Shown here piece by piece: positions 1-64,000 of a DNA stretch of 64,000 nucleotides. The position numbers and the translations under genes are program-made. The stretch is from Hemerocallis citrina. Lineage: Eukaryota; Streptophyta; Magnoliopsida; Asparagales; Asphodelaceae. The stretch covers positions 47,738,283-47,802,282 of the forward strand of contig CM030366.1 of NCBI GenBank assembly GCA_017893485.1, given 5' to 3'. The number at the start of each line of letters is the position of its first letter. The first letter of the stretch is position 1. Below the pieces are notes generated by a model. That model saw nothing but the letters and a program-made list of their open reading frames with translations, was not told the DNA's origin and did not search any database.

Positions 1-1
1 A

Positions 2-1954
2 GTCGTCCTTACCGACCAACCGCTGAAGCAGGTCCTCCACAAACCTGAGACCTCCGGCCGCCTCATGAAATGGTCCATCGAGCTAAGCCAGCACGACATC
101 TCATACCAGCCCCGGACTGCGATCAAGGCTCAAGCATTAGCAGAATTCATCATCGAGAGCACCATTCCCGAGGTCAGCCAGGCGACGAACGGACCTCCTA
201 TCTGGTCGGTTTTCGTGGACGGTTCCTCTTGCAACGAGGGAAGCGGAGCCGGGGTCATTCTGGCAGGCCCAGATGATTTCGTCCTCCAGTACGCCCTCCG
301 TATCAACTTCAAGGCCTCAAACAACGAAGCAGAGTATGAGGCACTAATCGCCGGCCTCGGAATGGCCCGAAGGGCAGGGGCACAGCGCCTCCGAATCTTT
401 AGTGACTCTCAACTGGTGGTAAACCAAGTCTTGGGCGAGTACGAAGCACGAGACGATCGGATGGCGAAGTATCTCGCTAAAGTCCAAGCTCTCATGGCCC
501 AGTTCGAAGAAGCGCTCGTCCAGTGGATCCCCCGAGAAGAGAATTCCTAGGCCGACGCCCTCTCCAAACTGGCATCCTCCTCCCTCCAAGGTCTCGAGCA
601 GACCGTCTTGATCGAGGTTCTCTGGAAACCAAGTATAGAAGACGAAACTCTCGACTCGGTGGAGTCACTGCCGGTCCTACTGCAAGATAACTGGATGAAA
701 CCATTGGTGGAATTCCTAAGGGACGTGCTCCTCCCTGAAGACCCTAAGGAAGCTCACCGAATAAGAACCAGAGCAGAGCGGTACACCCTATTCGAGGGGA
801 TCTTGTACAAATGCTCCTTCTCGCAGGTGGACGGCAGGCCGTACTTGAGATGCCTCTCCCCGGAACAAGCCGACTACGCCTTACAGGAGCTCCATGAAGG
901 CATCGGCGGAGCACATTCAGGATCCAGGTCCCTAGCTTGGAAGGTATTGAATTACGGTTACTTCTGGCCTACTCTCCTCCAAGACGCCGAGCGACATGTT
1001 CGGCAATGCAACTCTTGTCAGAAGCATTCGAACATTCGTCGCCTCCCACAAGCTCAGCTCACCTCCTTATCAAGTCCTGTTCCTTTGGCAATGTGGGGGA
1101 TGGATTTACTAGGGCCGTTCCCTCCAGCTCCGGGCCAGTTCAAGTTCTTAGTCGTAGCGATCGACTACTTCTCAAAGTGGATAGAGGCCGAGCCCCTGGC
1201 CACGATCACCGAGAGCAAGGTACTTCATTTCTTTTGAAAGAACATCATCTGCCGATTCGTTGTCCCTCGAGTCCTCATAACAGACAACGGAACCCAATTT
1301 ACTGGGGCTGCATTCTGAGCTCTGTGTGAAGACCTCGCCATCCAGCAACGTTTCTCCTCCGTCTCCCATCCGCAGTCGAATGGCCAAGTGGAAAATGCTA
1401 ACCGGCAGATTCTCTCCGGTATCAAGAAGAGGTTGAATAAGTGCTCCAAAGGTTTATGGGTCGATCAGCTCCCCAACGTGCTGTGGAACTACCGCACCAC
1501 GAAACGGACCCCCACAGGAGAGTCCCCATTCAACCTCATCTATGGGTCCGAGGCTGTGATCCCTTTTGAAGTCGAAATACCTTCTCGCCTTGTAGCCTAC
1601 AACGAAGAACAGAACGCCAGAGACCTTCGGGCAAACTTAGACCTGATAGATGAGCTAAGGGAAAGAGCGTCAATCCGCCAACAGAGCTATCGGAGGAGGA
1701 TCGAGTTGGCATACAATAAGAAAGTCCGACCTACCGATCTCAAAGAAGGGGACTTAGTCCTCAGAAAGCTAGCTGTCTTCTTCCCTAGTCAGAAGAGTAA
1801 GCTAGCTCCAAATTGGGAGGGACCCTATAAGATCACGAAAGTAGTTCGGCCTGGAGCTTATCGTCTCGAAGACCGCGAAGGCAGAGAAATCTCTAGGACC
1901 TGGAATGCCGACCCTCTTTTGAAATACCAAGAAAGTGCCCCGGTGCCTCTCTAA
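2..1954 (+). pseudogene. Element A pol C-terminus: RNase H and integrase, with three stops
   Basis: One frame runs from the window edge to the TAA at 1954. Residues 1-50 are the RT/RNase H connection. From about 185 to 550 lies an RNase H of the archaeal or second type (FVDGSS near the start, then NNEAEYEAL and FSDSQLVVNQ). Integrase follows: the zinc-binding region with CNSCQKH at about 1010-1030, the core with GMDLLGPFPP and DYFSKW, then TDNGTQF, and a basic C-terminus. Three in-frame stops break it: TAG at 548-550 (before ADALSKL, where CAG is usual), TGA at 1235-1237 and TGA at 1316-1318. I see no frameshift. By comparison with the family the stops look like CAG to TAG, TGG to TGA and possibly CGA to TGA, the pattern expected from deamination of methylated cytosine. 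The copy is dead. Confidence 0.85.
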
Positions 1955-2117
1955 GTATTCCGGGATGTCGAACCGTTCCTCTCCTTTTCCTTGTATTTTT
2001 CCTCTTCATTTTTCATATGTAATAACGGCTCGCAACTCAGAAGCAGCCGACTAGTAGTCTTCAATAAAGTTTTTTCATATTTTGCTTATATCCCTCTGCT
2101 CTTTGCTCTTCACCCTA
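1955..2117 (+). other. Non-coding spacer after element A pol
   Basis: This short T-rich stretch follows the pol stop and leads into the tandem array. An AATAAAG string lies at about 2062, but the element's transcript should end in the 3' LTR, so I do not call a terminator. No coding content is seen. Confidence 0.5.
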
Positions 2118-2797
2118 ATGATGGTTCGGAGTCCAACACTTGGCTCGATTCTACTTCGCAAGCTCGCTCTTAAGCGCACTAGAAATGGTTCGCCATTCAG
2201 AACTGCTCCCACAACCTTTGAACAACTCTAACGATGGTTCGGAGTCCAACACTTGGCTCGATTCTACTTCGCAAGCTCGCTCTTAAGCGAGCTAGAAGTA
2301 GTTTGCCATTCGGAACTGCTCCCACAACCGTTGAACTACTCTAACGATGGTTCGGAGTCCAACACTTGGCTCGATTCTACTTCGCAAGCTCGCTCTTAAG
2401 CGAGCTAGAAGTAGTTCGCCATTCGGAACTGCTCCCACAACCGTTGAAATACTCTAATGATTGTTCGGAGTCTAACACTTGGCTCGATTCTACTTCGCAA
2501 GCTCGCTCTTAAGCTAGCTACAAGTAGTTCGCCATTCGGAACTGCTCCCACAACCATTGAACAACTCTAACGATGGTTCGGAGTCCAATACTTGGCTCAA
2601 TTCTACTTCGCAAGCTCGCTCTTAAGCGAGCTAGAAGCAGTTCGCCATTCAGAACAGCTCCCACAACCGTTGAACAACTCTAACGATGGTTCGGAGTCCA
2701 ACACTTGGCTCGATTCTACTTCGCAAGCTCGCTCTTAAGCGAGCTAGAAGTAGTTTGCCATTCGGAACTGCTCCCACAACCGTTAACTAACTCTAAC
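2118..2797 (+). repeat. 113-bp tandem repeat array, six copies
   Basis: The string ATGGTTCGGAGTCCAA recurs close to every 113 bp (about 2120, 2233, 2346, 2459, 2572 and 2685), giving six units with a few per cent divergence. Each unit contains an inverted repeat, AGCTCGCT-CTTA-AGCGAGCT, that can fold into an 8-bp stem; it is perfect in most copies and mutated in the first and fourth. Such arrays in the 3' untranslated region of plant Tat elements are a known source of satellite DNA. The reading frame at 2705-3001 is a by-product of the repeat and not a gene. Confidence 0.9.
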
Positions 2798-3350
2798 GGC
2801 GAGTTCGGTGTCCAACGCTCGACTCGACTGCACTCCCTCAGTATCCCGAACCGAGTGGACGAGGAACCGACCTCCACATATGGAGAAATATTCTGCCGAA
2901 CCAATTTCACCGTTGGATCGTCTCAAAATGCGTACTATAACTTGATGGACGGTTCAGATCGTGCCACGTATCCACAAAATAACAAGATAGCATTTTCTTG
3001 AAACTCGAGCCTCCCGCCTCGTGATTCGTGCCATGATCGTGATCGGCCGTCCAGACTGAGCCACGTGGCTCAAGTCTGAAATCCGAGCTACCACACTACC
3101 GAAGTGCAAAGTTGCCTCGGTATACCCCGAGCAAGAGCTAAAGTTCTACAGCTAAGGCAAGAGTTCTTTGGCTAGAACGCTCGAAGGAGCTAACTATTGG
3201 TTCTTATGGTCCGTTTCAAGAGTACGGGAACTACGGCACAACAATGAGCAGATGAACTTCGATTTCATTAAAACAACTTGATAAATTTACAAGGCAAGAA
3301 ATTACAACAAAAAAGACGATGCAAGAAATCAAAAGACCGGTACAACTTGT
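2798..3350. other. Spacer between tandem array and antisense gene
   Basis: At about 2860-3000 there is one diverged copy of the repeat seen again at 6940-8165 (shared CCACATATGGAGAAA, then GATGGACGGTTC and AACAAGATA). The rest, 3001-3350, should hold the 3' untranslated region of the antisense gene, read on the - strand. No coding content is supported. Confidence 0.55.
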
Positions 3351-4067
3351 TCAGCGCCTCCTCGGAATGGGGACATTCCGATTCAGAGACACTCGGGATT
3401 TTCGTCTCTTCATCTCCGAGCTCGTCTCTAGGCCGATGAACTGGGACGCCTCTTCGCCACTAACTCTAACAGTGGCCCCGACCGAGGCTCCGCTCGAGCT
3501 AACAGCTACACCGCTTTGGGCATCGGCCGCAATTCGACCAACAACGGGAGCACGAGTCGCGAGCTCGTAAAAGGAGATCCCTTGCTCGCTCTCCTCGCGA
3601 GTGCACGAGGTGCTGTGGACGTTAGTCCTCACGGACTGAGGCTTCAGACGAGCCACTTCCTCCTCAAGCTCGACGATCCTGTTTTTCAAAGTGTCGTCCT
3701 TAACCAGAATCTTGAATCGAGGGAGTTTCGCCAAACCCGAATGCTCAGCACTATCAGATATAATGCGACGCAAATTGGTCACCTCGATGCTCTTGTCGAC
3801 CGTGACCCTCTGCAGATGCTCGACCTTCTTCACGAGCTCGTCTCGCTCGGCCAGCGCCGAGGCCAGCTCTTCCTCCTTGGTCGAGAGCTCCTCCTCGACT
3901 ATCCGCAAGTGGTGTACCTCGGCCAGCAGCTCGCTGTTCTTCTTCTCCACATTGAACAACACTCTCTTGATCAGCTCGATCTCGCCCTCGAGGCGAACCT
4001 CGCGAGACTGCTTAAACAGTTCTACACGGTGCCGAGCGGCTGCGGTCACCGGTGCGTGTTCGACGTT
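3351..4067 (-). pseudogene. Coiled-coil exon or ORF of the antisense gene region
   Basis: About 238 codons read on the - strand from 4067 to a TGA at 3351. No ATG opens this frame. It begins just after TTTTTCAG (4068-4075), which looks like a splice acceptor, so it is probably an exon. Residues 1-140 are rich in Glu, Lys, Leu and Ala with heptad spacing (for example ELLAEVHHL and EEELASALAERDEL), predicting a long coiled coil; the tail is Ser/Gly rich and then basic (SEMKRRKSRVS). The phase does not fit the best donor of the upstream exon (CTGCAG|GTGGAC at 4243), so it may be a separate transcript or an exon joined at a site I did not identify. No enzymatic motif is seen. Confidence 0.45.
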
Positions 4068-4231
4068 CTGAAAAACGAGGGCATCACATTGAAAGACTAA
4101 AAATCCAAAAAAAACACTTAGACAAGACCGAAAAAAAATTCTTTTTCATTCATAACAGAGGCGGTGGCCAGTCCGCGAAAAGGCATTACATTCAAAGTAG
4201 AGAAAAACAAAAATACAAGAAGACGAGAAGA

Positions 4232-6446
4232 TCAAGGGTCCACCTGCAGCGGCAGCTCGACCACAAGCGCCTCGCCAGACGGCCCATCGCCCCCCGTTGC
4301 CTCGACTTGGGGTCGGTCACCATAGTCTCAAGGACGACAGGCGCTCCCTCGTCCTGTTGTGCCACCTCCTCCTCATCGCCTTCCTCCTCTTCGCCCTCCT
4401 CTTCTTCGTCCTCTACCATGGCCCCGGCCCAAAACCTATATCCAATTCTCTGGAAGCCGGGGATGCGATCCTGGACATGGTCGAGTGCCCTTTCATAGGA
4501 CTTCTCCATGTTAGAAGCCATGTGCGCCTTCACCTCGGCTTCAACCTTTGCCCTTATCTTTGCCGCCGTGGCATCCTTCTCTGCCTTTGCCTCCTCCAGT
4601 GCCTTCGCAGATGCCGCCAACTCCTCGGCAGCCTTAGCGACTTTGGCAACCTCGTCGGCGAGTCGCCCCTTAGCTCGCTCCAGGTCCGCCTCGAGGTCGG
4701 CGACCCGAACCGCCAAGCCATCCGAGCGCCTCTGCTCTGCCTCGAGTTGCCGAACCGCCCTCGCCTTCTCCGCCCTGTCCTTGTCACTGGCGGCCTTCAA
4801 CTCCCTCTCCTGTTCGGCAAACTCTTAGATGAGGTGGCCGAAGTGACAAGTGGCCTGCCGAAAGAAAGAGAGAGTAAGAACAAAGTAAAAGCCGAACGGT
4901 AGATTTAAGAAATTCTCAAAAACAATGAATACAAAGCTTACCGACACGAGCGACCGAGCGACTTCGTAGGTGTCATAGCCAGTCGTTCTCGCCTTCAGTG
5001 CGGCTCGATCCTTTAGGGTCGCTAAGTGCTTGACGGCTTGCATGCACATCTGCGAGTCCCCGAGGAAGCCGTCATGGTTCTTCACTCGCCAGTCGAGGAC
5101 GAACAGCTTCTTATGCTGCTCGGTCAGGATCACCTCGGCCTGATTGGTCAGGGGCGGAGCCGAAATGTTGAAGGCCTCACCGGCCGTGGCAGACGCGGCA
5201 GGAGCCGGAGGGTCGGCGGAGACGACCACCGCTGGCGAAGGGGCCTCAGGAGCGGCAGTAGGCGGAGCAACTGCCGAAGCAACCTTAGAGGGTTGGCCGG
5301 ACGAAGCCGTCGTGCTCGTCCTCTTCCTCTTCCTTCCGTCGGCAACTTTGCCTCGCTCGTTCATCATCCCCATGAAGTCCATCTTCGGCGCTTCTGTTCC
5401 AAACAACAAAACAAACAGCAAGTTAGAAAAACGAGCAAGAAACTTAGAGAAAGAAAAAAAATACTACAAGATGTCAGGAGCGTACTCGGGTCGATCAGAC
5501 TAAGGCCCGACCCGTGTAGCACCTCCTCGGTCATTTCCCTCCAGCTCAACATTGGGAGAGCAATGATCTTCTCCGCCACTTCTGCCTCGGCCACTGTCAG
5601 TTCTGGGTCGGCCCTTGCAAACTTCAGCACCTCGACTTTCCACCGAGTCAGAATGTTCAGCATCGAGGGCTCCCTCAACAAAAAGAACTTCTCCTTCCAA
5701 CCTTTTATCAAGTCCGGATTCTCTATGAGCCTAACGCCTTTCCGGGGTGACAGGTAGCAGCGATGCTCGGTCTTGTGCATCCAGTGAATCCGATACATGC
5801 TCCGACGGATCGTCACGTCTGGCTCGACCCCGGCGTTGCGACACTGCAACAAGAAGGCATTCACGTGGCGCCAGGTGTTCGGCATAAACTGGGTCGGCGC
5901 CAGGCAGTAACACTGGAGGACCTTTAACACAAAGGGGTGCAGAGGAAAGCGCAATCCGGCGTTCAGCGAGTCGTAGTCGAACACACACATATCCGGTGAC
6001 AGATTGGAGTTCGCTCGCATCCCAGGGCCGGGAAGGATCAGCTTGTACTCTGGAGGGATGGCGAACCCTTTTCTGATCCGGAGCAGGCCCTTCTCGGATA
6101 ATACCGACGCAATCTCGTCCACCTTGGTAGTCTAAACCGGGTTGTTCTCCTCGTAGACTGCCGACCGACCTATGATCGCCTTCTTCAGAAGGTCGCCTTC
6201 GTATTGCCTGACTCCGGCATGGCCGGACAGTACACTGGGGTACCGGCCCGACTTAGGGGCTCGCCTCTCGGTCTCCACGATCTCCTTGACTACAGGAGAT
6301 CGGGCCACTACCTTCTTCTTCTTCACCTCGACCACGGATGACCCGGCCACCTCCTTCCCCTTTCTTCAGATCTCCATTCGCCTCCTCTCCTCGGCGCCAC
6401 TATCGCCCGAGGACGAGGCCTCACTCCCCGAGTCTACTCTTGACAT
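4232..6446 (-). pseudogene. Antisense Tat gene (putative gypsy-type transposon protein), spliced, broken
   Basis: The - strand frame opens at ATG 6446 (MSRVDSGSEASSSGDS) and shows a conserved domain at about 6060-5790 (ILPGPGMRANSN, then GLRFPLHPFVLKVLQCY, TPNTW-like and CRNAGVEPDV). This resembles the family filed as 'putative gypsy type transposon' (PF04195), carried antisense in Tat elements. Two introns fit exactly: 5485-5394 (donor GTACGC, acceptor AACAG) and 4941-4855 (donor GTAAGC, acceptor GGCAG); both joins keep the frame. A third exon-length segment is a strong coiled coil followed by an acidic run at about 4370-4415. Stops break it: TGA 6368-6366, TAG 6134-6132 and TAA 4827-4825. 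A frameshift near the G run at 4291-4296 would restore a natural-looking end, stopping at TGA 4234-4232. Its function is unknown; the coiled coil suggests an interaction or structural role. Confidence 0.7.
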
Positions 6447-6663
6447 CTCTAAAAAAGCTAAGGCAAATAAACTGACCTTGATGTGACGTGGCCTTGATGT
6501 AACGTTCACGGTCGGGATTAGCTTGCCAGAAATCGCCTGGCCCACGCAACAGCTAACGCAACTGCCTTGGAGCTAAAATCGCCGCTAGCAGAGCACACAG
6601 AGAGTAAAAGTGAAAACTTGGAGTGAAAAGTGAGAAATGAGCTCTAGGGTGGGGGAGTGAGAA

Positions 6664-6669
6664 TTTATA
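6664..6669 (-). promoter_or_regulatory. TATA box of the antisense gene
   Basis: Read on the - strand, GGTTATAAATTCTC places TATAAA at 6669-6664, 218 bp upstream of the antisense ATG at 6446. That spacing allows a transcription start near 6635 and a leader of about 190 nt. It would make the antisense gene independent of the LTR promoter. The assignment rests on the motif and position only. Confidence 0.5.
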
Positions 6670-6939
6670 ACCTCAAAGCGACGTTTGGGCTTCCTTGGGC
6701 ATTTAACGGCCCACTAAGAGAAGGCAAAATGCCAAAACAGAGAGTTACGACTCTTCAAATCGCTCAACTCCATCACCCGGCCACCGGTGTGCATAGCCGA
6801 GCTACCAAACAGCTTGGCTAAGCAACCGAGCTACTGGGTCGGAGGATGGCGGCGGTCCAAGACAAGGACTCTTCAAAACACCGATCTCCATCCCTCGGCG
6901 ATCAACACCTGGACGTGCCACCGAACAACCGTTCTTACC

Positions 6940-8165
6940 GATCCGAGGTGCCGAGGTACCGACCTCCACATATGGAGAAAAATTCTACCGAGGCCGAATC
7001 ACCGTCGGATCGTTCCAAAATTCGTGTCAAAACTTGATGGACGGTTCGGATAGCGCCACGCCCACAAAACGACAAGATAACGTTTTCTCGTGATCTGAAC
7101 CCCATCCTCGTGATTCACGCCGTGATGGACGCTCAGGATCGCGCCACGTAGCTCGGCAGATCCTGAGGCTCCGAGCCAAGGTGCAGGAGGAGCCGAGCCG
7201 AGGTGCCGAGGTACCGACCACCACATATGGAGAAAAATTCTGCCGAGGCCGAATCACCATCAGATCGCTCCAAAATTCGTGTCAAAACTTGATGGACGGT
7301 TCAGATAGTGCCACGCCCACAAAACGACAATATAATGTTTTCTCGTGATCTGAACCCCGTCCTCGTGATTCACGCCCTGATGGACGCTCAGGATCGCGCC
7401 ACGTAGCTCAGCAGATCCTGAGGCTCCGAGCCAAACTGCAGGAGTAGCCGAACTGAGGTGCCGAGGTACCGACCCCCACATATGGAGAAAAATTCTGCCG
7501 ACCCTCCTCAGCCGTTGGATCTTGTCAAAAAACATGCTCGGCGTAATGGACGGTCCAGATCTTGCCACGTTCACTAAACGACAAGATAGCATTTTTTGGG
7601 GATCCGCACTGAGATGGATGCTCAGGATCGTGCCATGTAGCTCGGAAGATCCCGACGCGCCGAGCCGAGCTACCGAACAGCTGGACCACCGAGCCACTAA
7701 TATAGTAGACAAGGAATTGAGCCACCGGAGCGCTTAGCCGAGCTAACGAACAGCTTGGTCGAGCCTTCGAGCTACTAGGTCGAACCGAACGTCCGGTCGG
7801 AGCACTTATTCGGCCTACAATGCCAAGCTGCCGAGCCAAGTGGACGAGGAACCGACCTCCACATATGGAGAAAAAAGAGGCCGACCCTCCTCAGCCGTTG
7901 GATCTTATCAAAAAACGTGCTCAACGTGATGGACAGCCCAGATCTTGCCACGTTCACTAAACGACAAGATAGCATTTTTTGGGGATCCGCACTGAGATGG
8001 GTGCTCAGGATCGTGCCACGTAGATCCGCAGATGCCGAGCCGAGGAGCCAAGCTGCCGACCCTCTCATACGAAGAAACTATCTGCCGAGGAACATGGATC
8101 GTCCGATCGCCCAGAAAATCGTGCTCGACGCTGATGGAGGGCTCAGATCGTGCCACGCCACAAAT
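6940..8165 (+). repeat. Diverged repeat array, units of about 200-380 bp
   Basis: The string CCGACC(T/A/C)CCACATATGGAGAAA recurs at about 6959, 7213, 7470 and 7852, with a weaker copy at 8057. Each is followed by a 'GATGGACGGTTC...GCCACG...AACGACAAGATA' segment and 'GCTCAGGATCG(T/C)GCCACGTAG'. The first three starts are about 255 bp apart; later ones are irregular, so some units have been lengthened or lost. One more copy lies at about 2865 on the far side of the antisense gene. Short frames here (for example 7260-7712 on the - strand) come from the repeat and are not genes. Confidence 0.75.
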
Positions 8166-8573
8166 AGGTATTAGAAATTAGTTTTTATTTATTTAAATCA
8201 TTTTATTTATTTAAAAATTGCGAAAAAATTATTAAAAATTTGGGAAAATTAACTAAAAATTCTAGGAAATAATTTTAAATTCGGGGGTATATTTTTGAGC
8301 CCCTGAACGAACAATTGTTGCCTAGAACGTGTTGTTAAGACCCCCGAACAACTAGTTAACACTTCTTAAAATTAAATAAATAATCCGAAAAAATAGATAA
8401 AAATCACCAAACATCCAGAAAAGCTCAAGAATAACTTAGAGTGCAACCAACTTGAAAAATTACTACACTACCCCTTTCAAAGATTCAAAACCTTCTATTT
8501 GGACTCCGATACAACTCCGTCAGCCATTAAAACAGTAAAACTACTCCTCAAAGGCTGATCAAACTCAGTCTTC
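8166..8573 (+). other. AT-rich 3' untranslated stretch of element A
   Basis: An AT-rich region with many TTTATTTA and AAAATT strings separates the repeat array from the purine tract. I see no coding potential, no tRNA-like structure and no clear repeats. Confidence 0.5.
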
Positions 8574-8589
8574 AGGAGTGGGGGGCTCG
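8574..8589 (+). promoter_or_regulatory. Polypurine tract of element A
   Basis: AGGAGTGGGGGGCTCG lies directly before the LTR start TGATATGG at 8590. A G-rich purine run at this place primes plus-strand DNA synthesis in LTR retrotransposons and fixes the LTR boundary. Confidence 0.7.
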
Positions 8590-9206
8590 TGATATGGCTA
8601 AAAATGGGGTTAAATCGGAACCGTCCAAATCGGGCACGAATCTTGAAGCCCAGGGGTAAAACGGTAATTTTACTTACAATCGGGTCTGAGACGGGTACTG
8701 GATCTCCTCTCCAAAGATCCAATAATCCGCAAACGGATCCACCTCAACTGGGTACGGGTCCCAACCCGAAACGAACCCAGTCCTGCAGGATAGAATTAGG
8801 GTTTCTGATTCAGCGAAAACAACGGCTCTGATTCGTATCCATCCTATCACCGGGAATCAGGGATCACATTCCTTATCTGATTACGAGGATTTTATTCCTT
8901 ATCAGATCAGAGGGATTACATTCCTAATCTGATCCCTAATGCGCCTATAAATACCCCCACCCATCTCCATTAAGAGGTAATCAATCTTTTGCCAATTTAC
9001 GCTCTTTTATAATCATTCCTGATTACTGACTTGAGCGTCAGAGGGTGCGTCGCAGGGATCAACCCCGGTGTCTCGCACTTTTTGCAGGTGAACGGCGGGA
9101 GTCAACGGTCAAACTCTGGCGGAACATATTCCAGGTTTGCTATTCAAGTTTTCCAAGAATCCACAAATACTATCTATTTGCCCCCACACCAGATTTTGCG
9201 GTAACA
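8590..9206 (+). repeat. 3' LTR of element A
   Basis: The LTR starts TGATATGG after the purine tract and ends at GTAACA (9206); a later CA at 9216 is a possible alternative end. It holds a TATA box at 8946 and, at about 9030-9075, the string TGACTTGAGCGTC followed by CCCCGGTGTCTCGCAC, which is typical of Tat-lineage LTRs. Only one LTR is visible, so its age cannot be estimated. Confidence 0.75.
8946..8953 (+). promoter_or_regulatory. LTR promoter TATA box (element A)
   Basis: TATAAATA in the context GCGCCTATAAATACCCCC lies mid-LTR, before the C/T-rich start region. Transcription would begin near 8980. In the 3' LTR it would read out into the flanking DNA from 9207. Confidence 0.6.
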
Positions 9207-9729
9207 GGGCGTTACAGTTTCCGTTCACAACAAGATGAGTTCAGACACTAAAAGAAGCTCCCGCCGACTGTGGTTAAATTTTATTGACCGCTGCACTACT
9301 TTGGGCACCTGTATTAACTTTGCTTGTATTAAAGGAACCACTAATACCCTTCCAAATACACTCACCGCCTTCTCCATCAGAATGCGCTAGAAAGCGTGGT
9401 GGACCTCCCTACCCTCAGAACCGGCTACCTACCCCCAGAACCCCCAGAACCCCCAGAACCAGACACTGCCTTCAATTTAATAGGTTTAAGCAACACTCCT
9501 ATAACCTTGCCACCACTTTTGACCAAGAACTGCTAGAATTGATTTTTTTTCTAGAACATTGCTCTATTAATGAATTTAAAAAAGTAATAGAATTGGTTCC
9601 CGATACGACTACTCTCTCTGACTTTTTAGAATTTTCTGGAACAACAACAATTATGCTAAAATAATAAGCCATAAATTACGAGAAATATATTATAAGCCTC
9701 TGTTTATACAACCAAGAATATGACTAAAT

Positions 9730-10286
9730 TAAGATAGCACAGGTTTGATCTGGTCCACCCTGATACAGATGAAAATTTTACATTATTCCAGTTTCTTCAT
9801 ATTTGTTCTATAGAATATTTTCAAGCAAGTATTAATCATATTACAGATAAAGAAATGTTATACAATTTAGCACCTCAGTTGGACTTATGAAGCAAATATG
9901 GGCAATTAAGACGACTTTTAATTAATCTTAGACTTAAAGAATTGACACCTAGATTCATTTCTATTTGCACTGTGAATTCATTAAACCATTATTTTGATCT
10001 TGTTCATCTCTTTGACACTCCTATGCAGATGACTAGACCACCACCATAGTCCCGCATTTTTCATGGAAGAAATATGTATGTACAAATACCAGACCAAAAT
10101 GCATATGATCAGACTATAAGACCAAGAACATGGCAAGAAAGTCTAAGGTTCGGTGATCAAGAATTAGTGGTATTCCCACATTGTAATCTTACTTTCAAGA
10201 CTTTTTCACATATTTCTACTACAAAAGAACAAAAGTGTATCCTCTATGGATCTCCTTTAATAAGAAAGATCAAAAACATTTTTTAG
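9730..10286 (+). pseudogene. Decayed reading frame of unknown product
   Basis: One + strand frame stays protein-like over about 180 codons and is broken by only a few stops, including TGA at about 9887 and TAG at about 10048, with the last open part at 10074-10286. Composition is normal for protein, with mixed hydrophobic and charged residues and conserved-looking Trp and Pro (for example RPRTWQESLRFGDQELVVF). I do not recognise the family. The even codon content argues for a decayed gene over random sequence. Confidence 0.35.
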
Positions 10287-11007
10287 CCGCTATGAATTCC
10301 TTGTCAGAAGTTTTTACTCATACTCATAGAGGATATAATTTTATACAGTCTTGCAAAGTAATTTAGTAGTCGTTTTTCACAGTTTGATAGAAGTGCAAAT
10401 AGCATAAAAGACTTTAGAAATCCAATTTACAAATGATTTAATAATCTTTCAGAAGCCTTTGATGTAGAAAAGCATTTAGGATCTTAATACTTCTTGTCTC
10501 CCTCTCTTAGAACGGTACAGGAAGCCCCGCTGGAGTTTTACAATATAAGAGACGCACGGTAAAATCACTTTCTGTGACCATTGTGAAGCAATGTGAAGCA
10601 ATGAGTAGAACTACTAAAAAAGCTTAATGAATAAATTGTCTTATTTTAGAAACAGAAATTATATCAGCAGATTTCCGATTTAGAAAGGCAATTATTTCAG
10701 GCAAGGTTGCCTCTGAAGACTGCTCCCACAGTCCAAAATCAAAGGGATGAGGCTGGTTTGCATTTTCATCTAAATGTAGAAAAGGATATTCCCTAGTCTA
10801 GAATTTCAACAGCTTGTTCGGAGCAAACGTCTACCGGTAAAGACTTAGCAAATTCGTTGACGGCTGTGACTTTGCAAAAAAGTCAATATAGAGACATCAT
10901 TGGGTCTAATCCAATAGCTAATATGGCTCAAACGGCAGCCAGTAAAGATATATCAAGCCCGTTGATGGGTGTGGCTTTTCCAAAACGCTTAGACAAGGGT
11001 AAAGCAC

Positions 11008-11340
11008 TTGCAGAAGAAGATCTCATACTCTCAACTTACACAGGTACTACAACAGATTGAAGAACTTCAGAATGTCTCAACAAGAACACCTTTAAAATTA
11101 AAAAAGAAAAAGAAGAAAGAAAGTTTAAGATCTATGATAGCAGAACACGTGGCAAAGGCAATAAAGGGTACTTTAACAAAAGAAGGTACGACAAGCCAGT
11201 TAGTAGATGTCAAAGAAATTTTAGAAGATAAGAATGAACAGAAAAATATGGACACTTCCGACGTAGACGTCAGTGGAGACAACGAGCCTATCTCACCAAT
11301 GTCCTTTAATTCGATAGTTCACCATAATTTGGATACTTAA
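11008..11340 (+). pseudogene. Short Lys/Glu-rich frame of unknown function
   Basis: This frame of 110 codons has a basic run (KLKKKKKKESL), a segment able to form an amphipathic helix and an acidic end. No domain is recognised. It lies 240 bp before the repeat-plus-TATA module and in the same orientation as the decayed frame at 9730-10286. It may be the C-terminal end of a larger decayed gene, since protein-like codons continue on both sides with stops. Confidence 0.3.
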
Positions 11341-11405
11341 GGCAGAAGTATCAAGACACTTCTCTAGAAGTTGCAGAACTACTAAAATTTGAAGACTTAA
11401 AAAAA

Positions 11406-11590
11406 TGCACTCAGAATCCATTACCAAAAATAGACGCACTCAGACTTCATTACCAAAAGCAGACGCACTCAGACTCCCCTACAAAAAGCAGACGCACTTA
11501 GAATCCCCTACAAAAAGACGTACTCAAAAAAGCCTTGGATATCCTGCCTCCACACTGGCACAGAAAAAGACCTCATCTTGCCTATAAAAA
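11406..11590 (+). promoter_or_regulatory. Promoter-like module: five short tandem repeats plus TATA box
   Basis: GACGCACTCAG-like strings recur at about 11407, 11433, 11462, 11491 and 11518, spaced 26-29 bp, each followed by a C/T-rich then A-rich segment (CTACAAAAAG). About 65 bp after the last repeat is TATAAAAA at 11583-11590, in CTTGCCTATAAAAAGACTCC, followed by a C/T-rich leader. Direct repeats upstream of a strong TATA box are typical of enhancer-driven promoters, including those of plant pararetroviruses. There is no evidence that it is active. Confidence 0.45.
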
Positions 11591-11758
11591 GACTCCTCCT
11601 CACTTCAAGATCATCCAATCTCCACTACTCCCTTCCATTCCTCTGAATTCACTTATGTACTATCTCTCTATTTATCTCTAAATAAGTCATATGATCAAAA
11701 GGAACAAGCCCCTTAGAGCTTGAATTACTTCCTCTGTAAGCTTTCTATCCTTTGAAGG

Positions 11759-14700
11759 TGTAGCGCCCCAAATCCCTATACCGGGGACCTGAGACCCTAC
11801 TCCAGGAGTCGAACTTCAAAATAGACAAATCACAGAAGTACAGGAAATTTAAAAACTTTTATTCCATATAAAGATTACATTTACAAGGGTTACAATGTCC
11901 AAATAAAAGTTACAATATTTACAACAATATAACAATGCTTGTATATGTCCCTTGGATCCTTGGATTAACACGAGCTCTGTGGTACCTGTAGATCGGCTTC
12001 GAATACCTACAAGGTGGGAAACGTCAGTACTTCGACTGACGCAAAGCTGGTGATAACAGTGATCCTCTAAAATTCAATCACAACCAATAATTTATGCAAA
12101 ATAGAAAGGTGATGTGCCAAAACAAGGGTTTAGTGGATTCGGGTTTTAGTGCACTGTTATGACATGACCTTAGGTCTAGATGCCGCAAACTCACATGCCT
12201 AACTTCTAATGCAAGTAAGACTTGGGACCACGAATGCATCCCAAACTACATACGCCCCCAAATCTAGCCGTCTTTCTCTACAATATAGGGATTCGAACCC
12301 TCGCCATGCACCCTACTCTTGTACACACTCCAGTTCCCAATAGATTGTCCATCGCCCAAGGAGATTGCAGCGGTCGGTCTATTTCCGCCCTGCAGTGCCC
12401 AAGTGGTCACCGCCAGTTGGTACCCGCGTACGGACCTCCTTAGAAACCACGTTGAACCTGGTCCTTACGACCCTTGGCTCCACATGTCCATTCATGGACT
12501 CTCGCATGCGTGTTCACCCCTGGCCCGGGTTATGAACAAATATATACCAAACACAAAATACAAACCCGCACTTTAGGGACGTGAGCACCACGGAAGGTCA
12601 ATTCCTTCGGGCCTCTCGCGCCTTACTCCGGAAAGCTTTGGAAATCAACAGATCGAGATACGAGCAGGGGACTCAATCCATGAGCGGCCGAGAACGTATC
12701 CCTACGACTGGAAGATACAACACCGCCTATGGCTTACTAGGACTAATGCAATTTCCCAACCCCCTAATAAACCATTCTAACCCCTACCTTAGTCTAATCA
12801 TTTGGGTAAGAATTACTGCTACCACACTTGCCTATCAACCTCTGGCCCCTGGCGACACCGGTCTAGTTGGCCGCTTCCCCGACTTGGACTCGTCCAGCAA
12901 AATGGCCTACGCCTGCCGCTACCACGGCTATAAATATAAAATTGCCCCGTGAGCTCCACTCACTAGCATGCTCGGATGTCCTATGCTCGGCAGAAGTCTA
13001 ATAATATAGGCCTGATAGGTGCAGGGTATCCTTTACCCTAGTGACCAACTCGAGTCACACATCCCACTTGGGGAAACAACAACCTCAATAACAGAGATCG
13101 ACCATCCCTAGCCACGAGTCACCGACTCGGCTCACACACAAGGAAAAATTGTTTTCACAATCCTTAATCCTAACCCAGACTATGCAACCTACGGGTTTCT
13201 GCCCGATCTCAAGATGGTCATAACTTTATCGATACAACTCCGATTGGAGTGTATGGCCCCAACCTGGAAAAGTACGATCCTAGGCTATAACTACCTAGTT
13301 GATCACAAGCTTAGACTCAACCGTCTAAGTCCTCAAATTATCTTTTCAACCTCCAACCCGCATGCTTCCTGTGCACGGACTACACCTTACCATTAAAACA
13401 AGATTCTACTCGTTCATCAGAACGACACAACTCAATTTCAGTAGAAGGGTGTGGGTGTCCTCAATAACTCTCTAGTTGGTCATGAGTACAATTTACACCA
13501 TTAAGTCACCCTAACACACTCATCTATCATCAATACACCCACTACACAATTGGTCTCTCCCATTCAGAGCATTCAGCTCTACTATCGTCCTCTGTCCAAT
13601 CTTACAAAAATCATAAAAATTCCTCTGTTTACTAGATTTGCCTCAAATTAGTTTTGTTGGAAAGGTCTAAGTGTCCCCTACAACTCTCTCCTGGGTCATG
13701 ATCCTCAAAATATGCCTCTAACAGGTCTCAATTTTCCAATCTTTACAGAGTGTCGAAACTGGCTGAAAACAGCACAGTGCTCAATCACAAAATCACAGTA
13801 AATTGCACACTTGTCCAATTGACACAAAATTTATGGTGGTGATACAAGACATCATACCCAACATTATGCAAAAGACCTCATGTCAAAATTCTAAGTATTC
13901 AGTGAGTAATAGCTAGTGCAAGTTATCTCAGAAACCATCCAGTTTTCACCTCAGATACTGATCATAGATAGATTTTTCTCATGCCTCTAAAATCATCCAA
14001 ACAATTTACTGATTTTTGTAGATAATAAACATGCATTAAGGAATAACGAGTAAAAATTTCAGATCAAAATCATGCTTCAATAAATTACGAAAATGTCTAC
14101 AATATCAACCATTCTGTTTTACTTTTCCTGAGTCTGCCTTACGACATATATCCATCTCACAATTTGATTAGCACATCAAATGATCATATAAAAATCTGAA
14201 ATAAATCATGGATGATCATAACACATAAATGAACAAAACCTTTTAATTTTGTGGTCTAATTCAATATATTGTGCTCTTGGAAAAATCCACAACATGGCAC
14301 TCCGAACCAGCTTTTCCTAGTTCCATTCTGACTTCTACTTCTAACTTTAGAAAAAGCAATCCTATGCATTCTAACACACATGCATGCAACCAAATTTAAT
14401 TAAGAGACAAGAATTCAAGTTTAAAGAAACTTCCCACCTTAGGTTGTAGTAGTAGAAGGGATCTCTTCAAGCTTCTTCTTGGAAATCTCCTTCTCCTTCA
14501 CTTCCTTCTTCTTTTCTCTCCTCCTTCTCTTTGGGGTGTTCTCTTCTGAAAATTCCAGAGCAAATGGGAGAAATGAAGTAGAAATGAGGGTTATGGAGGT
14601 GTGTGGGCCGGATTAGACAGGGGGGGTGTAGGTTAGGCTATAGGTGGTTTGTAGGCCTCAAAACCATGGCTTAGCCCATTGGTTTGGGGTGTGTTATGTT

Positions 14701-15023
14701 GGCTGCCCAACTTAACTCTTAACGAGCTCCAACGAGTGTGAGGTGCGTGTTTTAATGAGCGCACGCAACCTATATTCACTGTAGTACCATACCGTGTTAT
14801 ATTTGCATGTGCGTCGTGCCGAAAACTAGCTGTTATACTAGTATCGGTCCGTCTCGTTCTCATGCATCCTTGGGATGCAACTCTCTCAAAAACCGTCCCG
14901 TAGCCCTAACCATCCACCACGATGGCAAAATCGACCCATAATACTACAATAAATTGCACGCATACTATTAATATACACACACATATGCATATCTTCAGGT
15001 ACCGTACAAAACGGGGTGTTACA
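11759..15023 (-). repeat. 3' LTR of element B
   Basis: This 3265-bp LTR runs from TGTAGCGCCCC at 11759 to GGGGTGTTACA at 15023 on the + strand and matches the split copy at 20415-23030 plus 34693-35324. A donor-like site AAG|GTGGGAAG lies on the - strand at 14440-14430. The small frames inside (for example 12581-12952 and 13214-13396) recur in the other LTR copy and are not genes. Nothing else is recognised in this long non-coding stretch. Confidence 0.9.
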
Positions 15024-15037
15024 TCACTCCCTCCTTA
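15024..15037 (-). promoter_or_regulatory. Polypurine tract of element B
   Basis: On the - strand TAAGGAGGGAGTGA directly precedes the 3' LTR start TGTAACACC. The matching tract of element C (AAGGAGGGAGTGT) sits in the same place, supporting both boundaries. Confidence 0.75.
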
Positions 15038-15104
15038 GAATCGTTCTGTCCCCAGAACGTCCTTAGTGGGAGAAAGAAAAACAACAAAAAAATATAGAAA
15101 ACAC

Positions 15105-18100
15105 TTAAAATAAATTCGGATATAAGCCCCTCATGCGGCTCTCCGTCTCCCACGTGGCTTCTTCCACGAACCGGTTCCTCCAGAGAACTTTGACCATCGG
15201 GATAACCTTGTTTCTTGGTACCTTGTCCTGACGATCAAGTATCCTGACTGGTTTCTCTCTATAGGAAAGATCTACCTGTAAATCCTTCGGAACCTCTGGC
15301 AACCGATGGCTCGAATCCGGGACATACTTCCGTAGCATAGAGACGTGGAACACGTCATGCACTTGAGATAGCTCGGCCGGCAGCTCCAACTTATAAGCCA
15401 TCCTGCCAATCCTTTTCAGAATCTTGTATGGTCCAATATACCCCGGAGCTAACTTCCCGCCTTTCCCGAACCTGATAACTCCTTTGGTCGGCGATACCTT
15501 GAGAAATACGGAGTCGTCTTCCTCAAATTCTAACTCTCTTTGGCGATTGTCCGCATAGCTCTTTTGCCTGCTTTGTGCTCCTTGAAGCCTCTTCTGAATA
15601 AGCTCAATCTGCTCTGATGTCTGTTGCACGATTTCTGGTCCATACATCTACCGCTCTCCTACCTCGAACCAACAAATCGGCGTCCTGCATCTTCGTCCAT
15701 ACTAAGCTTCATACGGGGCCATGCCAATACTTGCCTGATAGCTATTATTATAAGCAAACTCCACCAAGGCTAAGTATTTTTCCCAACTTCCTCCGAAGTC
15801 CAAAATGCATGCCCGTAACATATCCTCGAGAATCCTGTTGACTCTCTCTGTCTGTCCATCTGTCTGAGGGTGAAAAGCTGTGCTGAAGTCTGTTCTAGTT
15901 CCCAACGCTGACTGTAGACTTCGCCAGAATCGAGACGTAAATCTTGCATCTCGGTCGGATACTATCGACACTGGCACTCCATGTAGCTTTACTATGTTCA
16001 CAATGTAGACCTCGGCCAACTTCTCGACTGTCCAGGTCGTCTTTACTGGGAGAAAATGTGCTGACTTGGTCAATCGATCCACAATCACCCATATTGAGTC
16101 ATTTCCTTTAGGGCTCCTGAGTAACCCAGTGATAAAATCCATACTGATGTTCTCCCATTTCCATTTTGGGATGGGTAAAGGCTGTAACAATCCTCCTGGT
16201 TTCTGGTTTTCGGCCTTAACTTGTTGGCACGTCAAACATTTGGCGACAAACTCTGCTATATCTCGCTTCATCCCTGACCACCAATAGTGTGGCTTCACAT
16301 CGCGATACATCTTGGTGCTTCCGAGGTGAATCGTGAGTAATGTGGAGTGAGCTTCCTTCATGATGTCTTCCCTCAACTCCCCGTCCTTTGGTACACATAG
16401 TCGGTTACCAAACCACAGTGAACCTTCTCTTAGACTGAATTCCGTCGATTTTCCTTCATGCACTTGCTTCTTCATGTCTTCCATCTCTGGATCTTTGGTC
16501 TGAGCCTCTTTCACTCGCTCATCCAAGCTTGGTCGTAACACTAACTGTGCCAGAACTGCACTTATGTGTTGTGTAACCACTTCGATGCCTGCCTGCCTGA
16601 TCTCTTCATCTAGCTCCCTCCGGGTCGCTATCAATGATGCCATACTTCTCTTCTTGCTGAGTGCGTCTGCTACCACGTTGGCTTTTCCTGGATGATATAT
16701 AATCTCAGGCCTGATGTCTTCGAGTACTTCCAGCCATCTCCTCTGCCTTAAGTTGAGATCCTTCTGTTGGTAGATATACTTCAAGCTCTTGTGGTCAGTG
16801 TAGATTTCCACCTTTGCTCCGTAGATATAATGTCTCCATGATTTCAAAGCAAAAATTATCGCTGCAAGTTCCAAATCATGGGTTGGATAGTTCTTCTCGT
16901 GTGGTCGTAGCTGTCTCGAACCATACGCTATAACCTTGCCTTCCTGCATCAGCACACATCCGAACCCCAAATATGACGCATCACTGTAGATGACGTAGTC
17001 CTTGTCTTCCTGAGGTAAAACTAATATAGGTGCGGAGATCAAACGATTCTTCAGTTCCTGAAAACTTTCTTCACACTTCTCCGTCCAGTCAAAACTTTGG
17101 TTCTTTTTGGTCAAAGCTGTAAGGGGTACAACTATCCTTGCATAATTCTGGATAAACTTCCGATAATACCCAGTCATACCCAGAAAACTTCTTACTTCCT
17201 TCACCATCTTCGGTTGTGGCCATTCCTTGACCGCCTCTATCTTCTGAGGATCCGTTGCCACTCCCTCCTTAGAAAGGATATGGCCTAGGAATGCAACTTC
17301 CGATTTTCAGAACTCACACTTAGATAATTTGGCATACAACTGATGCTCTTGTAACTTGCTCAAGACTGCTGTTAGATGTTCAGCATGATCCTCTTCCGTC
17401 CTTGAATATACCAAAATGTCGTCGATGAAAACCACGACAAATGAGTCGATAAACGGCCGTAGAATTCTGTTCATTAAGTCCATGAAAATAGCTGGAGCGT
17501 TAGTCACTCCAAACGGCATTACCAAGAACTCATAGTGTCCATGTTGAGTTCGAAAAGCTGTCTTAGGTACATCCTCTTCCTTGACTCGTACCTGATGATA
17601 TCCCGATCGTAGATCAATCTTGGAAAATACTGCTGCTCCCTAAAGCTGATAGAACAAATTGTCGATCCTGGGAATTGGGTACTTGTTCCGAATAGTTACC
17701 TAATTCAATTCCCGATAATCGATACACATCCTGGACGACCCGTCCTTCTTCTTAACCAGCAATACTGGTGCTCCCCAAGGCGATGCACTTGGTCTGATAA
17801 ATCCTTTCTGCAAGTACTCTTCAATCTGCTTCGTGATCTCATTCTGCTCTACTGGTGCCATTCAATAGGGTGCTTTGGATACTGGAGCGCTTCCTGGTTG
17901 AATTGTGATGCTAAACTCGACATCACAATGTGGAGGAATTCCAGGTAAATCCTCTAAGAATACAAGTGGAAAATTCCTCACCACTGGTATCTCGCTCACC
18001 TCTTCTGGTACCCATACTTCACTAGCAGTTGCGAAGGTCATTGCCTCCGATCTCTGCTCCCCGCGGAATACAAGTTCCACTCCTTCAGCTGAAATAATTA

Positions 18101-18415
18101 CCTTCTTCTCCTTGCAGTCAATGTTTGCCTTATACCTCGACATCCAATCCATGCCAATAATGACATCTGTCCCGGCAAAACCCAACTCCAACAAATCGAT
18201 ACTTAGGGTTTCTCCACTAATCTGGAGCTTACATCCCCTATAGCATAGATCTGTAGTAAGGTTTGCACCTGACGGCGTAGCTACCATCAAAGCTAAATCT
18301 GGAATTGCCTTTTGTGTGCATCTTAGCTTTCTTGAAAAAGATTTTGACACAAAAGAATGAGTCGATCCACTGTCAAACAAGACTGTTTCCAAAATTTCAT
18401 TTATATATATATGTC
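15105..18415 (-). pseudogene. Element B pol: protease, RT, RNase H, integrase, chromodomain-like end
   Basis: After the intron acceptor at 18416, a single frame runs to the stop at 15105. In order: aspartic protease (VLFDSGSTHSFVS, about 18390-18350), reverse transcriptase ([17 protein letters not shown], then [13 protein letters not shown] near 17440), RNase H (VIYSDASYLGFGCVL, then [15 protein letters not shown] and [11 protein letters not shown]), integrase (H2C2 finger with CLTCQQVK, core with MDFITGL, SDRDARF and HPQTDGQTERVNRI) and a chromodomain-like end (VKVLWRNRFVEEATWE). Six in-frame stops break it: 17864-17862, 17702-17700, 17642-17640, 17309-17307, 15704-15702 and 15650-15648. Four are explained by C-to-T or G-to-A change (for example FIEF TGG to TGA type at 17309). 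There are no frameshifts, so this is an intact architecture decayed by point mutation. Confidence 0.9.
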
Positions 18416-18495
18416 CTGTTACAACAGTACATCATCCATCAGTTCCCAAAAACCCAAAATACAACTTAAACTCATACACCTAAATGCTTACATAC
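18416..18495 (-). other. Predicted 80-nt intron between gag and protease (element B)
   Basis: On the - strand the donor is ACTG|GTATGTAAG at 18495 and the acceptor TGTTGTAACAG|GA ends at 18416. The intron is phase 1, splitting a glycine codon, and removing it joins the gag frame to the protease frame exactly. If it is not removed, translation ends at the TAA (18490-18488) inside the donor sequence, two codons after the junction. Introns at the same codon are predicted in elements C and D. Confidence 0.75.
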
Positions 18496-19567
18496 CAGTA
18501 ATTACCCTTCCATCCTTTTCAGCATCTTTCTTGGTCAAGGCGAATACTCTTCCTTGACGCATGGGCTTTTTCCCCTTGTCGGTTGCTCCCGACCCTGTCC
18601 CGTGGTTGTTCCTTGCCAATTGGGGACATTCTGGCTTGATATGCCCTTCTATTCCACACTGGAAATATTTCACTGCATTCTTCCTGGGGCATCGATCCAT
18701 AAAGTGTCCCTGCTCTCCGCAACGATAACAACTTCCGGGCTTGAATTCTCCTGCATTGGGATTGATCTTCCGGAACTTCTGGTTCTTGCCTTGCTTCTTG
18801 AACTTTGTTGCTGGGGTGGTTTTCTTCCCTTTGTTCCAGAACTCTGTCCTTCCTTGATTTTGATTCATATCTGCCTCTGTTGTTGTGGCTCTTCTCACCA
18901 TCTTGTCGAATCGGCAAATGCCCAAGGGAACCATCTTCGACCTCAATCCAGACCTAAGTCCTTGCTCAAATCTTTGGGCTTTCTTCGCTTCTTCTTGGAC
19001 CATCTCCGGCGCATACCTTGATAACTGAGAAAACTTCGTCTCATATTCTCTGACTGTCATATTTCCTTGCTTCAAGCTATGGAACTCTATTGCCTTCTCC
19101 TCTTGCACATCCAAAGGGAAATAGTGCTGTTGGAATTCCTCAAGGAAATCTTCCCAAGTGATCTGTCCCTCTCCGAGACCACGCTTTACGGACTGCCACC
19201 AAACTCCGGCGTCCTTCTCTAGCAAGATCGTAGCGAGACGTACCTTGCTGTCTTCGGGAGTCATCATCACCTCAAACACTGTCTCAACCTGACGTATCCA
19301 GTCATCAGCAGCTGTGGGATCAGCCTGTCCTTCGAAGACTGGCGGCTTCATCCTCCTAAATGATTCCACCATCTTCACTGGATCAGTGTTCCCTACAACT
19401 CCTGGTGCTCCTTGTGGCGGCGCTTGGTTCCTGCTAGCCTCCGCAAATGCTCCAATCATCTGATATACTCGAGTGAACTCTCCCCTTACATCAAGGCCAG
19501 TACCGTTGGCTCCACTGCCTTCGGCTTCAGTCTGGTCACTTCTGTTGCTTCTAGTCCTTCCTGCCAT
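18488..19567 (-). CDS. gag: Element B Gag
   Basis: The start is the ATG at 19567 (MAGRTRSNRSDQTEAEG), chosen over an upstream in-frame ATG at 19618 because a splice-acceptor-like TTAGCTTTCAG abuts it and because element C's Gag starts at the matching place. Product 359 aa for the unspliced message. The central capsid region (about 90-240: MKPPVFEGQADPTAADDWI, then VWWQSV, TWEDFLEEFQQHYFP and SQLSRYAPEMV) is the retrotransposon Gag domain. Two zinc knuckles follow: CYRCGEQGHFMDRC and a weaker one (YFQCGIEGHIKPEC) with Tyr-Phe in place of the first Cys. Gag packages RNA into virus-like particles. The frame is uninterrupted, unlike pol. Confidence 0.85.
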   Translation of the reverse strand: MAGRTRSNRSDQTEAEGSGANGTGLDVRGEFTRVYQMIGAFAEASRNQAPPQGAPGVVGNTDPVKMVESFRRMKPPVFEGQADPTAADDWIRQVETVFEVMMTPEDSKVRLATILLEKDAGVWWQSVKRGLGEGQITWEDFLEEFQQHYFPLDVQEEKAIEFHSLKQGNMTVREYETKFSQLSRYAPEMVQEEAKKAQRFEQGLRSGLRSKMVPLGICRFDKMVRRATTTEADMNQNQGRTEFWNKGKKTTPATKFKKQGKNQKFRKINPNAGEFKPGSCYRCGEQGHFMDRCPRKNAVKYFQCGIEGHIKPECPQLARNNHGTGSGATDKGKKPMRQGRVFALTKKDAEKDGRVITGM

Positions 19568-19814
19568 CTGAAAGCTAACACAGACACCATCAACCAACAT
19601 CATAATGCAAAACCCCATAACACACTTGCACTAGTCAAACATACTAGTTCCATTCATTTCAAAAAGGTTTTACAAAGATTTGTCAATACATGATCACATC
19701 ATCATCATCCCATGGGTTCATACTACACCCATCAAAACAATAGCCGTCAGCCTAGCTATTCAAAAAGGTCGTCATCTATACACTTCAAAAGAGATCCTAT
19801 AACACTAGAGGAAG

Positions 19815-20228
19815 TCACTGCTCTCCTGCTCCTGGCGAGTCGCCAACCTCAGAGCTATCCCCGGCAGTCATACGGTCCAATAGATCCTGCATGTCGCAGA
19901 CCTGTGTCCTCAGTGCCAGATACCTGCTCTGCAGTTGACCCAGCCTCTCCTCATATCGGTGCTTCAACAGTACTACCCTCGTCTTCCATTTCCTTTTGGC
20001 CCTCTCCAGCTTGGCCACTCTCCTTTCTGCAGTTATCAATGCTCTTGCGAGGTTCTCAAAACGATCCTCAAGCTGTCCATGACTCCACTTATAGGCAGCC
20101 AGCTCCTGAGACATCCGGGTGATAACTTGTGCTAAGGTTGTGGGCTGTGGGGGTGGAGGTGGAAGTGGGGGTACAGAACCATGTCCATTTGACCATCCGT
20201 TCGAGTGTCCGTTGTCCAAGTTCGGCAT
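19815..20228 (-). CDS. Element B ORF0: small coiled-coil protein upstream of gag
   Basis: This frame of 137 aa starts at ATG 20228, directly after the acceptor-like TTTCTTTTGCAG (20240-20229), and ends at 19815. It lies between the PBS and gag in the same orientation. Residues 1-40 are low complexity with a proline run (PPLPPPPPQP); 45-115 have heptad spacing rich in Leu, Arg, Glu and Lys, predicting a coiled coil; the end is acidic. Element C has a frame of 141 aa at the same place with the same layout (disordered start, coiled coil end) but little identity. No standard plant Ty3/gypsy gene lies here, and the function is unknown. Confidence 0.65.
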   Translation of the reverse strand: MPNLDNGHSNGWSNGHGSVPPLPPPPPQPTTLAQVITRMSQELAAYKWSHGQLEDRFENLARALITAERRVAKLERAKRKWKTRVVLLKHRYEERLGQLQSRYLALRTQVCDMQDLLDRMTAGDSSEVGDSPGAGEQ

Positions 20229-20234
20229 CTGCAA

Positions 20235-20387
20235 AAGAAAATATGGGAATTAGTACAGATACAGAAAAATTATAAGGCATAAATTGTAAATACAACATTA
20301 TGAATTATAATCATCAGCTATCTGACTAAACCCAACTCTCGCAATGCATCTAAGTTTTAATTTTCCTGCTGTGTTGGACTAATATTT
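20235..20387 (-). other. Leader between PBS and ORF0 (element B)
   Basis: This short non-coding leader ends in the pyrimidine-rich stretch before the ORF0 start. No structure or motif beyond the putative acceptor is seen. Confidence 0.5.
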
Positions 20388-20408
20388 GAAACCTGGCACT
20401 GATACCAA
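20388..20408 (-). promoter_or_regulatory. Primer binding site of element B (initiator tRNA-Met)
   Basis: On the - strand TGGTATCAGTGCCAGGTTTC lies 6 nt after the 5' LTR end. It matches the complement of the plant initiator tRNA-Met 3' end (TGGTATCAGAGCCAGGTTTC) with one mismatch. Reverse transcription would start here. Confidence 0.9.
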
Positions 20409-20414
20409 CTTTAC

Positions 20415-23030
20415 TGTAGCGCCACAAATCCCTATACCGGGGACCTGAGACCCTACTCCAGGAGTCGAACTTCAAAATATCCAAATCACAGAAGTACCGG
20501 AAATTTAAAAACTTTTATTCCATATAAAGATTACATTTACAAGGGTTACAATGTCCAAATAAAAGTTACAATATTTACAATAATATAACAATGCTTGTAT
20601 ATATCCCTTGGATCCTTGGACTAACTCGAGCTCCGTGGTTCCTGTAGATCGGCTCTGAATACCTACAAGGTGGGAAACGTCAGTACTTCGACTGACGCAA
20701 AGCTGGTGATAACAGCGATCCTCTAAAATTCAATCACAACCAATAATTTATGCAAAATAGATTGGTGATGTGCCAAAACAAGGGTTTAGTGGATTCGGGT
20801 TCTAGTGCAGTGTTATGACATGACCTTAGGTCTAGATGCCACAAACTCACATGCCAAACTTCTAATGCAAGCAAGACTTTGGATCACGAATGCATCCCAT
20901 ACTACATACGCCCCCAAATCTAGCCGTCTTTCTCCACAATATAGGGATTCGAACCCTCGACATGCACCTTACTCTTGTACACACTCCAGTTCCCAATAGA
21001 TTGTCCGTCGCCCAAGGAGATTGCAGCGGTCGGTCTATTTCCGCCCTGCAGTGCCCAAGTGGTCACCGCCAGTTGGTACCCGCGTACGGACCTCCTTAGA
21101 AACCACGTTGAACCTGGTCCTTACAACCCTTGGTTCCACATGTCCATTCATGGACTCTCGCATACGTGTTCACCCCTGGCCCGGGTTATGAACAAATATA
21201 TACCAAACACAAAACACAAACCCGCGCTTTAGGGACGTGAGCACCACGGAAGGTCAATTCCTTCGGGCCTCCCGCGCCTTACTCCGGCAAACTTTGGGAA
21301 TCAACAGATCGAGATACGAGCCGGGGACTCAATCCATGAGCGGCCGAGGACGTATCCCTACGACTGGAAGATACAACACCGCCTATGGCTTACTAAGACT
21401 AATGCAATTTCCCAACCCCCTAATAAACCATTCTAACCCCTACCTTACTCTAATCATTCGGGTAAGAATTACTGCTTCCACACTTGCCTATCAACCTCTG
21501 GCCCCTGGCGACACCGGTCCGGTTTGCCGCTTCTCTGACTTGGACTCGTCCAGCAAAATAGCCTACGCCTGCCGCTACCACGGCTATAAATATAAAATTG
21601 CCCCGTGAGCTCCACTCACTGGCATGCACGGACGTCCTATGCTCGGCAGAAGTCTAATAATATAGGCTTGATAGGTGCAAGGTATCCTTTACCCTAGTGA
21701 CTAACTCGAGTCACACATCCCACTCGGGGAAACAACAACCTCAATAACAGAGATCGACCATCCCTAGCCACGAGTCACCGACTCGGCTCACACACAAGGA
21801 AAAATTGTTTTCACAATCCTTAATCCTAACCCAGACTAAGCAACCTACGGGTTTCTGCCCGATCTCAAGATGGTCATAACTTTATCGATACAACTCCGAT
21901 TGGAGTGTATGGCCCCAACCTGGAAAAGTACGATCCTAAGCTATAACTACCTAGTTGATCACAAGCTTAGACTCAACCGTCTAAGTCCTCAAATTAGCTT
22001 TTCAAGCTCCAACCCGCGTGCTTCCTGTGCACGGGCTACACCTTACCATTAAGACAAGATTCTACTTGTTCATCAGAACAACACAACTTAATTTCAGTAG
22101 AAGGGTATGGGTGTCCTCAACAACTCTCTAGTTGGTCATGAGTACAATTTACACCATTAAGTCACCCTAACACACTCATCTATCATCAATACACCCATTA
22201 CACAATTGGTCTATCCAATTCAGAGCATTCAGCTCTACCATCGTCCTTTGTCCAGTCTTACAAAAATCATAAAAATTCCACTGTTTACTGGATTTGCCTC
22301 AAATTAGTTTTGTTGGAAAGGTCTAGGTGTCCCCTACAACTCTCTCCTGGGTCATGATCCTCAAAATATGCCTCTAACAGGTCTCAAGTTTTCAATCTTT
22401 ACAGAGTGTCGAAACTGGCTGAAAACAGCACAGTGCTCAATCACAAAATCACAGTAAATTGCACACTTGTCTAATTGACACAAAATTTATGGTGGTGATA
22501 CCAGACATCATACCCAACATTATGCAAAAGACCTCATGTCAAAATTCTAAGTATTAAGTGAGTAATAGCTACTGCAAGTTATCTCGGAAACCATCCAGTT
22601 TTCACCTCAGATACTGATCATAGATAGATTTTTCTCATGCCTCTAAAATCATCCAAACAATTTACTGATTTTTTTAGATAATCAACATGCATTAAGGAAT
22701 AATGAGTAAAAATTTCAGATCAAAATCATGCTTCAATAAATTAAGAAAATGTCTACAATATCAACCATTCTGTTTTACTTTTCCTGAGTCTGCCTTACGA
22801 CATATATCCATCTCACAATTTGATTAGCACATCAAATGATCATATAAAAATCTGAAATAAATCATGGATGATCATAACACATAAATGAACAAACCTTTTA
22901 ATTTTGTGGTCTAATTCAACATATTGTGCTCTCGAAAAAATCCACAACATGGCATTCTGAACCAGCTTTTCCTAGTTCCATTCTGACTTCTACTTCTAAC
23001 TTTAGAAAAAGTAATCCTATGCATTCTAAC
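20415..23030 (-). repeat. 5' LTR of element B, 3' portion (split)
   Basis: The first 2.6 kb in + coordinates match 11759-14370. The copy then breaks at CTAAC (23026-23030), where element C is inserted, and resumes at 34693-35324. The two parts without the duplicated 5 bp total 3243 bp, close to the 3265 bp of the other LTR. No gene is seen in it. Confidence 0.9.
23026..23030. repeat. Target site duplication CTAAC of element C (left copy)
   Basis: CTAAC at 23026-23030 and again at 34693-34697 flank the element. The undisturbed sequence in the other LTR of B (GCATTCTAACACACATG near 14369) carries it once, proving the insertion point. Confidence 0.95.
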
Positions 23031-23561
23031 TGTAATACCCTGATTTTTCAATTAATGAAAAATTATTTATTTTGCATGTAGTGTGCACGTGCAATATTTT
23101 AGTTGAATTAAAATCTTATAATTATTTTTATTGTGATGTGTATGAATATTTAAATATGTGTTCTCAAATTATTTTATACAAAAGCCTTTTTCTTTAAATG
23201 GATAGGAAGCCTTATTTTAAAGCCTTTTTCTTAAAGCCCAAAATATATTTTATTTATTTTATTTTTGGCCCATAAAACTAAGCCCATGGATTAATTTATT
23301 TAAAAAGTTTATTTTATTTACAAATCAAATGCACAATTTTTGGCCTAGTTGCATACACGTGCACTACACGTACACGTGCAATGCACACTACTCCTAGTAG
23401 GCCGGATTGCTTCTTTTTGGAGGGAGTTTTGAATTTGGTCATGGTGTTCATGGAGGTAGTTATGTGAATGTGGGTAGTTGTGGTAACTCCTACTCTCATC
23501 CTAGCCTTCCATCCTACAACCAACCAACTAATCCTAGCCCTCCATTCTAGTTGATTTCTAG

Positions 23562-23569
23562 TATAAATA
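23562..23569 (+). promoter_or_regulatory. LTR promoter TATA box (element C)
   Basis: TATAAATA followed by CCCCCTCCC sits about 530 bp into the LTR. Transcription would start near 23595. The same motif is at about 31994 in the 3' LTR, where it could drive read-out into the flank. Confidence 0.6.
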
Positions 23570-24151
23570 CCCCCTCCCATGGCTATATTCATATGCAATT
23601 ATATCTTTCTAAAACTATAGTCTAATTTAGTAGTAAGTTGTGAGTGAAAAGATTGAGAGGATTGTGTGGGATTGTATTGCTTTCAACAAGGAGGAGAAGG
23701 GCCGGCTATTCAAGGAGGGAAGCTTTCGGTGGTGTTGTGGAGCTTGTGCGCGCATCGTCTAGGAGGAGGTGCATTCATTCGCAAAGGACTTTCGTTGCTA
23801 TTGTGTTGTTTTCTCTTCATACAAGGTGGGTAAAATTTTCCATATTTCTAAAGTAGAAATGCTTGCTAAAATGAATGAATGATAGTGGGTTTGTTTTCCT
23901 TGTTTCTAATTAGAAATGATGTTAGTATTATATTGAGAAATGATGCATGAAAAATGTTAATATGAGTACACCCTTAATTGGAGAATTGACCAACAAATTG
24001 ATTGGAATGTGAGTATGCAATTGTATGTGATTGGATTAGTAAAAATCTAAGTTGCTATGGATTAATTATAACCATGAATGTGAACTTGGGCTAATAAGGA
24101 GATTTGTGGCATTAATTGTTGAGAAATGTCGGAAAAGAAATGTTCTGGTAA

Positions 24152-24882
24152 GTCGACTTAGGACCCTGTAAGTCGACTTATATGCTCATTTAAGTCGACT
24201 GGTGCTGTTATAAGTCAACTATTTACTTAAAATCATGGATGTTTCCCCCCTGAACAGTCGACTTACTCTAGTATGAGTCGACTGGTACTGATGCATTTTT
24301 ATAAACTCGAATGTTCTACTTTTTGAAATACATGAGACTTTATAAAGATAATTTGGGAATTGTTGCATGAAATAAAATGTGATTTGAGAATAAAAGGTGT
24401 GACCAGAACTATGATTTTGATATGTGTATTTTTGGGAAATTATACCGTGCAAAAGAACTAGAAATTAAGAAGACTAGTATAGTAAAGATTGAAGTGACAT
24501 TATAGATGCATGAAAATATGAATTATGAATATTCGTTAGTACTTCTCATTTCGAGAACAATGTGATATCCATGAAATGTGAATTATTCTTGTTGAAGAAT
24601 AGCGTGACAAAATATGATGTGTGATTCCTTAATTTGAGATTTTAAACTGGTCAGTCGACCTAATGTGTGTAGCGGTCGACTGTATAGAATTTGAGAAATT
24701 ACATAATTGAACTCTGCAAAACAGGCGACTGTGTTGAACGACAGTCGACTGTCCTGTGATTGATAATTGAAATTGGAACACTGCGGAACAGCCGACTGCC
24801 GTGTGCAGCAGTCGACTCTCCCGAGTGGTTATGAAGAACTTGAATTGACTGAACAAGTCGACTGGAAGAGATCCAAGTCGAC
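24152..24882 (+). repeat. Cluster of paired GTCGAC motifs in the LTR of element C
   Basis: Fourteen GTCGAC or one-mismatch motifs occur at 24152, 24172, 24194, 24214, 24257, 24277, 24654, 24675, 24724, 24744, 24791, 24811, 24857 and 24877. They fall into seven pairs with starts 20-21 bp apart (the first four are spaced 20, 22 and 20). Most sit inside AGTCGACT, itself a palindrome. The cluster is kept in the 3' LTR from about 32584. Even spacing of two helical turns suggests protein binding sites on one face of the DNA, or paired small hairpins. Confidence 0.8.
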
Positions 24883-25396
24883 TGTCCAGAGTGTTTGATA
24901 TGTCAGAGAAACTATTCTGTCTATTTTGAGGATTGTGAACTTTATGGTTGATGTTGATGAACTCTTTTTATTGCTGTATGAATTTACATGAAATGAATCA
25001 TAGTTTTTGAATTGAGTATTTACATGAAATAAATCATAGATTCGGATTGAGAATTACATGAATATGGAAGCTAAGATCATGATATGCTCAGGCAATGAAA
25101 AATGAACTCATGAGCTGGGAATGCTCAGATTATGTTAGAATTTGTGAATTGGAATTGAAATGAAAGAGTAGCTAAGTCTCCCCCGGCATTTGGAAAGAAA
25201 TGAAATGAATATTGAAAAGAAAGACCAAGGTTGGTCATGTTGAAACGAATGAATAAGTCCGGATGAGTGGAGAGGCTAACTCTAGAGCTTTGATTTTTAT
25301 TCATGATTCTAATAATTACTACATAGTGGAGAGGTGATGAAAGTAGGAGAAAAACACGAGTGAGGGCCATCGGATTTGCGGCGGAGGGTATTTCAC

Positions 25397-25640
25397 AGGT
25401 TCTTCACGATGAGTCGTGACATGACGTGGATACGGCTCCAGGGTGCCGTGGCGGCAGAGAGTATTTCACAGGTTCTTCACGATGCGTCGTGACATGACGT
25501 GGATACTGCTCTAGCGTACCGTCCCTATGGTGACACTTGTGGGATGTTTGGTGACTGCATGAGGATCATGTGCCATGAAGGAGGCTGAATTGTCCATAGG
25601 TTCTTCACGATGAGTCGTAACATGACGTGGGATTCCCCTC
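25397..25640 (+). repeat. Three copies of a hairpin-bearing repeat in the LTR of element C
   Basis: AGGTTCTTCACGATG(A/C)GTCGT recurs at about 25397, 25470 and 25598, each followed by ACATGACGTGG. Within it CACGA-TGAG-TCGTG can form a 5-bp stem (25405-25418, 25478-25491, 25606-25619; the last is imperfect). The 3' LTR has the same three copies from about 33829. Confidence 0.75.
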
Positions 25641-26263
25641 CAGTTTTTGTACACGTGCTTGCACTCATAGATCATCTAAGACACTACCGTAGTTACAGTA
25701 GTAGATTAAGTCATGGCGAGGGATTGAACCCTACAAAGATGAAGAACGATTAAGAGGCTTGCCCTCGGACCTATGTAGTATGGGATGCATAGACTCCGAA
25801 CAAGTGTGCATTAGTGTCATGTAACATAAATAATTGCATTAAGGATTAAGTGCACAATCACAACACGACATCAATAGGGTAGTCCCTTTAATTTGGATTT
25901 GTGACAAGTTTGTGTTTGCTAAATATGGAAAATTAAGTTATACTATTTCCGGCATAGAGAGGATGGCCGTGTATAATGATCGTCGGTTGAATAAACTGAC
26001 GTATCCACTGTCTTATATGCAGGTAAATAGCATGTTAAAGGTTAAAGAGGAATGGATGCTTAAAGATTTTACCATGTTGTTGTATATTTATTCAAATGTT
26101 GTATATTTTTACTTCCGCTGTGCAAATGAAAAGTGTAATATTGATGTGAACTCTGATGTATAGTGAAAAGTTTAAATTTCCTTGTAAAATTGTACCGAAG
26201 AAAGTGAAAAGATCCTGTAGAACATCTCGAATTCAGTGTTTTGGGATTCGGGGCGTTACAGAG

Positions 26264-26277
26264 TGGTATCAGAGCCA
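26264..26277 (+). promoter_or_regulatory. Primer binding site of element C (initiator tRNA-Met)
   Basis: TGGTATCAGAGCCA starts 3 nt after the LTR end and matches the complement of the initiator tRNA-Met 3' end, the usual primer of Tekay-type chromoviruses. Confidence 0.95.
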
Positions 26278-26429
26278 CACTTTCTATGCTTTCTACACTT
26301 TTACCAATTTATAAAGAACGACACCCTAGATGTGGACATTAGAGTGTGTGTTCGAGTTTAGATATTTAAATGTAAGTGACTTACATTTGTGTTGCTCTAT
26401 GACTTATGCTTCTTCCTCTCTATTCTAAG

Positions 26430-26855
26430 ATGGCTGATCACTTCGACCCTGCTGGAGATGACGACTGGCATATCATTGAGGAAGAGTACCATCCTGGACC
26501 GGCAGATTCCGAGGACGAGTATCACCCTGGGCAAGCAGATTCTGATGAGGAGGAGTGGCCTGAATCTCGAGAGATTACCCCACCTCCAGATTCATCTGAC
26601 GATTCTTCTTCTGATGAAGAAGAGGAACCAGTTCCAAGTGGTCTTGTGACTTCTCTTCAGAGGCAGGTAGAGACACTGCGAGAGAGAGTCGGATTATTGG
26701 AGGCTCAGCTGGCGAAGCGAAAGGACGACTTTTCAGTTCTCAGTCACCGGGTATGGGAACTTGAAAAGAGGAAGAACCTGACTGATGTGCTGAATGATGA
26801 AGTTGATGAACTACGGGAAGAACTTCAAGCAGCGAAGAGGACCCTTAGGAGTTAG
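26430..26855 (+). CDS. Element C ORF0: acidic coiled-coil protein upstream of gag
   Basis: This uninterrupted frame of 141 aa starts at ATG 26430, directly after a pyrimidine-rich TTCCTCTCTATTCTAAG; an ATG at 26406 in the same frame would add eight residues. Residues 1-80 are very acidic with repeated EDEYHPGQADSDEEE-like segments; 80-141 form a predicted coiled coil (LQRQVETLRERVGLLEAQL, ending DEVDELREELQAAKRTL). It matches the place and layout of element B ORF0 but shows little identity. It is one of the few undamaged frames in this element, although gag and pol are broken. Function unknown; an RNA- or Gag-binding accessory role is only a guess. Confidence 0.7.
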   Translation: MADHFDPAGDDDWHIIEEEYHPGPADSEDEYHPGQADSDEEEWPESREITPPPDSSDDSSSDEEEEPVPSGLVTSLQRQVETLRERVGLLEAQLAKRKDDFSVLSHRVWELEKRKNLTDVLNDEVDELREELQAAKRTLRS

Positions 26856-26998
26856 ATTGTTGTAGCTTCTATTTTCTTCCGTTCTGATGTTAAGAAATGT
26901 TTTTAATTCGAATGTATAAAGTTGGAATTCAATTAAATGCAAGTTGGTTTAAATTCTTGTCTTATACTTCGAATTTAATGGATCTTTTGCATCAGAAT

Positions 26999-27999
26999 AT
27001 GTCGAGAAGAGGAGCTAGGAATGGGGAAGGTTTGGATCTGGAGACCAAACTTGCAAGGGTCTACCAGACGCTTAATGCAGTGGCTATGAACCAAGGAAGG
27101 GGGCCGGTGAATCCAGTACCCGAGGCGATTAAGCTGGTGGAATCGTTCAAGAGAATGAAACCACCTGTATTCGAAGGAAAGTCAGATCCAGATGCGGCTG
27201 ACAACTGGATTCGGCAAGTGGAGACAATCTTTGAGGTGTTGGAGACACCGGAGGGCAGCAAGGTCAAGTTGGCGACTTTGCAATTCGAGAAGGATGCGGC
27301 TGTTTGGTGGCAGTCGATGAAGAAGACCATGGGAGGTATAGTGCTTGGCTGGGATTTCTAGAGGAATTCCGCAGTCACTATTTCCCCTCCGATGTTCAGG
27401 AGAAGAAGGCCATGGAGTTTCTGTCGCTTCAGCAAGGCAGCATGTCAGTGAGGGAGTATGAGACCAAGTTTACTTAGCTCTCTAGGTATGCGCCTGAACT
27501 GATAATGGATGAGGCTAAGAAGGCTCGTAAGTTCGAGCATGGACTGAGGCTAAGCTTGAGGTCTCGGATGATACCTCTCGGTATCAGAAGATTCGACAAG
27601 TTGGTGAAGAGGGCAGCAGCGACAGAAGCAGATATGGAGCAGTTCCAAGTTATTCAGAACCGAAGGAATAACTGGCAGACTGGTAAGAGGCCTGCACATT
27701 CTGGGAGTTTCAAGGGGCAACCATCTGCACAAAGGTTCAAACCGACAGGGACGAACGCTGTTAGTGTAGCTGGAGGACCTGGAAACAATGTGGTGAGACC
27801 TCCTGCGGTGACTTGCTTCAATTGTGGTGAGACGGGACATTTCATGTCTCAATGCTCCAAGCCACGGAACAGTAATCGCAATGTACCAATGCAGCAGTCT
27901 GGAAAGAGGCCGTACCAATCAGGGCGAGTATTTGCCTTGACGGAGGCTGATGCTGAGGAAGCAGATGAGGTCATCTCTGGTACGAGGGTTGATGTTTAG
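26999..27999 (+). pseudogene. gag: Element C Gag, broken by a frameshift and a stop
   Basis: The start ATG at 26999 lies 3 nt after an acceptor-like CTTTTGCATCAG. The capsid domain is clear (MKPPVFEGKSDPDAADNWI, then VWWQSMKK, HYFPSDVQEKKAMEF and REYETKF), followed by one zinc knuckle CFNCGETGHFMSQC at about 27817-27860. A one-base deletion near 27357 (TTCTAGAGG where element B implies TTCTTAGAGG) shifts the frame, and TAG at 27475-27477 replaces a glutamine codon seen in B. The unspliced frame ends at TAG 27997-27999, seven codons past the intron donor. Gag from this copy would be truncated before the zinc knuckle. Confidence 0.9.
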
Positions 28000-28068
28000 T
28001 GGTTTTGTCATTTCTTCTTCCCGCTCATATTGTGAAACTGTTATATAATGGTGTGTATTATGTAACAG
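27980..28068 (+). other. Predicted 89-nt intron between gag and protease (element C)
   Basis: The donor is TCTG|GTACGAGG at 27980 and the acceptor TTATGTAACAG|GA ends at 28068. It is phase 1, splitting a glycine codon; joining restores one frame from gag into protease. Acceptor sequence TGTAACAG|GA is identical to that of element B, although the intron interiors differ. Without splicing, translation stops at 27997-27999. Confidence 0.75.
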
Positions 28069-31000
28069 GAGAACTTTATCTTAATGGAATGAAAGCTGTT
28101 GTATTGTTCGATACTGGATCCTCTCATTCATTTGTGTCTCCTAAATTTGCTAAAGTGTTGGGAGTGGAACCAAAGATCTTTCCAGGCAAGATCTTAGTAG
28201 TAGCTACTCCATCAGGGGAAACTTTGACCACTGATCGGTGTTACGCTGATTGCGAGATTGTGATTGGAGATCGAGTCTTTGGCATTGATCTGATCGAGCT
28301 GACTATCTTGGGAGTCGATGTTATCATTGGCATTGATTGGATGTCGGTGTACAGTGCAAGCATCGAGTGTAAGACCAAGACGGTAACAGTGAAGGCTCCA
28401 GGTGGACCTGAAGTCACTTTCCGAGGGAAGCAGAAGTGTGCTAAGTTGGTGGCAACTATCCGCAAGGAAGAGACTCCTGTGGAATTGCAAGGGATTCCTG
28501 TGGTTCGGGACTATCCGACTGTGTTCTTGGATGATTTTCCTGGGTTACCCCCGCATCGTGATGTAGAGTTCAGCATCACTGTTCAACCGGGAAGTGCACC
28601 CATTTCTAAGGTACCTTATAGGATGGCTCCAGTGGAACAGGATGAAGTGAAACGGCAGATTGAGGAACTGTTGGAGAAAGGCTTTATTCAACCTAATGCG
28701 TCACCTTGGGAGCACCAGTGCTTTTGGTAAAGAAGAAGGATGGATCGATGAGAATGTGTACCGATTACCGAGAGCTGAATAAGGTCACTGTTCAGAATAA
28801 GTATCCGATTCCTCGAATTGATGACTTGTTCAATCGTCTACAAGGAGCAACTGTATTCTCCAAAATATATCTTCGATCAGGATATCACCAAGTGCGAGTG
28901 AAAGCTGAAGATGTGCACAAAACTGCATTTAGAACTCGGCATGGGCATTACGAATTCTTAGTTATGTCATTCGGAGTGACGAATGCACCCGCAATCTTCA
29001 TGGATTTGATGAACAAAGTTCTGAGGCCATTTATTGATTCTTTCGTCGTGGTGTTTATCGACGATATTCTCGTGTACTCCAAGTCAGAGGAGGAGCACAC
29101 TGAGCATCTGGCAGTAGTTTTGCAGAAGTTGGAAGAGCAGAAGTTGTATGCCAAGTTATCTAAGTGTGATTTCTGGAAATCTGAAGTGGCATTCCTAGGT
29201 CACATCCTTTCTAAGGAGGGAGTGGCAACTGACCCTCAGAAGATAGAGGCAGTGAGAGATTGGGCCAGGCCTACTACAGTGAAGGAAGTCAGAAGTTTAC
29301 TTGGGATGACTGGATACTACAGGAGATTCATTCAAGGTTATGCTCAGATAGCTGTACCGCTTACTGGACTTACCAAGAAGAATGTGAGCTTCAAGTGGAC
29401 TGAGCAATGTAAGGCGAGCTTTCAGGAGTTGAAAGAGAAGCTTACTACTGCACCTATTTTGGCTTTGCCTAGAGCAGGTGTTGAGTATGATGTTTATAGC
29501 GATGCTTCACATCGTGGGCTTGGTTGTGTCTTAATGCAAGAAGGAAGAGTAATCGCTTATGGGTCTAGACAACTACGACCACATGAGAAGAATTACCCGA
29601 CTCATGATCTAGAGTTGGCTGCGATTATCTTTGCTTTGAAGCAATGGAGGCACTATGTGTACGGTGAGAAGTTGAACATGTACACGGACCACAAGAGCTT
29701 GAAGTATATATATCAGTGAAGTGACCTGAATCTGAGGCAGCGAAGATGGTTAGAAGTGCTCGAGGATATGCGACCTGAGATCAAGTATCATCCTGGAAAG
29801 GCTAATGTTGTGGCTGATGCACTTAGCCGCAAGAGCAGTTTGGCCAGCTTGATTACAACTCAGAAGCACCTGGTTGAGGAGTTGGACCGAGCAGGTATCG
29901 AGGTTGCCTTGCAAGGATTAGGAGCATCTTTGGCTCAGTTGAGGCTTCAGCCTACTTTGAATGCAAGGATTATTGCAAGTCAGGAGCTTGATGCTGATAT
30001 TTTGGAGATGAAGGAATAGGTTGGCGCTGGCAGGTTTCCTGGATTTCAAATCAGGGATGGAGTGCTGTGGTTCGGAGATAGGCTGTGCGTTCCAAATCAG
30101 GCGGACCTGAAGGAGAGTATTCTTCAGGAGGCGCATGCTACTCTTTTGTCGGTACATCCTGGGAGTACTAAGATGTAAAAGGACATCAAACAGTATTTTT
30201 GGTGGTCAGGTTTGAAGCGGGATGTGGCTGAATTTGTTGCGAAGAGGTTTGTCAGCAAGTCAAAGCCGAAAATCAGAGACCCGGAGGTCTATTACAGCTG
30301 TTACCTATTCCGGAATGGAAGTGGGATAACATCAGTATGGATTTCATCACGGGATTGCCTAAGAGTCCTAAAGGCAATGATGCGATTTGGGTTATAGTTG
30401 ATCGACTGACCAAGTCCGCTCACTTTTTGGCGATGAAACTCACTGCTTCGATGGACAAGTTGGCTGAGATGTATGTTGGTGAGATTGTCCGACTTCATGG
30501 TGTTCCCTCAACTATTGTGTCTGATCGAGATGCGCGGTTTACTTCGCATTTCTGGAGGAGTCTTCAGACAACTTTGGGTACCAAGACAGATTTCAGCACT
30601 GCTTTTCATCCGCAAACCGATGGAAAGACCGAGAGAGTCAACCGTATTCGTGAGGATATGCTTCGGTGTTGTATACTAGACTTTGGAGGCAGTTGGGTAA
30701 GGCATTTACCTTTGGTAGAGTTTTCCTACAACAACAGTTTTCAGGCTAGCATCGGGATGGCGCCGTACGAAGCTTTGTATGGTAGGAAGTACAGAACACC
30801 TGTTCGTGTTATGAAGTTGGGGAGCGGCAGTTGTTTGGCCCTGAGCTTGTACAGAAGACTTCTGAGAAGATTGTTCTGATCAGGAAAAGGTTGGTGGAAG
30901 CTCAGAGCATGCAGAAAAGCTATGCAGACAACCGGAGAAGGGACCTTGAGTTTGAGGTTGGTGACTTCGTCTTTCTGAAAGTATCGCCCGGTAAAGGTGT

Positions 31001-31376
31001 GGTTCGATTTGGCAAAGGCGGGAAGTTAACCCCGAGGTTTATAGGTCCGTATAAGATATTGAAAAGGATCGGAAAAACTGCTTACTGGCTTGAATTACCG
31101 GAAGAGTTGTCTCAGGTGCACAATGTCTTTCATGTGTCTATGCTGAGAGGTTATATCCCAGATCCGAGTCATCATTTGCCTGAAGTGCCAGAAGGTTTGC
31201 AGTTGGATCTGAACTACATCGAGTCTCCTGTCGAGATTGTTGACCGTAGGGAGAAAGTCTTGAGGAATAAGACGATACCGATGGTCAAGGTGGTCTGGAG
31301 AAACCATTTGGTTGAAGAGGCTACTTGGGAGTCTGAGGAGAGGATGTTGAAGGATTATCCTGAGCTCTTTGCTTGA
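28069..31376 (+). pseudogene. Element C pol: protease, RT, RNase H, integrase, chromodomain-like end; broken
   Basis: Protease (VLFDTGSSHSFVS) is at about 28105-28145, RT at about 28640-29160 (FIDDILVYS at about 29056), RNase H to about 29720, integrase at about 30030-30880 and a chromodomain-like end (VKVVWRNHLVEEATWE) to the stop at 31376. Lesions: one-base deletion near 28708 (GGG for GGGG before AGCACCAG), TGA 29717-29719, TAG 30017-30019, TAA 30176-30178, a frameshift near 30245 in the zinc finger, and another near 30803. In RT motif A the sequence is [10 protein letters not shown] where other copies have [10 protein letters not shown]: a catalytic aspartate is replaced by tyrosine (codon 28868-28870). 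Pol from this copy cannot be active. Confidence 0.9.
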
Positions 31377-31457
31377 TTGTATCTTTGTATCTTTTGTTCT
31401 TGTTGTTGTGTTTTTTGTTTTTCTCGCTCTTGACTGTAGTTCCGGGGACGGAACTAT

Positions 31458-31473
31458 TTTAAGGAGGGAGTGT
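31458..31473 (+). promoter_or_regulatory. Polypurine tract of element C
   Basis: TTTAAGGAGGGAGTGT directly precedes the 3' LTR start TGTAATACCC at 31474. The purine run AAGGAGGGAG matches that of element B. Confidence 0.8.
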
Positions 31474-34400
31474 TGTAATACCCTGATTTTTCAATTAATG
31501 AAAAATTATTTATTTTGCACGTAGTGTGCACGTGCAATATTTTAGTTGAATTAAAATCTTATAATTATTTTTATTGTAATGTGTATGAATATTTAAATAT
31601 GTGTTCTTAAATTATTTTATACAAAAGCCTTTTTCTTTAAATGGATAGGAAGCCTTATTTTAAAGCCTTTTTCTTAAAGCCCAAAATATATTTTATTTAT
31701 TTTATTTTTGGCCCATAAAACTAAGCCCATGGATTAATTTATTTAAAAAGTTTATTTTATTTACAAATCAAATGCACAATTTTTGGCCTAGTTGCATACA
31801 CGTACACGTGCAATGCACACTACTCCTAGTAGGCCGGATTGCTTCTTTTTGGAGGGAGTTTTGAATTTGGTCATGGTGTTCATGGAGGTAGTTATGTGAA
31901 TGTGGGTAGTTGTGGTAACTCCTACTCTCATCCTAGCCTTCCATCCTACAACCAACCAACTAATCCTAGCCCTCCATTCTAGTTGATTTCTAGTATAAAT
32001 ACCCCCTCCCATGGCTATATTCATATGCAATTATATCTTTCTAAAACTATAGTCTAATTTAGTAGTAAGTTGTGAGTCAAAAGATTAAGAGGATTGTGTG
32101 AGATTGTATTGCTTTCAACAAGGAGGAGAAGGGCCGGCTATTCAAGGAGGGAAGCTTTCGGTGGTGTTGTGGAGCTAGTGCGCGCATCGTCTAGGAGGAG
32201 GTGCATTCATTCGCAAAGGACTTTCGTTGCTATTGTGTTGTTTTCTCCCCATACAAGGTGGGTAAAATTTTCCATATTTCTAAAGTAGAAATGCTTGCTA
32301 GAATGAATGAATGATAGTGGGTTTGTTTTCCTTGTTTCTAATTAGAAATGATGTTAGTATTATATTGAGAAATGATGCATGAAAAATATTAATAAGAGTA
32401 CACCCTTAATTGGAGAATTGACCTACAAATTGATTGGAATGTGAGTATGCAATTGTATGTGATTGGATTAGTAAAAATCTAAGTTGTTATGGATTAATTA
32501 TAACCATGAATGTGAACTTGGGCTAATAAGGAGATTTGTGGCATTAATTGTTGAGAAATGTCGGAAAAGAAATGTTCTGGTAAGTCGACTTAGGACCCTA
32601 TAAGTCGACTTATATGCTCATTTAAGTCGACTGGAGCTGTTATAAGTCAACTATTTACTTAAAATCATGGATGTTTCCCCCCTGAACAGTCGACTTACTC
32701 TAATATGAGTCGACTGGTACTGATGCATTTTTATAAACTCGAATGTTCTACTTTTTGAAATACATGAGACTTTATAAAGATAATTTGGGAATTGTTGCAT
32801 GAAATAAAATGTGATTTGAGAATAAAAGGTGTGACCAGAACTATGATTTTGATATGTGTATTTTTGGGAAATTATACCGTGCAAAAGAACTAGAAATTAA
32901 GAAGACTAGTATAGTAAAGATTGAAGTGACATTATAGATGCATGAAAATATGAATTATGAATATTCGTTAGTACTTCTCATTTCGAGAACAATGTGATAT
33001 CCATGAAATGTGAATTATTCTTGTTGAAGAATAGCGTGACAAAATATGATGTGTGATTCCTTAATTTGAGATTTTAAACTGGTCAGTCGACCTAATGTGT
33101 GTAGCGGTCGACTGTATAGAATTTGAGAAATTACATAATTGAACTCTGCAAAACAGGCGACTGTGTTGAACGACAGTCGACTGTCCTGTGATTGATAATT
33201 GAAATTGGAACACTGCGGAACAGCCGACTGCCGTGTGCAGCAGTCGACTCTCCCGAGTGGTTATGAAGAACTTGAATTGACTGAACAAGTCGACTGGAAG
33301 AGATCCAAGTCGACTGTCCAGAGTGTTTGATATGTCAGAGAAACTATTCTGTCTATTTTGAGGATTGTGAACTTTATGGTTGATGTTGATGAACTCTTTT
33401 TATTGCTGTATGAATTTACATGAAATGAATCATAGTTTTTGAATTGAGTATTTACATGAAATGAATCATAGATTCGGATTGAGAATTACATGAATATGGA
33501 AGCTAAGATCATGATATGCTCAGGCAATGAAAAATGAACTCATGAGCTGGGAATGCTCAGATTATGTTAGAATTTGTGAATTGGAATTGAAATGAAAGAG
33601 TAGCTAAGTCTCTCCCGGCATTTGGAAAGAAATGAAATGAATATTGAAAAGAAAGACCAAGGTTGGTCATGTTGAAACGAATGAATAAGTCCGGATGAGT
33701 GGAGAGGCTAACTCTAGAGCTTTGATTTTTATTCATGATTCTAATAATTACTACATAGTGGAGAGGTGATGAAAGTAGGAGAAAAACACGAGTGAGGGCC
33801 ATCGGATTTGCGGCGGAGGGTATTTCACAGGTTCTTCACGATGAGTCGTGACATGACGTGGATACGGCTCCAGGGTGCCGTGGCGGTGGAGAGTATTTCA
33901 CAGGTTCTTCACGATGCGTCGTGACATGACGTGTATACTGCTCCAGGGTACCGTCCCTATGGTGACACTTGTGGGATGTTTGGTGACTGCATGAGGATCG
34001 TGTGCCATGAAGGAGGCTGAATTGTCCATAGGTTCTTTACGATGAGTCGTGACATGACGTGGGATTCCCCTCCAGTTTATGTACACGTGCTTGCACTCAT
34101 AGATCATCTAAGACACTACCGTAGTTACAGTAGTAGATTAAGTCATGGCGAGGGATTGAACCCTACAAAGATGAAGAACGATTGAGAGGCTTGCCCTCGG
34201 ACCTATGTAGTATGGGATGCATAGACTCCGAACAAGTGTGCATTAGTGTCATGTAACATAAATAATTGCATTAAGGATTAAGTGCACAATCACAACACGA
34301 CATCAATAGGGTAGTCCCTTTAATTTGGATTTGTGACAAGTTTGTGTTTGCTAAATATGAAAAATTAAGTTATACTATTTCCGGCATAGAGAGGATGGCC

Positions 34401-34692
34401 GTGTATAATGATCGTCGGTTGAATAAACTGACGTACCCACAGTCTTATATGCAGGTAAATGGCATGTTAATGGTTAAAGAGGAATGGATGCTTAAAGATT
34501 TTACCATGTTGTTGTATATTTATTCAAATGTTGTATATTTTTACTTCCGCTGTGCAAATGAAAAGTGTAATATTGATGTAAACTCTGATATATAGTGAAA
34601 AGTTTAAATTTCCTTGTAAAATTGTACTGAAGAAAGTGAAAAGATCCTGTAGAACATCTCGAATTCAGTGTTTTGGGATTCGGGGCGTTACA
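31474..34692 (+). repeat. 3' LTR of element C
   Basis: This 3219-bp copy of 23031-26260 has scattered substitutions and an 11-bp deletion near 31800 (a repeat of CACGTGCACTA-type sequence lost). It contains the same TATA box, GTCGAC pairs and hairpin repeats, and ends GGGGCGTTACA at 34692. Confidence 0.95.
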
Positions 34693-35324
34693 CTAACACA
34701 CATGCATGCAACCAAATTTAATTAAGAGACAAGAATTCAAGTTTAGAGAAACTCCCCACCTTAGATTGTAGTAGTAGAAGGGATCTCTTCAAGCTTCTTC
34801 TTGGAAATCTCCTTCTCCTTCACTTCCTTCTTCTTTTCTCTCCTCCTTCTCTTTGGGGTGTTCTCTTCTGAAAATTCCAGAGCAAATGGGAGAAATGAAA
34901 TGGAAATGAGGGTGATGGAGGTGTGTGGGCCGAATTAGATCGGGGGGGTTGGTTAGGCTATAGGTGGTTTGTAGGCCTCAAAACCATGGCTTAGCCCATT
35001 GGTCTGCCCAACTTAACTCTTAACGAGCTCCAACGAGTGTGAGACGCGTGTTTTAACGAGCGCACGCAACCTATATTCACTGTAGTACCATACCGTGTTA
35101 TATTTGCATGTGCGTCGTGCCGAAAACTAGCTGTTATACTAGTATCGGTCCGTCTCGTTCTCGTGCATCCTTGGGATGCAACTCTCCCAAAAACCGTCCC
35201 GTAGCCCTAACCATCCACCACGATGGCAAAATCGACCCATAATACTACAATCAATTGCACGCATATTAATAATATACACACTCATATGTATATCTTCAGG
35301 TACCGTACAAAACGGGGTGTTACA
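34693..35324 (-). repeat. 5' LTR of element B, 5' portion (split)
   Basis: The sequence continues the interrupted LTR (CTAACACACATGCATGC, matching the region from about 14369) to the terminal GGGGTGTTACA. On the - strand this part includes the promoter region and a donor-like AAG|GTGGGGAG at 34762-34754. The matching site in the other LTR is AAG|GTGGGAAG. Confidence 0.85.
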
Positions 35325-36182
35325 AAAAGAATTCCCGAAAGTGAAAACCCTGTGTTATATATCGTTTATGTCCCCTTATATAAATTAAGTTTTTAAATTA
35401 AGCATGTTTTTCTTCTGTTTTTCTCTTCTTCATGTATCAATAAAATTATTCAGATATGCATGTCATAATAGCATAGCCAGGCCCTAGGATGAACCTATAG
35501 TCACTAGTAAACCTATAGGCTAAAGAAGGCCAAGTAGAGGAAATGTCGTGAAGTATGCCATAAGGGGAAAATGATTAAGTTTGGCTGAAAAGTCGAACAT
35601 GGCTTAGCTCACATTGATATGTCATAGCTGCGTTTAAAATAAAAAAAATTAAAAAAAATACTAGGGACATAAAAACATACATCTGCAAAGGGTAAGTACC
35701 TAGTAAGGGTTTTACAATTCTGAAAAATTCATCATATTTATACTATAATTTTGATGAGAGCACTCAAACTTCTAATTTGGTACGGTGACGTATCAGATTA
35801 CGTAAGAACCACACAAGACATATTTGATATATTAAGTAACGAAGACAACGAAGAAAAAATATATTTAGCCCGTAGAAGATTATTTTTCTGATAGTAAAAT
35901 AAAAAATCTGAGATCTTCTAAATGATGAAGAAGAATTTAATTTTAATTATAGACCCCTCCCCCCTCTTTCCTTTCGTGGTAAATGCAGCTGCAACTCTCA
36001 AAGAGTTTGGTACAAATTTTAGCCAGCAAATTCATCAAAAATTTACAATCTAAACAAGTTGGGGGCCCACCTTAACATTGTAGAAGTGGGCTGCAACTAT
36101 CAAAGAGTTTGGTGCAAATTTTAGTCTGCCAATTTATTAAAATTTTGCATTTTCTCAAAATTGCAATCCAAACAACCCCTTG
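35325..36182. other. Unidentified AT-rich region (X, right half)
   Basis: This resumes after element B and is presumed to continue the region left of 11759. It has a small + strand frame at 35754-35891 (45 codons). At 35985-36180 there is an imperfect direct duplication of about 80 bp, spaced about 104 bp (both copies contain TCAAAGAGTTTGGT), which may belong to a MITE-like sequence. I see no tRNA primer site. Identity unknown. Confidence 0.4.
35754..35891 (+). CDS. Small unidentified frame, 45 codons
   Basis: This opens with MRALKLLIWYGDVSDY and ends with a basic stretch (LARRRLFF). The residue mix looks protein-like, with charged residues following a hydrophobic start. It could be the first exon or a fragment of a decayed gene of region X. 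Upstream lies about 400 bp of AT-rich leader-like sequence with several short ATG frames. No family is recognised. Confidence 0.25.
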   Translation: MRALKLLIWYGDVSDYVRTTQDIFDILSNEDNEEKIYLARRRLFF

Positions 36183-36885
36183 GAGCAGCCAAACTGGTTT
36201 GTGAAAAAAATAACAAGATGGCAAAGTACAATTTGGCAATTTTGATTATATTCTGTAGTCGTTAAATACAAAATATAGCAATTTTGTTCACAAAATTAAA
36301 CGGACGAAATATGATTTCGTTTAAATTTTTTAAAGGTCTTTGCAAATTATATTAAATTGTAAAAATTATTTTAGGAGAGAGTAAACATGATGTTTCATTG
36401 AAAAAACAAAAAAAAAAAAAAAAAAAAAAAATTCCTCCGGGCACTTTTGCCTTTTTTTTCAGCGAAAGCATATTATCTAACCAATCTCACTAATTATCAA
36501 ACTAAATTATCTAACTAAATGTATATTTTTATATTCTTCATAAGCTTCATTATCATGGGACCATATCAGACGAAACATCGTGGAGATTTTAAAAAATATA
36601 TAAAAAAAATTGTCTGGTGATTATTTAAATGCCAAAAAATTATAAATTTCGTTGAACGAAACACCATGTTTCGTCTGAGAAATTAAAAATTAATAAATAA
36701 TATAGACGAAACATGATATTTTGTCCTCTATAATATCGAGATTTGACAAATTATTTATCAAATATAGCAGTGCACTATTTCTAAAAATGAAAAAAATGAT
36801 AATAGATGACTGAGTGTAGCAACTTTTTTTTTTCTTTCAAAAAATGACAAAAATAACAATTTAGCCAACTAATAGTGGGATGCTC
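36183..36885. mobile_element. Probable Harbinger-like MITE with internal palindromes
   Basis: The right end is GTGGGATGCTC followed by TTA; the left end GGAGCAGCCAAACTGG is a decayed match to its complement GAGCATCCCACTA. Possible 3-bp duplications are TTG and TTA, as expected from a degraded TTA/TAA site. Internally there are palindromic GACGAAA...TTTCGTC-type motifs at about 36303, 36568, 36653-36680 and 36710. A long A run lies at 36408-36430. It has the same build as the better preserved MITE at 37441. Confidence 0.4.
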
Positions 36886-37440
36886 TTACACAATTGATAA
36901 AAGAGATAATGATAAGACAAGGATCATATCATTTTTTTACATGAAGAACCCTATGGGAAGCAGGTGACCCACTTGGATGCCCCCAATAAACAAAGCTTGG
37001 TCCAACGTCCCCACACTAGTGTGGCTCTTCATGCCTTGAAAATACTAAGTTCAAATGACTTAATAAAAACAAAATTGTTTCTCTTTAAGATAAAAAAAAA
37101 CGGGGAAACAAGAGGGATGCACATCCTGTCATACGCATATGATATACCTTTCTCGAAGTTACGAGAATGAAATGAGATTCCTTGTAAAGGGTATACATCC
37201 AAACTTAAACTATTCACAATTGTTATTGTATTGGCAACAGTGACACTCAATACATAAGCAGTGACGCACTAGACATACATAGAACATTAGGAAAATAATT
37301 AAATACACAAAAATAATATTTATTTTTATCAAATATTAGTAAATCAATAGATAATACAACAAATTGAGAATCATTCGACTACTCAAATGTTCCTTTACAT
37401 TTTTTTTCTTTTCTTTGTGTGAAACTCAAGGAATCACTAA
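36886..37440. other. AT-rich spacer between two MITEs
   Basis: No coding content, repeats or RNA gene are recognised. The small + frame at 36964-37170 has no support beyond being open. Confidence 0.5.
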
Positions 37441-38130
37441 GAGCATCCACAGTCGTTTTGTATATTTGTCAATTTGTTATTTTTTAGCAAATGTCATGCT
37501 ATAATCGTTTTCTATTTTGCCATATTTTGGCAAATGGACTACAGTTGATTCTCAAAAATGAGAAACAAAATAGCGATTCTTAAATTATAGAGGACGGTAC
37601 AATATATACCGTCTCTCTTATTTTAATTTTTTTTAATCGAGTCGGACGGTATAACATATACCGTCCCATTTTTTAAATTTTTTTTTTTAATCCAACGGCC
37701 ACCAACGGCCAGATTTCGATAAAAAAATTTAAAAAATAAAATAATCCCTCAATTCTCGGACGGTACAACATGTACCGTCTTTGAATTTAGGGTGCTTAGT
37801 GGTAGGTTAGGTTTAGTTAATTAGGTTTAGTTAGTTTTTAATTAGGTTTAGTTATTATTATATTATTTAATTTATTTAATTAACATAATTTAATAGTTAA
37901 TAAGTAATTAATTTTTAAATTTTTTTTAAACGAATGAGACGGTACAACATGTACAGTCGCTCGCTTTTTTTTTTAAAAAAATTGCGCGATGGTAAATGTT
38001 GTACCGTTCCATGCAAAATTTTTTAAAAAATGAGAAACATATAGTAAACAACCACTGCAGCAACTATCCCTATTTGCTACTACTGCAGCTGCCATTTTTT
38101 ACAAAATGAGAAACACCATTGTGGATGCTC
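37441..38130. mobile_element. Harbinger-like MITE, 690 bp, TSD TAA
   Basis: Perfect terminal inverted repeats GAGCATCCACA (37441-37451) and TGTGGATGCTC (38120-38130) are flanked by TAA at 37438-37440 and 38131-38133, the target preference of PIF/Harbinger elements. There is no transposase frame, so it is non-autonomous. Five internal palindromes of the type GACGGTAC-N5-GTACCGTC lie at 37593, 37645, 37759, 37938 and 37988. Confidence 0.85.
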
Positions 38131-38164
38131 TAACATTTGGAAAAATAGAAATGGATTTTTTTTT

Positions 38165-39560
38165 CTTTGAGACCTTTTTGATAACGAGGATAGAATCGTT
38201 AGATTCCAGCCCAAAAATTAAATTAATAATTAAATGTAAATATAAAGAGCAAACGAATTTTACAAAGAGAAACACGAAAGCAGCAAATGAAACCGGCCAC
38301 AGAGACAAAAGAAGCAATTGAGGAAATTGCCACTAGGTCCAGTACAAAATAAAGAAGAGACAAACTGAAGCCCGCCGCCGACCGCTGCACGCAAGCAGGA
38401 AATGCGCAGAGAAGAAGGCACCACATCGCATGCAATGGCGCTGGGACGGAGAAACTTACCCCGTGAGACAAAGGGCTCACACAACCACTCTAGAAACCGA
38501 AGGGAGACCCACACCAGGCAACAGGGACGCAAAAGCAGAAGGCATGCCAACCATCACTCCCCAGCCGCTGCCCTAAGTGCAGTTCAGAGTGAACAACCCA
38601 GAGCGGTGCAAAAGAACGTCCCCAAGAGCACCACAGAACAGCAATCTAGAAACAAACTAAACATGGAGGGAAACACTAAGACAAAGCCTCCCCCCAAGGA
38701 CAGCAAAGGCACTGAGGCCAACAACCAAAAGACACCACCGAGAGAGGCATGAGGCACAACAACAGAAAAAAAGGAAACCAAATTTTCTACGTGGCAACCA
38801 AAGTAAAGCGAGAACGCAGAGAAGCACACCTACATACATCCAAATACCTCACACAAAAAAAAGAAAAAGCCTCAACAGGGCCAGACCATATCAACAAACA
38901 TCACCCACCATAAAAGGGAACCAACACAATCTACTAAGAACTAGAGAGCATAAAAGTAACCTGTACAGACCAAGTTCAGAACATAGCAGCTAGGCAAAAA
39001 ATAAATAAGGAAGATCATATAAAACCGGCTGGATCACAACCAGGCCAGTAAACCACAAGCACAAAGCCCATCACAAAAAAGTCAGAACAAAAAGAGGTCC
39101 AGGAGATGTCCAGCCATAAGAGCAAACGAACCAAGAGAAGAAGTTACCATGCATCTGGATGCATAGGTACATACTACAGTCATCAAAAAAGGGGTAGTGG
39201 AGCACCCAGATCCCAAATAAAAGCCAGAACAATGCCCCTGCCACCAATCACAACTGCAGCGAAGAGAAAAAAGGGTTAAGAACAAATAAAGTAAGTAGAA
39301 ATTACTAAGGAATCAATTAGCAGAACGATAAAAGTTGGTCGCCGCATCCAGACGATATAAATGCAAGGCTTCCACTTTTTGTTGATCTAGAGTGGAGGGC
39401 CAAAATTTAATAAAGAATAAAAAGTTATCGATAATCTTATCGATAAGAGAAGAAGAAGAGGAAAAATGCGTTGGTTCCGTTCCGTCCAAATTACCGAAAT
39501 GATCGCCATTAAGGACAGAAACCAGGAATAACGATATTCGGACTTAATGTCATGAGCTCT
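38165..39560 (-). other. LINE 3' untranslated region
   Basis: This is the T/G-rich (on the - strand) untranslated tail of the LINE. It looks open in several frames on both strands (for example 38402-38752 +), but these are low in support and lie outside ORF2. No gene is called. Confidence 0.6.
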
Positions 39561-42357
39561 CTAGCTGGAGAAGAAATCATTGGGGATAAATGGGGCTTGC
39601 CAAGCGAGGTTATTAATAACCCACAAATGTTGGGTAAAGGTGCAATGAAGGAACAGGTGATCGGCATCCTCCTGAGCCGACGACCATAACACGCATAATT
39701 GACCTAGGGCCAGGTTTCTTCTATTAAGAACCTCCACGGTGAGAAGTCGGTTGTTCAGGGCCAGCCAGGTGAGGATCTTTACTTTTAAAGGGGCGCAATT
39801 ACTCCATAGAGGCTTGGCAAGCGGGGAGAGGGTACCGCCGAAATGAAGAAATTTGTAGAAAGATTTGACCGAGAATATCCCTGAGCTGGTCCAACGCCAA
39901 TGGAAATCATCCGAGGGATGCCAGAAGTACAGGTTAAGGCGAGCGAAAAGTTGTAAAAGCTCAGCTTCAAGAGACGTCGGAAGCACGCAACTAAACCGAA
40001 TAGACCAGAATTTTTGGTTATTCAAGAAGGTGACATAGTCCGCCACTGAGGCCAAGGGGTTGGACGCCAATTGGAATAGAGAAGGATAAACCACTGCAAG
40101 CCTGATATTATCCGGCCATAAGTCGACCCAAAACCTGGTCTTAACACCAGTAGCGCAAACGTAGGAGATACCGCATTGAAAAGGGCCCACCGCCCTCCAA
40201 ATCCCTTTCCAAAATGGGGAAGCATTACGCAAGAGGGTGGGGTAGAATTCCCACACCTTACGACGGGGAAAACATTTTAGGGAAATCAAACGAGCCCAGG
40301 GCAAATTATTGAATTTCAGAATTCTCCATAACCATTTACCAAGCAGGGCCAGATTTTGGTGCCTAAGGTCAAGCACCCCGAGGCCCCCCGCCTCTTTCGA
40401 GGTACAAACTAATTGCCAGTTGTAGAGATGCGAACCAGCTTTATAGAGATCTTTACCAGACTAGCAGAAATTCCTATATATTTGGTCCATCCTCTTGATG
40501 ACCCATGCCGGGACGTAAAAGAAAGATATCATATAAAGAGGAATGGAATAGAGGACCGAGTTAATAAGGGTCAGTCTACCACCACGCGAAAGGTGTTTAC
40601 CCGACCACACGTTAAGTCTAGATTCAATTTTTTCGATCATCGGCATCCAGTTAGAATGATGAAGTTTCCCCCATCTCAAAGGCATACCCAAGCATTGAAC
40701 CGGAAAGGAGGCCGAGCAACAGTTGAAGAAATGGGCTATTTCAGCTTGACGGTTAGGAGCACCTCCCAGCCAAAGGACCGACGATTTATGAAAGTTGATC
40801 GATAAACCAGACCCATTTTCAAATAAGTAAACAAGCAACTTAAGGTTACGCAAGGAATACCCATTGGGTTTGGCGAAAATAATGGTATCGTCAGCATATT
40901 AGAGGTTCAGCATGCCACGGAAACTATGGGAACCTCCAAGACCCTCAATAACGCCTTCCTCCCAGGCATTACGAAGCAACTTACTGAACACATCAGCCAC
41001 AAGAGAGAACAGAAGTGAGGAGATAGGATCACCTTGGCGCAGGCCACGCTTACACTTAAATTTGTGACCTTCCGATCCATTAATCATCTTGGAGGAGGTA
41101 CCAGCAAAAAGGCTGAATTTAATCCAAGTGATCCATTTCGGACCGAAACCATGATTAAGAAGGATCTCAAACAGGAAATCCCAACTCACACTGTCATATA
41201 CTTTGTGGAAATCTAATTTTAAGAGGATGCCCTCCGAGTTGGATCGATGGCACTTAGAAATGATTTCTTGAGCCGAAGCCACACTATCTAAGATGAAACA
41301 ATCCTTGATAAACCCTGATTGAGCTGGGTCAATCAAGGGAGAGATAACCGCGCTAAGACAGGAGGCGAGAACTTTCATAATGATCGTGAAGGTTGTGTTA
41401 AGCAGACTAATCGGACGAAAGTTAGAAACAGAGTTGGCACCCAAAATTTTTGGAATGAGAACGATATGGGCATAATTGATCCTATCGAACGAGAAAGAGC
41501 CCTGGTGAAGGTCAAAGAACATTTTGAGAAGGTCATCTTTAAGATAGTCCCAGAACCGTTGGAAGAAAAAAGTTGGAAATCCGTCTGGCCCTGGAGCTGA
41601 GTCACTTTTAAAGAGAACACCGCTGCCTTAATCTCTTCCAAAGAGAAGGGCACTTCCAAACTGGACAGATCGTGAGAATGCTGACCATATAATTGCATCC
41701 AGTCCAATTGAATGGAGTGATGTTTATTAGCACCCAAAAGGTCTTTATAGAAACGAAGAAAAGTAGCATGGAATTGAGGATCTGAGGACAATTCCACCCC
41801 ATTATCAATAATAGACGAAATATGATTGCATCGTTGACGATGGGAAGCGAAATGGTGGAAGAACGAGGTGTTGCCTTCCCCTTCCTTAAGCCAATGAAAC
41901 TTAGCCTCCTGAGCCAACTTAATGTGGTCGTAATGAGGAAGGGAAGCATACTCTTTCTTACACGAGACACGTTCGGAACGAAGGGCGTCAGAAATGGGCC
42001 CCATTTCCTCGAGTTTATCGATGGATTCAATGGAAGAAAGGAACACGTTTTTAAGAAAATTAGCATTGGAGAATCTCTCTTTCCTCCAAATTTTACAGCC
42101 ATACTTGATAGCATGAAGCTTGAGAAGGATACGACCAAGCCCGGAGGAACCCGAGATAGCCGAGAGGCACTCAGAGATGAGGTTAACAAAGGTTTGATCG
42201 TGCAACCAAAATTTTTCAAAAAGGAATTTGAACGGTCTTGAGAAGTTAAAGTAAGAGGACAAAGAGATAGGCACATGATTAGACGACGGGTTGGGCAAGG
42301 CCGTCGCAACGGAGTTATGGAAAACTGATCTTTCAACTGATCTTTGAGACCTTTCAA
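39561..42357 (-). pseudogene. LINE ORF2: endonuclease end, reverse transcriptase, zinc-binding C-terminus
   Basis: The start is truncated; a motif like SNHVPISLS near 42280 is the last endonuclease motif (usually SDH). A linker follows, then RT: NFRPISLLN, QSGFIKDCFI, LKLDFHKVYDSVSWDFL, GLRQGDPISSLLF and YADDTIIFAK. The C-terminus carries the zf-RVT domain (LTWLALNNRLLT, then a DADHLFLHC motif, ending near 39561). Lesions are a one-base frameshift near 41608, TAA 40901-40899 directly before YADD (LQYADD is usual, so CAA to TAA), and TAG 40463-40461. Intact ORF2 would nick DNA and copy the LINE RNA by target-primed reverse transcription. Confidence 0.9.
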
Positions 42358-42360
42358 CTG

Positions 42361-42545
42361 ATCAAAACTTCACTTTTCCTTATTTGTAAAATTATATGCA
42401 CAAACTTCAATTTATAATTTAATGTATCATACTCCACCTGTTCAAAAATATAAGTAGTTCAAGATTTCTTCACCCTTATTAAAAACATCCGGGATTAGTT
42501 TGTGGCAATAAATACTCTCTTTAATTAAACTTATTAATTGACCTA
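42361..42545. other. Short AT-rich spacer, possible Stowaway-like MITE remnant
   Basis: CATACTCCACCTGTTCAAAA at about 42429 resembles a Stowaway end (CTCCCTCCGTTC) next to TA. No matching right end is found, so this is a weak call. Confidence 0.25.
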
Positions 42546-42815
42546 TCTCTACTATATTAATGGGAGAGTTGGGGTTGTAAACAAATAAACAATTTTTTAT
42601 TATTTCTTAGTATGTGTAGCGCACGTGTTGGTAGATTTTTTTTTGTCCTTTTCATTCCCCCTCCCCATTTTCCCACGTGCAACGCACGTGTATAATACGT
42701 AGATTTTTTTTGTCCTTTTCATTCCCCCTCCCCATTTTCCCCACGTGCAATGCACGTGTATAATACATATTTTTAAAAAATACATCGCACGTGCATCACA
42801 CGTGCATTATACTAG
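42546..42815 (+). mobile_element. Small non-autonomous Helitron-like element, 270 bp
   Basis: It begins TCTCTACTATATTAATGGG after an A and ends CTAG before a T, as Helitrons do (5' TC, 3' CTRR, inserted between A and T). A perfect hairpin GCACGTG-CATCA-CACGTGC (42787-42805) lies 6 nt before the CTAG, the diagnostic 3' structure. Inside are two copies of a segment of about 66 bp containing TTTGTCCTTTTCATTCCCCC and then ACGTGCA(A/C)...CACGTGTATAATAC. It carries no Rep/helicase gene. Confidence 0.7.
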
Positions 42816-42825
42816 TTTATATAGT

Positions 42826-45800
42826 TGTAACTACCGTTTTTGTTCTTTTTCTTTTTCCCTACATTATAATCTTTTATTTATGATTTGAATAAGATACTCT
42901 ATTTTTTCTTGATCATCTCAATTAAATTTTGTTCATGAGCTATTCTTTTCTTCTTATTGGGCTATCTGTAACACCCCGAATTTCAAATAAAACCGAATTC
43001 GAGATTCCACAGGATCTTTACACTTCACTTTGCACACTTTTACAAGAAAATTTAAACTTTTTATAATTCAACAGAGTCTTTTACATTTATTTACACAGCG
43101 GAAGTTAAAATAAAATACAATAATGAAAATAATATACAACTTGCAACATCTTTAACATGTAATTAAGCGACATCATCATATCAACTCTATATCTTCATAA
43201 AAGTCCAACTCCTGCATAATAAACTGTGGGCACGTCAGTTGCTTACAACCGACGAAAATATTATACAAGGACATCCTCTCTATGCCGAAAATATAACGAT
43301 CTCAATACATTAACCAAACACAAACTTGAATGCGAATAAAGTGTTAAATGTGACTACACTAAACATGTAAGTGTATGCGATGCCTTAATGCCTAATGTAG
43401 ATATTTTACACTAAGATGACATTAATGCATACTTGTTCAGATTCTATGCACCCATACTATATAGGTCTGAGGGCAAGCACCTATGTACTCCACATTAAAG
43501 GGGTCGATCTCTCGCCATGAAAACTATCCAGTAATAAAAGCAAGGCTTAGACATTCCACGAGTACGGATCTCAGTCCCGGAGTACACCGCCCGACTGTTA
43601 TACAGACTCTCTGTCGTGTGAACCTCCCGCAAGTGCCCATCTAGCCCCGGTATACGTATATACACTGGAGTACGACAAACTATCCGCCCGACTACGTATA
43701 GTCCCAAATTTAAAATAAAAGCTTATCTCCATCAAAGCAACCTCAGTCCCGGAGTACACCGCCCGACTGGGTCTATAGTCCCAAAGTACCCGCCCGACTA
43801 TATAGAGTGCCCCATTTATGTTTGCCCAAGTTTTACTACATCTTCTCTTACGTGCCTAGTTCTTAAGTTCAAGACATGAATAACTTATCATACCTAGAGT
43901 CAGTTTTACCCCCTACCGGACTAAATCACAAATACCGAGATAGCTTCATGGACATATCTCAAAAATATAATTCAAATATTTTAATTCATCATTGCCGGTA
44001 CCCGAGGTCTCACTAAACTTTATATTACAACCTTTCATGTACAAGAATCCATGGGTACTCATACCCTTCAATAATCATGTATTAACTCAAAGTATTCTTA
44101 TCTTCAACTTATTCACAGTTTAATCAATGTCTTATCTTAACATTACTCATGATTCATTTATTCATAATCTTTCAAAAGCAATAATTCTTCTTATGAACTC
44201 ATAATAGATTTTAATCTCATTAACAACTTAATCACATCAAGTATTTCTTACTCAACATAAGTATATGATCTCATGAAGAGAAATCCATAGCATGGCGAAT
44301 ATTTTTCTCTTCTTCTCAAAATAAAAGTCATATCCTCAAATAAATAATTTTGAAGTCAAAACTCATTTTCTATCTCAATTTCACTTTTTATTTCTCAAAA
44401 TATACATGAAAATTTCCAAAACTATTTTCAATAAATTCTATATCATTTTATAGGAATAATAGAATTTTTCCCCAAATTTTATTCACAATAAAAACCCCTT
44501 AAAATTATTAAAACATCAAAAAAAGAAAATCAAAATGAGCTCACTGGGTTTCGAACCCAAGCCCAACTGCACCAATAGTGAGCGCCCAAGATCCACACTG
44601 CAAGCCACTAAGTCCAAGTGGACTTGACGTTATAAAGCCCAAACGAAAACCCCAATTACTGGTTTCGGGTTTCGGATTTAATTAAAACGAAAACAAAATA
44701 AAAGGGTCTAACAAGTTTCGAACCCAGGATCTCCCACATGCTACAGCGACTTATGGTGCACCCGCTAGCCAATAAGTCCAAGTGTGATTACTGATTAGGA
44801 ATCATATTGATGTAGTTTTGTTCATACGGTACAGTAACTAGTTTATTTCGCAAAACTCAAACATATGATCAATCTAATCTTTTTAATTAATTGTAATTAT
44901 CTCATTCATACTGATTTTTCTTAAAAACGGCGATTCACGAATTTCCAAACTTATGTTTTAGACATTGTATCTATGATTCAAATTATCTTCTTCTCTTTTA
45001 TGAACATGAATTTCATTTCTTCATTGTAATCAAAATAACACATTGTATCCCTTACAAATAATTAATGAATCTATATGTATCAATTTAACTTTACAAAAAT
45101 TCATTTTAAACACATCGGAAATCTCAACAATTTCTCATGCAAATTTTATATTTCAATATTTGTAAATTAGCATGCATATTTGTTCATGACAAATACTCAC
45201 TATTTTTTTTTCTCATTTCCCACTAACATGATGACAAGTAATTTCTCAATCATAGCAAAAATCTCTACAATTCATGGCACACACAATAGCATGGATTTGT
45301 TCTACATTTATCACATCATTTTTTATCTAAACTACTCATTTAACATACTAGCATGCATATTCTATATTTAGTAAGAACAATATCACCCACCCAAGAAATA
45401 TTGATTTCTTGCAATTTGCACTCCTAGAGTGAGAGCTCCTAGAAACTCTGCTTCGCCTCCTCGAAATCCACGCGCAAGAAAAAGCTCCAACCCTCCATCT
45501 GGCTAGTACAGTGAGCAACATCAAATGCAAGACCAAACAGCAAGCCCACTTCATGTTCATATACACATATGCATATACCTACATATATATATATATATAT
45601 GACTATATATATACATAGTATTTGTGAAAGGTGGGGGAGTGTGCTGGATTGGGGTTTAGGTGGCTTTCGGATTTGACAGAGCAAAGGAAAACAATGTGAG
45701 GGAAAATGTGCAAGTACAAGTACATATATACATATGTATGTATGCTAGAATGGGATATAGGTATGGGTAGGTGGAGAAGCTAGCACAAAAGTGAAAAGTC

Positions 45801-48800
45801 TGATGGGTTGGTTTCGGCAGAGTCAGAGAAAGAAAGAAAGAAAGAGGAAGATGTTGAGAAATGTACAGTATTAGGGGTATGTATAGGGTCTTAATAAAGT
45901 AGCTATAATAACTACTCACCTAATTCTCCACTACTCCACTTCTCCATCTTCTCCTAACTCCCGACCTTTCCTCTTTTCCAAAACCGACCAAAGTCTTTTG
46001 AAGTGCACACACGTGTACATGTTGTGCACTAGTGCACACACACTTCCTTCAATTAATTATTTTTATTTAAATTAAAACATAGGTTATATATATATAATAT
46101 GTATGTAAAAAATTAATTTTAATTAAAAATTATAATTTTTCATGCACAAAGAAAATAAATTCACACACTCTAAAATTTTATTTTGAAAACGAATACGCTC
46201 ACATACGCGTACCGAAATACGTGCATTGCAAGTAAAATATCAAAAATGCGAAATTAACTTTATCAACGGAAAATTATTAAAATATAATCTAAAACAACAT
46301 AAGTAAAATATATTTATTAATTTTATATATTCCATGACGTAATTACTACGTACATAGAAAACACATGCATTACACGTACAAAATCATTTTAATCAAAATA
46401 TGAAAAAATGAATTTCCGTTTATAAAATGAATTCGAATACATAAAATAAATAATTAAAACCCAGAAAATATCACCCGTAGCGGTGGAAAATAGGTAATTA
46501 ATACGTGCATCGAAAACATGTAAAAAGCACGTAAAAATACCAAGATTGAAATATTATATTTTTGTTGACTCAAAATAGGGTAAAATCAATACGGAAAATG
46601 CATAAATAGTTGGTAATCAAAATACATAGTGAAAATACATTACAAAATACACATGCATCACATACGAGGGCAAAATTGTCATTTCCAATTTTGTGGGGTG
46701 TTACACTATCTATCTTATATATTTTATTTTGTTGGATTGTGATTATTTTACTTCATCCATATTGTCTTCAAACTCATCTCTTATTGAACCCAAAATCCAA
46801 TTGCATTAAATTCTAAACCTAAACTCACTATTATTGGATCCTAGCCCAATAACCCAACAACATAATTGTATTCTATATACTACCCTAATGTAAACCCTAA
46901 AAACACAACCCTAAACCCAAGCACAGTCTTCTCTCTCTCTCTCTCCTTGAATTTCTCTCTCCCCGACCCCCCATCAGCCCCCTCCTCTCTCCCGCCTTAA
47001 CCCACCCCGTCGTCCTCCGACCTTAGCACTGCCGCACTACACCCTCGCTAGCCGCTGCCCTTCCAATCCCGAGCACCCCATCAATGCCTGCTCTTCCTTT
47101 CCCTGAGCAGCCTTGCCCTGCCTTCAGCCACTCTGACCCATCCCCCACTGCTCCTTTTTCTCCCGCCTCCTGCACCCGCCAACCCACCGACAGCCAGTCG
47201 TTGCGCCGTCCTCAAGCCGTCAACTTCCTGTTGCTGTGCACTCTTGCTATTATGTGCTTTTCTTGCTGTTGTGTCTCTTGTGCACGTAGTGTGCATGTGT
47301 TCTTGTGGGTTCGTGTTCGTTGCTCCGGGATTCTCATCCCGTCATTCTTTGGTAGTCGAACTAATCGTCAATAAGGCAAGTCAGTTTCCTCTTGAATTGA
47401 ATACTGAATCCAATTTAAGTTTTTATTGAAATTCCGCAAGCAGATCCTAATCGTTCATCCTATCATATACTATTGTTCATCTTTCGTTTGGTATATTGAG
47501 GATTTACATGAGCTAACCCAAATATCCTTCGTGCCATTGCAGACTCTAAAAATTGAATCTTGCGTGCATTCATATAGTATTGATAATAGGGGTTATTCAT
47601 ACAAACACCACACAAATAAATATCGTAGAATTGACTGCTAGGTTGTGTGCTTGAATGATTGATTGATGTTTTGTTGTTATTAAACTAGTGTATGTATGTA
47701 TTTGTAACTATGTTCACCAGGCTGTTTTACCTACCATGCTGATCATAAGATTTATTGACAAATTGAATTGGAACATGTCAATGTTAAATCACTTTATTTC
47801 ATGAAATATATTGAAAATCTAAATGTTTACTATCTGTATGGAATTTGTGAGACATTTTGACCTAGTATTTGTCATCAAAATTAATAACTTTCTGAACAAG
47901 AATTGAGCTCTACATTTCCAGTTTCCAGAACATTTAAAATATTTAAATTCTGAGTTGTATTGAAAAAGTTATGATGATTTTACTACTGCTGTCTTTTATT
48001 TCCATAATTGCAAATTCATGTATGTCTTCATGTTTAAATTATTAAGAAGCTAAGTTAATATTAGAATAATGCTCTGATAATTTCCAGAATGATAATTAAC
48101 ATAATTAGGAGTCTAATGAATATTTTTGATGAATTTATAGTTTTCACTGATTCTAAAAATATAACAACTTGATGTCGATTTTAAGTCAGAACATATAATC
48201 TGTAAAGAATAATGTATTTAACTTAGCTACTGTTGTCGGATTTTGTATTTTAAATATGCGTTGGAATCGTTGGGAGGTCTAGTTTTCAGAACTTCTGACG
48301 GATTCAATGTTTTATTTCTGTAGTAGTAGGAAAACTATTTTTTGTATAGTGGCCTCTTGCTGTCCAGAATCGCGTTTTTCAGATTTTCTTAATATAATTA
48401 TACATATATCATTATATTGTAAGAATTGAAGTGTATGTATTGCATTGCATGATCCTAATGTACTATTTTCATCATTCTATTTGTCCCATCCAAAGTCATC
48501 ATCCTATTGTTCTTCTATTGTTACTATCGTCAATCTAATGTCTCTAAATTGCATAATGTATTGTTTGTATCGATAAAATGTTTAACAAGCCGAGGTTTAA
48601 GGGATTGACTTAAGTAGTGAATAATATAGAGACTGTATCGGCTAGTGTTTATCGATCAATTATTGGATTACTGACTATAGTATCTCAATCTATCGTGTAT
48701 CATTTCAGTGTATCATTTTAGTGTATCGTGCAACAAAGTTGCTATCGTTTCAATGTTATCGTATCGACACATGATCTATATAACTCACCACCAGAGTCTA

Positions 48801-49560
48801 AACGGCATTGTTTGTATGCACTGACCTGTGGTATGGGATGCAGTAGTACGTGCATTAGTTAGGTTGAAAATTAATAGACTTAAGAATTGACACAACATCG
48901 ACACTGCATATGGAACATCGTCATTGGTATTGATATCGAATATTGTCTAAGTGATTGACATCGACCATTGAATATTGATATCGAAAATTGAATTATCGTT
49001 TATACCTATTGCATTGACTATTACTGATATTGATTATTGCTATCGTCCATTATTATTGATTCCTATTGACCCATTGAATTCATTTTTATATCATTATTGC
49101 CATTATTTCTCTGCTTTCTCTACTTGTTGTCCATGACTTGCTTTAAGGACAATCTTTTTCCTCTTTTAAGATGAAGTGTTCACAGGTGATCACGGAGAAT
49201 TACCTTCAGGAATTGGAGAACAAGCTTTCTAAGGATTTATTGCTTTCTAGTTGATTGTTATTTTATTGGACTTATTGTATTGAAACTTATTATCATTGTG
49301 TTTGGATTTATTATTGTATTGGGCTTATGATCTAAATATTATTATTTGTTTCCAGATGTTGGATTATCGTATTTGGTTATTTCATATTATCTTATTCCAA
49401 GTATTATTGTTCATGTGGTTGTTCTTATTACCTGCGCAATTATTTTTGCATTGTTTATATTTTTAAGTTAAATGGGTAACAACTTATGGATGACGCATGT
49501 CATTCGAGGAGCCAATGTCACATGCCTGTGTTTAGTATTTTTGGGAAACGGGGCGTGACA
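42826..49560 (+). repeat. 5' LTR of element E (interrupted by a solo LTR)
   Basis: The LTR starts at TGTAACTACCG and ends GGGGCGTGACA at 49560; without the nested insertion it is about 2.99 kb. It carries a CT-rich run after a TATA-like CTATATAC (about 46873), a GC-type donor candidate AATAAG|GCAAGTC at 47376, and a region of degenerate TATTGATATCGA-type repeats at 48880-49080. Confidence 0.9.
42967..46705 (-). mobile_element. Solo LTR of a Tekay-like element
   Basis: TGTAACACCCCGAATTTC at 42967 and GTGGGGTGTTACA at 46705 bound a 3739-bp LTR with no internal region. The target duplication is exact: CTATC at 42962-42966 and 46706-46710. Read on the - strand its end (GATCCTGTGGAAT...CGAATTCGG...GGGGTGTTACA) resembles the LTR end of element C, so it belongs to a related family. 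It contains imperfect palindromes of the type CAGTCCCGG...CCGCCCGACTG at 43572 and 43744, and microsatellites at about 45580-45612 (AT) and 45830-45846 (GAAA). Solo LTRs arise by recombination between two LTRs. Confidence 0.9.
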
Positions 49561-49570
49561 AGGTTTTTAG

Positions 49571-49583
49571 TGGTATCAGAGCC
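49571..49583 (+). promoter_or_regulatory. Primer binding site of element E
   Basis: TGGTATCAGAGCC starts 10 nt after the LTR end, within TTTTTAGTGGTATCAGAGCCCGG. It matches the complement of initiator tRNA-Met. The 10-nt offset is shared with element D. Confidence 0.9.
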
Positions 49584-49737
49584 CGGATTTGGATGATATA
49601 TCAGTCAAACATGACTAACATATATAGGTTTGGCTTTAGCTGATATATTAGTTAGATTTCTGTTTTAACCGGTTTGACTCGATAATATGTACAACACGTG
49701 AATCATATAGATAATTGATAACCAACTTACAATCTGG

Positions 49738-49962
49738 ATGCTAGTCTTATTTGAGTCCTTTTTTATCCATTCATATTCAGTTTCTTCATTTCTTATTTTC
49801 TTTCGTCCCTTCCATTCATTCACATTCATTGATTCATTATTGGGTATAATTTCATCCTTGTCGTTCCCAAATTCTTTTGATTCTAGTGCTATCCCTTCTT
49901 TTATTTCTGCTCGGTTCGTCGATCGGTATTGCTTGATCTACAACGACATGTCAGCAGCTTAG
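49738..49962 (+). pseudogene. Protease remnant of element E
   Basis: The frame carries SFDSSAIPSFISARFV, which aligns with the element D protease (VLFYSGATHSFVSSRFV), followed by NDMSAA matching D's NMSEAW, then a stop. Upstream sequence is pyrimidine rich like the D intron. The leader (ATCTGGATGCTA) is joined almost straight to this intron-like tract, so gag has been removed. The catalytic DSG is DSS here and the acceptor AG of D is replaced by GG. It is a fossil and not a working protease. Confidence 0.7.
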
Positions 49963-50464
49963 AACATCCCCAGAAGATGAAGTCACATCATTTACTCCAA
50001 GATGTGCATGCACAGTCCCAGGTTCCCAGGAAGTGTTTAGAATCTCAAGTCATCAGGAGTTCGAACTTCATGCTAAAGAGATGTCGTTTAGACGTGTTAA
50101 TGATATGGTGAGCCACGAGGCAGATTGCTGGAGTTAATGGATGCTGATAACAGAGCCTTTCCGACCAGAGTGGCGCAGCGAAAGCATGGTGGACCCATAA
50201 CCCACAGGCTCCAGAATTCTCTTGTTGTTTCTCTTCTTTGCATTGTTTACTCCCCTTTTTTTTATACATTCCATATGTCATCATTCACTGAATCTTTATT
50301 CGATATCATTCTAGATCACTCCATTCATATCCATGTTCTTTCTTATTCTGGTGTTGCCACCATTTTGTTTCTTTCACTTTAATTCCCAGTTTGGTTATTT
50401 CATCAGTTTGCTTTTGCCTTATCCTACATACCGTCTGAATGAATTTCGAGAACGAAATTTTATT
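49963..50464 (+). other. Rest of element E internal region
   Basis: Non-coding remnants, probably from pol, lead into the shared 3' end. The segment GGATGCTGATAACAGAGCC has no recognised homologue. No intact domain is seen. Confidence 0.5.
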
Positions 50465-50480
50465 GTAAGGTGGGTAGGAT
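50465..50480 (+). promoter_or_regulatory. Polypurine tract of element E
   Basis: GTAAGGTGGGTAGGAT lies directly before the 3' LTR at 50481. Element D has the near-identical TTAGGTGGGTAGGAT. Confidence 0.7.
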
Positions 50481-53306
50481 TGTAAGTACTGTTTTCGTTC
50501 TTTTCCTTTTTTCCTCCATTGTAATCTTTTATTTATGATTTGAATAAGATACTCTATTTTTCCTTGATCATCTCAATAAATTTTGTTCGTGAGCTATTTT
50601 TTTCTTCTTATTGGGCTATCTATCTTGTAGATTTTATTTTGTTGGACTGTGATTATTTTATTTGATCCATATTGTCTTCAAACCCATCTCTTATTGAACC
50701 CAAAACCCAATTGCATTTAATTCTAGACCCAAACCCATTATTATTGGATCCAAGCCCAATAACCCAACAATCTAATTGTATTCTATATATATTATGCTAA
50801 TGCAAGCCCTAAAAACACAACCCTAAACCCGAGCACAGCGGTCTCTCTCCCTCTCCTTGAATTTCACTCCATTCGACCCCCTATTAGACTCATCATCTCT
50901 CCCTCCTTAACCCATCTCGTCGTCCTCCGGCCTCAGCACTGCCACCCTACACCCTCGCTAATCGCTGACCCTCCAATCCCGAGCACCCCATCGACACCTG
51001 CTCTTCCTTTCCCCGAGTAGCCTCGCCCTGCCATCCGCCTGCCCTGACCCATCCCCCGCTGCTCCTTTTTCTCCCACTTGCTGCACCCACCAACCTACCG
51101 GCAGCCAGTCGCCACGCCGTTCTCGAGCCTTCGACTTGCTGTTGTTGTGCGCTCTTGCTGTTGTGTGCTTTTCTTGCTATTGTGTCTCTTGCGCAGGTAG
51201 TGTGCACATGTTCTTTGTGGGTGTGTTCGTTGCCCTGGGATTTTCATCCCGTCATTCGTTGGAATTCAAACTAATCATCAATAAGGCAAGTCACTTTCCT
51301 CTTGAATTGAATATTGTATCAGATTCATGTTTTTATTGAAATTCCGCAAGTAGATCCTAATCGTTCATCGTATCGTATACTATTGTTCAACTTTGGTTGG
51401 GTATATTGAGGGTTTACACGAGCTAACCAAAATATTCTCGACTTCGTGCCATTGTTGACTCTAAAAAATGAATCTTACATGCATTCATATAGTATTGATA
51501 ATAGGGATTATTCATACAAACACCACACAAATAAACTATCGTAGAATTGATTGCTAGGTTGTGTGCTTGAATGATCGATTGATGTTTTGTTGTTGTTAAA
51601 CTAGTGTATGTGTGTATTCGTAATTATGCTTACCAATCTATTGTACCTACCATGCAGATCATAAGATTTATTGACTAATTGAATTAGAACTCGTCATGTT
51701 AGATCGCTTTATTTCATGAAATATATTGAAAATCAGAATGTTTACTGTCTGTCTGGAATTTGTGATTGTGAGACGTTTTCGACCAAGTATTTGTCATCAA
51801 AATTAATAACTTTCTTAACAAGAATTGTAGCTCTATGTTTCTAGTTTATAGAACATCTAAAATATTTGAATTCCGAGTTGTATTGCACAAGTTATGATGA
51901 TTTTACTACTGCTATCTTTTATTTCCAGAATTTCAGATTCATGTATGTCTTCATGTTTAAGCTATTAAGAAGCTAAGTTAATATTAGAATAATGCTCTGA
52001 TAATTTCCATAATGATAATTAACATGATTAGGAGTCTATTGAATATTTTTGATAAATTTATAATTGAGTTTTCACTGATTCTAAAAATATAACTTGATGT
52101 CAATTTTCAGTCAGAACATGTAATCTGTAAAGCAAATTGTATTTAACCTAGCTATTGTTGCCAGAATCGCGTTTTCCAGATTTTCTTAATATAATTATAC
52201 ATATATCATTATATTGCATGAATTGAATTGTATGTATTGCATTGCATGATCCTAATGTACTATTGTCATCATTCTGTTTGTCCCATCCAAAGTTATCATC
52301 CTATTGTTCTTCTATTATTACTATTGTTCATCTAATATCTCTAAATTTCATAATATATTGTTTGCATCGATAAAATGTTTAACAAGCCGGGGTTTAAGGG
52401 ATTGACTTAAGTAGTGAACAATACAGAGAATGTGTCGGCCAGTGTTAATCGATCGATTGTTGGATTACTGACTACAGTATCCCAATCTATTGTGTATCGT
52501 TTCAGCGTATCATTTTAGTGTATCGTGCAACATAGTTGCTATCATTTCAGTGTTATCGTACTGACACATGATATATAGAGTTCACCACTATAGTCTAAAT
52601 GACATTGTTTGTATGTATCGATCTTGTGGTATGAGATGTAGTAGTACGTGCATTAGTTAGGTTAAAATTAATAGACTTAAGAATTTACACAACATCGACA
52701 CGGCATATTGAACATCGTCATTACTATTGATATCGATTATCGTCTTAGTGATATTGATATAGACCATTGAATATTTACATCGAAAATTGAATTAACGTTT
52801 ATACCCATTACATTAACTTTCATTGATATTGATTATTGCTATCATCCATTATTATTGTTTCTTATTGACCCATTAAATTCATTGTTATATCGTTATTGTC
52901 ATTATTTATCTGCTTTCTCTACTTGCTGTCCACGGTCAAGGAGAATTACCTGCAGGAATTGGAGAACAAGCTTTCTAAAGATTTATTGCTTTCTAGGTTA
53001 TTGTTATTTCATTGGACTTATTGTATTGAAACTTATTATCATTGTATTTGGATTTATTATTGTATTGGGCTTATGACCCAAATATTATTATTTATTTCCA
53101 GATATTAGATTATCGTATTTGGTTATTTCATATTGTCTTATTCTAAGTATTATTGTTCATGTGGTTGTTCTTATTGTCTATGCAATTATTTTTGTATTGT
53201 TTATATTATTGAGTTGAATAGGTAATAACTTATGGATGACGCAAGTCATTCGCTGGGCAAGTGTCACATGCTTGTATTCCGTATTTTTGGGAAGCGGGGC
53301 GTGACA
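50481..53306 (+). repeat. 3' LTR of element E
   Basis: This 2826-bp LTR starts TGTAAGTACTG and ends GCGGGGCGTGACA, matching 42826-42966 plus 46711-49560 with visible divergence. The GC-type donor candidate recurs at 51286 (AATAAG|GCAAGTC). It contains no gene. Confidence 0.9.
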
Positions 53307-53311
53307 ATAGT

Positions 53312-53792
53312 ATAGTTATATAGTGCTCTATTCTTTGATATTCTCTTTATGGGATATTTGGATGATGTATTATATTTGGAATAAGCTGAATACGAGTTTT
53401 CATTCCTATTTTTGTGTTTGGAAGGAGAAAAAAAACGGTGAATAGTTTTGCACCATATGACGTGCCATTCATCTTTTGATTAAAATGTTTACTCTTATAA
53501 AATTATTGAAAACGGTGAAAATTTCATGAAAACTCATTTAATATCTTTTTTGTTGTTGTTATCTTCTATGTTATTTTCTTTCTCAACTTTTTCAACATTT
53601 TTCTTCTATCCAAACAATATTCTTTTAGGAAAATATCTTTCACTAGAAGAAACCAAACAAGAGTTTGTGAAAAAATATTTTTCAGGAAAATATTTTAAAT
53701 GAAGATTTTCTATGTATCCAACTTCTAGATCTAGGGGATATTTTTTTGAAGAGGATAAAATTATAGAAACTCAAAAAATAGATTTCTCACAT

Positions 53793-53854
<62 letters not shown>

Positions 53855-54348
53855 CTTGAAAATAAGTATGAAAACCTAAAAAAATAATTTCTTTTATGTT
53901 GATGTCATTTTAACAAACTAGAAAATAGTTTTTTGTAATTTTTTTTGTTTGGGCGAATAACGAGTGTGATGATGTTAGGAGGTAAGCCCCTAAACTTGGT
54001 AGGGTGTGTCTGCTTCTTCTGAATTTTTTTTTTTAAATACACTATAGTGGGTAATCACAATTAGTTTAGTTTTATAATCACACACTATTTTAAAATATTA
54101 TGTTTATCAATTTTCAAGTATTTTCCTTCATTTTTAAATGAAAATATATTTTTCTTTAAATATGACTAGCATTTAGCACGTGTGATGGACTCCTTGTTTT
54201 TTCAAGTTCCCATTATTCACAAATTACCTCAAAGGGCATCAACATTTACTTTTTATGAATGACTCTTTCGAAAATAATTATTTCGTAAATAAATTTAAAG
54301 TTTGAGGATATTATGGTAACTGACTATTAATTGGCTATGAATGATTAC
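53312..54348. other. AT-rich spacer between elements E and D
   Basis: Apart from the (TA)n run this stretch of about 1 kb shows no coding content, RNA gene or recognisable transposon ends. It is the best candidate here for sequence that was not recently mobile. Confidence 0.5.
53796..53852. repeat. (TA)n microsatellite, 57 bp
   Basis: An uninterrupted run of alternating T and A. It is likely to vary in length between individuals and can be an assembly weak point. Confidence 0.95.
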
Positions 54349-57300
54349 TGTAACCCCTGTTTTTCATTTTGTAGATTTTTTAGTGTATTTTTTTTGTTCG
54401 GTGTATTTTCTCTCTTTATGCTCCACTTGTATTTCTTTTGGACCGTATATTGGATATTTATTTTCAATATATTCTTTCACTTGATTTTTGTCTCTTATTT
54501 GATCTCCTTGTTTTGATTGTCTCATTCAATTCTCTCTATTTTGAACGATCTATTATCTTTTTTGGTTCTCTTTATTTTATGGATTCGTGCCAATTTTATC
54601 TGCTCATTTTTTTTGTGGCCACCTCATTTCTTGATCACCCTATTTTATTTTATTATTATTTTTTTGTGTGGATTTTGATTAGATCCTATTCTTAATCCCA
54701 TACAAATTCTACCCTGAACCTAGTCCTATTCAGAAGGCTACCCAACCCACCTTTTAACCACGCACACTTAAACCCATACCCTGTTGATTCACACCGAAGC
54801 CCAACTACCCTAGCATACCCGACCCGGTTGCTTTACTGTGTCGCCTCCACCTTTCTCTAACCCTAATATACTTCAACCCCTACATATATTTACATGCCTA
54901 CCTACCCACGCAGCCGCCCTATACCCCTTTCCCGTTCTCTCTCCCTCACCCTGTGCTCTACTCCCAATCGGCCTCGTCCCCCCTAGCTTCACCCCGACCA
55001 CCTTGGGCAACCATTTCACTTGCACCCGTGCCTCTTGCGGTCCATCTCCCGTTTGCTCTGTCTCCCTACTCTGTTTTCGGCGTGCCCAGCAACAGCAGCA
55101 GCAACGCTAGCCGAAGCCAGTGTCGCTGCCGCCGTTGTTCCCCTCGCTGACTGCGGTAGCCGCGGTCGTTCTCCGCCGTGCCACTCCCATTTTCTCTCTC
55201 TTCCTCTTGGGTTGCATGTGCTTGGAGTTGCACGTGCGATCGTTGGTTCGTGGTTTCCATTTCTCGTGTCTTATTGTTCGTGGTTTCGTTCGTCGGTATT
55301 CATTGAGTTCGTTGGTCGGGAATCTGTTCCCGTTATTCTTGTTTGGATTCATTTTTGTCGTCGGTTAAGGCAAGTAACTTGTACTCAATTCCTTTGTATG
55401 ATACAAGTCATAAATACCGCTTGTAGTGTAGTTGGGTTCTAGAGACAACTCGCGTGTGTGTTATCTTTGATGAGTATTTTCTCTATAGTGCTATTGACCA
55501 TAGATGCCTCACGACACAAATTTGACATGAAATAACTTAGTTTTTTATCGTTCTTGATGTGATCATATATGTGAGTTATTTGTGATAATCGTGTGTTTGT
55601 TTGGATCCATGTGATATACTTGTTGTGGACATACCATATACCTTATTTCATGATGTTTGGACACTTGATAGACTCTATAACATGTTTGGTTGTGTTTGGA
55701 ACGAGTTTCGTGTGTTGTATGTTGATTTGTTGTTAAAAGGAAATCTGTATTTTGTCAGTGATCAGTTTTGATTGGTATTTTAGACCATATTAAGGTCAGT
55801 ATCTTAACTTCAGTATTAAACATTAGTTTTAGAGAAATCCGTCTTCTTTCCAAACTCTCTGACCTTGATTGATTTCGTTTTCATATTGTGAGATATGATT
55901 ATTTTACTACAGAGGTGTATTTCATTTCCATATTGCGTTTCTTGATGATTTTGATGACTAAACTATTTTGATACTAGTGTTAAATATATTATTTTGATCT
56001 GAAATTTTGGTCAGTATTTCTATATCTATTTAGGGATTACCCAGAATTTTGATGGATTTTATTGATGAGTTATATGCCATTTCATGCTTGTTTACAGAAA
56101 AACTATACTTGCTGGATTTTGCTCGTTGTTATGTAAAGATTTGTATTTTCACCATAGTTCCTTTTCCTGTATGAAAAATATTTATGAAGTATGAAAGTTA
56201 GATTATTTTGTCTATTTTAATCTTCCTTTGGCGGATTTGGATTTTGTTTCATGGTTTGCGAGATATTACAGTTTTCGTACAGTAGTGTTGGGAATTCCAG
56301 ATTTGCCAAACTATCGTTTCTTGATGTTTTCTGATTTTCGTTGACTAAACTAATCTTACTAGAAAATTATGAAACTTTATATTCTGATACTAGATATATA
56401 GGGGAATATCCCAGATTTTTCCTGGATTTAATTGAGGTGTTTCGATGCTGTTTTCCTGTCTGTGAATTCGATTTACTAATTTCTGGCTGAACAGATTTTC
56501 TGGATTCAAATCAGTTTTGAGTTATGTTTTTGTGAATTACTATATGACTTATTTATATTCGCTGGATTCGGTTGGGAGTCTATTTTCTAGACCTTTCAAA
56601 GGATTCAGATTTGCATGTTTGTAACATCGGGAATCACTGTTTTACTACAGTATGGTCTTACTGTTCTGAACTAGAGATTTGGTTACTTTATTCCTGTACG
56701 AGTTATCTTGCACTCGTACATGTTTTCTTACAACTTGAACTTGTTACATGATCATTCCATGTTATTCTTGATTTGTTTTGTACACCTACATGCTTGTTTG
56801 AGACTAATAATAAATAACCAAGTTGGGGTTTAAGGGAAAGATCTAATAATGGATAATTCAGAAACGTGTACTCGGAAGGGGATCCACTGATCCTATGTGA
56901 TGACTTGAGACATGATACTTGACACGTGATTACTTAACACTTGCATGGAAGACACGTTACTTGCCACTTCCACAACTTGACACGTGATTACATGATACAT
57001 GATACATGATACTTGGCACTTGGAGCTCGATTACTTGATACTTGTTCCTGAGTACACTGCCCTCTATGGTCCACTATGAAATCTAAAGCGAAACTGTTTG
57101 TTGTAGAAACCATGTAGTAAAAACTAGGATGCATGAAGTGCTACCTAGATAGTAATCACTACAAGACTTGATACATGATACTTGAACATGATACATGCTT
57201 ACTTGATACTTGATTACATGATACATGAGACTTGATAAATGACACATGCTACATTATTACATGATACTTGACACTTGTTACTTGTTTACATGATACTTGT

Positions 57301-57857
57301 TTACTTGACACTTGATATATGCTACTTGTACTTGTTCACCTTATCATCATGTTTAATCCATGTGATTAGTTAGTTTCCCCCATGTACTTGTATCCTACAT
57401 TACCAGCGACCCGTAACTTGCATTGACGGGTACCTTGTTTTCTCTTTTCCACTTTTCTACAATTGTTAAATTGCATATTTTAGAGAACAGGTTCCAGATG
57501 GTATTGGTGACATGAAGTATTAGTGCTGGATCTTGTTATTGTTATTTCTTCTAGCTTGCTTGAACAATTGTATTTTTTGATACCTTAGATTTTTGTATTT
57601 GGGCAATGTGACCCAGGATTTTGACTTATTCAGATCATGATTATTTGAGATTAATATATTTTGGTTTCAAGTATTCTTGTTGGTATTTTGGTTCATATGT
57701 GCATGATGGGTTGATTCTTTTGCTTCCGACTCTGATGATTCTTATGAATGTTGTAAAGATTCTTGAACAGCTTATGGATGATGAAAATCATTCGCTGAGC
57801 TTTGGGCTTTTGTCACGTATCCGTATTCCGTACTCTTTTGGAAAGTGGGGCGTGACA
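54349..57857 (+). repeat. 5' LTR of element D
   Basis: A 3509-bp LTR. A TATA-like TACATATATTTACA lies near 54882; a CT-rich leader follows, then a GC-type donor candidate GGTTAAG|GCAAGTAAC at 55370. From 56900 to 57340 it holds a degenerate short-repeat cluster. The frames at 54838-55442 lie in the CT-rich leader and do not look like genes. Confidence 0.85.
56900..57340 (+). repeat. Degenerate ACTTGATACATGAT short-repeat cluster
   Basis: Strings such as ACTTGACAC, ATGATACTTG and ATGATACATG recur dozens of times with spacing near 7-10 bp, the densest part at 56950-57020 and 57165-57325. It resembles a decayed minisatellite within the LTR. No function is evident. Confidence 0.7.
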
Positions 57858-57866
57858 GGTTTTTAG

Positions 57867-57880
57867 TGGTATCATAGCAC
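57867..57880 (+). promoter_or_regulatory. Primer binding site of element D
   Basis: TGGTATCATAGCACC, about 10 nt after the LTR end, matches the initiator tRNA-Met complement (TGGTATCAGAGC) with a G-to-T change, as expected for an old copy. Confidence 0.8.
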
Positions 57881-58029
57881 CAGGTTTGGCTAATGTATTA
57901 GTTGCCTAATATATTAGACAAGCTTGGCTCGAACTGGGATCAGCTCAACATTTCACCAACCATGCATACATAAATGAATTATTATCAACCTTGATCTGGA
58001 TGCTAACTGTTTTTGGTTTTGTGTAGACT

Positions 58030-59206
58030 ATGGCTCGTAGAGGTTCTTCTTCTTCTCGTCCCCAGGACGATCAGTCTGGGCTTGATGCTGTCACCACTGT
58101 ACTTGAGCGCATGATTAACATACAGCAGAACCACAGTGATTTGGTGATGGCTGCTTTGGAAGCCGCTCGAGTTCCTCCGTCTGTTGTGCCTACGCAGGCA
58201 GTTCCTCCATCCGGGAACAGTCACAGACTTTATGAGACTACATCCCGACAGGTTTTCAGGCACTGAGATGCCTTTAGAGACTGAACAGTAGTTGATTAGG
58301 ACAGAACAATTTCTTTTGGTAGCTAGGGTTGCAGATGCAGATCATGTAATGTGGTGGCCATCTAGTTGGTGGACTTAGCTCATATCTGGTGGAGGTCCGA
58401 GTTCGAAATGCTCGAACGACCGATCACTTGGGCCACTTTCACTAGGAGCTTCTTGGAGAAGTTCTTTCCTAGCAGCACTAGAGTTGTGATGGAGCAACAA
58501 TTCTTAGCCCTGAAGCAGGTTGGTCGTTATTTTTAGTAATGGAATTTTGTTACATATTGTTCATGCAATGTTGTAACATAAGACTTTCTTGAAACATGGC
58601 TCCAGGTCTGTGGACGAATACGCAGCTGAATTTACGAGACTTAGTCACTTCACAGCCGTTCTTGTGGCGAACGAAGAGGATAGGGCTCGTAGGTTCATTT
58701 TGGGGCTTGAGAGAGACATTAAGGCGCAGCTTATCTCTCTTCGCTTGCGTACTTATGCTGAGGATCTTGAGACAGCTAGAGCTCAGGAGTAGGCTCGTGG
58801 TGGATTGGCTCCTTCTCAGAGGATTGTTCCGCACTCAGTTGCTAGGCCTTCTGGTGGGCCTATTCGGAGACCTATTCCAGCCCCTTCGGTCAGGACAGCT
58901 CCTTACTCTTCTGCGGGTACTCTGAGAGTTGGGTTCTGTGACTTTTGCCGTCTTCCAGGGAATGAGCGCAAGGAATGCCGACGTGCCAATCATTGCTGTT
59001 TTGGATGTGGTGCTGCTGACCATTCAGTGCGGGACTGCCCACAATTGGCTCTTCCAACCAGGGATCCAGTTCAGCCAGTTGCCGCAGCCCGTGGTCCAGT
59101 GAGACCACCGCTTCCTCTGCAGTGCCAGATTGTCGGTCAGTGGACCGCTGCTTCCAGAAGAGGTCAGGCTTTCAACCTGATGCTACTGATGCTGAGTCAG
59201 CTGAGG
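58030..59206 (+). pseudogene. gag: Element D Gag, broken
   Basis: The start ATG at 58030 (MARRGSSSSRPQDDQSGLD) is 3 nt after the acceptor-like TTTTGGTTTTGTGTAG. A one-base frameshift near 58215 and TAG at about 58289 precede the capsid part (ARVADADHVMWW, then LERPITWATFTRSFLEKFF in the broken frame). At about 58517-58600 an insertion or duplicated tract of about 80 bp separates LALKQ from KHGSRSVDEYAAEFTRLSHF. The end has two zinc knuckle-like motifs (CDFCRLPGNERKEC, which lacks a His, and CFGCGAADHSVRDC). It cannot give a functional Gag. Confidence 0.85.
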
Positions 59207-59365
59207 GTGTGGTTGCAGTTATCTTTTGTTTTTGTTGTTTTGTTGTCCTCTTTTATTTCTTCATTTTCCTTTGCTTTGTTTCTTTCTGTTGTTCTTTCTG
59301 TATTTTGTTTTTCCTCACCCCTATTCAACCATTCTTTTTCTTTGTCTCTTTTGTTCCTTTCTTAG
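59207..59365 (+). other. Predicted intron between gag and protease (element D), 159 nt
   Basis: The tract is extremely pyrimidine rich and bounded by GAGG|GTGTGG and TTCCTTTCTTAG|GT. It is phase 1, splitting a glycine codon. Removing it leaves exactly ten residues between that glycine and VLF of the protease, as in B and C. Its length is divisible by three and it has no stop in frame, so unlike B and C the unspliced message could read through with a hydrophobic insert. Confidence 0.65.
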
Positions 59366-62300
59366 GTGTTGTTCTTGTTTATTCTTTCCCTGCTCATGTT
59401 CTTTTTTATTCTGGGGCAACCCATTCTTTTGTTTCCTCTCGATTTGTGGCTCGCTTTCAGTTGGAGTGTAGTAACATGTCAGAGGCTTGGAACATTGTGA
59501 CAGATGGTGGAGTTGTCATTTGTTCCCGGGAGTGCAGGCAGTGTCTCGTAATTATTGGTAGCATAGATTTTAAGGCCAATCTGATTATAATCAGGAATTC
59601 AGAATTCAACGTTATTCTGGGTATGGATTGATTGGGTGAAACACATGCCATTATTGATTTTCGTGCCAAGAAAGTTTTGTTTCAGATTTCAGATCGTGCG
59701 GAGTTTGAGTTCCATGCCGGGGAGTCTTCCCTTGGCCGAGCTGTAGTCGATCAGGAGGTTTGTGCGATGGAGTTCCATTCAGGCTGTGAGGCCGCGCCTC
59801 TAGTAGTTCGGGATTTCCTAGATGTTTTTCAGAGGAGTTGCCTAGCTTACCCCCTGATAGGAATGTGGAGTTCGGTATTAAAGTTTAGCCGAGTACGGCG
59901 CCTATATCGAAGAGTCCCTACAGGATGGCACCGGTTGAGTTAGCAGAGCTTAAGGTGCAGATTCAGGAGTTGCTTGATTTGGGTTTCATCAATCCCAGTG
60001 TTTCGTCTTGGGATGCTCCAGTCCTTTTTGTCAACAAGAAGGACGGTAGTCGTCAACTGTGTGTGGATTATCGGGAACTGAACAATGTTACTGTGAAGAA
60101 TCGATATCCGTTGCCCAGGATCGATGATTTGTTTGACCAGTTGAGTGGGGCTGTTATTTTCTTGAAGTTGGATCTTCGTTCTGCATATCATTAAGTCAAG
60201 GTGAAGGCGAATGATGTGCAGAAGACTGCTTTCAGGACCAGATATGGCCACTATGAGTACCTTGTGATGCCGTTCGGAGTTACGAACATGCCTGCTGTAT
60301 TCATGAGTCTTATGAACCGGATCTTCTCTCAGTTCTTGGATAGATTTGTGGTGGTCTTCATTGATGACATTTTGGTGTATTCTCGGAATCGGGAAGATCA
60401 TGCTGAGCAGCTTAGAGTGGTTCTGTAGACTTTGAGAGAGAATCAGCTCTATGGAAAACTCAACAAGTGCGAGTTTTGGCTCGACTGAGTTTCATTCTTG
60501 GGGCACATTATCTCAAGCGATGGTATTTCTGTGGATCCTGCCAAGGTTGAGGCTGTGAAGGATTGGCCTGTTCCCAAGTCAGTTTCTGAAGTCAGGAGTT
60601 TTCTCGGTTTAGCAGGCTATTATCAGAAATTCGTCCAAGATTTTTTGAAGCTAGCAGGACCGTTGAGTAAGTTGACTGGGAAGGATCAGAAGTTCTGTTG
60701 GTCTGATGAGTGTGGTGTGGCTTTTGCTGAGTTGAAGAACAGATTGACGTCAGCGCCTGTGTTGACTATTCCCGATGGTTCAGGCAGATTTGTAATTCAT
60801 TATGATGCTTCTGGTAAGGGTCTCAGAGCAGTTTTGATGCAGAAGGGCCAAGTCATTGTGTATGCATCGAGGCAGTTGAGGCCGCATGAGAAGAACTATC
60901 TGACTCATGACTTGGAGTTAGCGACAGTGATTTATGCTTTGAAGCTGTGGAGACATTATTTACTTGGGGACCGAGTGGAGATCTTTACAGACCTCAAAAC
61001 TCTCAAGTACGTCTTCACCCAGAAGGAGTTAAACATGAGGCAAAGGCATTGGTTGGAGCTTATGACCGATTATGACATCAGTTTGCAATACCATCTTGGT
61101 AAAGTAAACTTGGTGCCAGATGCTTTGAGCAGGAGATCGGAAGTTATGTTCTTGACGCAGCAGAAGGATCTGATTGAGCAGTTGAGGAGGTTGGAGTTGG
61201 AGGTTTTGTTGCCGAGTTCTGATCGAAGTTGTTTGGTGCTCCAGCTGTAGTCGCCTCTTGTTGATCAGATTAAAGAGGTGCAGGCTGGTGATGCACAGTT
61301 GTAGAGTTTTCGAGCTGAGGTTGAGTCTGGGTCCAGGATGGACATGGTTATTCATGCTGATGGATCGCTTCGTTTTGGGTCCAGGTTATGTGTCCCGAAA
61401 GGTGAAGTTCGTCAGAGGTTTCTTGAGGAAGCCCATCAGTCATCCTATTCTATCCATCCCGGCGATACTAAGATGTATCGGGATTTGAAGCTTCATTTCT
61501 GGTGGCATGGTATGAAAGGAGCTGTAGCTCGCTTCCTATTCTAGAGTGAAAGTGGGAACATATCACTATGGATTTTGTGACTGCTTTGCCGAGGAGTCCT
61601 AAGGCTCATAATGCCATTTGGGTGATTGTGCTCACTTCATTCCTTTTCGTGTCGGGCAGTCTACTGAGAGCCTTGCTGAGGGGTATATGCAAGATATTAT
61701 TAGACTTCATGGGGTTCCGGCCAGTATTGTATCTGACAGAAATACGAGATTTAGATCTTAGTTCTGGGAGAGTCTTCAGAACAGTTTGGGGAGTAAATTA
61801 AAGTACAGTACAGCTTTCCATCCCCAGACTGATGGATAGACAGAGCGGACTATTTAGATTCTTGAGGACATGTTGAGGTCCTGTATGCTTCAGTTTGGTG
61901 GATCATGGAAGGACCATTTGCATCTCGTAGAGTTCTCGTACAATAACAGCTTTCAAGCCAGTATTAAAGCTGCTCTGTTCGAAGCACTCTATGGGCAAAA
62001 GTGCAGATCGCTAGTGTGCGGGGATGACATTGGTGAGAGAAAGTTGTTGGGTCCAGAGTTGATCACCAAGACAGTTCATGCTGTGGTTCAGATTAGGAAG
62101 CATTTGCAGGCAGCTCAGGATCAGCAGAGGCGATGGGCTGATGTCCATCGGAGAGCGTTGGAGTTTGGTGTTGATGACCATGTTTTCCTAAAGGTATCGC
62201 CGGGGCGTGGTGTCATTCGGTTTGGTGGTGAGGGCAAGCTTAGCCCTAGGTTTATTGGACCGTTTGAGATTTTGGAGCGAGTAGGTAAGGTGGCATATCG

Positions 62301-62588
62301 TCTTGCTTTGCCACCAGCATTATTAGGAGTGCACGATGTTTCCATGTCTCACAACTCAGGAGATATATTCGAGATGAGAACCACGTAATCGACTATTCTG
62401 AGTTGACCGTTCGGCCGGATTTGACTTGTGAGATTCCGCCAGTTGCTATTGTGGATCGGCGGAAAAAAGTGCTTAAGAACAAGGTCATCAAGTTGGTTCG
62501 TATTGCTTGGAATCCTCACTCGCCCGGTGAGCCAACTTAGGAGCTGGAGGAGGAGATTCAGCAGAAGTTTCCTCATTTGTTTAAGTAA
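59366..62588 (+). pseudogene. Element D pol: protease, RT, RNase H, integrase, chromodomain-like end; broken
   Basis: Protease carries YSGATHSF where DSG is required (Tyr codon 59407-59409), so its catalytic aspartate is lost. RT ([20 protein letters not shown], then [13 protein letters not shown] near 60360), RNase H ([26 protein letters not shown]) and integrase (core TALPRSPKAHNAIWVIV, then AFHPQTDG) are clear. The end ...VRIAWNPHSPGEPT matches a chromodomain-like tail and stops at 62588. Stops include TGA 59629-59631, TAA 60192-60194, TAG 60426-60428 and TGA 60486-60488. Most of the integrase zinc finger (after about 61540) is deleted, and several more frameshifts and small deletions follow at 61630-61860. 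Confidence 0.85.
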
Positions 62589-62664
62589 TTGTTTGTTCTT
62601 TTGGTTGTTATTGGGGTTACCCTATGTATCTTCTTGTTGAATTTCGAGAACGAAATTCTTCTTG

Positions 62665-62679
62665 TTAGGTGGGTAGGAT
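62665..62679 (+). promoter_or_regulatory. Polypurine tract of element D
   Basis: TTAGGTGGGTAGGAT lies at the 3' LTR boundary (LTR starts TGTAACCTC at 62680). The preceding GAATTTCGAGAACGAAATT is shared with element E. Confidence 0.7.
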
Positions 62680-63118
62680 TGTAACCTCTATTTTTCATTT
62701 TGTGTATTTTTGAGTGTATTTTTTTCGTTTGGTATATTTTCTCTCTTTGTGCTCCTCTTGTATTTCTTTTGGACCATATATTGGATATTTATTTTCAATA
62801 TATTCATTCACTTGATTTTTGTCTCTTATTTGATCTCCTTGTTTCGATTGTCTCATTCGTTTTGTCTCTATTTTGGTCGATCTATTATCTTTTTTTGGTT
62901 CTCTTTATTATATGGATTCATGCTCATTTTTTTTGTAGCCGCCTCATTTCTTGATCACCCTATTTTATTTTATTTTATTATTTTTTTGTGTGGATTTTGA
63001 TTAGATCCTATTCTTAATCCCATACAAATTCTACCCTGAACCTATTCCTATTCAGAAGCCTACCCAACCCACCTTTTAACCATGCACACTTAAACCCATA
63101 CCCTGTTGATTCACACCG
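62680..63118 (+). repeat. 3' LTR of element D, first part
   Basis: This matches 54349-54793 with small differences (for example a deletion near 62930) and ends abruptly at CACACCG, where the 5' LTR continues with AAGCCCAAC. The rest presumably resumes beyond 64000. Confidence 0.85.
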
Positions 63119-64000
63119 GAGTTGGCGGTGCTTCCTGGTCCTCATTTAGCGTAGCTTCAGCACTACTCCCCCCGGTGGAGCTCCTACTCCGGCAGCTCTC
63201 CGGCTCGCCCTATTCCTGTGAGTTTTCCATCCGGTGGAGGCCTACATCCTGCCGCCCTCCAGGAGCATTATTTTTACCCCATCACTGTGAGTTGTACTGT
63301 TTAAATTGTTAGCTTAGTTTTCTGGTAGTGTTACTTTCGGGCGGTTCATTGGGGCCTCGCTACTGCCTTTCCATTTCTGTAAGTTCTGTAGCGGATTCCC
63401 TGTGCTGAGTTTCTTTTGGTTGTTCTATTTTATTATCTTGTAGTTGTTTTTCCCTTCCTCTGGTGGCTCAGTCCGTCATGGTTCAACTTCTAGCTGCTCC
63501 CTGAGTAACAGTTTACACAAGTTCTGTTAGTTCTGTTATTCTTCTCATATTAGATTTATCTCCCACCGATTTTCTCTCTATTGTGAGGGTTCTGTCGCCC
63601 CTTCTTGTGCTGCGCTGGTTTGTTCTTTGGTGGTGCTTTGGTGAGTTTGGTTCTGTACTGCCTTTGGTACTATTGTCCTGTGCCTTATTCTTTGTCGGAG
63701 TTTTGCTTTGAGGCTTTCTTAGACTGGTTTCAGCCATGTATCTCATCTTGCCTGAAGCTAGATCTAACAGTTTAGAGACAGTTCAGGATTTGAGGAGTAA
63801 CTTGTCTTCTCCTCTTTTTGCTAACAACTATCATTCTCGGTGCTCTCCCATCTCCACTATTTTCCCTTCTTCTTGTAGGTCCGACCCTCATCTGGTTTGT
63901 TTCAGGTGCCTCCTTCCTGGGCATTTTAAACGTGAATGCGTGAATAAAATGTAGTGCATTTTTTGTGATAAGCTCGGTCACTCGCGCAGTCGATGCTTTT
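63119..64000 (+). mobile_element. LINE-like element inserted in the 3' LTR of element D (5' end only)
   Basis: From about 63119 the sequence no longer matches the LTR. It is richer in G and C, with a 620-bp leader followed by a frame with zinc knuckles. A full 5' end with a G/C-rich leader and a CCHC ORF1 is typical of plant L1 LINEs; an LTR element's gag is the alternative. The element continues past the window, so the target duplication cannot be tested. Confidence 0.55.
63736..64000 (+). pseudogene. Zinc-knuckle ORF (probable LINE ORF1), one stop
   Basis: The frame from ATG 63736 has two zinc knuckles of the form CX2CX4HX4C: CFRCLLPGHFKREC and CIFCDKLGHSRSRC, separated by TAG at 63952-63954 where a sense codon is expected. 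Such pairs bind nucleic acid and occur in ORF1 or Gag of retroelements. It runs off the window edge. The ATG chosen is simply the first in frame; the true start may lie elsewhere. Confidence 0.5.

What the first reader, a model, noticed from the sequence alone, without database searches (positions are those of the whole stretch)
18416..18495. A phase-1 intron at one conserved codon separates gag and protease in elements B, C and D
Seen: in B (18495-18416, - strand), C (27980-28068) and D (59207-59365) a GT...AG tract splits a glycine codon at the end of gag. In all three, splicing leaves exactly ten residues between that glycine and VLF of the protease. B and C share the acceptor TGTAACAG|GA although the intron interiors differ. 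Known: plant Ogre elements use an intron in a related role. Inference: a conserved, probably regulated intron in Del/Tekay-type elements that sets the Gag to Gag-Pol ratio, since the unspliced message of B and C stops 2 and 7 codons past the donor.
Basis: partly seen in the sequence, partly recalled or inferred. Interest (0 to 1): 0.85.

Follow-up and report, generated by a model that had tools for sequence, protein, structure and literature searches.

The report
Spliced intron dividing retrotransposon gag and protease
Two related families of plant jumping genes carry a small intron between their shell-protein gene and their enzyme genes, and the genome holds many copies from which exactly that intron is missing, a fossil trace that it really is spliced out.

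Summary
In 63 of 74 database proteins that reach across, this glycine sits the same 10 residues before the protease motif. In the window's own genome, 45 of 45 parsed C copies (50 fetched) have the tract: GT 45, AG 41, 86-103 nt, all three frames. Of 74 parsed B copies (90 fetched), 61 have it and 13 lack it exactly. Trees reject one origin for the first 8 of these (AU p 1.7e-6 and 7e-5). The spliced C junction also occurs: 99 pattern hits, 86 C-like, reversed control 0; 5 of 6 read out are genuine. So spliced RNA has been reverse-transcribed repeatedly; the intron is real. Control of the Gag to Gag-Pol ratio is a good inference, not shown; five intronless copies form a clade, so the intron is not strictly essential. 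D does not fit: its tract is in frame and stop-free, its donor seems misplaced. Known analogue: Ogre, whose intron lies after protease.

The parts
11759..23030 (-). Element B (Ty3/gypsy, chromodomain-type), LTRs 11759-14375 and 20415-23030, 96.4% identical
   Evidence: self-BLAST; Pfam gag, RVP_2, RNaseH, integrase and a sub-threshold chromodomain; PBS-like 20396-20407 (one mismatch)
18488..19618 (-). B gag ORF; its last sense codons (Gly-Met) reach into the intron
   Evidence: Pfam PF03732, PF00098
18416..18495 (-). B intron, 80 nt, phase 1, GTATGT...TGTAACAG; possible branch point CTGAT, its A 24 nt from the end
   Evidence: exactly absent in 13 of 74 parsed family copies
17862..18415 (-). 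B protease and start of pol (second exon)
   Evidence: Pfam RVP_2 PF08284
23031..34692 (+). Element C, LTRs 23031-26260 and 31474-34692, 98.5% identical
   Evidence: self-BLAST; PBS-like 26264-26275 exact
27505..27999 (+). C gag 3' ORF, ending in the intron (upstream gag is in another frame in this copy)
   Evidence: zinc knuckle
27980..28068 (+). C intron, 89 nt, phase 1, GTACGA...TGTAACAG
   Evidence: present in 45 of 45 parsed family copies
28069..28730 (+). C protease and start of RT (second exon)
   Evidence: Pfam RVP_2
59207..59365 (+).

Best explanation
In two related, abundant families of chromodomain-type Ty3/gypsy elements of this plant, a short U-rich spliceosomal intron interrupts one conserved glycine codon in the linker between the Gag zinc knuckle and protease. 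Shown from the genome: copies exist from which it is absent exactly from GT to AG, and in B these lie scattered among intron-bearing copies, as expected when spliced RNA is reverse-transcribed. It follows that spliced RNA existed and could serve as template, and that unspliced RNA is the usual template, since most sampled copies keep the intron. Inferred: unspliced RNA serves as genome and as mRNA for Gag alone (stop 2 or 6 codons past the Gly), while a spliced fraction encodes Gag-Pol, so that partial splicing sets the ratio of the two. My split: intron real and spliced about 0.97; ratio control about 0.7.
For: Exact GT-AG at one codon with canonical protein spacing. C: 45 of 45 parsed copies, GT 45, AG 41, lengths 86-103, length 0/1/2 mod 3 in 22/8/15 copies, so gag and protease are not in a fixed frame relation; no gaps in 150 nt of exon 1 (45 copies) or 85 nt of exon 2 (44 copies). 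C splice dinucleotides vary less than the interior (4 of 180 against 290 of 3723 letters, Fisher p 0.003; copies are not independent). B: 61 with tract (GT 59, AG 57) and 13 exactly without, of 74 parsed. The first 8 intronless copies need 8 changes on trees of either flank; one clade rejected, AU p 1.65e-6 and 7.3e-5. For 8 of 8 of these, both 120-nt flanks score higher against intron-bearing copies (112-120) than against the older intronless clade (104-110). C spliced junction: 99 pattern hits, reversed-pattern control 0, 86 of C-like form in 11 variants; 5 of 6 read out are C gag joined to C protease at the Gly, the sixth unrelated. Gag-frame stop conserved in 37 of 38 B and 44 of 45 C copies.
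Against: No RNA was examined. One older B sub-lineage of five intronless copies forms a clade (100/99 and 94/75 support), so an intronless form did amplify; it was found by a pattern that selects intronless copies. None of the 45 parsed C copies is intronless, so loss is rarer or differently sampled in C. That losing the intron costs fitness is not shown: the intronless B copies are no more scattered than shuffled labels, and support inside the family is weak (starred branches force only 2-3 changes). Conserved stops may only reflect recent common descent. Copies were taken from the 150 best-scoring hits, not at random; 16 of 90 B loci and 5 of 50 C loci were not parsed.
Confidence: 0.86

Rival explanations
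1. The intron is real but passive: spliced, with no role in the Gag to Gag-Pol ratio, and kept only because particles mostly package unspliced RNA.
For: An intronless clade of five amplified; 13 of 74 parsed B copies are intronless; database relatives lack the insert.
Against: Unspliced RNA must persist as template, and in 37 of 38 B and 44 of 45 C copies its gag frame ends before protease; the intron is kept in both families, although their flanking exons (150 nt each side) are only 66-69% identical.
Confidence: 0.25
2. Translational recoding (frameshift or stop readthrough) or reinitiation gives pol, and the tract is not an intron.
For: The window's B and C tracts are both 2 mod 3; many LTR elements use recoding (general knowledge).
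Against: Tract length takes all three values mod 3 across copies in both families; base-exact absence from GT to AG in 13 of 74 parsed B copies. Reinitiation is not excluded by frame alone.
Confidence: 0.02
3. Intronless is ancestral in B, and the tract is a recent insertion that spread.
For: The older intronless clade is sister to all other B copies in the downstream-flank tree; database relatives lack the insert.
Against: In the upstream-flank tree that clade is nested with intron-bearing L082, L097, L098 (100/100); the main intronless copies are scattered and one clade is rejected; C has a tract at the same codon with the same acceptor.
Confidence: 0.04
4. The intronless copies arose by chance DNA deletion, not from spliced RNA.
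For: A short imperfect repeat, ACTGG/ACAGG, flanks the tract; the joint is ambiguous by one base (inspection).
Against: Among 74 parsed B copies all 13 losses of the whole tract have the same exact ends and no large inexact deletion was seen. The C and L106-L110 junctions were found by exact patterns and so say nothing on this point.
Confidence: 0.02

Closest known systems
Ogre (Tat lineage, Ty3/gypsy, legumes)
   Same: [quoted passage not shown] that work itself was not held).
   Different: [quoted passage not shown] here it is 75-103 nt, lies between gag and protease, and sits in chromodomain-type elements with a tRNA-Met-like primer site.
BARE1 and EVADE (Ty1/copia)
   Same: Splicing near the gag-pol boundary decides which protein is made; BARE1's intron is 104 nt (PMC3735527 and PMC12786077, passages).
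   Different: There the spliced RNA makes Gag only (in EVADE the protease region is removed) and the unspliced RNA makes the polyprotein; here it would be the reverse.
CRR (gypsy)
   Same: Transcripts of this gypsy element are also spliced (PMC3735527, passage).
   Different: [quoted passage not shown] paper on CRR not seen.
Tekay/Del-like relatives without the tract
   Same: Same gag tail, same glycine, same 10-residue spacing to protease.
   Different: No insert at this place.

Membership tests
Ty3/gypsy chromovirus, Tekay (Del) clade | gag, protease, RT, RNase H, integrase in gypsy order | tested here: met
   Pfam matches
Ty3/gypsy chromovirus, Tekay (Del) clade | chromodomain after integrase | tested here: inconclusive
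   PF00385 in B 22.5 bits and C 24.6 bits, just under the 25.1 cut-off
Ty3/gypsy chromovirus, Tekay (Del) clade | primer binding site for initiator tRNA-Met | tested here: met
   exact in C, one mismatch in B and at the place fitting D; 4 hits in the window against 0.25 expected; the motif and its tRNA are recalled
Ty3/gypsy chromovirus, Tekay (Del) clade | RT falls in the Tekay clade of a reference tree | not tested
   no labelled reference set in these tools
Spliceosomal intron | GT and AG at the ends, conserved across copies | tested here: met
   B GT 59 and AG 57 of 61, C GT 45 and AG 41 of 45
Spliceosomal intron | precise removal from RNA | tested here: met
   indirect only, from base-exact intronless genomic copies; no RNA examined
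Ogre-type element | intron between protease and RT | tested here: not met
   the intron lies before protease

The most novel reading that the evidence does not exclude
A partially spliced intron sorts the RNA of two abundant chromovirus families: unspliced RNA is genome and Gag mRNA, spliced RNA is Gag-Pol mRNA, and leakage of spliced RNA into particles keeps producing intronless daughters that mostly found no lineage. The site is a donor-like glycine codon in the gag-protease linker that may be used in other plants too (two Dioscorea gene models end at it).
Probability: 0.5. Interest if true: 0.85.

Novelty: new variant of a known kind. Interest (0 to 1): 0.74.

Why it matters
How one-polyprotein LTR elements make more Gag than Pol is an open question for many plant gypsy elements. 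Here an intron would give a simple answer, and the genome itself supplies both states, intron-bearing and exactly intronless, in the same families, so the cost of losing the intron and the rate at which spliced RNA is reverse-transcribed can be estimated from copy numbers, trees and ages. It is also a native counterpart of the intron-loss marker that laboratories build into retrotransposons by hand.

Tried and rejected
Element D as a third case: not upheld, for lack of a matching codon; no copies could be sampled. The copy with a 1482-aa frame looked like an intronless copy but is intron-bearing, with its gag-frame stop lost and an 87-nt tract. Recombination with the old intronless clade as the source of the scattered intronless copies: not supported for the 8 tested of 13. 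Tandem duplication as origin of the intron (the acceptor GTAACAGGA reads V-T-G like the donor side): not tested beyond looking. B and C intron interiors are no more alike than shuffles (p 0.45); whole introns p 0.001, driven by the ends. Two viral-contig scans gave no confirmed relatives. The B gag search gave 5 proteins. Genome-wide denominators, the corrected B spliced-junction pattern, and the D search: not completed.

Literature: in the listings of searches, and in passages of PMC6317226 (section 13 read), PMC12786077, PMC7730604, PMC1142308, PMC3735527, PMC2533021 and PMC6696364, I met no intron between gag and protease of a Tekay-type element; most subscription papers are not held, so I make no claim of priority.

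Full report
What is there. B occupies 11759-23030 on the minus strand (LTRs 96.4% identical) and C 23031-34692 on the plus strand (LTRs 98.5% identical). Both have gag, protease, RT, RNase H and integrase matches in gypsy order, a chromodomain match just under the cut-off, and a primer site like the complement of initiator tRNA-Met. B and C are 71-74% identical over the stretches that BLAST aligns. Between the gag tail and protease each has a GT-AG tract, 80 and 89 nt, 41% and 43% T, splitting a Gly codon after its first base. The B donor and acceptor rank 2 of 57 and 2 of 105 candidate sites in the neighbourhood, those of C 3 of 76 and 1 of 86 (frequencies recalled).

The codon is canonical. 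One search examined 125 proteins: 5 and the 120 listed of 553 hits. In 29 the protease motif as I wrote it was not found, and 22 have fewer than 25 residues before it. Of the other 74, 63 have Gly exactly 10 residues before xLF. The tract in B and C is therefore an addition at a fixed place.

C copies in the same genome. G000 has 3,775,421,867 bases; the window is C9:47738283-47802282. The C protease had 41,453 loose first-look candidates, of which the best 150 were scored. 50 copies were fetched and 45 parsed (L009, L014, L020, L032, L044 not). All 45 have the tract; GT 45, AG 41; lengths 86-103; 22, 8 and 15 copies are 0, 1 and 2 mod 3. Exon 1 (150 nt, 45 copies) and exon 2 (85 nt, 44 copies) align without gaps, while the tract does not. 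A shifting frame relation excludes frameshifting or readthrough as the shared way to Pol. The long frame of one copy is a lost stop, not a lost intron.

B copies. 40,529 loose candidates, 150 scored. 90 copies fetched (L056-L105, L111-L150), 74 parsed. 61 have the tract (75-84 nt; GT 59, AG 57) and 13 lack it exactly: L057, L059, L071, L073, L078, L086, L099, L105 and L114, L119, L139, L140, L146. Some of these differ by single bases or AT-repeat length beside the joint, but the ends of the loss are the same. No large inexact deletion was seen among the 74. On trees of the two flanks built separately from the first 46 copies, the 8 intronless ones need 8 changes on each; 0% of 200 bootstrap trees give one origin; the AU test rejects one clade (p 1.65e-6 downstream, 7.3e-5 upstream). 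Support inside the family is weak and starred branches force only 3 and 2 changes, so the safe statement is more than one origin, best estimate about 8. For each of the 8, both 120-nt flanks align better to intron-bearing copies (scores 112-120 of 120) than to the older intronless clade (104-110). The later 5 were not put on a tree.

An intronless clade. L106-L110 came from a pattern search with a mis-typed base. All five are exactly intronless and group together (100/99 upstream, nested with intron-bearing L082, L097, L098; 94/75 downstream, sister to the rest of B; L072 and L105 were left out of the upstream tree for long branches, and L108 has a long branch downstream). An intronless lineage did therefore amplify to some extent, which stands against the intron being essential.

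C spliced junctions genome-wide. The pattern has 99 exact matches and its reversed control none. By form, 13 are of one other kind (ATTAATGG..., one read out and unrelated) and 86 are C-like in 11 variants. Of 6 read out, 5 are C gag joined to C protease at the Gly. Flank variants of several hits, such as ATCTCTG with GCGAACTCTATC, also occur in intron-bearing copies, which fits more than one loss. Unspliced junctions could not be counted, and no parsed C copy of 45 was intronless, so the share in C is unknown and looks lower than in B.

How it most likely works. Spliceosomal removal at the predicted ends, followed by reverse transcription of some spliced RNA, is the simplest account of repeated base-exact loss. 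As most sampled copies keep the intron, unspliced RNA must be the usual template. In 37 of 38 B copies the unspliced gag frame ends at the second codon after the Gly, and in 44 of 45 C copies at the sixth, so unspliced RNA can give Gag but not, by plain translation, Gag-Pol. Partial splicing would then set their ratio. This last step is inference.

Related sightings. Two Dioscorea gene models end the gag at the same codon, DVVAG followed by EDQ, while other Dioscorea models (P0134, P0144) read through: an exon edge there is possible but not shown. Sixteen of the 90 B loci lack B exon 1; in 13 the match begins at intron base 23-24, and in the four read further upstream another gag precedes it: a chimeric sub-family whose crossover lies inside the intron.

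Element D. The D tract is in the protease frame, stop-free, poor in A, 159 nt, and its named donor is about 3-4 codons too early by spacing. It may be a decayed intron, but nothing here shows that.

Known kinds. Ogre has a partially spliced intron between protease and RT (PMC6317226 section 13); BARE1 splices a 104-nt intron so that the spliced RNA makes only Gag, and CRR is said to splice too (PMC3735527 passages); a 2025 review says plant LTR elements generally lack introns, with Ogre and EVADE as notable exceptions (PMC12786077 passages). The present case would work like Ogre but is in another lineage and at another boundary, so I call it a new variant of a known kind.

Noticed in passing
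L084, L088, L095, L103 and nine further loci among L123-L147: A chimeric sub-family joins another gag (seen in the four longer loci) to B-type intron from about base 24 plus protease and pol. In those four the acceptor AG at its normal place is lost; L126 and L136 keep TGTAACAG. It looks non-autonomous.
   Followed up: partly
11759-35324: 34693-35324 repeats B internal sequence 14371-15023, and C lies between a B LTR and it: C seems inserted at the LTR edge of a second B-family copy sharing an LTR (LTR-internal-LTR-internal).
   Followed up: partly
P0001 and P0126 (Dioscorea gene models, isoforms X4 and X2): Both gag proteins end at the same glycine, DVVAG followed by EDQ, as if an exon edge were there.
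   Followed up: partly
L001-L005, P0046: Plant-like retroelement DNA in records named as bacterial genomes (for example Mycobacterium, Streptomyces), apparently contamination.
   Followed up: no
1999-2863 and 6938-8157: Tandem repeats of 113-nt period, and of 255-nt period with a related 123-nt part, at the left end of the window.
   Followed up: no
46706-53307: A long direct duplication, 87-91% identical at about 3.7-3.9 kb spacing.
   Followed up: no
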